From: Siphonodentalium dalli
Taxonomy: Eukaryota; Mollusca; Scaphopoda; Gadilida; Siphonodentaliidae
Length of the DNA stretch: 64,000 nucleotides
NCBI GenBank assembly: GCA_032622095.1
Contig: CP136064.1
Location: 558,001 to 622,000 of the forward strand
Direction: 5' to 3'
Part shown: piece by piece, positions 1-64,000 of the stretch
Numbering within the stretch: the stretch's first letter is position 1
Layout of the letters: each line of letters begins with the position of its first letter
Translations under genes and position numbers: made by a program
The notes under the pieces: model-generated
Told to the model about the DNA's origin: nothing
Database searches by the model: none
What the model saw: the letters and a program-made list of their open reading frames with translations, nothing else

Positions 1-78
1 CGCCAAATTGAAAATATCCAACAGTACTCCACCATGGAACCAGTCTATAGCAGATACCCCTTAAAGTTGGTGACGGTG
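1..78 (+). repeat. Partial monomer at left window edge
   Basis: This is the last 78 bases of a monomer, from CGCCAAATTG to the base before the first anchor. It has CAACAG and a GGTGACGG end, as in the tail of a T monomer followed by A. The array clearly continues beyond the left edge. Confidence 0.9.
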
Positions 79-162
79 TTACTTATGTCCCTTTAAGTTG
101 AGATACATCTGTTCCTTTAAACATACATTTTCATTCCACCATGAAGATATATATTTTCTGCA

Positions 163-177
163 GTCATTGTAAATGAC
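163..177. other. Conserved 15-bp dyad in each monomer (first instance)
   Basis: GTCATTGTAAATGAC has 6-bp arms (GTCATT/AATGAC) around GTA. It recurs in nearly every monomer at the same position. It is broken in the 1-bp-deleted M monomers (GTAATTGAC) and in the divergent monomer at 59154. The symmetry could suit a dimeric DNA-binding protein or a short cruciform. No binding protein can be named from sequence. Confidence 0.6.
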
Positions 178-207
178 AACCCGATTCGGATATGGCCAGA
201 TTTGACA

Positions 208-234
208 TGGCGCGGTATGGAGAAACATGCGCCA
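208..234. other. GC-rich inverted repeat in each monomer (first instance)
   Basis: TGGCGC (208-213) pairs with GCGCCA (229-234) across 15 bases. This is the most GC-rich part of the monomer. Variants disrupt one arm: GGCACGG in F, GCGCAGT in some C1, GCGCAAAA in J and S, ACGCGG in M and T. The potential hairpin is therefore not strictly maintained. I call it a structural feature only. Confidence 0.5.
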
Positions 235-765
235 AATTGAAAATATCCAACAGTACTCCACCATGGAACCAGTCTATTGCAGATACCCCTTAAAGTTGGT
301 GACTGTGTTACTTATGTCCCTTTAAGTTGAGATACATCTGTTCCTTTAAACATACATTTGCATTCCACCATGAAGATATAAATTTTCTGCAGTCATTGTA
401 AATGACAACCCGATTCGGATATGGCCAGATTTGACATGGCGCGGTATGGAGAAACATGCGCCAAGTAGAAAATATCCAACCGTACTCCACCATGGAACCA
501 TTCTAAATCAGACACCTCTTTAAGTTGGTGACTGTGTTACTTATGTCCCTTTAAGTTGAGATACATCTGTTCCTTTAAACATACATTTGCATTCCAACAT
601 GAAGATATATATTTTCTGCAGTCATTGTAAATGACAACCCGATTCGGATATGGCCAGATTTGACATGGCGCGGTATGGAGAAACATGCGCCAAATTGAAA
701 ATATCCAACCGTACTCCACCATGGAACCAGTCTATAGCAGATACCCCTTTAAGTTGGTGACTGTG

Positions 766-994
766 TTACTTATGTCCCTTTAAGTTGAGATACATCTGTT
801 CCTTTAAACATACATTTGCATTCCAACATGAAGATATATATTTTCTGCAGTCATTGTAAATGACAACCCGATTCGGATATGGCCAGATTTGACATGGCGC
901 GGTATGGAGAAACATGCGCCAAATTGAAAATATCCAACCGTACTCCACCATGGAACCAGTCTATAGCAGATACCCCTTTAAGTTGGTGACTGTG
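766..994 (+). repeat. Reference monomer (C2 type, 229 bp)
   Basis: I chose this copy as reference because it carries the common state at most variable sites. It is 229 bp with 91 G+C by hand count. In order it holds an AT-rich first third with CCTTTAA motifs, a GATATATATTTTCTGCAG segment (PstI site), the dyad GTCATTGTAAATGAC, CCCGATTCGGATATGGCC, a GGCGC...GCGCC inverted repeat, the CCACCATGG (NcoI) segment, and a tail CCCCTTTAAGTTGG. I recognise no tRNA, SINE or LTR motif. Confidence 0.95.
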
Positions 995-3055
995 TTACTT
1001 ATGTCCCTTTAAGTTGAGATACATCTGTTCCTTTAAACATACATTTGCTTTCCAACATGAAGATATTTATTTTCTGTAGTCATTGTAAATGACAACCCGA
1101 TTCGGATATGGCCAGATTTGACATGGCGCGGTATGGAAAAACATGCGCCAAATTGAAAATATCCAACCGTACTCCACCATGGAACCAGTCTATAGCAGAT
1201 ACCCCTTAAAGTTGGTGACTGTGTTACTTATGTCCCTTTAAGTTGAGATACATCTGTTCCTTTAAACATACATTTGCATTCCAACATGAAGATATTTATT
1301 TTCTGTAGTCATTGTAAATGACAACCCGATTCGGATATGGCCAGATTTGACATGGCGCGGTAGGGAGAAACATGCGCCAAATTGAAAATATCCAACAGTA
1401 CTCCACCATGGAACCAGTCTATAGCAGATACCCCTTAAAGTTGGTGACTGTGTTACTTATGTTCCTTTAAGTTGAGATACATCTGTTTCTTTAAACATAC
1501 ATTTGCATTCCAACATGAAGATATTTATTTTCTGTAGTCATTGTAAATGACAACCCGATTCGGATATGGCCAGATTTGACATGGCGCGGTATGGAGAAAC
1601 ATGCGCCAAGTAGAAAATATCCAACCGTACTCCACCATGGAACCATTCTAAATCAGACACCTCTTTAAGTTGGTGACTGTGTTACTTATGTCCCTTTAAG
1701 TTGAGATACATCTATTCCTTTAAACATACATTTGCATTCCAACATGAAGATATTTATTTTCTGCAGTCATTGTAAATGACAACCCGATTCGGATATGGCC
1801 AGATTTGACATGGCGCGGTATGGAGAAACATGCGCAAAATTGAAAATATCCAACCGTACTCCACCATGTAACCAGTCTATAGCAGATACCCCTTCAAGTT
1901 GGTGACGGTGTTACTTATGTCCCTTTAAGTTGAGATACATCTGTTCCTTTAAACATTCATTTGCATTCCACCATGAAGATATATATTTTCTGCAGTCATT
2001 GTAAATGACAACCCGATTCGGATATGGCCAGATTTGACATGGCGCGGTATGGAGAAACATGCGCCAAATTGAAAATATCCAACCGTACTCCACCATGTAA
2101 CCAGTCTATAGCAGATACCCCTTAAAGTTGGTGACGGTGTTACTTATGTCCCTTTAAGTTGAGATACATCTGTTCCTTTAAACATACATTTGCATTCCAA
2201 CATGAAGATATATATTTTCTGCAGTCATTGTAAATGACAACCCGATTCGGATATGGCCAGATTTGACATGGCGCGGTATGGAGAAACATGCGCCAAATAG
2301 AAAATATCCAACCGTACTCCACCATGGAACCAGTCTATAGCAGATACCCCTTAAAGTTGGTGACTGTGTTACTTATGCCCCTTTAAGTTGAGATACATCT
2401 GTTCCTTTAAACATACATTTGCATTCCAACATGAAGATATTTATTTTCTGTAGTCATTGTAAATGACAACCCGATTCGGATATGGCCAGATTTGACATGG
2501 CGCGGTATGGAGAAACATGCGCCAAATAGAAAATATCCAACCGTACTCCACCATGGAACCAGTCTAAATCAGACACCTCTTTAAGTTGGTGACTGTGTTA
2601 CTTATGTTCCTTTAAGTTGAGATACATCTGTTCCTTTAAACATACATTTGCATTCCAACATGAAGATATTTATTTTCTGTAGTCATTGTAAATGACAACC
2701 CGATTCGGATATGGCCAGATTTGACATGGCGCGGTATGGAGAAACATGCGCAAAATTGAAAATATCCAATCGTACTCCACCATGTAACCAGTCTATAGCA
2801 GATACCCCTTAAAGTTGGTGACTGTGTTACTTATGTCCCTTTAAGTTGAGATACATCTGTTTCTTTAAACATACATTTGCATTCCAACATGAAGATATAT
2901 ACTTTCTGCAGTCATTGTAAATGACAACCCAATTCGGATATGGCCAGATTTGACATGGCGCGGTATGGTGAAACATGCGCCAAATTGAAAATATCCAACA
3001 GTACTCCACCATGGAACCAGTCTATAGCAGATACCCCTTAAAGTTGGTGACGGTG

Positions 3056-6000
3056 TTACTTATGTCCCTTTAAGTTGAGATACATCTGTTCCTTTAAACA
3101 TACATTTTCATTCCACCATGAAGATATATATTTTGTGCAGTCATTGTAAATGACAACCCGATTCGGATATGGCCAGATTTGACATGGCGCGGTATGGAGA
3201 AACATGCGCCAAATTGAAAATATCCAACAGTACTCCACCATGGAACCAGTCTATTGCAGATACCCCTTAAAGTTGGTGACTGTGTTACTTATGTCCCTTT
3301 AAGTTGAGATACATCTGTTCCTTTAAACATACATTTGCATTCCACCATGAAGATATAAATTTTCTGCAGTCATTGTAAATGACAACCCGATTCGGATATG
3401 GCCAGATTTGACATGGCGCGGTATGGAGAAACATGCGCCAAGTAGAAAATATCCAACCGTACTCCACCATGGAACCATTCTAAATCAGACACCTCTTTAA
3501 GTTGGTGACTGTGTTACTTATGTCCCTTTAAGTTGAGATACATCTGTTCCTTTAAACATACATTTGCATTCCAACATGAAGATATATATTTTCTGCAGTC
3601 ATTGTAAATGACAACCCGATTCGGATATGGCCAGATTTGACATGGCGCGGTATGGAGAAACATGCGCCAAATTGAAAATATCCAACCGTACTCCACCATG
3701 GAACCAGTCTATAGCAGATACCCCTTTAAGTTGGTGACTGTGTTACTTATGTCCCTTTAAGTTGAGATACATCTGTTCCTTTAAACATACATTTGCATTC
3801 CAACATGAAGATATATATTTTCTGCAGTCATTGTAAATGACAACCCGATTCGGATATGGCCAGATTTGACATGGCGCGGTATGGAGAAACATGCGCCAAA
3901 TTGAAAATATCCAACCGTACTCCACCATGGAACCAGTCTATAGCAGATACCCCTTTAAGTTGGTGACTGTGTTACTTATGTCCCTTTAAGTTGAGATACA
4001 TCTGTTCCTTTAAACATACATTTGCTTTCCAACATGAAGATATTTATTTTCTGTAGTCATTGTAAATGACAACCCGATTCGGATATGGCCAGATTTGACA
4101 TGGCGCGGTATGGAAAAACATGCGCCAAATTGAAAATATCCAACCGTACTCCACCATGGAACCAGTCTATAGCAGATACCCCTTAAAGTTGGTGACTGTG
4201 TTACTTATGTCCCTTTAAGTTGAGATACATCTGTTCCTTTAAACATACATTTGCATTCCAACATGAAGATATTTATTTTCTGTAGTCATTGTAAATGACA
4301 ACCCGATTCGGATATGGCCAGATTTGACATGGCGCGGTAGGGAGAAACATGCGCCAAATTGAAAATATCCAACAGTACTCCACCATGGAACCAGTCTATA
4401 GCAGATACCCCTTAAAGTTGGTGACTGTGTTACTTATGTTCCTTTAAGTTGAGATACATCTGTTTCTTTAAACATACATTTGCATTCCAACATGAAGATA
4501 TTTATTTTCTGTAGTCATTGTAAATGACAACCCGATTCGGATATGGCCAGATTTGACATGGCACGGTATGGAGAAACATGCGCCAAATAGAAAATATCCA
4601 ACCGTACTCCACCATTGAACCAGTCTATAGCAGATACCCCTTAAAGTTGGTGACTGTGTTACTTATGTCCCTTTAAGTTGAGATACATCTGTTCCTTTAA
4701 ACATACATTTGCATTCCAACATGAAGATATTTATTTTCTGTAGTCATTGTAAATGACAACCCGATTCGGATATGGCCAGATTTGACATGGCGCGGTAGGG
4801 AGAAACATGCGCCAAATTGAAAATATCCAACAGTACTCCACCATGGAACCAGTCTATAGCAGATACCCCTTAAAGTTGGTGACTGTGTTACTTATGTCCC
4901 TTTAAGTTGAGATACATCTGTTTCTTTAAACATACATTTGCATTCCAACATGAAGATATTTATTTTCTGTAGTCATTGTAAATGACAACCCGATTCGGAT
5001 ATGGCCAGATTTGACATGGCGCGGTATGGAGAAACATGCGCCAAATAGAAAATATCCAACCGTACTCCACCATGGAACCAGTCTATAGCAGATACCCCTT
5101 AAAGTTGGTAACTGTGTTACTTATGTCCCTTTAAGTTGAGATACATCTGTTCCTTTAAACATACATTTGCATTCCAACATGAAGATATTTATTTTCTGTA
5201 GTCATTGTAAATGACAACCCGATTCGGATATGGCCAGATTTGACATGGCGCGGTATGGAGAAACATGCGCCAAATAGAAAATATCCAACCGTACTCCACC
5301 ATGGATCCAGTCTAAATCAGACACCTCTTTAAGTTGGTGACTGTGTTACTTATGTTCCTTTAAGTTGAGATACATCTGTTCCTTTAAACATACATTTGCA
5401 TTCCAACATGAAGATATTTATTTTCTGTAGTCATTGTAAATGACAACCCGATTCGGATATGGCCAGATTTGACATGGCGCGGTATGGAGAAACATGCGCA
5501 AAATTGAAAATATCCAACCGTACTCCACCATGTAACCAGTCTATAGCAGATATCCCTTAAAGTTGGTGACGGTGTTACTTATGTCCCTTTAAGTTGAGAT
5601 ACATCTGTTCCTTTAAACATACATTTGCATTCCAACATGAAGATATATATTTTCTGCAGTCATTGTAAATGACAACCCGATTCGGATATGGCCAGATTTG
5701 ACATGGCGCGGTATGGAGAAACATGCGCCAAATTGAAAATATCCAACCGTACTCCACCATGGAACCAGTCTATAGCAGATACCCCTTAAAGTTGGTGACT
5801 GTGTTACTTATGTCCCTTTAAGTTGAGATACATCTGTTCCTTTAAACATACATTTGCATTCCAACATGAAGATATATATTTTCTGCAGTCATTGTAAATG
5901 ACAACCCGATTCGGATATGGCCAGATTTGACATGGCGCGGTATGGAGAAACAAGCGCCAAATTGAAAATATCCAACCGTATTCCACCATGGAACCAGTCT

Positions 6001-7863
6001 ATAGCAGATACCCCTTAAAGTTGGTGACTGTGTTACTTATGTCCCTTTAAGTTGAGATACATCTGTTTCTTTAACATACATTTGCATTCCACCATGAAGA
6101 TATATATTTTCTGCAGTCATTGTAATTGACAACCCGATTCGGATAGGGCCAGATTTGACATGACGCGGTATGGAGAAACATGCGCCAAATTGAAAATATC
6201 CAACCGTACTCCACCATGGAACCAGTCTATATCAGACACCCCTTTAAGTTGGTGACTGTGTTACTTATGTCCCTTTAAGTTGAGATACATCTGTTCCTTT
6301 AAACATACATTTGCATTCCACCATGAAGATATATATTTTCTGCAGTCATTGTAAATGACAACCCGATTCGGATATGGCCAGATTTGACATGGCGCGGTAT
6401 GGAGAAACATGCGCCAAATTGAAAATATCCAACCGTACTCCACCATGGAACCAGTCTATAGCAGATACCCCTTTAAGTTGGTGACTGTGTTGCTTATGTC
6501 CCTTTAAGTTGAGATACATCTGTTCCTTTAAACATACATTTGCATTCCAACATGAAGATATTTATTTTCTGTAGTCATTGTAAATGACAACCCGATTCGG
6601 ATATGGCCAGATTTGACATGGCGCGGTATGGAGAAACATGCGCCAAATTGAAAATATCCAACCGTACTCCACCATGGAACCAGTCTATAGCAGATACCCC
6701 TTAAAGTTGGTGACTGTGTTACTTATGTCCCTTTAAGTTGAGATACATCTGTTCCTTTAAACATACATTTGCATTCCAACATGAAGATATTTATTTTCTG
6801 TAGTCATTGTAAATGACAACCCGATTCGGATATGGCCAGATTTGACAAGGCGCGGTATGGAGAAACATGCGCCAAATTGAAAATATCCAACAGTACTCCA
6901 CCATGGAACCAGTCTATAGCAGATACCCCTTAAAGTTGGTGACTGTGTTACTTATGTCCCTTTAAGTTGAGATACATCTGTTCCTTTAAACATACATTTG
7001 CATTCCAACATGAAGATATTTAATTTCTGTAGTCATTGTAAATGACAACCCGATTCGGATATGGCCAGATTTGACATGGCGCGGTATGGAGAAACATGCG
7101 CCAGGTAGAAAATATCCAACCGTACTCCACCATGGAACCAGTCTATAGCAGATACCCCTTAAAGTTGGTGACTGTGTTACTTATGTCCCTTTAAGTTGAG
7201 ATACATCTGTTCCTCTAAACATACATTTGCATTCCAACATGAAGATAATTATTTTCTGTAGTCATTGTAAATGACAACCCGATTCGGATATGGCCAGATT
7301 TGACATGGCGCGGTATGGAGAAACATGCGCCAAATAGAAAATATCCAACCGTACTCCACCATGGAACCAGTCTAAATCAGACACCTCTTTAAGTTGGTGA
7401 CTGTGTTACTTATGTTCCTTTAAGTTGAGATACATCTGTTCCTTTAAACATACATTTGCATTCCAACATGAAGATATTTATTTTCTGTAGTCATTGTAAA
7501 TGACAACCCGATTCGGATATGGCCAGATTTGACATGGCGCGGTATGGAGAAACATGCGCAAAATTGAAAATATCCAACCGTACTCCACCATGTAACCAGT
7601 CTATAGCAGATACCCCTTAAAGTTGGTGACTGTGTTACTTATGTCCCTTTAAGTTGAGATACATCTGTTTCTTTAAACATACATTTGCATTCCAACATGA
7701 AGATATTTATTTTCTGTAGTCATTGTAAATGACAACCCGATTCGGATATGGCCAGATTTGACATGACGCGGTAGGGAGAAACATGCGCCAAATTGAAAAT
7801 ATCCAACAGTACTCCACCATGGAACCAGTCTATAGCAGATACCCCTTAAAGTTGGTGACGGTG
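3056..7863 (+). repeat. Complete canonical HOR, 21 monomers (4808 bp)
   Basis: Order: A B C1 C2 D E F G H I J K L M N O P Q R S T, then A again at 7864. The length is 21 x 229 minus one base lost in M (6033-6260). This is the only copy in the window with all 21 types in order. Most blocks up to 34879 can be derived from it by loss, duplication or fusion of internal monomers. I infer that it is close to the ancestral amplification unit of the left zone. Confidence 0.88.
6033..6260 (+). repeat. M monomer with 1-bp deletion (228 bp), canonical copy
   Basis: It reads TTTCTTTAACAT, one A short, and also carries GTAATTGAC (dyad broken), GGATAGGG and GACATGACGC. The same length variant is at 11757, 14275, 15877, 18395 and 33506, with a 2-base version at 26409. 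Right-zone relatives at 44269 and 52971 are full length with an intact dyad, so the deletion probably arose in the left-zone lineage after the zones separated. Confidence 0.88.
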
Positions 7864-10818
7864 TTACTTATGTCCCTTTAAGTTGAGATACATCTGTTCC
7901 TTTAAACATACATTTTCATTCCACCATGAAGATATATATTTTCTGCATTCATTGTAAATGACAACCCGATTCGGATATGGCCAGATTTGACATGGCACGG
8001 TATGGAGAAACATGCGCCAAATTGAAAATATCCAACAGTACTCCACCATGGAACCAGTCTATAGCAGATACCCCTTAAAGTTGGTGACTGTGTTACTTAT
8101 GTCCCTTTAAGTTGAGATACATCTGTTCCTTTAAACATACATTTGCATTCCACCATGAAGATATAAATTTTCTGCAGTCATTGTAAATGACAACCCGATT
8201 CGGATATGGCCAGATTTGACATGGCGCGGTATGGAGAAACATGCGCCAAGTAGAAAATATCCAACCGTACTCCACCATGGAACCATTCTAAATCAGACAC
8301 CTCTTTAAGTTGGTGACTGTGTTACTTATGTCCCTTTAAGTTGAGATACATCTGTTCCTTTAAACATACATTTGCATTCCAACATGAAGATATATATTTT
8401 CTGCAGTCATTGTAAATGACAACCCGATTCGGATATGGCCAGATTTGACATGGCGCAGTATGGAGAAACATGCGCCAAATTGAAAATATCCAACCGTACT
8501 CCACCATGGAACCAGTCTATAGCAGATACCCCTTTAAGTTGGTGACTGTGTTACTTATGTCCCTTTAAGTTGAGATACATCTGTTCCTTTAAACATACAT
8601 TTGCATTCCACCATGAAGATATATATTTTCTGCAGTCATTGTAAATGACAACCCGATTCGGATATGGCCAGATTTGACATGGCGCGGTATGGAGAAACAT
8701 GCGCCAAATTGAAAATATCCAACCGTACTCCACCATGGAACCAGTCTATAGCAGATACCCCTTTAAGTTGGTGACTGTGTTGCTTATGTCCCTTTAAGTT
8801 GAGATACATCTGTTCCTTTAAACATACATTTGCATTCCAACATGAAGATATTTATTTTCTGTAGTCATTGTAAATGACAACCCGATTCGGATATGGCCAG
8901 ATTTGACATGGCGCGGTATGGAGAAACATGCGCCAAATTGAAAATATCCAACCGTACTCCACCATGGAACCAGTCTATAGCAGATACCCCTTAAAGTTGG
9001 TGACTGTGTTACTTATGTCCCTTTAAGTTGAGATACATCTGTTCCTTTAAACATACATTTGCATTCCAACATGAAGATATTTATTTTCTGTAGTCATTGT
9101 AAATGACAACCCGATTCGGATATGGCCAGATTTGACAAGGCGCGGTATGGAGAAACATGCGCCAAATTGAAAATATCCAACAGTACTCCACCATGGAACC
9201 AGTCTATAGCAGATACCCCTTAAAGTTGGTGACTGTGTTACTTATGTCCCTTTAAGTTGAGATACATCTGTTCCTTTAAACATACATTTGCATTCCAACA
9301 TGAAGATATTTAATTTCTGTAGTCATTGTAAATGACAACCCGATTCGGATATGGCCAGATTTGACATGGCGCGGTATGGAGAAACATGCGCCAGGTAGAA
9401 AATATCCAACCGTACTCCACCATGGAACCAGTCTATAGCAGATACCCCTTAAAGTTGGTGACTGTGTTACTTATGTCCCTTTAAGTTGAGATACATCTGT
9501 TCCTCTAAACATACATTTGCATTCCAACATGAAGATAATTATTTTCTGTAGTCATTGTAAATGACAACCCGATTCGGATATGGCCAGATTTGACATGGCG
9601 CGGTATGGAGAAACATGCGCCAAATAGAAAATATCCAACCGTACTCCACCATGGAACCAGTCTAAATCAGACACCTCTTTAAGTTGGTGACTGTGTTACT
9701 TATGTTCCTTTAAGTTGAGATACATCTGTTCCTTTAAACATACATTTGCATTCCAACATGAAGATATTTATTTTCTGTAGTCATTGTAAATGACAACCCG
9801 ATTCGGATATGGCCAGATTTGACATGGCGCGGTATGGAGAAACATGCGCAAAATTGAAAATATCCAACCGTACTCCACCATGTAACCAGTCTATAGCAGA
9901 TACCCCTTAAAGTTGGTGACTGTGTTACTTATGTCCCTTTAAGTTGAGATACATCTGTTTCTTTAAACATACATTTGCATTCCAACATGAAGATATTTAT
10001 TTTCTGTAGTCATTGTAAATGACAACCCGATTCGGATATGGCCAGATTTGACATGACGCGGTAGGGAGAAACATGCGCCAAATTGAAAATATCCAACAGT
10101 ACTCCACCATGGAACCAGTCTATAGCAGATACCCCTTAAAGTTGGTGACGGTGTTACTTATGTCCCTTTAAGTTGAGATACATCTGTTCCTTTAAACATA
10201 CATTTTCATTCCACCATGAAGATATATATTTTCTGCATTCATTGTAAATGACAACCCGATTCGGATATGGCCAGATTTGACATGGCACGGTATGGAGAAA
10301 CATGCGCCAAATTGAAAATATCCAACAGTACTCCACCATGGAACCAGTCTATAGCAGATACCCCTTAAAGTTGGTGACTGTGTTACTTATGTCCCTTTAA
10401 GTTGAGATACATCTGTTCCTTTAAACATACATTTGCATTCCACCATGAAGATATAAATTTTCTGCAGTCATTGTAAATGACAACCCGATTCGGATATGGC
10501 CAGATTTGACATGGCGCGGTATGGAGAAACATGCGCCAAGTAGAAAATATCCAACCGTACTCCACCATGGAACCATTCTAAATCAGACACCTCTTTAAGT
10601 TGGTGACTGTGTTACTTATGTCCCTTTAAGTTGAGATACATCTGTTCCTTTAAACATACATTTGCATTCCAACATGAAGATATATATTTTCTGCAGTCAT
10701 TGTAAATGACAACCCGATTCGGATATGGCCAGATTTGACATGGCGCAGTATGGAGAAACATGCGCCAAATTGAAAATATCCAACCGTACTCCACCATGGA
10801 ACCAGTCTATAGCAGATA
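6239..10818 (+). repeat. Tandem duplication of a 10-monomer unit (period 2290 bp)
   Basis: Bases from about 6239 to 8617 match bases from about 8529 to 10907 at a 2290-bp shift wherever I compared them. Private changes are shared, including CCAGGTAG (near 7102 and 9392), GATAATTATTTT and GACAAGG. The match starts after the M tail differs (ATCAGACACC against AGCAGATACC) and ends where CCACCATG becomes CCAACATG at about 8618/10908. Near identity implies a recent event. Confidence 0.85.
7864..10153 (+). repeat. Shortened HOR, 10 monomers (2290 bp)
   Basis: Order: A B C1 N O P Q R S T. Compared with the canonical unit, the 11 monomers C2 to M (2518 bp) are missing, and 4808 minus 2518 gives 2290 exactly. 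The C1-to-N join lies between about 8522 and 8617, where both partners share the CCCCTTTAAG tail. The A monomer here is subtype A1 (CTGCATTCATT, GGCACGG). Confidence 0.87.
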
Positions 10819-13800
10819 CCCCTTTAAGTTGGTGACTGTGTTACTTATGTCCCTTTAAGTTGAGATACATCTGTTCCTTTAAACATACATTTGCATTCCA
10901 ACATGAAGATATATATTTTCTGCAGTCATTGTAAATGACAACCCGATTCGGATATGGCCAGATTTGACATGGCGCGGTATGGAGAAACATGCGCCAAATT
11001 GAAAATATCCAACCGTACTCCACCATGGAACCAGTCTATAGCAGATACCCCTTTAAGTTGGTGACTGTGTTACTTATGTCCCTTTAAGTTGAGATACATC
11101 TGTTCCTTTAAACATACATTTGCTTTCCAACATGAAGATATTTATTTTCTGTAGTCATTGTAAATGACAACCCGATTCGGATATGGCCAGATTTGACATG
11201 GCGCGGTATGGAAAAACATGCGCCAAATTGAAAATATCCAACCGTACTCCACCATGGAACCAGTCTATAGCAGATACCCCTTAAAGTTGGTGACTGTGTT
11301 ACTTATGTCCCTTTAAGTTGAGATACATCTGTTCCTTTAAACATACATTTGCATTCCAACATGAAGATATATATTTTCTGCAGTCATTGTAAATGACAAC
11401 CCGATTCGGATATGGCCAGATTTGACATGGCGCGGTATGGAGAAACATGCGCCAAATTGAAAATATCCAACCGTACTCCACCATGGAACCAGTCTATAGC
11501 AGATACCCCTTAAAGTTGGTGACTGTGTTACTTATGTCCCTTTAAGTTGAGATACATCTGTTCCTTTAAACATACATTTGCATTCCAACATGAAGATATA
11601 TATTTTCTGCAGTCATTGTAAATGACAACCCGATTCGGATATGGCCAGATTTGACATGGCGCGGTATGGAGAAACAAGCGCCAAATTGAAAATATCCAAC
11701 CGTATTCCACCATGGAACCAGTCTATAGCAGATACCCCTTAAAGTTGGTGACTGTGTTACTTATGTCCCTTTAAGTTGAGATACATCTGTTTCTTTAACA
11801 TACATTTGCATTCCACCATGAAGATATAAATCTTCTGCAGTCATTGTAATTGACAACCCGATTCGGATAGGGCCAGATTTGACATGACGCGGTATGGAGA
11901 AACATGCGCCAAATTGAAAATATCCAACCGTACTCCACCATGGAACCAGTCTATATCAGACACCCCTTTAAGTTGGTGACTGTGTTACTTATGTCCCTTT
12001 AAGTTGAGATACATCTGTTCCTTTAAACATACATTTGCATTCCAACATGAAGATATATATTTTCTGCAGTCATTGTAAATGACAACCCGATTCGGATATG
12101 GCCAGATTTGACATGGCGCAGTATGGAGAAACATGCGCCAAATTGAAAATATCCAACCGTACTCCACCATGGAACCAGTCTATAGCAGATACCCCTTTAA
12201 GTTGGTGACTGTGTTACTTATGTCCCTTTAAGTTGAGATACATCTGTTCCTTTAAACATACATTTGCATTCCAACATGAAGATATATATTTTCTGCAGTC
12301 ATTGTAAATGACAACCCGATTCGGATATGGCCAGATTTGACATGGCGCGGTATGGAGAAACATGCGCCAAATTGAAAATATCCAACCGTACTCCACCATG
12401 GAACCAGTCTATAGCAGATACCCCTTTAAGTTGGTGACTGTGTTACTTATGTCCCTTTAAGTTGAGATACATCTGTTCCTTTAAACATACATTTGCTTTC
12501 CAACATGAAGATATTTATTTTCTGTAGTCATTGTAAATGACAACCCGATTCGGATATGGCCAGATTTGACATGGCGCGGTATGGAAAAACATGCGCCAAA
12601 TTGAAAATATCCAACCGTACTCCACCATGGAACCAGTCTATAGCAGATACCCCTTAAAGTTGGTGACTGTGTTACTTATGTCCCTTTAAGTTGAGATACA
12701 TCTGTTCCTTTAAACATACATTTGCATTCCAACATGAAGATATATATTTTCTGCAGTCATTGTAAATGACAACCCGATTCGGATATGGCCAGATTTGACA
12801 TGGCGCGGTATGGAGAAACATGCGCCAAATTGAAAATATCCAACCGTACTCCACCATGGAACCAGTCTATAGCAGATACCCCTTAAAGTTGGTGACTGTG
12901 TTACTTATGTCCCTTTAAGTTGAGATACATCTGTTCCTTTAAACATACATTTGCATTCCAACATGAAGATATATATTTTCTGCAGTCATTGTAAATGACA
13001 ACCCGATTCGGATATGGCCAGATTTGACATGGCGCGGTATGGAAAAACATGCGCCAAATTGAAAATATCCAACCGTACTCCACCATGGAACCAGTCTATA
13101 GCAGATACCCCTTAAAGTTGGTGACTGTGTTACTTATGTCCCTTTAAGTTGAGATACATCTGTTCCTTTAAACATACATTTGCATTCCAACATGAAGATA
13201 TATATTTTCTGCAGTCATTGTAAATGACAACCCGATTCGGATATGGCCAGATTTGACATGGCGCGGTATGGAGAAACATGCGCCAAATTGAAAATATCCA
13301 ACCGTACTCCACCATGGAACCAGTCTATAGCAGATACCCCTTAAAGTTGGTGACTGTGTTACTTATGTCCCTTTAAGTTGAGATACATCTGTTCCTTTAA
13401 ACATACATTTGCATTCCAACATGAAGATATATATTTTCTGCAGTCATTGTAAATGACAACCCGATTCGGATATGGCCAGATTTGACATGGCGCGGTATGG
13501 AGAAACATGCGCCAAATTGAAAATATCCAACCGTACTCCACCATGGAACCAGTCTATAGCAGATACCCCTTTAAGTTGGTGACTGTGTTACTTATGTCCC
13601 TTTAAGTTGAGATACATCTGTTCCTTTAAACATACATTTGCTTTCCAACATGAAGATATTTATTTTCTGTAGTCATTGTAAATGACAACCCGATTCGGAT
13701 ATGGCCAGATTTGACATGGCGCGGTATGGAAAAACATGCGCCAAATTGAAAATATCCAACCGTACTCCACCATGGAACCAGTCTATAGCAGATACCCCTT

Positions 13801-16800
13801 AAAGTTGGTGACTGTGTTACTTATGTCCCTTTAAGTTGAGATACATCTGTTCCTTTAAACATACATTTGCATTCCAACATGAAGATATATATTTTCTGCA
13901 GTCATTGTAAATGACAACCCGATTCGGATATGGCCAGATTTGACATGGCGCGGTATGGAGAAACATGCGCCAAATTGAAAATATCCAACCGTACTCCACC
14001 ATGGAACCAGTCTATAGCAGATACCCCTTAAAGTTGGTGACTGTGTTACTTATGTCCCTTTAAGTTGAGATACATCTGTTCCTTTAAACATACATTTGCA
14101 TTCCAACATGAAGATATATATTTTCTGCAGTCATTGTAAATGACAACCCGATTCGGATATGGCCAGATTTGACATGGCGCGGTATGGAGAAACAAGCGCC
14201 AAATTGAAAATATCCAACCGTATTCCACCATGGAACCAGTCTATAGCAGATACCCCTTAAAGTTGGTGACTGTGTTACTTATGTCCCTTTAAGTTGAGAT
14301 ACATCTGTTTCTTTAACATACATTTGCATTCCACCATGAAGATATAAATCTTCTGCAGTCATTGTAATTGACAACCCGATTCGGATAGGGCCAGATTTGA
14401 CATGACGCGGTATGGAGAAACATGCGCCAAATTGAAAATATCCAACCGTACTCCACCATGGAACCAGTCTATATCAGACACCCCTTTAAGTTGGTGACTG
14501 TGTTACTTATGTCCCTTTAAGTTGAGATACATCTGTTCCTTTAAACATACATTTGCATTCCACCATGAAGATATATATTTTCTGCAGTCATTGTAAATGA
14601 CAACCCGATTCGGATATGGCCAGATTTGACATGGCGCGGTATGGAGAAACATGCGCCAAATTGAAAATATCCAACCGTACTCCACCATGGAACCAGTCTA
14701 TAGCAGATACCCCTTTAAGTTGGTGACTGTGTTGCTTATGTCCCTTTAAGTTGAGATACATCTGTTCCTTTAAACATACATTTGCATTCCAACATGAAGA
14801 TATTTATTTTCTGTAGTCATTGTAAATGACAACCCGATTCGGATATGGCCAGATTTGACATGGCGCGGTATGGAGAAACATGCGCCAAATTGAAAATATC
14901 CAACCGTACTCCACCATGGAACCAGTCTATAGCAGATACCCCTTAAAGTTGGTGACTGTGTTACTTATGTCCCTTTAAGTTGAGATACATCTGTTCCTTT
15001 AAACATACATTTGCATTCCAACATGAAGATATTTATTTTCTGTAGTCATTGTAAATGACAACCCGATTCGGATATGGCCAGATTTGACAAGGCGCGGTAT
15101 GGAGAAACATGCGCCAAATTGAAAATATCCAACAGTACTCCACCATGGAACCAGTCTATAGCAGATACCCCTTAAAGTTGGTGACTGTGTTACTTATGTC
15201 CCTTTAAGTTGAGATACATCTGTTCCTTTAAACATACATTTGCATTCCAACATGAAGATATTTAATTTCTGTAGTCATTGTAAATGACAACCCGATTCGG
15301 ATATGGCCAGATTTGACATGGCGCGGTATGGAGAAACATGCGCCAAGTAGAAAATATCCAACCGTACTCCACCATGGAACCAGTCTATAGCAGATACCCC
15401 TTAAAGTTGGTGACTGTGTTACTTATGTCCCTTTAAGTTGAGATACATCTGTTCCTTTAAACATACATTTGCATTCCAACATGAAGATATATATTTTCTG
15501 CAGTCATTGTAAATGACAACCCGATTCGGATATGGCCAGATTTGACATGGCGCGGTATGGAGAAACATGCGCCAAATTGAAAATATCCAACCGTACTCCA
15601 CCATGGAACCAGTCTATAGCAGATACCCCTTAAAGTTGGTGACTGTGTTACTTATGTCCCTTTAAGTTGAGATACATCTGTTCCTTTAAACATACATTTG
15701 CATTCCAACATGAAGATATATATTTTCTGCAGTCATTGTAAATGACAACCCGATTCGGATATGGCCAGATTTGACATGGCGCGGTATGGAGAAACAAGCG
15801 CCAAATTGAAAATATCCAACCGTATTCCACCATGGAACCAGTCTATAGCAGATACCCCTTAAAGTTGGTGACTGTGTTACTTATGTCCCTTTAAGTTGAG
15901 ATACATCTGTTTCTTTAACATACATTTGCATTCCACCATGAAGATATAAATCTTCTGCAGTCATTGTAATTGACAACCCGATTCGGATAGGGCCAGATTT
16001 GACATGACGCGGTATGGAGAAACATGCGCCAAATTGAAAATATCCAACCGTACTCCACCATGGAACCAGTCTATATCAGACACCCCTTTAAGTTGGTGAC
16101 TGTGTTACTTATGTCCCTTTAAGTTGAGATACATCTGTTCCTTTAAACATACATTTGCATTCCAACATGAAGATATATATTTTCTGCAGTCATTGTAAAT
16201 GACAACCCGATTCGGATATGGCCAGATTTGACATGGCGCAGTATGGAGAAACATGCGCCAAATTGAAAATATCCAACCGTACTCCACCATGGAACCAGTC
16301 TATAGCAGATACCCCTTTAAGTTGGTGACTGTGTTACTTATGTCCCTTTAAGTTGAGATACATCTGTTCCTTTAAACATACATTTGCATTCCAACATGAA
16401 GATATATATTTTCTGCAGTCATTGTAAATGACAACCCGATTCGGATATGGCCAGATTTGACATGGCGCGGTATGGAGAAACATGCGCCAAATTGAAAATA
16501 TCCAACCGTACTCCACCATGGAACCAGTCTATAGCAGATACCCCTTTAAGTTGGTGACTGTGTTACTTATGTCCCTTTAAGTTGAGATACATCTGTTCCT
16601 TTAAACATACATTTGCTTTCCAACATGAAGATATTTATTTTCTGTAGTCATTGTAAATGACAACCCGATTCGGATATGGCCAGATTTGACATGGCGCGGT
16701 ATGGAAAAACATGCGCCAAATTGAAAATATCCAACCGTACTCCACCATGGAACCAGTCTATAGCAGATACCCCTTAAAGTTGGTGACTGTGTTACTTATG

Positions 16801-19800
16801 TCCCTTTAAGTTGAGATACATCTGTTCCTTTAAACATACATTTGCATTCCAACATGAAGATATATATTTTCTGCAGTCATTGTAAATGACAACCCGATTC
16901 GGATATGGCCAGATTTGACATGGCGCGGTATGGAGAAACATGCGCCAAATTGAAAATATCCAACCGTACTCCACCATGGAACCAGTCTATAGCAGATACC
17001 CCTTAAAGTTGGTGACTGTGTTACTTATGTCCCTTTAAGTTGAGATACATCTGTTCCTTTAAACATACATTTGCATTCCAACATGAAGATATATATTTTC
17101 TGCAGTCATTGTAAATGACAACCCGATTCGGATATGGCCAGATTTGACATGGCGCGGTATGGAAAAACATGCGCCAAATTGAAAATATCCAACCGTACTC
17201 CACCATGGAACCAGTCTATAGCAGATACCCCTTAAAGTTGGTGACTGTGTTACTTATGTCCCTTTAAGTTGAGATACATCTGTTCCTTTAAACATACATT
17301 TGCATTCCAACATGAAGATATATATTTTCTGCAGTCATTGTAAATGACAACCCGATTCGGATATGGCCAGATTTGACATGGCGCGGTATGGAGAAACATG
17401 CGCCAAATTGAAAATATCCAACCGTACTCCACCATGGAACCAGTCTATAGCAGATACCCCTTAAAGTTGGTGACTGTGTTACTTATGTCCCTTTAAGTTG
17501 AGATACATCTGTTCCTTTAAACATACATTTGCATTCCAACATGAAGATATATATTTTCTGCAGTCATTGTAAATGACAACCCGATTCGGATATGGCCAGA
17601 TTTGACATGGCGCGGTATGGAGAAACATGCGCCAAATTGAAAATATCCAACCGTACTCCACCATGGAACCAGTCTATAGCAGATACCCCTTTAAGTTGGT
17701 GACTGTGTTACTTATGTCCCTTTAAGTTGAGATACATCTGTTCCTTTAAACATACATTTGCTTTCCAACATGAAGATATTTATTTTCTGTAGTCATTGTA
17801 AATGACAACCCGATTCGGATATGGCCAGATTTGACATGGCGCGGTATGGAAAAACATGCGCCAAATTGAAAATATCCAACCGTACTCCACCATGGAACCA
17901 GTCTATAGCAGATACCCCTTAAAGTTGGTGACTGTGTTACTTATGTCCCTTTAAGTTGAGATACATCTGTTCCTTTAAACATACATTTGCATTCCAACAT
18001 GAAGATATATATTTTCTGCAGTCATTGTAAATGACAACCCGATTCGGATATGGCCAGATTTGACATGGCGCGGTATGGAGAAACATGCGCCAAATTGAAA
18101 ATATCCAACCGTACTCCACCATGGAACCAGTCTATAGCAGATACCCCTTAAAGTTGGTGACTGTGTTACTTATGTCCCTTTAAGTTGAGATACATCTGTT
18201 CCTTTAAACATACATTTGCATTCCAACATGAAGATATATATTTTCTGCAGTCATTGTAAATGACAACCCGATTCGGATATGGCCAGATTTGACATGGCGC
18301 GGTATGGAGAAACAAGCGCCAAATTGAAAATATCCAACCGTATTCCACCATGGAACCAGTCTATAGCAGATACCCCTTAAAGTTGGTGACTGTGTTACTT
18401 ATGTCCCTTTAAGTTGAGATACATCTGTTTCTTTAACATACATTTGCATTCCACCATGAAGATATAAATCTTCTGCAGTCATTGTAATTGACAACCCGAT
18501 TCGGATAGGGCCAGATTTGACATGACGCGGTATGGAGAAACATGCGCCAAATTGAAAATATCCAACCGTACTCCACCATGGAACCAGTCTATATCAGACA
18601 CCCCTTTAAGTTGGTGACTGTGTTACTTATGTCCCTTTAAGTTGAGATACATCTGTTCCTTTAAACATACATTTGCATTCCACCATGAAGATATATATTT
18701 TCTGCAGTCATTGTAAATGACAACCCGATTCGGATATGGCCAGATTTGACATGGCGCGGTATGGAGAAACATGCGCCAAATTGAAAATATCCAACCGTAC
18801 TCCACCATGGAACCAGTCTATAGCAGATACCCCTTTAAGTTGGTGACTGTGTTGCTTATGTCCCTTTAAGTTGAGATACATCTGTTCCTTTAAACATACA
18901 TTTGCATTCCAACATGAAGATATTTATTTTCTGTAGTCATTGTAAATGACAACCCGATTCGGATATGGCCAGATTTGACATGGCGCGGTATGGAGAAACA
19001 TGCGCCAAATTGAAAATATCCAACCGTACTCCACCATGGAACCAGTCTATAGCAGATACCCCTTAAAGTTGGTGACTGTGTTACTTATGTCCCTTTAAGT
19101 TGAGATACATCTGTTCCTTTAAACATACATTTGCATTCCAACATGAAGATATTTATTTTCTGTAGTCATTGTAAATGACAACCCGATTCGGATATGGCCA
19201 GATTTGACAAGGCGCGGTATGGAGAAACATGCGCCAAATTGAAAATATCCAACAGTACTCCACCATGGAACCAGTCTATAGCAGATACCCCTTAAAGTTG
19301 GTGACTGTGTTACTTATGTCCCTTTAAGTTGAGATACATCTGTTCCTTTAAACATACATTTGCATTCCAACATGAAGATATTTAATTTCTGTAGTCATTG
19401 TAAATGACAACCCGATTCGGATATGGCCAGATTTGACATGGCGCGGTATGGAGAAACATGCGCCAAGTAGAAAATATCCAACCGTACTCCACCATGGAAC
19501 CAGTCTATAGCAGATACCCCTTAAAGTTGGTGACTGTGTTACTTATGTCCCTTTAAGTTGAGATACATCTGTTCCTCTAAACATACATTTGCATTCCAAC
19601 ATGAAGATACTTATTTTCTGTAGTCATTGTAAATGACAACCCGATTCGGATATGGCCAGATTTGACATGGCGCGGTATGGAGAAACATGCGCCAAATAGA
19701 AAATATCCAACCGTACTCCACCATGGAACCAGTCTAAATCAGACACCTCTTTAAGTTGGTGACTGTGTTACTTATGTTCCTTTAAGTTGAGATACATCTG

Positions 19801-20225
19801 TTCCTTTAAACATACATTTGCATTCCAACATGAAGATATTTATTTTCTGTAGTCATTGTAAATGACAACCCGATTCGGATATGGCCAGATTTGACATGGC
19901 GCGGTATGGAGAAACATGCGCAAAATTGAAAATATCCAACCGTACTCCACCATGTAACCAGTCTATAGCAGATACCCCTTAAAGTTGGTGACTGTGTTAC
20001 TTATGTCCCTTTAAGTTGAGATACATCTGTTTCTTTAAACATACATTTGCATTCCAACATGAAGATATTTATTTTCTGTAGTCATTGTAAATGACAACCC
20101 GATTCGGATATGGCCAGATTTGACATGACGCGGTAGGGAAAAACATGCGCCAAATTGAAAATATCCAACAGTAATCCACCATGGAACCAGTCTATAGCAG
20201 ATACCCCTTAAAGTTGGTGACGGTG
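10154..20225 (+). repeat. Expanded HOR block, 44 monomers (10072 bp)
   Basis: It opens A B C1 C2 D K L M and ends N O P Q R S T. Between them lie repeated modules built from C1 C2 D K and K L M. Four M monomers (11757, 14275, 15877, 18395) each lost one base, giving 44 x 229 minus 4. Monomers E to J are absent throughout. K-type monomers are strongly expanded, with four CTGCAG-type copies in a row from 12672 to 13587 and again from 16792 to 17707. Confidence 0.85.
11230..19576 (+). repeat. Tandem duplication of an 18-monomer unit (period 4120 bp)
   Basis: About 11230-15456 matches about 15350-19576 at a 4120-bp shift (18 x 229 minus 2). Shared rare states include the GCGCAGTATGG C1 copies (11985 and 16105), the K/D recombinants with GGAAAAAC (12901 and 17021), and M monomers with ATAAATCTTCTG. 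The match ends where 15419 has CCTTTAAAC but 19539 has CCTCTAAAC. A smaller nested repeat, D K L M, recurs within each copy at a 2518-bp shift (11070 and 13588). Confidence 0.85.
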
Positions 20226-23200
20226 TTACTTATGTCCCTTTAAGTTGAGATACATCTGTTCCTTTAAACATACATTTTCATTCCACCATGAAGATATATA
20301 TTTTCTGCATTCATTGTAAATGACAACCCGATTCGGATATGGCCAGATTTGACATGGCACGGTATGGAGAAACATGCGCCAAATTGAAAATATCCAACAG
20401 TACTCCACCATGGAACCAGTCTATAGCAGATACCCCTTAAAGTTGGTGACTGTGTTACTTATGTCCCTTTAAGTTGAGATACATCTGTTCCTTTAAACAT
20501 ACATTTGCATTCCACCATGAAGATATAAATTTTCTGCAGTCATTGTAAATGACAACCCGATTCGGATATGGCCAGATTTGACATGGCGCGGTATGGAGAA
20601 ACATGCGCCAAGTAGAAAATATCCAACCGTACTCCACCATGGAACCATTCTAAATCAGACACCTCTTTAAGTTGGTGACTGTGTTACTTATGTCCCTTTA
20701 AGTTGAGATACATGTGTTCCTTTAAACATACATTTGCATTCCAACATGAAGATATATATTTTCTGCAGTCATTGTAAATGACAACCCGATTCGGATATGG
20801 CCAGATTTGACATGGCGCAGTATGGAGAAACATGCGCCAAATTGAAAATATCCAACCGTACTCCACCATGGAACCAGTCTATAGCAGATACCCCTTTAAG
20901 TTGGTGACTGTGTTACTTATGTCCCTTTAAGTTGAGATACATCTGTTCCTTTAAACATACATTTGCATTCCAACATGAAGATATATATTTTCTGCAGTCA
21001 TTGTAAATGACAACCCGATTCGGATATGGCCAGATTTGACATGGCGCGGTATGGAGAAACATGCGCCAAATTGAAAATATCCAACCGTACTCCACCATGG
21101 AACCAGTCTATAGCAGATACCCCTTTAAGTTGGTGACTGTGTTACTTATGTCCCTTTAAGTTGAGATACATCTGTTCCTTTAAACATACATTTGCTTTCC
21201 AACATGAAGATATTTATTTTCTGTAGTCATTGTAAATGACAACCCGATTCGGATATGGCCAGATTTGACATGGCGCGGTATGGAAAAACATGCGCCAAAT
21301 TGAAAATATCCAACCGTACTCCACCATGGAACCAGTCTATAGCAGATACCCCTTAAAGTTGGTGACTGTGTTACTTATGTCCCTTTAAGTTGAGATACAT
21401 CTGTTCCTTTAAACATACATTTGCATTCCAACATGAAGATATTTATTTTCTGTAGTCATTGTAAATGACAACCCGATTCGGATATGGCCAGATTTGACAT
21501 GGCGCGGTAGGGAGAAACATGCGCCAAATTGAAAATATCCAACAGTACTCCACCATGGAACCAGTCTATAGCAGATACCCCTTAAAGTTGGTGACTGTGT
21601 TACTTATGTTCCTTTAAGTTGAGATACATCTGTTTCTTTAAACATACATTTGCATTCCAACATGAAGATATTTATTTTCTGTAGTCATTGTAAATGACAA
21701 CCCGATTCGGATATGGCCAGATTTGACATGGCACGGTATGGAGAAACATGCGCCAAATAGAAAATATCCAACCGTACTCCACCATGGAACCAGTCTATAG
21801 CAGATACCCCTTAAAGTTGGTGACTGTGTTACTTATGTCCCTTTAAGTTGAGATACATCTGTTTCTTTAAACATACATTTGCATTCCAACATGAAGATAT
21901 TTATTTTCTGTAGTCATTGTAAATGACAACCCGATTCGGATATGGCCAGATTTGACATGGCGCGGTATGGAGAAACATGCGCCAAATAGAAAATATCCAA
22001 CCGTACTCCACCATGGAACCAGTCTATAGCAGATACCCCTTAAAGTTGGTAACTGTGTTACTTATGTCCCTTTAAGTTGAGATACATCTGTTCCTTTAAA
22101 CATACATTTGCATTCCAACATGAAGATATTTATTTTCTGTAGTCATTGTAAATGACAACCCGATTCGGATATGGCCAGATTTGACATGGCGCGGTATGGA
22201 GAAACATGCGCCAAATAGAAAATATCCAACCGTACTCCACCATGGAACCAGTCTAAATCAGACACCTCTTTAAGTTGGTGACTGTGTTACTTATGTTCCT
22301 TTAAGTTGAGATACATCTGTTCCTTTAAACATACATTTGCATTCCAACATGAAGATATTTATTTTCTGTAGTCATTGTAAATGACAACCCGATTCGGATA
22401 TGGCCAGATTTGACATGGCGCGGTATGGAGAAACATGCGCAAAATTGAAAATATCCAACCGTACTCCACCATGTAACCAGTCTATAGCAGATATCCCTTA
22501 AAGTTGGTGACGGTGTTACTTATGTCCCTTTAAGTTGAGATACATCTGTTCCTTTAAACATACATTTGCATTCCAACATGAAGATATTTAATTTCTGTAG
22601 TCATTGTAAATGACAACCCGATTCGGATATGGCCAGATTTGACATGGCGCGGTATGGAGAAACATGCGCCAAGTAGAAAATATCCAACCGTACTCCACCA
22701 TGGAACCAGTCTATAGCAGATACCCCTTAAAGTTGGTGACTGTGTTACTTATGTCCCTTTAAGTTGAGATACATCTGTTCCTCTAAACATACATTTGCAT
22801 TCCAACATGAAGATACTTATTTTCTGTAGTCATTGTAAATGACAACCCGATTCGGATATGGCCAGATTTGACATGGCGCGGTATGGAGAAACATGCGCCA
22901 AATAGAAAATATCCAACCGTACTCCACCATGGAACCAGTCTAAATCAGACACCTCTTTAAGTTGGTGACTGTGTTACTTATGTTCCTTTAAGTTGAGATA
23001 CATCTGTTCCTTTAAACATACATTTGCATTCCAACATGAAGATATTTATTTTCTGTAGTCATTGTAAATGACAACCCGATTCGGATATGGCCAGATTTGA
23101 CATGGCGCGGTATGGAGAAACATGCGCAAAATTGAAAATATCCAACCGTACTCCACCATGTAACCAGTCTATAGCAGATACCCCTTAAAGTTGGTGACTG

Positions 23201-23431
23201 TGTTACTTATGTCCCTTTAAGTTGAGATACATCTGTTTCTTTAAACATACATTTGCATTCCAACATGAAGATATTTATTTTCTGTAGTCATTGTAAATGA
23301 CAACCCGATTCGGATATGGCCAGATTTGACATGACGCGGTAGGGAGAAACATGCGCCAAATTGAAAATATCCAACAGTACTCCACCATGGAACCAGTCTA
23401 TAGCAGATACCCCTTAAAGTTGGTGACGGTG
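20226..23431 (+). repeat. Short-form HOR, 14 monomers (3206 bp)
   Basis: Order: A1 B C1 C2 D E F H I J Q R S T. G is missing, and K to P are replaced by a fused K/Q monomer at 22516. The preceding T carries GGTAGGGAAAAAC, as does the T before 27094, which ties these two blocks together. Confidence 0.83.
22516..22744 (+). repeat. Fused K/Q monomer
   Basis: The upstream flank has the K context (GATATCC, GGTGACGG). The body has Q marks (TTTAATTTCTG, CCAAGTAG). The crossover lies between about 22511 and 22587, and its effect is loss of five monomers (L to P) plus the complementary parts of K and Q. The same fusion occurs at 29613-29841. Confidence 0.8.
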
Positions 23432-26408
23432 TTACTTATGTCCCTTTAAGTTGAGATACATCTGTTCCTTTAAACATACATTTTCATTCCACCATGAAGA
23501 TATATATTTTCTGCAGTCATTGTAAATGACAACCCGATTCGGATATGGCCAGATTTGACATGGCGCGGTATGGAGAAACATGCGCCAAATTGAAAATATC
23601 CAACAGTACTCCACCATGGAACCAGTCTATAGCAGATACCCCTTAAAGTTGGTGACTGTGTTACTTATGTCCCTTTAAGTTGAGATACATCTGTTCCTTT
23701 AAACATACATTTGCATTCCACCATGAAGATATAAATTTTCTGCAGTCATTGTAAATGACAACCCGATTCGGATATGGCCAGATTTGACATGGCGCGGTAT
23801 GGAGAAACATGCGCCAAGTAGAAAATATCCAACCGTACTCCACCATGGAACCATTCTAAATCAGACACCTCTTTAAGTTGGTGACTGTGTTACTTATGTC
23901 CCTTTAAGTTGAGATACATCTGTTCCTTTAAACATACATTTGCATTCCAACATGAAGATATATATTTTCTGCAGTCATTGTAAATGACAACCCGATTCGG
24001 ATATGGCCAGATTTGACATGGCGCGGTATGGAGAAACATGCGCCAAATTGAAAATATCCAACCGTACTCCACCATGGAACCAGTCTATAGCAGATACCCC
24101 TTTAAGTTGGTGACTGTGTTACTTATGTCCCTTTAAGTTGAGATACATCTGTTCCTTTAAACATACATTTGCATTCCAACATGAAGATATATATTTTCTG
24201 CAGTCATTGTAAATGACAACCCGATTCGGATATGGCCAGATTTGACATGGCGCGGTATGGAGAAACATGCGCCAAATTGAAAATATCCAACCGTACTCCA
24301 CCATGGAACCAGTCTATAGCAGATACCCCTTTAAGTTGGTGACTGTGTTACTTATGTCCCTTTAAGTTGAGATACATCTGTTCCTTTAAACATACATTTG
24401 CTTTCCAACATGAAGATATTTATTTTCTGTAGTCATTGTAAATGACAACCCGATTCGGATATGGCCAGATTTGACATGGCGCAGTATGGAAAAACATGCG
24501 CCAAATTGAAAATATCCAACCGTACTCCACCATGGAACCAGTCTATAGCAGATACCCCTTAAAGTTGGTGACTGTGTTACTTATGTCCCTTTAAGTTGAG
24601 ATACATCTGTTCCTTTAAACATACATTTGCATTCCAACATGAAGATATTTATTTTCTGTAGTCATTGTAAATGACAACCCGATTCGGATATGGCCAGATT
24701 TGACATGGCGCGGTAGGGAGAAACATGCGCCAAATTGAAAATATCCAACAGTACTCCACCATGGAACCAGTCTATAGCAGATACCCCTTAAAGTTGGTGA
24801 CTGTGTTACTTATGTTCCTTTAAGTTGAGATACATCTGTTTCTTTAAACATACATTTGCATTCCAACATGAAGATATTTATTTTCTGTAGTCATTGTAAA
24901 TGACAACCCGATTCGGATATGGCCAGATTTGACATGGCACGGTATGGAGAAACATGCGCCAAATAGAAAATATCCAACCGTACTCCACCATGGAACCAGT
25001 CTATAGCAGATACCCCTTAAAGTTGGTGACTGTGTTACTTATGTCCCTTTAAGTTGAGATACATCTGTTCCTTTAAACATACATTTGCATTCCAACATGA
25101 AGATATTTATTTTCTGTAGTCATTGTAAATGACAACCCGATTCGGATATGGCCAGATTTGACATGGCGCGGTAGGGAGAAACATGCGCCAAATTGAAAAT
25201 ATCCAACAGTACTCCACCATGGAACCAGTCTATAGCAGATACCCCTTAAAGTTGGTGACTGTGTTACTTATGTCCCTTTAAGTTGAGATACATCTGTTTC
25301 TTTAAACATACATTTGCATTCCAACATGAAGATATTTATTTTCTGTAGTCATTGTAAATGACAACCCGATTCGGATATGGCCAGATTTGACATGGCGCGG
25401 TATGGAGAAACATGCGCCAAATAGAAAATATCCAACCGTACTCCACCATGGAACCAGTCTATAGCAGATACCCCTTAAAGTTGGTAACTGTGTTACTTAT
25501 GTCCCTTTAAGTTGAGATACATCTGTTCCTTTAAACATACATTTGCATTCCAACATGAAGATATTTATTTTCTGTAGTCATTGTAAATGACAACCCGATT
25601 CGGATATGGCCAGATTTGACATGGCGCGGTATGGAGAAACATGCGCCAAATAGAAAATATCCAACCGTACTCCACCATGGAACCAGTCTAAATCAGACAC
25701 CTCTTTAAGTTGGTGACTGTGTTACTTATGTTCCTTTAAGTTGAGATACATCTGTTCCTTTAAACATACATTTGCATTCCAACATGAAGATATTTATTTT
25801 CTGTAGTCATTGTAAATGACAACCCGATTCGGATATGGCCAGATTTGACATGGCGCGGTATGGAGAAACATGCGCAAAATTGAAAATATCCAACCGTACT
25901 CCACCATGTAACCAGTCTATAGCAGATATCCCTTAAAGTTGGTAACGGTGTTACTTATGTCCCTTTAAGTTGAGATACATCTGTTCCTTTAAACATACAT
26001 TTGCATTCCAACATGAAGATATATATTTTCTGCAGTCATTGTAAATGACAACCCGATTCGGATATGGCCAGATTTGACATGGCGTGGTATGGAGAAACAT
26101 GCGCCAAATTGAAAATATCCAACCGTACTCCACCATGGAACCAGTCTATAGCAGATACCCCTTAAAGTTGGTGACTGTGTTACTTATGTCCCTTTAAGTT
26201 GAGATACATCTGTTCCTTTAAACATACATTTGCATTCCAACATGAAGATATATATTTTCTGCAGTCATTGTAAATGACAACCCGATTCGGATATGGCCAG
26301 ATTTGACATGGCGCGGTATGGAGAAACAAGCGCCAAATTGAAAATATCCAACCGTACTCCACCATGGAACCAGTCTATAGCAGATACCCCTTAAAGTTGG
26401 TGACTGTG

Positions 26409-26635
26409 TTACTTATGTCCCTTTAAGTTGAGATACATCTGTTTCTTAACATACATTTGCATTCCACCATGAAGATATATATTTTCTGCAGTCATTGTAA
26501 TTGACAACCCGATTCGGATAGGGCCAGATTTGACATGACGCGGTATGGAGAAACATGCGCCAAATTGAAAATATCCAACCGTACTCCACCATGGAACCAG
26601 TCTATATCAGACACCCCTTTAAGTTGGTGACTGTG
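26409..26635 (+). repeat. M monomer with 2-base deletion (227 bp)
   Basis: It reads TTTCTTAACAT where the other left-zone M copies read TTTCTTTAACAT and normal monomers read TTTCTTTAAACAT. One further T has been lost from an already deleted M. It also has GGATAGGG and GTAATTGAC, as in other M copies. Its counterpart at 33506 has only the one-base loss. Confidence 0.88.
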
Positions 26636-26864
26636 TTACTTATGTCCCTTTAAGTTGAGATACATCTGTTCCTTTAAACATACATTTGCATTCCACCATG
26701 AAGATATATATTTTCTGCAGTCATTGTAAATGACAACCCGATTCGGATATGGCCAGATTTGACATGGCGCGGTATGGAGAAACATGCGCAAAATTGAAAA
26801 TATCCAACCGTACTCCACCATGTAACCAGTCTATAGCAGATACCCCTTAAAGTTGGTGACTGTG
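26636..26864 (+). repeat. Fused N/S monomer
   Basis: The front is N (CCACCATGAAG, ATATATTTTCTGCAG) and the back is S (GCGCAAAATTG, CATGTAACC). The crossover lies between about 26718 and 26786. The fusion removes O, P, Q and R from this HOR copy. The same form of hybrid is seen at 37170. Confidence 0.8.
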
Positions 26865-27093
26865 TTACTTATGTCCCTTTAAGTTGAGATACATCTGTTT
26901 CTTTAAACATACATTTGCATTCCAACATGAAGATATTTATTTTCTGTAGTCATTGTAAATGACAACCCGATTCGGATATGGCCAGATTTGACATGACGCG
27001 GTAGGGAAAAACATGCGCCAAATTGAAAATATCCAACAGTACTCCACCATGGAACCAGTCTATAGCAGATACCCCTTAAAGTTGGTGACGGTG

Positions 27094-30000
27094 TTACTTA
27101 TGTCCCTTTAAGTTGAGATACATCTGTTCCTTTAAACATACATTTTCATTCCACCATGAAGATATATATTTTCTGCATTCATTGAAAATGACAACCCGAT
27201 TCGGATATGGCCAGATTTGACATGGCACGGTATGGAGAAACATGCGCCAAATTGAAAATATCCAACAGTACTCCACCATGGAACCAGTCTATAGCAGATA
27301 CCCCTTAAAGTTGGTGACTGTGTTACTTATGTCCCTTTAAGTTGAGATACATCTGTTCCTTTAAACATACATTTGCATTCCACCATGAAGATATAAATTT
27401 TCTGCAGTCATTGTAAATGACAACCCGATTCGGATATGGCCAGATTTGACATGGCGCGGTATGGAGAAACATGCGCCAAGTAGAAAATATCCAACCGTAC
27501 TCCACCATGGAACCATTCTAAATCAGACACCTCTTTAGGTTGGTGACTGTGTTACTTATGTCCCTTTAAGTTGAGATACATCTGTTCCTTTAAACATACA
27601 TTTGCATTCCAACATGAAGATATATATTTTCTGCAGTCATTGTAAATGACAACCCGATTCGGATATGGCCAGATTTGACATGGCGCAGTATGGAGAAACA
27701 TGCGCCAAATTGAAAATATCCAACCGTACTCCACCATGGAACCAGTCTATAGCAGATACCCCTTTAAGTTGGTGACTGTGTTACTTATGTCCCTTTAAGT
27801 TGAGATACATCTGTTCCTTTAAACATACATTTGCATTCCAACATGAAGATATATATTTTCTGCAGTCATTGTAAATGACAACCCGATTCGGATATGGCCA
27901 GATTTGACATGGCGCGGTATGGAGAAACATGCGCCAAATTGAAAATATCCAACCGTACTCCACCATGGAACCAGTCTATAGCAGATACCCCTTTAAGTTG
28001 GTGACTGTGTTACTTATGTCCCTTTAAGTTGAGATACATCTGTTCCTTTAAACATACATTTGCTTTCCAACATGAAGATATTTATTTTCTGTAGTCATTG
28101 TAAATGACAACCCGATTCGGATATGGCCAGATTTGACATGGCGCGGTATGGAAAAACATGCGCCAAATTGAAAATATCCAACCGTACTCCACCATGGAAC
28201 CAGTCTATAGCAGATACCCCTTAAAGTTGGTGACTGTGTTACTTATGTCCCTTTAAGTTGAGATACATCTGTTCCTTTAAACATACATTTGCATTCCAAC
28301 ATGAAGATATTTATTTTCTGTAGTCATTGTAAATGACAACCCGATTCGGATATGGCCAGATTTGACATGGCGCGGTAGGGAGAAACATGCGCCAAATTGA
28401 AAATATCCAACAGTACTCCACCATGGAACCAGTCTATAGCAGATACCCCTTAAAGTTGGTGACTGTGTTACTTATGTTCCTTTAAGTTGAGATACATCTG
28501 TTTCTTTAAACATACATTTGCATTCCAACATGAAGATATTTATTTTCTGTAGTCATTGTAAATGACAACCCGATTCGGATATGGCCAGATTTGACATGGC
28601 ACGGTATGGAGAAACATGCGCCAAATAGAAAATATCCAACCGTACTCCACCATGGAACCAGTCTATAGCAGATACCCCTTAAAGTTGGTGACTGTGTTAC
28701 TTATGCCCCTTTAAGTTGAGATACATCTGTTCCTTTAAACATACATTTGCATTCCAACATGAAGATATTTATTTTCTGTAGTCATTGTAAATGACAACCC
28801 GATTCGGATATGGCCAGATTTGACATGGCGCGGTAGGGAGAAACATGCGCCAAATTGAAAATATCCAACAGTACTCCACCATGGAACCAGTCTATAGCAG
28901 ATACCCCTTAAAGTTGGTGACTGTGTTACTTATGTCCCTTTAAGTTGAGATACATCTGTTTCTTTAAACATACATTTGCATTCCAACATGAAGATATTTA
29001 TTTTCTGTAGTCATTGTAAATGACAACCCGATTCGGATATGGCCAGATTTGACATGGCGCGGTATGGAGAAACATGCGCCAAATAGAAAATATCCAACCG
29101 TACTCCACCATGGAACCAGTCTATAGCAGATACCCCTTAAAGTTGGTAACTGTGTTACTTATGTCCCTTTAAGTTGAGATACATCTGTTCCTTTAAACAT
29201 ACATTTGCATTCCAACATGAAGATATTTATTTTCTGTAGTCATTGTAAATGACAACCCGATTCGGATATGGCCAGATTTGACATGGCGCGGTATGGAGAA
29301 ACATGCGCCAAATAGAAAATATCCAACCGTACTCCACCATGGAACCAGTCTAAATCAGACACCTCTTTAAGTTGGTGACTGTGTTACTTATGTTCCTTTA
29401 AGTTGAGATACATCTGTTCCTTTAAACATACATTTGCATTCCAACATGAAGATATTTATTTTCTGTAGTCATTGTAAATGACAACCCGATTCGGATATGG
29501 CCAGATTTGACATGGCGCGGTATGGAGAAACATGCGCAAAATTGAAAATATCCAACCGTACTCCACCATGTAACCAGTCTATAGCAGATATCCCTTAAAG
29601 TTGGTGACGGTGTTACTTATGTCCCTTTAAGTTGAGATACATCTGTTCCTTTAAACATACATTTGCATTCCAACATGAAGATATTTAATTTCTGTAGTCA
29701 TTGTAAATGACAACCCGATTCGGATATGGCCAGATTTGACATGGCGCGGTATGGAGAAACATGCGCCAAGTAGAAAATATCCAACCGTACTCCACCATGG
29801 AACCAGTCTATAGCAGATACCCCTTAAAGTTGGTGACTGTGTTACTTATGTCCCTTTAAGTTGAGATACATCTGTTCCTCTAAACATACATTTGCATTCC
29901 AACATGAAGATACTTATTTTCTGTAGTCATTGTAAATGACAACCCGATTCGGATATGGCCAGATTTGACATGGCGCGGTATGGAGAAACATGCGCCAAAT

Positions 30001-30528
30001 AGAAAATATCCAACCGTACTCCACCATGGAACCAGTCTAAATCAGACACCTCTTTAAGTTGGTGACTGTGTTACTTATGTTCCTTTAAGTTGAGATACAT
30101 CTGTTCCTTTAAACATACATTTGCATTCCAACATGAAGATATTTATTTTCTGTAGTCATTGTAAATGACAACCCGATTCGGATATGGCCAGATTTGACAT
30201 GGCGCGGTATGGAGAAACATGCGCAAAATTGAAAATATCCAACCGTACTCCACCATGTAACCAGTCTATAGCAGATACCCCTTAAAGTTGGTGACTGTGT
30301 TACTTATGTCCCTTTAAGTTGAGATACATCTGTTTCTTTAAACATACATTTGCATTCCAACATGAAGATATTTATTTTCTGTAGTCATTGTAAATGACAA
30401 CCCGATTCGGATATGGCCAGATTTGACATGACGCGGTAGGGAGAAACATGCGCCAAATTGAAAATATCCAACAGTACTCCACCATGGAACCAGTCTATAG
30501 CAGATACCCCTTAAAGTTGGTGACGGTG
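27094..30528 (+). repeat. Short-form HOR, 15 monomers (3435 bp)
   Basis: Order: A1 B C1 C2 D E F G H I J Q R S T. It matches the 20226 block but keeps G (28697, with ATGCCCC). It has the same K/Q fusion (29613). The one-monomer difference explains why the spacing between related sites changes from 6868 to 7097 bp across this region. Confidence 0.84.
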
Positions 30529-33500
30529 TTACTTATGTCCCTTTAAGTTGAGATACATCTGTTCCTTTAAACATACATTTTCATTCCACCATGAAGATAT
30601 ATATTTTCTGCAGTCATTGTAAATGACAACCCGATTCGGATATGGCCAGATTTGACATGGCGCGGTATGGAGAAACATGCGCCAAATTGAAAATATCCAA
30701 CAGTACTCCACCATGGAACCAGTCTATAGCAGATACCCCTTAAAGTTGGTGACTGTGTTACTTATGTCCCTTTAAGTTGAGATACATCTGTTCCTTTAAA
30801 CATACATTTGCATTCCACCATGAAGATATAAATTTTCTGAAGTCATTGTAAATGACAACCCGATTCGGATATGGCCAGATTTGACATGGCGCGGTATGGA
30901 GAAACATGCGCCAAGTAGAAAATATCCAACCGTACTCCACCATGGAACCATTCTAAATCAGACACCTCTTTAAGTTGGTGACTGTGTTACTTATGTCCCT
31001 TTAAGTTGAGATACATCTGTTCCTTTAAACATACATTTGCATTCCAACATGAAGATATATATTTTCTGCAGTCATTGTAAATGACAACCCGATTCGGATA
31101 TGGCCAGATTTGACATGGCGCGGTATGGAGAAACATGCGCCAAATTGAAAATATCCAACCGTACTCCACCATGGAACCAGTCTATAGCAGATACCCCTTT
31201 AAGTTGGTGACTGTGTTACTTATGTCCCTTTAAGTTGAGATACATCTGTTCCTTTAAACATACATTTGCATTCCAACATGAAGATATATATTTTCTGCAG
31301 TCATTGTAAATGACAACCCGATTCGGATATGGCCAGATTTGACATGGCGCGGTATGGAGAAACATGCGCCAAATTGAAAATATCCAACCGTACTCCACCA
31401 TGGAACCAGTCTATAGCAGATACCCCTTTAAGTTGGTGACTGTGTTACTTATGTCCCTTTAAGTTGAGATACATCTGTTCCTTTAAACATACATTTGCTT
31501 TCCAACATGAAGATATTTATTTTCTGTAGTCATTGTAAATGACAACCCGATTCGGATATGGCCAGATTTGACATGGCGCGGTATGGAAAAACATGCGCCA
31601 AATTGAAAATATCCAACCGTACTCCACCATGGAACCAGTCTATAGCAGATACCCCTTAAAGTTGGTGACTGTGTTACTTATGTCCCTTTAAGTTGAGATA
31701 CATCTGTTCCTTTAAACATACATTTGCATTCCAACATGAAGATATTTATTTTCTGTAGTCATTGTAAATGACAACCCGATTCGGATATGGCCAGATTTGA
31801 CATGGCGCGGTAGGGAGAAACATGCGCCAAATTGAAAATATCCAACAGTACTCCACCATGGAACCAGTCTATAGCAGATACCCCTTAAAGTTGGTGACTG
31901 TGTTACTTATGTTCCTTTAAGTTGAGATACATCTGTTTCTTTAAACATACATTTGCATTCCAACATGAAGATATTTATTTTCTGTAGTCATTGTAAATGA
32001 CAACCCGATTCGGATATGGCCAGATTTGACATGGCACGGTATGGAGAAACATGCGCCAAATAGAAAATATCCAACCGTACTCCACCATGGAACCAGTCTA
32101 TAGCAGATACCCCTTAAAGTTGGTGACTGTGTTACTTATGTCCCTTTAAGTTGAGATACATCTGTTCCTTTAAACATACATTTGCATTCCAACATGAAGA
32201 TATTTATTTTCTGTAGTCATTGTAAATGACAACCCGATTCGGATATGGCCAGATTTGACATGGCGCGGTAGGGAGAAACATGCGCCAAATTGAAAATATC
32301 CAACAGTACTCCACCATGGAACCAGTCTATAGCAGATACCCCTTAAAGTTGGTGACTGTGTTACTTATGTCCCTTTAAGTTGAGATACATCTGTTTCTTT
32401 AAACATACATTTGCATTCCAACATGAAGATATTTATTTTCTGTAGTCATTGTAAATGACAACCCGATTCGGATATGGCCAGATTTGACATGGCGCGGTAT
32501 GGAGAAACATGCGCCAAATAGAAAATATCCAACCGTACTCCACCATGGAACCAGTCTATAGCAGATACCCCTTAAAGTTGGTAACTGTGTTACTTATGTC
32601 CCTTTAAGTTGAGATACATCTGTTCCTTTAAACATACATTTGCATTCCAACATGAAGATATTTATTTTCTGTAGTCATTGTAAATGACAACCCGATTCGG
32701 ATATGGCCAGATTTGACATGGCGCGGTATGGAGAAACATGCGCCAAATAGAAAATATCCAACCGTACTCCACCATGGAACCAGTCTAAATCAGACACCTC
32801 TTTAAGTTGGTGACTGTGTTACTTATGTTCCTTTAAGTTGAGATACATCTGTTCCTTTAAACATACATTTGCATTCCAACATGAAGATATTTATTTTCTG
32901 TAGTCATTGTAAATGACAACCCGATTCGGATATGGCCAGATTTGACATGGCGCGGTATGGAGAAACATGCGCAAAATTGAAAATATCCAACCGTACTCCA
33001 CCATGTAACCAGTCTATAGCAGATATCCCTTAAAGTTGGTAACGGTGTTACTTATGTCCCTTTAAGTTGAGATACATCTGTTCCTTTAAACATACATTTG
33101 CATTCCAACATGAAGATATATATTTTCTGCAGTCATTGTAAATGACAACCCGATTCGGATATGGCCAGATTTGACATGGCGTGGTATGGAGAAACATGCG
33201 CCAAATTGAAAATATCCAACCGTACTCCACCATGGAACCAGTCTATAGCAGATACCCCTTAAAGTTGGTGACTGTGTTACTTATGTCCCTTTAAGTTGAG
33301 ATACATCTGTTCCTTTAAACATACATTTGCATTCCAACATGAAGATATATATTTTCTGCAGTCATTGTAAATGACAACCCGATTCGGATATGGCCAGATT
33401 TGACATGGCGCGGTATGGAGAAACAAGCGCCAAATTGAAAATATCCAACCGTACTCCACCATGGAACCAGTCTATAGCAGATACCCCTTAAAGTTGGTGA

Positions 33501-34879
33501 CTGTGTTACTTATGTCCCTTTAAGTTGAGATACATCTGTTTCTTTAACATACATTTGCATTCCACCATGAAGATATATATTTTCTGCAGTCATTGTAATT
33601 GACAACCCGATTCGGATAGGGCCAGATTTGACATGACGCGGTATGGAGAAACATGCGCCAAATTGAAAATATCCAACCGTACTCCACCATGGAACCAGTC
33701 TATATCAGACACCCCTTTAAGTTGGTGACTGTGTTACTTATGTCCCTTTAAGTTGAGATACATCTGTTCCTTTAAACATACATTTGCATTCCACCATGAA
33801 GATATATATTTTCTGCAGTCATTGTAAATGACAACCCGATTCGGATATGGCCAGATTTGACATGGCGCGGTATGGAGAAACATGCGCCAAATTGAAAATA
33901 TCCAACCGTACTCCACCATGGAACCAGTCTATAGCAGATACCCCTTTAAGTTGGTGACTGTGTTGCTTATGTCCCTTTAAGTTGAGATACATCTGTTCCT
34001 TTAAACATACATTTGCATTCCAACATGAAGATATTTATTTTCTGTAGTCATTGTAAATGACAACCCGATTCGGATATGGCCAGATTTGACATGGCGCGGT
34101 ATGGAGAAACATGCGCCAAATTGAAAATATCCAACCGTACTCCACCATGGAACCAGTCTATAGCAGATACCCCTTAAAGTTGGTGACTGTGTTACTTATG
34201 TCCCTTTAAGTTGAGATACATCTGTTCCTTTAAACATACATTTGCATTCCAACATGAAGATATTTATTTTCTGTAGTCATTGTAAATGACAACCCGATTC
34301 GGATATGGCCAGATTTGACATGGCGCGGTATGGAGAAACATGCGCCAAATTGAAAATATCCAACAGTACTCCACCATGGAACCAGTCTATAGCAGATACC
34401 CCTTAAAGTTGGTGACTGTGTTACTTATGTCCCTTTAAGTTGAGATACATCTGTTCCTTTAAACATACATTTGCATTCCAACATGAAGATATTTAATTTC
34501 TGTAGTCATTGTAAATGACAACCCGATTCGGATATGGCCAGATTTGACATGGCGCGGTATGGAGAAACATGCGCCAAATAGAAAATATCCAACCGTACTC
34601 CACCATGGAACCAGTCTATAGCAGATACCCCTTAAAGTTGGTGACTGTGTTACTTATGTCCCTTTAAGTTGAGATACATCTGTTCCTCTAAACATACATT
34701 TGCATTCCAACATGAAGATACTTATTTTCTGTAGTCATTGTAAATGACAACCCGATTCGGATAGGGCCAGATTTGACATGGCGCGGTATGGAGAAACAAT
34801 GCGCCAAATTGAAAATATCCAACCGTACTCCACCATGGAACCAGTCTATAGCAGATACCCCTTTAAGTTGGTGACTGTG
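30529..34879 (+). repeat. Long-form HOR, 19 monomers (4351 bp)
   Basis: Order: A2 B C1 C2 D E F G H I J K L M N O P Q R. It follows the canonical order to R, and S and T are missing. P at 34192 lacks the GACAAGG mark. The last monomer mixes R (CCTCTAAAC, GATACTT) with GGATAGGG, carries a one-base insertion, and leads straight into C2 of the right zone. Confidence 0.84.
34798..34799 (+). other. Single-base insertion in array
   Basis: GAGAAACAATGCGCC stands where other monomers have GAGAAACATGCGCC. It is the only insertion I found in the forward array. It restores the 229-bp phase lost at the M monomer of 33506, and it lies next to the border between the left and right zones. Confidence 0.85.
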
Positions 34880-37800
34880 TTACTTATGTCCCTTTAAGTT
34901 GAGATACATCTGTTCCTTTAAACATACATTTGCATTCCAACATGAAGATATATATTTTCTGCAGTCATTGTAAATGACAACCCGATTCGGATATGGCCAG
35001 ATTTGACATGGCGCGGTATGGAGAAACATGCGCCAAATTGAAAATATCCAACCGTACTCCACCATGGAACCAGTCTATAGCAGATACCCCTTTAAGTTGG
35101 TGACTGTGTTACTTATGTCCCTTTAAGTTGAGATACATCTGTTCCTTTAAACATACATTTGCTTTTCAACATGAAGATATTTATTTTCTGTAGTCATTGT
35201 AAATGACAACCCGATTCGGATATGGCCAGATTTGACATGGCGCGGTATGGAAAAACATGCGCCAAATTGAAAATATCCAACCGTACTCCACCATGGAACC
35301 AGTCTATAGCAGATACCCCTTAAAGTTGGTGACTGTGTTACTTATGTCCCTTTAAGTTGAGATACATCTGTTTCTTTAAACATACATTTGCATTCCAACA
35401 TGAAGATATTTATTTTCTGTAGTCATTGTAAATGACAACCCGATTCGGATATGGCCAGATTTGACATGGCACGGTGTGGAGAAACATGCGCCAAATAGAA
35501 AATATCCAACCGTACTCCACCATGGAACCAGTCTATAGCAGATACCCCTTAAAGTTGGTGACTGTGTTACTTATGTCCCTTTAAGTTGAGATACATCTGT
35601 TCCTTTAAACATACATTTGCATTCCAACATGAAGATATTTATTTTCTGTAGTCATTGTAAATGACAACCCGATTCGGATATGGCCAGATTTGACATGGCG
35701 CGGTAGGGAGAAACATGCGCCAAATTGAAAATATCCAACAGTACTCCACCATGGAACCAGTCTATAGCAGATACCCCTTAAAGTTGGTGACTGTGTTACT
35801 TATGTCCCTTTAAGTTGAGATACATCTGTTTCTTTAAACATACATTTGCATTCCAACATGAAGATATTTATTTTCTGTAGTCATTGTAAATGACAACCCG
35901 ATTCGGATATGGCCAGATTTGACATGGCGCGGTATGGAGAAACATGCGCCAAATAGAAAATATCCAACCGTACTCCACCATGGAACCAGTCTATAGCAGA
36001 TACCCCTTAAAGTTGGTGACGGTGTTACTTATGTCCCTTTAAGTTGAGATACATCTGTTCCTTTAAACATACATTTGCTTTCCCACATGAAGATATTTAT
36101 TTTCTGTAGTCATTGTAAATGACAACCCGATTCGGATATGGCCAGATTTGACATGGCGCGGTATGGAAAAACATGCGCCAAATAGAAAATATCCAACCGT
36201 ACTCCACCATGGAACCAGTCTATAGCAGATACCCCTTAAAGTTGGTGACTGTGTTACTTATGTCCCTTTAAGTTGAGATACATCTGTTCCTTTAAACATA
36301 CATTTGCATTCCAACATGAAGATATTTATTTTCTGTAGTCATTGTAAATGACAACCCGATTCGGATATGGCCAGATTTGACATGGCGCGGTATGGAGAAA
36401 CATGCGCCAAATAGAAAATATCCAACCGTACTCCACCATGGAACCAGTCTAAATCAGACACCTCTTTAAGTTGGTGACTGTGTTACTTATGTTCCTTTAA
36501 GTTGAGATACATCTGTTCCTTTAAACATACATTTGCATTCCAACATGAAGATATATATTTTCTGCAGTCATTGTAAATGACAACCCGATTCGGATATGGC
36601 CAGATTTGACATGGCGCGGTATGGAGAAACATGCGCCAAATTGAAAATATCCAACCGTACTCCACCATGGAACCAGTCTATAGCAGATACCCCTTTAAGT
36701 TGGTGACTGTGTTACTTATGTCCCTTTAAGTTGAGATACATCTGTTTCTTTAAACATACATTTGCATTCCAACATGAAGATATTTATTTTCTGTAGTCAT
36801 TGTAAATGACAACCCGATTCGGATATGGCCAGATTTGACATGACGCGGTAGGGAGAAACATGCGCCAAATTGAAAATATCCAACAGTACTCCACCATGGA
36901 ACCAGTCTATAGCAGATACCCCTTAAAGTTGGTGACGGTGTTTCTTATGTCCCTTTAAGTTGAGATACATCTGTTCCTTTAAACATACATTTGCATTCCA
37001 CCATGAAGATATATATTTTCTGCAGTCATTGTAAATGACAACCCGATTCGGATATGGCCAGATTTGACATGGCGCGGTATGGAGAAACATGCGCCAAGTA
37101 GAAAATATTCAACCGTACTCCACCATGGAACCATTCTAAATCAGACACCTCTTTAAGTTGGTGACTGTGTTACTTATGTCCCTTTAAGTTGAGATACATC
37201 TGTTCCTTTAAACATACATTTGCATTCCACCATGAAGATATATATTTTCTGCAGTCATTGTAAATGACAACCCGATTCGGATATGGCCAGATTTGACATG
37301 GCGCGGTATGGAGAAACATGCGCAAAATTGAAAATATCCAACCGTACTCCACCATGTAACCAGTCTATAGCAGATACCCCTTCAAGTTGGTGACGGTGTT
37401 ACTTATGTCCCTTTAAGTTGAGATACATCTGTTCCTTTAAACATTCATTTGCATTCCACCATGAAGATATATATTTTCTGCAGTCATTGTAAATGACAAC
37501 CCGATTCGGATATGGCCAGATTTGACATGGCGCGGTATGGAGAAACATGCGCCAAATTGAAAATATCCAACCGTACTCCACCATGTAACCAGTCTATAGC
37601 AGATACCCCTTAAAGTTGGTGACGGTGTTACTTATGTCCCTTTAAGTTGAGATACATCTGTTCCTTTAAACATACATTTGCATTCCAACATGAAGATATA
37701 TATTTTCTGCAGTCATTGTAAATGACAACCCGATTCGGATATGGCCAGATTTGACATGGCGCGGTATGGAGAAACATGCGCCAAATAGAAAATATCCAAC

Positions 37801-38543
37801 CGTACTCCACCATGGAACCAGTCTATAGCAGATACCCCTTAAAGTTGGTGACTGTGTTACTTATGTCCCTTTAAGTTGAGATACATCTGTTCCTTTAAAC
37901 ATACATTTGCATTCCAACATGAAGATATTTATTTTCTGTAGTCATTGTAAATGACAACCCGATTCGGATATGGCCAGATTTGACATGGCGCGGTATGGAG
38001 AAACATGCGCCAAATAGAAAATATCCAACCGTACTCCACCATGGAACCAGTCTAAATCAGACACCTCTTTAAGTTGGTGACTGTGTTACTTATGTTCCTT
38101 TAAGTTGAGATACATCTGTTCCTTTAAACATACATTTGCATTCCAACATGAAGATATTTATTTTCTGTAGTCATTGTAAATGACAACCCGATTCGGATAT
38201 GGCCAGATTTGACATGGCGCGGTATGGAGAAACATGCGCAAAATTGAAAATATCCAACCGTACTCCACCATGTAACCAGTCTATAGCAGATACCCCTTAA
38301 AGTTGGTGACTGTGTTACTTATGTCCCTTTAAGTTGAGATACATCTGTTTCTTTAAACATACATTTGCATTCCAACATGAAGATATTTATTTTCTGTAGT
38401 CATTGTAAATGACAACCCGATTCGGATATGGCCAGATTTGACATGACGCGGTAGGGAGAAACATGCGCCAAATTGAAAATATCCAACAGTACTCCACCAT
38501 GGAACCAGTCTATAGCAGATACCCCTTAAAGTTGGTGACGGTG
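34880..38543 (+). repeat. Zone-border block, 16 monomers (3664 bp)
   Basis: Order: C2 D F' G H D* I* X T A/B N/S U K I' S T. F' (35338) has GGCACGGTGTGG, a state that recurs only in the right zone (39689, 42895). D (35109) has GCTTTTCAAC. D* at 36025 has GCTTTCCCAC with GGAAAAAC and CAAATAG. X at 36483 joins a GTTCC front to a CTGCAG body. The last six monomers repeat the block at 1682-3055. Confidence 0.78.
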
Positions 38544-40833
38544 TTACTTATGTCCCTTTAAGTTGAGATACATCTGTTCCTTTAAACATACATTTGCATT
38601 CCACCATGAAGATATATATTTTCTGCAGTCATTGTAAATGACAACCCGATTCGGATATGGCCAGATTTGACATGGCGCGGTATGGAGAAACATGCGCCAA
38701 ATTGAAAATATCCAACAGTACTCCACCATGGAACCAGTCTATAGCAGATACCCCTTAAAGTTGGTGACTGTGTTACTTATGTCCCTTTAAGTTGAGATAC
38801 ATCTGTTCCATTAAACATACATTTGCATTCCACCTTGAAGATATAAATTTTCTGCAGTCATTGTAAATGACAACCCGATTCGGATATGGCCAGATTTGAC
38901 ATGGCGCGGTATGGAGAAACATGCGCCAAATAGAAAATATCCAACCGTACTCCACCTTGGAACCAGTCTAAATCAGACACCTCTTTAAGTTGGTGACTGT
39001 GTTACTTATGTCCCTTTAAGTTGAGATACATCTGTTCCTTTAAACATACATTTGCATTCCAACATGAAGATATATATTTTCTGCAGTCATTGTAAATGAC
39101 AACCCGATTCGGATATGGCCAGATTTGACATGGCGCGGTATGGAGAAACATGCGCCAAATTGAAAATATCCAACCGTACTCCACCATGGAACCAGTCTAT
39201 AGCAGATACCCCTTTAAGTTGGTGACTGTGTTACTTATGTCCCTTTAAGTTGAGATACATCTGTTCCTTTAAACATACATTTGCATTCCAACATGAAGAT
39301 ATATATTTTCTGCAGTCATTGTAAATGACAACCCGATTCGGATATGGCCAGATTTGACATGGCGCGGTATGGAGAAACATGCGCCAAATTGAAAATATCC
39401 AACCGTACTCCACCATGGAACCAGTCTATAGCAGATACCCCTTTAAGTTGGTGACTGTGTTACTTATGTCCCTTTAAGTTGAGATACATCTGTTCCTTTA
39501 AACATACATTTGGTTTTCAACATGAAGATATTTATTTTCTGTAGTCATTGTAAATGACAACCCGATTCGGATATGGCCAGATTTGACATGGCGCGGTATG
39601 GAAAAACATGCGCCAAATTGAAAATATCCAACCGTACTCCACCATGGAACCAGTCTATAGCAGATACCCCTTAAAGTTGGTGACTGTGTTACTTATGTCC
39701 CTTTAAGTTGAGATACATCTGTTTCTTTAAACATACATTTGCATTCCAACATGAAGATATTTATTTTCTGTAGTCATTGTAAATGACAACCCGATTCGGA
39801 TATGGCCAGATTTGACATGGCACGGTGTGGAGAAACATGCGCCAAATAGAAAATATCCAACCGTACTCCACCATGGAACCAGTCTATAGCAGATACCCCT
39901 TAAAGTTGGTGACTGTGTTACTTATGTCCCTTTAAGTTGAGATACATCTGTTCCTTTAAACATACATTTGCATTCCAACATGAAGATATTTATTTTCTGT
40001 AGTCATTGTAAATGACAACCCGATTCGGATATGGCCAGATTTGACATGGCGCGGTAGGGAGAAACATGCGCCAAATTGAAAATATCCAACAGTACTCCAC
40101 CATGGAACCAGTCTATAGCAGATACCCCTTAAAGTTGGTGACTGTGTTACTTATGTCCCTTTAAGTTGAGATACATCTGTTTCTTTAAACATACATTTGC
40201 ATTCCAACATGAAGATATTTATTTTCTGTAGTCATTGTAAATGACAACCCGATTCGGATATGGCCAGATTTGACATGGCGCGGTATGGAGAAACATGCGC
40301 CAAATAGAAAATATCCAACCGTACTCCACCATGGAACCAGTCTATAGCAGATACCCCTTAAAGTTGGTAACTGTGTTACTTATGTCCCTTTAAGTTGAGA
40401 TACATCTGTTCCTTTAAACATACATTTGCATTCCAACATGAAGATATTTATTTTCTGTAGTCATTGTAAATGACAACCCGATTCGGATATGGCCAGATTT
40501 GACATGGCGCGGTATGGAGAAACATGCGCCAAATAGAAAATATCCAACCGTACTCCACCATGGAACCAGTCTAAATCAGACACCTCTTTAAGTTGGTGAC
40601 TGTGTTACTTATGTTCCTTTAAGTTGAGATACATCTGTTCCTTTAAACATACATTTGCATTCCAACATGAAGATATTTATTTTCTGTAGTCATTGTAAAT
40701 GACAACCCGATTCGGATATGGCCAGATTTGACATGGCGCGGTATGGAGAAACATGCGCAAAATTGAAAATATCCAACCATACTCCACCATGGAACCAGTC
40801 TATAGCAGATACCCCTTAAAGTTGGTGACGGTG
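38544..40833 (+). repeat. Right-zone HOR, 10 monomers (2290 bp)
   Basis: Order: A' B' C1 C2 D F' G H I J. A' has GCATTCCACC instead of the A mark TTTTCATT. B' (38773) has CCATTAAAC and CCACCTTGAAG, and also CCACCTTGG, which removes the NcoI site. J (40605) has CAACCATACTCC and keeps CATGGAACC. The length equals that of the 2290-bp unit at 7864, but the monomer composition is different, so this is coincidence rather than homology. Confidence 0.8.
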
Positions 40834-41749
40834 TTACTTATGTCCCTTTAAGTTGAGATACATCTGTTCCTTTAAACATACATTTGCATTCCACCATGAA
40901 GATATATATTTTCTGCAGTCATTGTAAATGACAACCCGATTCGGATATGGCCAGATTTGACATGGCGCGGTAGGGAGAAACATGCGCCAAATTGAAAATA
41001 TCCAACAGTACTCCACCATGGAACCAGTCTATAGCAGATACCCCTTAAAGTTGGTGACGGTGTTACTTATGTCCCTTTAAGTTGAGATACATCTGTTCCT
41101 TTAAACATACATTTGCATTCCACCATGAAGATATATATTTTCTGCAGTCATTGTAAATGACAACCCGATTCGGATATGGCCAGATTTGACATGGCGCGGT
41201 ATGGAGAAACATGCGCCAAATTGAAAATATCCAACAGTACTCCACCATGGAACCAGTCTATAGCAGATACCCCTTAAAGTTGGTGACTGTGTTACTTATG
41301 TCCCTTTAAGTTGAGATACATCTGTTCCATTAAACATACATTTGCATTCCACCTTGAAGATATAAATTTTCTGCAGTCATTGTAAATGACAACCCGATTC
41401 GGATATGGCCAGGTTTGACATGGCGCGGTATGGAGAAACATGCGCCAAGTAGAAAATATCCAACCGTACTCCACCATGGAACCATTCTAAATCAGACACC
41501 TCTTTAAGTTGGTGACTGTGTTACTTATGTCCCTTTAAGTTGAGATACATCTGTTCCTTTAAACATACATTTGCATTCCAACATGAAGATATATATTTTC
41601 TGCAGTCATTGTAAATGACAACCCGATTCGGATATGGCCAGATTTGACATGGCGCGGTATGGAGAAACATGCGCCAAATTGAAAATATCCAACCGTACTC
41701 CACCATGGAACCAGTCTATAGCAGATACCCCTTTAAGTTGGTGACGGTG
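40834..41749 (+). repeat. Four-monomer block A' A' B' C1 (916 bp)
   Basis: Two A' monomers stand side by side. The first (40834) carries GGTAGGG. They are followed by B' (41292, with GCCAGGTTTGAC) and C1 (41521). The last three monomers are repeated directly in the next block. Confidence 0.8.
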
Positions 41750-42436
41750 TTACTTATGTCCCTTTAAGTTGAGATACATCTGTTCCTTTAAACATACATT
41801 TGCATTCCACCATGAAGATATATATTTTCTGCAGTCATTGTAAATGACAACCCGATTCGGATATGGCCAGATTTGACATGGCGCGGTATGGAGAAACATG
41901 CGCCAAATTGAAAATATCCAACAGTACTCCACCATGGAACCAGTCTATAGCAGATACCCCTTAAAGTTGGTGACTGTGTTACTTATGTCCCTTTAAGTTG
42001 AGATACATCTGTTCCATTAAACATACATTTGCATTCCACCTTGAAGATATAAATTTTCTGCAGTCATTGTAAATGACAACCCGATTCGGATATGGCCAGG
42101 TTTGACATGGCGCGGTATGGAGAAACATGCGCCAAGTAGAAAATATCCAACCGTACTCCACCATGGAACCATTCTAAATCAGACACCTCTTTAAGTTGGT
42201 GACTGTGTTACTTATGTCCCTTTAAGTTGAGATACATCTGTTCCTTTAAACATACATTTGCATTCCAACATGAAGATATATATTTTCTGCAGTCATTGTA
42301 AATGACAACCCGATTCGGATATGGCCAGATTTGACATGGCGCGGTATGGAGAAACATGCGCCAAATTGAAAATATCCAACCGTACTCCACCATGGAACCA
42401 GTCTATAGCAGATACCCCTTTAAGTTGGTGACTGTG
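41063..42436 (+). repeat. 687-bp tandem duplication of A' B' C1
   Basis: Monomers 41063, 41292 and 41521 recur at 41750, 41979 and 42208. Both B' copies share four uncommon states (CCATTAAAC, CCACCTTG, GCCAGGTTTGAC, CCAAGTAG). Only the copy boundaries differ. This small recent duplication shows that exchange can act on three-monomer units. Confidence 0.85.
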
Positions 42437-45400
42437 TTACTTATGTCCCTTTAAGTTGAGATACATCTGTTCCTTTAAACATACATTTGCATTCCAACAT
42501 GAAGATATATATTTTCTGCATTCATTGTAAATGACAACCCGATTCGGATATGGCCAGATTTGACATGGCGCGGTATGGAGAAACATGCGCCAAATTGAAA
42601 ATATCCAACCGTACTCCACCATGGAACCAGTCTATAGCAGATACCCCTTTAAGTTGGTGACTGTGTTACTTATGTCCCTTTAAGTTGAGATACATCTGTT
42701 CCTTTAAACATACATTTGCTTTTCAACATGAAGATATTTATTTTCTGTAGTCATTGTAAATGACAACCCGATTCGGATATGGCCAGATTTGACATGGCGC
42801 GGTATGGAAAAACATGCGCCAAATTGAAAATATCCAACCGTACTCCACCATGGAACCAGTCTATAGCAGATACCCCTTAAAGTTGGTGACTGTGTTACTT
42901 ATGTCCCTTTAAGTTGAGATACATCTGTTTCTTTAAACATACATTTGCATTCCAACATGAAGATATTTATTTTCTGTAGTCATTGTAAATGACAACCCGA
43001 TTCGGATATGGCCAGATTTGACATGGCACGGTGTGGAGAAACATGCGCCAAATAGAAAATATCCAACCGTACTCCACCATGGAACCAGTCTATAGCAGAT
43101 ACCCCTTAAAGTTGGTGACTGTGTTACTTATGTCCCTTTAAGTTGAGATACATCTGTTCCTTTAAACATACATTTGCATTCCAACATGAAGATATTTATT
43201 TTCTGTAGTCATTGTAAATGACAACCCGATTCGGATATGGCCAGATTTGACATGGCGCGGTATGGAGAAACATGCGCCAAATAGAAAATATCCAACCGTA
43301 CTCCACCATGGAACCAGTCTATAGCAGATACCCCTTAAAGTTGGTAACTGTGTTACTTATGTCCCTTTAAGTTGAGATACATCTGTTCCTTTAAACATAC
43401 ATTTGCATTCCAACATGAAGATATTTATTTTCTGTAGTCATTGTAAATGACAACCCGATTCGGATATGGCCAGATTTGACATGGCGCGGTATGGAGAAAC
43501 ATGCGCCAAATAGAAAATATCCAACCGTACTCCACCATGGAACCAGTCTAAATCAGACACCTCTTTAAGTTGGTGACTGTGCTACTTATGTTCCTTTAAG
43601 TTGAGATACATCTGTTCCTTTAAACATACATTTGCATTCCAACATGAAGATATTTATTTTCTGTAGTCATTGTAAATGACAACCCGATTCGGATATGGCC
43701 AGATTTGACATGGCGCGGTATGGAGAAACATGCGCAAAATTGAAAATATCCAACCGTACTCCACCATGTAACCAGTCTATAGCAGATACCCCTTAAAGTT
43801 GGTGACGGTGTTACTTATGTCCCTTTAAGTTGAGATACATCTGTTCCTTTAAACATACATTTGCATTCCAACATGAAGATATATATTTTCTGCAGTCATT
43901 GTAAATGACAACCCGATTCGGATATGGCCAGATTTGACATGGCGCGGTATGGAGAAACATGCGCCAAATTGAAAATATCCAACCGTACTCCACCATGGAA
44001 CCAGTCTATAGCAGATACCCCTTAAAGTTGGTGACTGTGTTACTTATGTCCCTTTAAGTTGAGATACATCTGTTCCTTTAAACATACATTTGCATTCCAA
44101 CATGAAGATATATATTTTCTGCAGTCATTGTAAATGACAACCCGATTCGGATATGGCCAGATTTGACATGGCGCGGTATGGAGAAACAAGCGCCAAATTG
44201 AAAATATCCAACCGTACTCCACCATGGAACCAGTCTATAGCAGATACCCCTTAGAGTTGGTGACTGTGTTACTTATGTCCCTTTAAGTTGAGATACATCT
44301 GTTTCTTTAAACATACATTTGCATTCCACCATGAAGATATATATTTTCTGCAGTCATTGTAAATGACAACCCGATTCGGATAGGGCCAGATTTGACATGA
44401 CGCGGTATGGAGAAACATGCGCCAAATTGAAAATATCCAACCGTACTCCACCATGGAACCAGTCTATATCAGACACCCCTTTAAGTTGGTGACTGTGTTA
44501 CTTATGTCCCTTTAAGTTGAGATACATCTGTTCCTTTAAACATACATTTGCATTCCACCATGAAGATATATATTTTCTGCAGTCATTGTAAATGACAACC
44601 CGATTCGGATATGGCCAGATTTGACATGGCGCGGTATGGAGAAACATGCGCCAAATTGAAAATATCCAACCGTACTCCACCATGGAACCAGTCTATAGCA
44701 GATACCCCTTTAAGTTGGTGACTGTGTTGCTTATGTCCCTTTAAGTTGAGATACATCTGTTCCTTTAAACATACATTTGCATTCCAACATGAAGATATTT
44801 ATTTTCTGTAGTCATTGTAAATGACAACCCGATTCGGATATGGCCAGATTTGACATGGCGCGGTATGGAGAAACATGCGCCAAATTGAAAATATCCAACC
44901 GTACTCCACCATGGAACCAGTCTATAGCAGATACCCCTTAAAGTTGGTGACTGTGTTACTTATGTCCCTTTAAGTTGAGATACATCTGTTCCTTTAAACA
45001 TACATTTGCATTCCAACATGAAGATATTTATTTTCTGTAGTCATTGTAAATGACAACCCGATTCGGATATGGCCAGATTTGACATGGCGCGGTATGGAGA
45101 AACATGCGCCAAATTGAAAATATCCAACAGTACTCCACCATGGAACCAGTCTATAGCAGATACCCCTTAAAGTTGGTGACTGTGTTACTTATGTCCCTTT
45201 AAGTTGAGATACATCTGTTCCTTTAAACATACATTTGCATTCCAACATGAAGATATTTAATTTCTGTAGTCATTGTAAATGACAACCCGATTCGGATATG
45301 GCCAGATTTGACATGGCGCGGTATGGAGAAACATGCGCCAAATAGAAAATATCCAACCGTACTCCACCATGGAACCAGTCTATAGCAGATACCCCTTAAA

Positions 45401-48161
45401 GTTGGTGACTGTGTTACTTATGTCCCTTTAAGTTGAGATACATCTGTTCCTCTAAACATACATTTGCATTCCAACATGAAGATACTTATTTTCTGTAGTC
45501 ATTGTAAATGACAACCCGATTCAGATATGGCCAGATTTGACATGGCGCGGTATGGAGAAACATGCGCCAAGTAGAAAATATCCAACCGTACTCCACCATG
45601 GAACCAGTCTAAATCAGACACCTCTTTAAGTTGGTGAATGTGTTACTTATGTCCCTTTAAGTTGAGATACATCTGTTCCTTTAAACATACATTTGCATTC
45701 CAACATGAAGATATTTATTTTCTGCAGTCATTGTAAATGACAACCCGATTCGGATATGGCCAGATTTGACATGGCGCGGTATGGAGAAACATGCGCCAAA
45801 TTGAAAATATCCAACCGTACTCCACCATGGAACCAGTCTATAGCAGATACCCCTTAAAGTTGGTGACTGTGTTACTTATGTCCCTTTAAGTTGAGATACA
45901 TCTGTTCCTTTAAACATACATTTGCATTCCACCATGAAGATATATATTTTCTGCAGTCATTGTAAATGACAACCCGATTCGGATAGGGCCAGATTTGACA
46001 TGGCGCGGTATGGAGAAACATGCGCCAAATAGAAAATATCCAACCGTACTCCACCATGGAACCAGTCTATAGCAGATACCCCTTTAAGTTGGTGACTGTG
46101 TTACTTATGTCCCTTTAAGTTGAGATACATCTGTTCCTTTAAACATACATTTGCATTCCACCATGAAGATATATATTTTCTGCAGTCATTGTAAATGACA
46201 ACCCGATTCGGATATGGCCAGATTTGACATGGCGCGGTATGGAGAAACATGCGCCAAATTGAAAATATCCAACCGTACTCCACCATGGAACCAGTCTATA
46301 GCAGATACCCCTTTAAGTTGGTAACTGTGTTACTTATGTCCCTTTAAGTTGAGATACATCTGTTCCTTTAAACATACATTTGCTTTCCAACATGAAGATA
46401 TTTATTTTCTGTAGTCATTGTAAATGACAACCCGATTCGGATATGGCCAGATTTGACATGGCGCGGTATGGAAAAACATGCGCCAAATTGAAAATATCCA
46501 ACCGTACTCCACCATGGAACCAGTCTATAGCAGATACCCCTTAAAGTTGGTGACTGTGTTACTTATGTCCCTTTAAGTTGAGATACATCTGTTCCTTTAA
46601 ACATACATTTGCATTCCAACATGAAGATATTTATTTTCTGTAGTCATTGTAAATGACAACCCGATTCGGATATGGCCAGATTTGACATGGCGCGGTATGG
46701 AGAAACATGCGCCAAATAGAAAATATCCAACCGTACTCCACCATGGAACCAGTCTATAGCAGATACCCCTTAAAGTTGGTGACTGTGTTACTTATGTCCC
46801 TTTAAGTTGAGATACATCTGTTCCTTTAAACATACATTTGCATTCCAACATGAAGATATTTATTTTCTGTAGTCATTGTAAATGACAACCCGATTCGGAT
46901 ATGGCCAGATTAGACATGGCGCGGTATGGAGAAACATGCGCCAAATAGAAAATATCCAACCGTACTCCACCATGGAACCAGTCTAAATCAGACACCTCTT
47001 TAAGTTGGTGACTGTGTTACTTATGTTCCTTTAAGTTGAGATACATCTGTTCCATTAAACATACATTTGCATTCCAACATGAAGATATATATTTTCTGCA
47101 GTCATTGTAAATGACAACCCGATTCGGATATGGCCAGATTTGACATGGCGCGGTATGGAGAAACATGCGCCAAATTGAAAATATCCAACCGTACTCCACC
47201 ATGGAACCAGACTATAGCAGATACCCCTTTAAGTTGGTGACTGTGTTACTTATGTCCCTTTAAGTTGAGATACATCTGTTCCTTTAAACATACATTTGCT
47301 TTCCAACATGAAGATATTTATTTTCTGTAGTCATTGTAAATGACAACCCGATTCGGATATGGCCAGATTTGACATGGCGCGGTATGGAAAAACATGCGCC
47401 AAATTGAAAATATCCAACCGTACTCCACCATGGAACCAGTCTATAGCAGATACCCCTTAAAGTTGGTGACTGTGTTACTTATGTCCCTTTAAGTTGAGAT
47501 ACATCTGTTCCTTTAAGCATACATTTGCATTCCAACATGAAGATATTTATTTTCTGTAGTCATTGTAAATGACAACCCGATTCGGATATGGCCAGATTTG
47601 ACATGGCGCAGTATGGAGAAACATGCGCCAAATTGAAAATATCCAACAGTACTCCACCATGGAACCAGTCTATAGCAGATACCCCTTAATGTTGGTGACT
47701 GTGTTACTTATGTTCCTTTAAGTTGAGATACATCTGTTTCTTTAAACATACATTTGCATTCCAACATGAAGATATTTATTTTCTGTAGTCATTGTAAATG
47801 ACAACCCGATTCGGATATGGCCAGATTTGACATGGCGCGGTATGGAGAAACATGCGCCAAATAGAAAATATCCAACCGTACTCCACCATGGAACCAGTCT
47901 ATAGCAGATACCCCTTAAAGTTGGTGACTGTGTTACTTATGTCCCTTTAAGTTGAGATACATCTGTTCCTTTAAACATACATTTGCATTCCAACATGAAG
48001 ATATTTATTTTCTGTAGTCATTGTAAATGACAACCCGATTCGGATATGGCCAGATTTCACATGACGCGGTAGGGAGAAACATGCGCCAAATTGAAAATAT
48101 CCAACAGTACTCCACCATGGAACCAGTCTATAGCAGATACCCCTTAAAGTTGGTGACGGTG
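41750..48161 (+). repeat. Right-zone HOR block, 28 monomers (6412 bp)
   Basis: Order: A' B' C1 C2 D F', a CAAATAG monomer (43124), I J K L M' N O P Q R, mixed monomers (45643, 45872), N D, three mixed monomers (46559, 46788, 47017), then D E F'' G/T. M' (44269) is full length with GTAAATGAC, unlike left-zone M. E (47475) has TTTAAGCATAC and GCGCAGTATGG. G/T (47933) has GATTTCACATGACG. Several of these marks recur exactly in the block from 51139. Confidence 0.78.
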
Positions 48162-50222
48162 TTACTTATGTCCCTTTAAGTTGAGATACATCTGTTCCTT
48201 TAAACATACATTTGCATTCCACCATGAAGATATTTATTTTCTGCAGTCATTGTAAATGACAACCCGATTCGGATATGGCCAGATTTGACATGGCGCGGTA
48301 TGGAGAAACATGCGCCAAATTGAAAATATCCAACAGTACTCCACCATGGAACCAGTCTATAGCAGATACCCCTTAAAGTTGGTGACTGTGTTACTTATGT
48401 CCCTTTAAGTTGAGATACATCTGTTCCTTTAAACATACATTTGCATTCCACCATGAAGATATATATTTTCTGCAGTCATTGTAAATGACAACCCGATTCG
48501 GATATGGCCAGATTTGACATGGCGCGGAATGGAGAAACATGCGCCAAGTAGAAAATATCCAACCGTACTCCACCATGGAACCATTCTAAATCAGACACCT
48601 CTTTAAGTTGGTGACTGTGTTACTTATGTCCCTTTAAGTTGAGATACATCTGTTCCTTTAAACATACATTTGCATTCCAACATGAAGATATTTATTTTCT
48701 GCAGTCATTGTAAATGACAACCCGATTCGGATATGGCCAGATTTGACATGGCGCGGTATGTAGAAACATGCGCAAAATTGAAAATATCCAACTGTACTCC
48801 ACCATGTAACCAGTCTATAGCAGATACCCCTTCAAGTTGGTGACGGTGTTACTTATGTCCCTTTAAGTTGAGATACATCTGTTCCTTTAAACATTCATTT
48901 GCATTCCACCATGAAGATATATATTTTCTGCAGTCATTGTAAATGACAACCCGATTCGGATATGGCCAGATTTGACATGGCGCGGTATGGAGAAACATGC
49001 GCCAAATTGAAAATATCCAACCGTACTCCACCATGTAACCAGTCTATAGCAGATACCCCTTAAAGTTGGTGACGGTGTTACTTATGTCCCTTTAAGTTGA
49101 GATACATCTGTTCCTTTAAACATACATTTGCATTCCAACATGAAGATATATATTTTCTGCAGTCATTGTAAATGACAACCCGATTCGGATATGGCCAGAT
49201 TTGACATGGCGCGGTATGGAGAAACATGCGCCAAATTGAAAATATCCAACCGTACTCCACCATGGAACCAGTCTATAGCAGATACCCCTTAAAGTTGGTG
49301 ACTGTGTTACTTATGTCCCTTTAAGTTGAGATACATCTGTTCCTTTAAACATATATTTGCATTCCACCATGAAGATATATATTTTCTGCAGTCATTGTAA
49401 ATGACAACCCGATTCGGATAGGGCCAGATTTGACATGGCGCGGTATGGAGAAACATGCGCCAAATTGAAAATATCCAACCGTACTCCACCATGTAACCAG
49501 TCTATAGCAGATACTCCTTTAAGTTGGTGACTGTGTTACTTATGTCCCTTTAAGTTGAGATACATCTGTTCCTTTAAACATACATTTGCATTCCACCATG
49601 AAGATATATATTTTCTGCAGTCATTGTAAATGACAACCCGATTCGGATATGGCCAGATTTGACATGGCGCGGTATGGAGAAACATGCGCCAAATTGAAAA
49701 TATCCAACAGTACTCCACCATGGAACCAGTCTATAGCAGATACCCCTTTAAGTTGGTGACTGTGTTACTTATGTCCCTTTAAGTTGAGATACATCTGTTC
49801 CTTTAAACATACATTTGCTTTCCAACATGAAGATATTTATTTTCTGTAGTCATTGTAAATGACAACCCGATTCGGATATGGCCAGATTTGACATGGCGCG
49901 GTAGGGAGAAACATGCGCCAAATTGAAAATATCCAACAGTACTCCACCATGGAACCAGTCTATAGCAGATACCCCTTAAAGTTGGTGACTGTGTTACTTA
50001 TGTCCCTTTAAGTTGAGATACATCTGTTTCTTTAAACATACATTTGCATTCCAACATGAAGATATTTATTTTCTGTAGTCATTGTAAATGACAACCCGAT
50101 TCGGATATGGCCAGATTTGACATGACGCGGTAGGGAGAAACATGCGCCAAATTGAAAATATCCAACAGTACTCCACCATGGAACCAGTCTATAGCAGATA
50201 CCCCTTAAAGTTGGTGACGGTG
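48162..50222 (+). repeat. Nine-monomer unit A' B'' S' U K V A' D/E T (2061 bp), copy 1
   Basis: Diagnostic states are S' with GTATGTAGAAAC (48620), U with ACATTCATTTG (48849), V with ACATATATTTG and GATACTCC (49307), and a D/E hybrid with GCTTTCC and GGTAGGG (49765). The same nine monomers recur at 55261-57321. Private differences in this copy include GCGGAATGG (about 48528) and CAACTGTACTCC (about 48800). Confidence 0.83.
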
Positions 50223-51138
50223 TTACTTATGTCCCTTTAAGTTGAGATACATCTGTTCCTTTAAACATACATTTGCATTCCACCATGAAGATATATATTT
50301 TCTGCAGTCATTGTAAATGACAACCCGATTCGGATATGGCCAGATTTGACATGGCGCGGTATGGAGAAACATGCGCCAAATTGAAAATATCCAACAGTAC
50401 TCCACCATGGAACCAGTCTATAGCAGATACCCCTTAAAGTTGGTGACTGTGTTACTTATGTCCCTTTAAGTTGAGATACATCTGTTCCTTTAAACATACA
50501 TTTGCATTCCACCATGAAGATATATATTTTCTGCAGTCATTGTAAATGACAACCCGATTCGGATATGGCCAGATTTGACATGGCGCGGTATGGAGAAACA
50601 TGCGCCAAGTAGAAAATATCCAACCGTACTCCACCATGGAACCATTCTAAATCAGACACCTCTTTAAGTTGGTGACTGTGTTACTTATGTCCCTTTAAGT
50701 TGAGATACATCTGTTCCTTTAAACATACATTTGCATTCCAACATGAAGATATATATTTTCTGCAGTCATTGTAAATGACAACCCGATTCGGATATGGCCA
50801 GATTTGACATGGCGCGGTATGGAGAAACATGCGCCAAATTGAAAATATCCAATTGTACTCCACCATGGAACCAGTCTATAGCAGATACCCCTTTAAGTTG
50901 GTGACTGTGTTACTTATGTCCCTTTAAGTTGAGATACATCTGTTTCTTTAAACATACATTTGCATTCCAACATGAAGATATTTATTTTCTGTAGTCATTG
51001 TAAATGACAACCCGATTCGGATATGGCCAGATTTGACATGACGCGGTAGGGAGAAACATGCGCCAAATTGAAAATATCCAACAGTACTCCACCATGGAAC
51101 CAGTCTATAGCAGATACCCCTTAAAGTTGGTGACGGTG
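50223..51138 (+). repeat. Four-monomer unit A' B'' C'' T (916 bp)
   Basis: This short unit returns to A' after only four monomers. C'' (50681) has CAATTGTACTCC, a private change that removes the CpG there. T (50910) has TTTCTTT and GACATGACGCGGTAGGG. Confidence 0.8.
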
Positions 51139-54100
51139 TTTCTTATGTCCCTTTAAGTTGAGATACATCTGTTCCTTTAAACATACATTTGCATTCCACC
51201 ATGAAGATATATATTTTCTGCAGTCATTGTAAATGACAACCCGATTCGGATATGGCCAGATTTGACATGGCGCAGTATGGAGAAACATGCGCCAAATTGA
51301 AAATATCCAACAGTACTCCACCATGGAACCAGTCAATAGCAGATACCCCTTAAAGTTGGTGACTGTGTTACTTATGTCCCTTTAAGTTGAGATACATCTG
51401 TTCCTTTAAACATACATTTGCATTCCACCATGAAGATATATATTTTCTGCAGTCATTGTAAATGACAACCCGATTCGGATATGGCCAGATTTGACATGGC
51501 GCGGTATGGAGAAACATGCGCCAAGTAGAAAATATTCAACCGTACTCCACCATGGAACCATTCTAAATCAGACACCTCTTTAAGTTGGTGACTGTGTTAC
51601 TTATGTCCCTTTAAGTTGAGATACATCTGTTCTTTTAAACATACATTTGCATTCCAATATGAAGATATTTATTTTCTGCAGTCATTGTAAATGACAACCC
51701 GATTCGGATATGGCCAGATTTGACATGGCGCGGTATGGAGAAACATGCGCAAAATTGAAAATATCCAACCGTACTCCACCATGTAACCAGTCTATAGCAG
51801 ATACCCCTTCAAGTTGGTGACGGTGTTACTTATGTCCCTTTAAGTTGAGATACATCTGTTCCTTTAAACATTCATTTGCATTCCACCATGAAGATATATA
51901 TTTTCTGCAGTCATTGTAAATGACAACCCGATTCGGATATGGCCAGATTTGACATGGCGCGGTATGGAGAAACATGCGCCAAATTGAAAATATCCAACCG
52001 TACTCCACCATGTAACCAGTCTATAGCAGATACCCCTTAAAGTTGGTGACTGTGTTACTTATGTCCCTTTAAGTTGAGATACATCTGTTCCTTTAAACAT
52101 ACATTTGCATTCCAACATGAAGATATATATTTTCTGCAGTCATTGTAAATGACAACCCGATTCGGATATGGCCAGATTTGACATGGCGCGGTATGGAGAA
52201 ACATGCGCAAAATTGAAAATATCCAACCGTACTCCACCATGTAACCAGTCTATAGCAGATACCCCTTAAAGTTGGTGACGGTGTTACTTATGTCCCTTTA
52301 AGTTGAGATACATCTGTTCCTTTAAACATACATTTGCATTCCAACATGAAGATATATATTTTCTGCAGTCATTGTAAATGACAACCCGATTCGGATATGG
52401 CCAGATTTGACATGGCGCGGTATGGAGAAACATGCGCCAAATTGAAAATATCCAACCGTACTCCACCATGGAACCAGTCTATAGCAGATACCCCTTAAAG
52501 TTGGTGACTGTGTTACTTATGTCCCTTTAAGTTGAGATACATCTGTTCCTTTAAACATACATTTGCATTCCAACATGAAGATATATATTTTCTGCAGTCA
52601 TTGTAAATGACAACCCGATTCGGATATGGCCAGATTTGACATGGCGCGGTATGGAGAAACAAGCGCCAAATTGAAAATATCCAACCGTACTCCACCATGG
52701 AACCAGTCTATAGCAGATACCCCTTAAAGTTGGTGACTGTGTTACTTATGTCCCTTTAAGTTGAGATACATCTGTTTCTTTAAACATACATTTGCATTCC
52801 ACCATGAAGATATATATTTTCTGCAGTCATTGTAAATGACAACCCGATTCGGATATGGCCAGATTTGACATGGCGCGGTATGGAGAAACAAGCGCCAAAT
52901 TGAAAATATCCAACCGTACTCCACCATGGAACCAGTCTATAGCAGATACCCCTTAAAGTTGGTGACTGTGTTACTTATGTCCCTTTAAGTTGAGATACAT
53001 CTGTTTCTTTAAACATACATTTGCATTCCACCATGAAGATATATATTTTCTGCAGTCATTGTAAATGACAACCCGATTCGGATAGGGCCAGATTTGACAT
53101 GACGCGGTATGGAGAAACATGCGCCAAATTGAAAATATCCAACCGTACTCCACCATGGAACCAGTCTATATCAGACACCCCTTTAAGTTGGTGACTGTGT
53201 TACTTATGTCCCTTTAAGTTGAGATACATCTGTTCCTTTAAACATACATTTGCATTCCACCATGAAGATATATATTTTCTGCAGTCATTGTAAATGACAA
53301 CCCGATTCGGATATGGCCAGATTTGACATGGCGCGGTATGGAGAAACATGCGCCAAATTGAAAATATCCAACCGTACTCCACCATGGAACCAGTCTATAG
53401 CAGATACCCCTTTAAGTTGGTGACTGTGTTGCTTATGTCCCTTTAAGTTGAGATACATCTGTTCCTTTAAACATACATTTGCATTCCAACATGAAGATAT
53501 TTATTTTCTGTAGTCATTGTAAATGACAACCCGATTCGGATATGGCCAGATTTGACATGGCGCGGTATGGAGAAACATGCGCCAAATTGAAAATATCCAA
53601 CCGTACTCCACCATGGAACCAGTCTATAGCAGATACCCCTTAAAGTTGGTGACTGTGTTACTTATGTCCCTTTAAGTTGAGATACATCTGTTCCTTTAAA
53701 CATACATTTGCATTCCAACATGAAGATATTTATTTTCTGTAGTCATTGTAAATGACAACCCGATTCGGATATGGCCAGATTTGACATGGCGCGGTATGGA
53801 GAAACATGCGCCAAATTGAAAATATCCAACAGTACTCCACCATGGAACCAGTCTATAGCAGATACCCCTTAAAGTTGGTGACTGTGTTACTTATGTCCCT
53901 TTAAGTTGAGATACATCTGTTCCTTTAAACATACATTTGCATTCCAACATGAAGATATTTAATTTCTGTAGTCATTGTAAATGACAACCCGATTCGGATA
54001 TGGCCAGATTTGACATGGCGCGGTATGGAGAAACATGCGCCAAATAGAAAATATCCAACCGTACTCCACCATGGAACCAGTCTATAGCAGATACCCCTTA

Positions 54101-55260
54101 AAGTTGGTGACTGTGTTACTTATGTCCCTTTAAGTTGAGATACATCTGTTCCTCTAAACATACATTTGCATTCCAACATGAAGATACTTATTTTCTGTAG
54201 TCATTGTAAATGACAACCCGATTCGGATATGGCCAGATTTGACATGGCGCGGTATGGAGAAACATGCGCCAAGTAGAAAATATCCAACCGTACTCCACCA
54301 TGGAACCAGTCTAAATCAGACACCTCTTTAAGTTGGTGAATGTGTTACTTATGTCCCTTTAAGTTGAGATACATCTGTTCCTTTAAACATACATTTGCAT
54401 TCCAACATGAAGATATTTATTTTCTGCAGTCATTGTAAATGACAACCCGATTCGGATATGGCCAGATTTGACATGGCGCGGTATGGAAAAACATGCGCCA
54501 AATTGAAAATATCCAACCGTACTCCACCATGGAACCAGTCTATAGCAGATACCCCTTAAAGTTGGTGACTGTGTTACTTATGTCCCTTTAAGTTGAGATA
54601 CATCTGTTCCTTTAAGCATACATTTGCATTCCAACATGAAGATATTTATTTTCTGTAGTCATTGTAAATGACAACCCGATTCGGATATGGCCAGATTTGA
54701 CATGGCGCAGTATGGAGAAACATGCGCCAAATTGAAAATATCCAACAGTACTCCACCATGGAACCAGTCTATAGCAGATACCCCTTAATGTTGGTGACTG
54801 TGTTACTTATGTTCCTTTAAGTTGAGATACATCTGTTTCTTTAAACATACATTTGCATTCCAACATGAAGATATTTATTTTCTGTAGTCATTGTAAATGA
54901 CAACCCGATTCGGATATGGCCAGATTTGACATGGCGCGGTATGGAGAAACATGCGCCAAATAGAAAATATCCAACCGTACTCCACCATGGAACCAGTCTA
55001 TAGCAGATACCCCTTAAAGTTGGTGACTGTGTTACTTATGTCCCTTTAAGTTGAGATACATCTGTTCCTTTAAACATACATTTGCATTCCAACATGAAGA
55101 TATTTATTTTCTGTAGTCATTGTAAATGACAACCCGATTCGGATATGGCCAGATTTCACATGACGCGGTAGGGAGAAACATGCGCCAAATTGAAAATATC
55201 CAACAGTACTCCACCATGGAACCAGTCTATAGCAGATACCCCTTAAAGTTGGTGACGGTG
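51139..55260 (+). repeat. Right-zone HOR, 18 monomers (4122 bp)
   Basis: Order: A' B'' S' U K K L L/M M' N O P Q R, a fused monomer (54345), then E F'' G/T. The section M' to R matches 44269-45642 at an 8702-bp shift. The section from E onward matches 47475 onward at a 7099-bp shift. A' here begins with TTTCTTATG in its flank, as at 36941. The L/M monomer (52742) has CAAGCGCC with TTTCTTTAAAC. Confidence 0.8.
54345..54573 (+). repeat. Fused monomer marking a 7-monomer deletion
   Basis: The front matches monomer 45643 (GTGAATGTG flank, TTTATTTTCTGCAG). The back matches monomer 47246 (GGAAAAAC). The crossover lies between about 54430 and 54485. The shift to the related block drops from 8702 to 7099 bp across it, a loss of 1603 bp or exactly seven monomers. 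Confidence 0.82.
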
Positions 55261-57321
55261 TTACTTATGTCCCTTTAAGTTGAGATACATCTGTTCCTTT
55301 AAACATACATTTGCATTCCACCATGAAGATATTTATTTTCTGCAGTCATTGTAAATGACAACCCGATTCGGATATTGCCAGATTTGACATGGCGCGGTAT
55401 GGAGAAACATGCGCCAAATTGAAAATATCCAACAGTACTCCACCATGGAACCAGTCTATAGCAGATACCCCTTAAAGTTGGTGACTGTGTTACTTATGTC
55501 CCTTTAAGTTGAGATACATCTGTTCCTTTAAACATACATTTGCATTCCACCATGAAGATATATATTTTCTGCAGTCATTGTAAATGACAACCCGATTCGG
55601 ATATGGCCAGATTTGACATGGCGCGGTATGGAGAAACATGCGCCAAGTAGAAAATATCCAACCGTACTCCACCATGGAACCATTCTAAATCAGACACCTC
55701 TTTAAGTTGGTGACTGTGTTACTTATGTCCCTTTAAGTTGAGATACATCTGTTCCTTTAAACATACATTTGCATTCCAACATGAAGATATTTATTTTCTG
55801 CAGTCATTGTAAATGACAACCCGATTCGGATATGGCCAGATTTGACATGGCGCGGTATGTAGAAACATGCGCAAAATTGAAAATATCCAACCGTACTCCA
55901 CCATGTAACCAGTCTATAGCAGATACCCCTTCAAGTTGGTGACGGTGTTACTTATGTCCCTTTAAGTTGAGATACATCTGTTCCTTTAAACATTCATTTG
56001 CATTCCACCATGAAGATATATATTTTCTGCAGTCATTGTAAATGACAACCCGATTCAGATATGGCCAGATTTGACATGGCGCGGTATGGAGAAACATGCG
56101 CCAAATTGAAAATATCCAACCGTACTCCACCATGTAACCAGTCTATAGCAGATACCCCTTAAAGTTGGTGACGGTGTTACTTATGTCCCTTTAAGTTGAG
56201 ATACATCTGTTCCTTTAAACATACATTTGCATTCCAACATGAAGATATATATTTTCTGCAGTCATTGTAAATGACAACCCGATTCGGATATGGCCAGATT
56301 TGACATGGCGCGGTATGGAGAAACATGCGCCAAATTGAAAATATCCAACTGTACTCCACCATGGAACCAGTCTATAGCAGATACCCCTTAAAGTTGGTGA
56401 CTGTGTTACTTATGTCCCTTTAAGTTGAGATACATCTGTTCCTTTAAACATATATTTGCATTCCACCATGAAGATATATATTTTCTGCAGTCATTGTAAA
56501 TGACAACCCGATTCGGATAGGGCCAGATTTGACATGGCGCGGTATGGAGAAACATGCGCCAAATTGAAAATATCCAACCGTACTCCACCATGTAACCAGT
56601 CTATAGCAGATACCCCTTTAAGTTGGTGACTGTGTTACTTATGTCCCTTTAAGTTGAGATACATCTGTTCCTTTAAACATACATTTGCATTCCACCATGA
56701 AGATATATATTTTCTGCAGTCATTGTAAATGACAACCCGATTCGGATATGGCCAGATTTGACATGGCGCGGTATGGAGAAACATGCGCCAAATTGAAAAT
56801 ATCCAACAGTACTCCACCATGGAACCAGTCTATAGCAGATACCCCTTTAAGTTGGTGACTGTGTTACTTATGTCCCTTTAAGTTGAGATACATCTGTTCC
56901 TTTAAACATACATTTGCTTTCCAACATGAAGATATTTATTTTCTGTAGTCATTGTAAATGACAACCCGATTCGGATATGGCCAGATTTGACATGGCGCGG
57001 TAGGGAGAAACATGCGCCAAATTGAAAATATCCAACAGTACTCCACCATGGAACCAGTCTATAGCAGATACCCCTTAAAGTTGGTGACTGTGTTACTTAT
57101 GTCCCTTTAAGTTGAGATACATCTGTTTCTTTAAACATACATTTGCATTCCAACATGAAGATATTTATTTTCTGTAGTCATTGTAAATGACAACCCGATT
57201 CGGATATGGCCAGATTTGACATGACGCGGTAGGGAGAAACATGCGCCAAATTGAAAATATCCAACAGTACTCCACCATGGAACCAGTCTATAGCAGATAC
57301 CCCTTAAAGTTGGTGACGGTG
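55261..57321 (+). repeat. Nine-monomer unit A' B'' S' U K V A' D/E T (2061 bp), copy 2
   Basis: It matches 48162-50222 monomer for monomer at a 7099-bp shift. Private differences are GATATTGCC in A' (about 55373), TTCAGATATGG in U (about 56056) and CAACTGTACTCC in K (about 56346). The match also extends left through E, F'' and G/T to about 54485. Confidence 0.83.
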
Positions 57322-59153
57322 TTACTTATGTCCCTTTAAGTTGAGATACATCTGTTCCTTTAAACATACATTTGCATTCCACCATGAAGATATATATTTT
57401 CTGCAGTCATTGTAAATGACAACCCGATTCGGATATGGCCAGATTTGACATGGCGCGGTATGGAGAAACATGCGCCAAATTGAAAATATCCAACAGTACT
57501 CCACCATGGAACCAGTCTATAGCAGATACCCCTTAAAGTTGGTGACTGTGTTACTTATGTCCCTTTAAGTTGAGATACATCTGTTCCTTTAAACATACAT
57601 TTGCATTCCACCATGAAGATATATATTTTCTGCAGTCATTGTAAATGACAACCCGATTCGGATATGGCCAGATTTGACATGGCGCGGTATGGAGAAACAT
57701 GCGCCAAGTAGAAAATATCCAACCGTACTCCACCATGGAACCATTCTAAATCAGACACCTCTTTAAGTTGGTGACTGTGTTACTTATGTCCCTTTAAGTT
57801 GAGATACATCTGTTCCTTTAAACATACATTTGCATTCCAACATGAAGATATTTATTTTCTGCAGTCATTGTAAATGACAACCCGATTCGGATATGGCCAG
57901 ATTTGACATGGCGCGGTATGGAGAAACATGCGCAAAATTGAAAATATCCAACCGTACTCCACCATGTAACCAGTCTATAGCAGATACCCCTTCAAGTTGG
58001 TGACGGTGTTACTTATGTCCCTTTAAGTTGAGATACATCTGTTCCTTTAAACATTCATTTGCATTCCACCATGAAGATATATATTTTCTGCAGTCATTGT
58101 AAATGACAACCCGATTCGGATATGGCCAGATTTGACATGGCGCGGTATGGAGAAACATGCGCCAAATTGAAAATATCCAACCGTACTCCACCATGTAACC
58201 AGTCTATAGCAGATACCCCTTAAAGTTGGTGACGGTGTTACTTATGTCCCTTTAAGTTGAGATACATCTGTTCCTTTAAACATACATTTGCATTCCAACA
58301 TGAAGATATATATTTTCTGCAGTCATTGTAAATGACAACCCGATTCGGATATGGCCAGATTTGACATGGCGCGGTATGGAGAAACATGCGCCAAATTGAA
58401 AATATCCAACCGTACTCCACCATGGAACCAGTCTATAGCAGATACCCCTTAAAGTTGGTGACTGTGTTACTTATGTCCCTTTAAGTTGAGATACATCTGT
58501 TCCTTTAAACATACATTTGCATTCCAACATGAAGATATTTATTTTCTGTAGTCATTGTAAATGACAACCCGATTCGGATATGGCCAGATTTGACATGGCG
58601 CGGTAGGGAGAAACATGCGCCAAATTGAAAATATCCAACAGTACTCCACCATGGAACCAGTCTATAGCAGATACCCCTTAAAGTTGGTGACTGTGTTACT
58701 TATGTCCCTTTAAGTTGAGATACATCTGTTTCTTTAAACATACATTTGCATTCCAACATGAAGATATTTATTTTCTGTAGTCATTGTAAATGACAATCCG
58801 ATTCGGATATGGCCAGATTTGACATGGCGCGGTATGGAGAAACATGCGCCAAATAGAAAATATCCAACCGTACTCCACCATGGAACCAGTCTATAGCAGA
58901 TACCCCTTAAAGTTGGTGACTGTGTTACTTATGTCCCTTTAAGTTGAGATACATCTGTTCCTTCAAACATACATTTGCATTCCAACATGAAGATATTTAT
59001 TTTCTGTAGTCATTGTAAATGACAACTCGATTCGGATATGGCCAGATTTGACATGGCGCGGTATGGAGAAACATGCGCCAAATAGAAAATATCCAACCGT
59101 ACTCCACCATGGAACCAGTCTAAATCAGACACCTCTTTAAGTTGGTGACTGTG

Positions 59154-59382
59154 TTGCTTATGTTCCTTTAAGTTGAGATACATCCGTTCCTTTAAACATA
59201 CATTTGCACTGCAACATGAAGATATATATTTTCTGTAGTCATGGTAAATGACAACCCGATTCGGATATGGCCAGATTTGACATGGCGCGGTATGGAGAAA
59301 GATGCGCAAAATTGAAAATATCCAACCGTACTCCACCATGTAACCAGTCTATAGCAGATACCCCTTAAAGTTGGTGACTGTG
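59154..59382 (+). repeat. Divergent S-like monomer
   Basis: It carries an unusual load of changes: GTTGCTTATG, ACATCCGTT, GCACTGCAAC, ATATATTTTCTGTAG (mixed class), CATGGTAAATG (breaks the dyad) and GAAAGATGCGC. Monomer 61166 is its sister, with ACATCCGTT and GCATTGCAAC but without most of the other changes. The density of private changes suggests weaker homogenisation near the orientation switches. Confidence 0.75.
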
Positions 59383-60687
59383 TTACTTATGTCCCTTTAA
59401 GTTGAGATACATCTGTTTCTTTAAACATACATTTGCATTCCAACATGAAGATATTTATTTTCTGTAGTCATTGTAAATGACAACCCGATTCGGATATGGC
59501 CAGATTTCACATGACGCGGTAGGGAGAAACATGCGCCAAATTGAAAATATCCAACAGTACTCCACCATGGAACCAGTCTATAGCAGATACCCCTTAAAGT
59601 TGGTGACGGTGTTACTTATGTCCCTTTAAGTTGAGATACATCTGTTCCTTTAAACATACATTTGCATTCCAACATGAAGATATATATTTTCTGCAGTCAT
59701 TGTAAATGACAACCCGATTCGGATATGGCCAGATTTGACATGGCGCGGTATGGAGAAACATGCGCCAAATTGAAAATATCCAACCGTACTCCACCATGGA
59801 ACCAGTCTATAGCAGATACCCCTTAAAGTTGGTGACTGTGTTACTTATGTCCCTTTAAGTTGAGATACATCTGTTCCTTTAAACATACATTTGCATTCCA
59901 ACATGAAGATATATATTTTCTGCAGTCATTGTAAATGACAACCCGATTCGGATATGGCCAGATTTGACATGGCGCGGTATGGAGAAACATGCGCCAAATT
60001 GAAAATATCCAACCGTACTCCACCATAGAACCAGTCTATAGCAGATACCCCTTTAAGTTGGTGACTGTGTTACTTATGTCCCTTTAAGTTGAGATACATC
60101 TGTTCCTTTAAACATACATTTGCTTTCCAACATGAAGATATTTATTTTCTGTAGTCATTGTAAATGACAACCCGATTCGGATATGGCCAGATTTGACATG
60201 GCGCGGTATGGAAAAACATGCGCCAAATTGAAAATATCCAACCGTACTCCACCATGGAACCAGTCTATAGCAGATACCCCTTAAAGTTGGTGACTGTGTT
60301 ACTTATGTTCCTTTAAGTTGAGATACATCTGTTTCTTTAAACATACATTTGCATTCCAACATGAAGATATTTATTTTCTGTAGTCATTGTAAATGACAAC
60401 CCGATTCGGATATGGCCAGATTTGACATGGCGCGGTATGGAGAAACATGCGCCAAATAGAAAATATCCAACCGTACTCCACCATGGAACCAGTCTATAGC
60501 AGATACCCCTTAAAGTTGGTGACTGTGTTACTTATGTCCCTTTAAGTTGAGATACATCTGTTCCTTTAAACATACATTTGCATTCCAACATGAAGATATT
60601 TATTTTCTGTAGTCATTGTAAATGACAACCCGATTCGGATATGGCCAGATTTCACATGACGCGGTAGGGAGAAACATGCGCCAAATT

Positions 60688-60695
60688 GAAAATAT
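60688..60695. other. Inversion junction 1 with 8-bp microhomology
   Basis: Forward sequence ends TTGAAAATAT and minus-orientation sequence begins CAGAAAATATATATC. GAAAATAT is common to both, so the exact breakpoint can lie anywhere within these eight bases. No foreign bases are inserted. Confidence 0.85.
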
Positions 60696-61105
60696 ATATC
60701 TTCATGTTGCAGTGCAAATGTATGTTTAAAGGAACGGATGTATCTCAACTTAAAGGAACATAAGTAACACAGTCACCAACTTAAAGAGGTGTCTGATTTA
60801 GACTGGTTCCATGGTGGAGTACGGTTGGATATTTTCTATTTGGCGCATGTTTCTCCATACCGCGCCATGTCAAATCTGGCCATATCCGAATCGGGTTGTC
60901 ATTTACAATGACTACAGAAAATAAATATCTTCATGTTGGAATGCAAATGTATGTTTGAAGGAACAGATGTATCTCAACTTAAAGGGACATAAGTAACACA
61001 GTCACCAACTTTAAGGGGTATCTGCTATAGACTGGTTCCATGGTGGAGTACGGTTGGATATTTTCTATTTGGCGCATGTTTCTCCATACCGCGCCATGTC
61101 AAATC
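60696..61105 (-). repeat. Short inverted satellite segment (about 1.8 monomers)
   Basis: CATAAGTAA anchors, the reverse complement of TTACTTATG, end at 60767 and 60996, 229 bp apart, so the repeat phase is normal within the inverted piece. It corresponds to part of the 59154 monomer, all of 58925 and the end of 58696, read backwards. Confidence 0.88.
61103..61105. other. Inversion junction 2 (return to forward)
   Basis: Minus sequence GCCATGTCAAATC joins forward sequence ATCCAACCGTACTCC, sharing ATC. The forward sequence resumes at the equivalent of 59091, a shift of 2012 bp. Confidence 0.82.
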
Positions 61106-62031
61106 CAACCGTACTCCACCATGGAACCAGTCTAAATCATACACCTCTTTAAGTTGGTGACTGTGTTACTTATGTTCCTTTAAGTTGAGATACATCCGTT
61201 CCTTTAAACATACATTTGCATTGCAACATGAAGATATATATTTTCTGTAGTCATTGTAAATGACAACCCGATTCGGATATGGCCAGATTTGACATGGCGC
61301 GGTATGGAGAAACATGCGCAAAATTGAAAATATCCAACCGTACTCCACCATGTAACCAGTCTATAGCAGATACCCCTTAAAGTTGGTGACTGTGTTACTT
61401 ATGTCCCTTTAAGTTGAGATACATCTGTTTCTTTAAACATACATTTGCATTCCAACATGAAGATATTTATTTTCTGTAGTCATTGTAAATGACAACCCGA
61501 TTCGGATATGGCCAGATTTCACATGACGCGGTAGGGAGAAACATGCGCCAAATTGAAAATATCCAACAGTACTCCACCATGGAACCAGTCTATAGCAGAT
61601 ACCCCTTAAAGTTGGTGACGGTGTTACTTATGTCCCTTTAAGTTGAGATACATCTGTTCCTTTAAACATACATTTGCATTCCAACATGAAGATATATATT
61701 TTCTGCAGTCATTGTAAATGACAACCCGATTCGGATATGGCCAGATTTGACATGGCGCGGTATGGAGAAACATGCGCCAAATTGAAAATATCCAACCGTA
61801 CTCCACCATGGAACCAGTCTATAGCAGATACCCCTTAAAGTTGGTGACTGTGTTACTTATGTCCCTTTAAGTTGAGATACATCTGTTTCTTCAAACATAC
61901 ATTTGCATTCCAACATGAAGATATTTATTTTCTGTAGTCATTGTAAATGACAACCCGATTCGGATATGGCCAGATTTGACATGGCGCGGTATGGAGAAAC
62001 ATGCGCCAAATAGAAAATATCCAACCGTACT
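61106..62031 (+). repeat. Forward satellite island (about 4 monomers)
   Basis: Its monomers start at 61166, 61395, 61624 and 61853. The first three match 59154, 59383 and 59612 at a 2012-bp shift (ACATCCGTT, then GATTTCACATGACG, then K). From about 61888 the match fails: 61853 has TTTCTTCAAAC, CTGTAG and CAAATAG where 59841 has a K body. It is truncated at junction 3. Confidence 0.85.
62029..62031. other. Inversion junction 3
   Basis: Forward CCAACCGTACT joins minus-orientation CTTTAAGGGGTATCTGC, sharing ACT. The forward monomer is cut within its CCAACCGTACTCCACC segment. The array stays inverted from here to the window end. Confidence 0.82.
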
Positions 62032-64000
62032 TTAAGGGGTATCTGCTATAGACTGGTTACATGGTGGAGTACTGTTGGATATTTTCAATTTGGCGCATGT
62101 TTCTCCCTACCGCGCCATGTCAAATCTGGCCATATCCGAATCGGGTTGTCATTTACAATGACTACAGAAAATAAATATCTTCATGTTGGAATGCAAATGT
62201 ATGTTTAAAGAAACGGATGTATCTCAACTTAAAGGAACATAAGTAACACAGTCACCAACTTAAAGGGGTATCTGCTATAGACTGGTTCCATGGTGGAGTA
62301 CTGTTGGATATTTTCAATTTGGCGCATGTTTCTCCCTACCGCGCCATGTCAAATCTGGCCATATCCGAATCGGGTTGTCATTTACAATGACTACAGAAAA
62401 TAAATATCTTCATGTTGGAATGCAAATGTATGTTTAAAGAAACGGATGTATCTCAACTTAAAGGAACATAAGTAACACAGTCACCAACTTAAAGGGGTAT
62501 CTGCTATAGACTGGTTCTATGGTGGAGTACGGTTGGATATTTTCAATTTGGCGCATGTTTCTCCCTACCGCGCCATGTCAAATCTGGCCATATCCGAATC
62601 GGGTTGTCATTTACAATGACTACAGAAAATAAATATCTTCATGGTGGAATGAAAATGTATGTTTAAAGGAACAGATGTAACTCAACTTTAAGGGACATAA
62701 GTAACACAGTCACCAACTTAAAGAGGTGTCTGATTTAGACTGGTTCCATGGTGGAGTACGGTTGGATATTTTCTATTTGGCGCATGTTTCTCCATACCGC
62801 GCCATGTCAAATCTGGCCATATCCGAATCGGGTTGTCATTTACAATGACTACAGAAAATAAATATCTTCATGTTGGAATGCAAATGTATGTTTAAAGAAA
62901 CGGATGTATCTCAACTTAAAGGAACATAAGTAACACAGTCACCAACTTAAAGAGGTGTCTGATTTAGACTGGTTCCATGGTGGAGTACGGTTGGATATTT
63001 TCTATTTGGCGCATGTTTCTCCATACCGCGCCATGTCAAATCTGGCCATATCCGAATCGGGTTGTCATTTACAATGACTACAGAAAATAAATATCTTCAT
63101 GTTGGAATGCAAATGTATGTTTGAAGAAACAGATGTATCTCAACTTAAAGGAACATAAGTAACACAGTCACCAACTTAAAGAGGTGTCTGATTTAGACTG
63201 GTTCCATGGTGGAGTACGGTTGGATATTTTCAATTTGGCGCATGTTTCTCCATACCGCGCCATGTCAAATCTGGCCATATCCGAATCGGGTTGTCATTTA
63301 CAATGACTGCAGAAAATATATATCTTCATGTTGGAATGCAAATGTATGTTTAAAGGAACAGATGTATCTCAACTTAAAGGGACATAAGTAACACAGTCAC
63401 CAACTTTAAGGGGTATCTGCTATAGACTGGTTCCATGGTGGAGTACGGTTGGATATTTTCAATTTGGCGCATGTTTCTCCCTACCGCGCCATGTCAAATC
63501 TGGCCATATCCGAATCGGGTTGTCATTTACAATGACTGCAGAAAATATATATCTTCATGTTGGAATGCAAATGTATGTTTAAAGGAACAGATGTATCTCA
63601 ACTTAAAGGGACATAAGTAACACCGTCACCAACTTTAAGGGATATCTGCTATAGACTGGTTACATGGTGGAGTACGGTTGGATATTTTCAATTTTGCGCA
63701 TGTTTCTCCATACCGCGCCATGTCAAATCTGGCCATATCCGAATCGGGTTGTCATTTACAATGACTACAGAAAATAAATATCTTCATGTTGGAATGCAAA
63801 TGTATGTTTAAAGGAACAGATGTATCTCAACTTAAAGGAACATAAGTAACACAGTCACCAACTTAAAGAGGTGTCTGATTTAGACTGGTTCCATGGTGGA
63901 GTACGGTTGGATATTTTCTATTTGGCGCATGTTTCTCCATACCGCGCCATGTCAAATCTGGCCATATCCGAATCGGGTTGTCATTTACAATGACTACAGA
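62032..64000 (-). repeat. Inverted array (about 8.6 monomers), continues off the window
   Basis: CATAAGTAA anchors end at 62246, 62475, 62704, 62933, 63162, 63391, 63620 and 63849, all 229 bp apart. Read backwards from the window end, the order is I-like, J, K-like with GGTAGGG, C1/K-like, two GTTCC monomers with CTAAATCAG tails, an A-like monomer (TTTTCATTCCACC, with TTGAGTTAC), and two GTTCC/GGTAGGG/CAACAG monomers. This order and some combinations (CAACAG with CATGTAACC) do not occur in the forward zones, so its source probably lies outside this window. Confidence 0.88.

Follow-up and report, generated by a model that had tools for sequence, protein, structure and literature searches.

How a satellite array comes to turn around for a few hundred bases, return to its former orientation, and soon afterwards turn around lastingly is the question raised by the right-hand end of this locus. 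The whole window (the 64-kb stretch of DNA analyzed here) is a satellite array with a monomer of 229 bp. A forward array occupies positions 1–60695 on the plus strand, followed by an inverted stretch at 60688–61105 (minus strand), a forward stretch at 61103–62031 (plus strand), and an inverted array at 62032–64000 (minus strand), which begins at the flip at 62029–62031 and reaches the end of the window. All 11 reverse-strand matches to a 22-base monomer motif, with at most 4 substitutions allowed, fall within the two inverted stretches. The sequence thus holds three junctions: entry into the inverted piece (J1), exit from it (J2), and the lasting flip (J3). As a 40-base word, each of them occurs once in the window.

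The inverted insertion adds 409 bases (60696–61104, minus strand), or 418 when the microhomologies at both ends are counted. The first-pass annotation had proposed that this piece is colinear, without change of length, with 58816–59233 (plus strand; hereafter site A) read on the other strand, and that it shares the rare variants found there. The alignment bears this out: a gap-free pairing of site A with the reverse complement of 60688–61105 agrees at 416 of 418 positions. When all ungapped placements throughout the window were compared, on either strand, site A ranked first, with two runners-up at 413/418, and no monomer pair matches the piece better. The inverted array at 62029–64000 was rejected as the source of the whole piece: despite one exact match of 216 bp, its best placement reaches only 406/418, and site A surpasses it over the full length of the piece. 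The match in question joins 60745–60960 to 62911–63126 in the same orientation and includes the rare 98C.

Identity of 416/418 is in itself weak evidence for a template, because 84.8% of the 263 forward windows of 418 bp examined for partners have one at two or fewer mismatches; a partner this close that also leads its runner-up by at least 3 was found for 10.6% of them. The main weight for site A as template rests on rare variants. Among 15 sites at which piece or template departs from the consensus, 13 departures are common to both. Carriers were counted over 284 monomer records, partial monomers included: phase 114C has two, which are the template and the piece themselves, and 116G, 98C, and 90C have 3, 4, and 6, respectively, with every carrier of the four variants lying between 58.8 and 63.2 kb. 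At the two sites that differ (59027 T and 59156 G), it is site A that departs from the consensus while the piece retains the consensus base, and 59027 T is a singleton in the window. Site A probably changed after being copied, since it is derived at both differing sites, once by a singleton; the true template may also have been a sister, or another copy beyond the window.

The flanks of the insertion are informative about how it arose. Motifs on either side of it lie 638 bp apart, equal to 229 + 409, and the forward array therefore resumes exactly where it left off, making this a clean 409-bp insertion between forward flanks in exact register. Seven monomers (1,603 bp) before the exit point lies 59091, the position to whose equivalent forward sequence had earlier been said to return, and correctly so. 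Had the point of return been free, an in-register return would be expected at 4 of 1,187 enumerated 3-bp junctions. The opposite orientation of the piece might recall an inversion of 418 bp in place, which would keep the distance between the flanks and add nothing; unless a compensating deletion is assumed, this can be dismissed with near certainty, because forward sequence is taken up again without loss of register after 409 added bases, and site A is still present.

Geometry and register would also fit a four-point event within one replication fork, in which the complementary strand was copied across its own position and the flanks were converted later; exit and return share one point, an opposite-strand copy lies nearby, and the copied interval would reach 277 and 141 bases to either side of the exit point. 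However, the piece fits its own site (60419–60836 of the empty site) worse than it fits site A, with 7 mismatches against 2, and the flanks lack 98C and 114C at the matching places. We consider such an origin very unlikely. As described in the excerpted text of PMC7954356, four-point switches likewise make an inverted copy there and back at one point, but those of the gold-standard great-ape set have a median of 12 and a maximum of 128 bases, as compared with 418 bases here and a best template seven monomers away.

Short matches mark all three junctions. At J1, the array enters the inverted piece through GAAAATAT (8 bp; 60688–60695, plus strand), which pairs with ATATTTTC at 59226–59233; at J2, it leaves through ATC (3 bp; 61103–61105, plus strand), and the forward array returns in register with 60695. 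The lasting flip at 62029–62031 carries ACT (3 bp). The microhomologies at the two ends of the piece had been recognized in the first-pass annotation exactly as given here, and only the longer one goes beyond chance. When 136,713 forward-to-inverted junction placements were enumerated, combining the left-flank monomer with the template region, 8 bp of microhomology occurred in 26 (P 0.00019) and none was longer, and microhomology of at least 3 bp had a P of 0.06 among the enumerated placements. The J1 microhomology exceeds chance; those of 3 bp at J2 and J3, taken singly, lie within it. We regard it as well supported that the site at 58.8–59.2 kb served as template for an inverted copy guided by microhomology. 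At site A the inverted 8-bp arms are separated by a spacer of 133 bp. Single-strand folding was rejected as a driver of the switch: the DNA of 59000–59240 (z −0.62) and of 60467–60695 (z +0.32) folds no better than its shuffles.

The junctions were read from the assembled sequence alone, and three orientation changes inside 1.4 kb of a 64-kb window are what a fold-back chimera or a misjoin in repeats might leave behind. Against such an assembly or read artefact, at both of the positions that distinguish the piece from site A the derived base is the one in site A, and the register is exact across the insertion. A simple fold-back read is also expected to have little or no spacer, and here 1,454 bp separate the fold point from the start of the copy. 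We therefore judge an artefact unlikely.

The insertion coincides with a change in the source of the surrounding sequence. The left flank (60286–60695, plus strand) ends at the exit point in GAAAATAT, and its 410 bp are identical to both 54790–55199 and 47691–48100; identity to both is lost at the sixth base past the exit point. The relation to site A at a seven-monomer shift extends only 8 bp to the left of the insertion, and the source haplotype therefore switches no more than 13 bp from the insertion point. A break this sharp was found at 0.55% of boundaries in 2000–58600, and at 0.8% of those in the same range that have an exact left source of at least 300 bp. This change of source at the junction is consistent with a template switch, the class of event to which the inverted piece had been assigned at first.

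To the right of the insertion, a forward patch (61105–61887, plus strand) is nearest to site A and the sequence downstream of it, seven monomers back in register. Site A leads by a small margin, with 5 mismatches over the first 775 bp as against 7 for the next source; within the patch, 61500–61887 matches 59488–59875 exactly over 388 bp, and this match is unique. Position 61221 is T, whereas both site A and the inverted piece have C. This is the main evidence against a single event in which one template served for both patches, the inverted and the forward; a later point change, or a forward patch older than the insertion, would explain it.

The latter possibility belongs to a simpler account, in which the forward patch and the flip, having arisen independently, were already there when a double-strand break at 60695 was repaired with a copy of site A. 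That copy could have been put in by end joining, either synthesis-dependent or theta-mediated, or by the capture of a loose fragment, with both flanks kept; the exact register, with nothing lost, agrees with this, as does 61221. When the piece is excised, moreover, the joined flanks as a whole are best described by the seven-monomer shift (26 mismatches, as compared with 36 for the next), which leaves room for an older seven-monomer duplication; for the four left monomers alone, 22 other shifts do better than that of seven monomers. However, an independent insertion would have had to fall at the very point where the source haplotype switches, with so sharp a break at so few boundaries of the array, and on balance this account appears doubtful.

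Immediately before the lasting flip, which lies 0.93 kb past the inverted piece, a further patch (61864–62031, plus strand) equals the reverse complement of 62984–63151 in the inverted array without mismatch over 168 bp. This is its sole other exact copy in the window, and the patch overlaps the unique 388-bp match by 24 bp. A single place on the minus strand, which lies within the inverted piece, differs from it by one base, as do ten on the plus strand. Over the somewhat longer interval 61840–62031, the sole difference from the inverted piece is at 61888; site A departs both there and at the position of its singleton, and the rare 98C separates the interval from the nearest forward place shown. 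The origin of 61864–62031 rests on these positions, namely 61888 T as against the inverted piece and the rare 98C as against the ten forward places.

We thus read three patches between the two arrays: site A copied in inverted orientation, site A copied forward in register, and a match to the opposite array. Their sources are close by, and for this nearness the ordinary forward array, with forward partners only, served as the baseline. There, all best partners were as near for 6 of 246 segments of 418 bp (within 2.1 kb), 3 of 244 of 770 bp (2.1 kb), and 6 of 672 of 168 bp (1.5 kb); any one best partner was as near for 35/246, 11/244, and 158/672, respectively. The variants 90C, 98C, and 16A are common to the inverted array and the left neighbourhood, occur in no other forward monomer of the window, and point to exchange across orientation. 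The flip itself is not a fresh fold-back of forward sequence from within the window, because the 500 bp with which the inverted array starts match the forward array at 489/500 at best. The 1,336 bp of 60696–62031 can be read as a mosaic put together from local sequence and set between arrays of opposite orientation.

What the sequence itself shows is that the piece is an inverted copy, which template in the window is closest to it, that the return is in register, that the source changes at the junction, and that each patch has its nearest relative close by. The explanation we prefer, with a probability of roughly 0.55, is microhomology-guided serial template switching, by MMBIR or by templated end joining, that bridged the two arrays; with it, the copy, the entry through 8 bp, the return in register, and the source change are all accounted for. 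It would have taken place inside the 229-bp satellite array, while a break or a collapsed replication fork was being repaired. A forward 3′ end at 60695 would anneal through GAAAATAT to ATATTTTC at 59226–59233, on a site A template provided by the same molecule or by the sister chromatid; 418 bases would be copied backward to 58816, followed by release. The strand would then re-engage site A in register through ATC and copy forward for about 0.78 kb, and would finally be joined to the inverted array at 62032 by way of the patch at 61864–62031 that matches that array. These steps may have formed one event or a close series, with synthesis running in the direction described, and the pathway may have been MMBIR/FoSTeS or polymerase-theta or synthesis-dependent end joining. 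It is possible, though we lean somewhat against it, that the lasting orientation change was built by the same run of local switches, with 1.3 kb of filler drawn from both sides and the 418-bp piece as its first stitch.

The first-pass annotation had held that two nearby switches of FoSTeS/MMBIR type explain all that it described. What survives of this is the templated, microhomology-guided inverted copy; two switches do not cover the next 0.93 kb, a patchwork that ends in the lasting flip. The source change at the junction fits a template switch. Sequence alone leaves FoSTeS/MMBIR, fold-back repair, and end joining, whether by polymerase theta or synthesis-dependent, indistinguishable, and it does not decide the number of events. 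Like FoSTeS/MMBIR products, the locus has serial nearby copies in both orientations, microhomology at the switches (8, 3, and 3 bp, only the 8 bp being beyond chance), and a template copy that is not lost, 58816–59233 still being in place; it differs in lying inside a satellite with an in-register return, and its assignment to this pathway is putative.

Other repair processes show partial likeness. Polymerase theta and synthesis-dependent end joining, in the partial accounts drawn on here, insert a microhomology-primed copy without loss of the flanks, and the present insertion is likewise templated near the break by a short microhomology; 418 bases seems long for a templated insertion of either kind.

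Human fold-back junctions, according to the portion of PMC3907307 consulted, have inverted microhomology of 2–8 bp at 13 junctions, spacers of 766–70,466 bp, and local insertions. The inverted microhomology (8 bp) and the spacer (1,454 bp) found here resemble these. A fold-back inverted duplication, however, would carry its inverted sequence onward as a long duplication, and the locus differs from one in this respect, its inverted copy being short and giving way to forward sequence after 418 bp. In the extract of PMC10766183, ODIRA involves interrupted inverted repeats of 2–14 bp with arms within a hundred bp. A switch at a short interrupted inverted repeat, with the 8-bp arms at site A, is the point of similarity with that extract; the spacer here is 133 bp, and the likeness is drawn from sequence features, amplification and origin forming no part of it. 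Recurrent orientation switches and macro-dyad symmetries are described for Tribolium satellites (PMC13081366, in the part available), in which direct and inverted subarrays of one satellite meet at a junction, as they do here; in contrast, the switch sites in that part of the account are described as conserved, and J1, J2, and J3 are single in the window.

The process is one already known, and this case is a well-resolved example of it, readable to the base inside a satellite. Among the literature matches listed for comparable events, no evident instance of the same case appeared, which does not prove that none exists. Because the copies of a satellite resemble one another so closely, it is difficult to trace how its strand switches arose; at this locus, each patch can be assigned a likely source through variants confined to the neighbourhood, and the order of steps—annealing, copying back, in-register return, bridging to the opposite array—is thus open to testing. 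If true, the reading would count in favour of replication or repair guided by microhomology being among the ways in which satellites change orientation, in agreement with the proposal of BIR/MMBIR for satellite centromeres in the section of PMC8997354 consulted; microhomology-guided break repair has also been proposed for maize CEN10 (PMC4806543, likewise in part). Should the filler reading prove general, orientation switches in satellites would be traces left by switch repair rather than inversions.

The satellite itself was compared with other records. An Rfam search of 58000–64000 at gathering thresholds matched no RNA element, and one exact 22-base satellite pattern had 0 matches in viral_contigs and 0 in genome_contigs. 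Six words of 16–18 bases from the satellite found no match in the literature; none of the 229-bp repeats among the literature matches listed was equated with the present satellite, and the passages seen of PMC11573200 and PMC9026859 give no satellite sequence for comparison.

Several further features of the array were observed. The 505 bp at 58797–59301, at the template, hold four of the window's 33 singleton variants; a mutation cluster caused by the event was rejected there, given a comparable group of four further singletons at 2902–3135. Amid the 229-bp monomers of 5974–34821, eight are of 227, 228, or 230 bp, and four of these eight, at 11698–18564, are of 228 bp with the rare variant phase 135C in common. 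Adjacent monomers of the inverted array, 62060–62288 and 62289–62517, are identical over all 229 bp. Rare variants in 47517–49354 and 54616–56453 are paired at a distance of 7,099 bp, or 31 monomers (e.g., 47690/54789 and 48761/55860), and these pairs suggest that the array contains a large segmental repeat.
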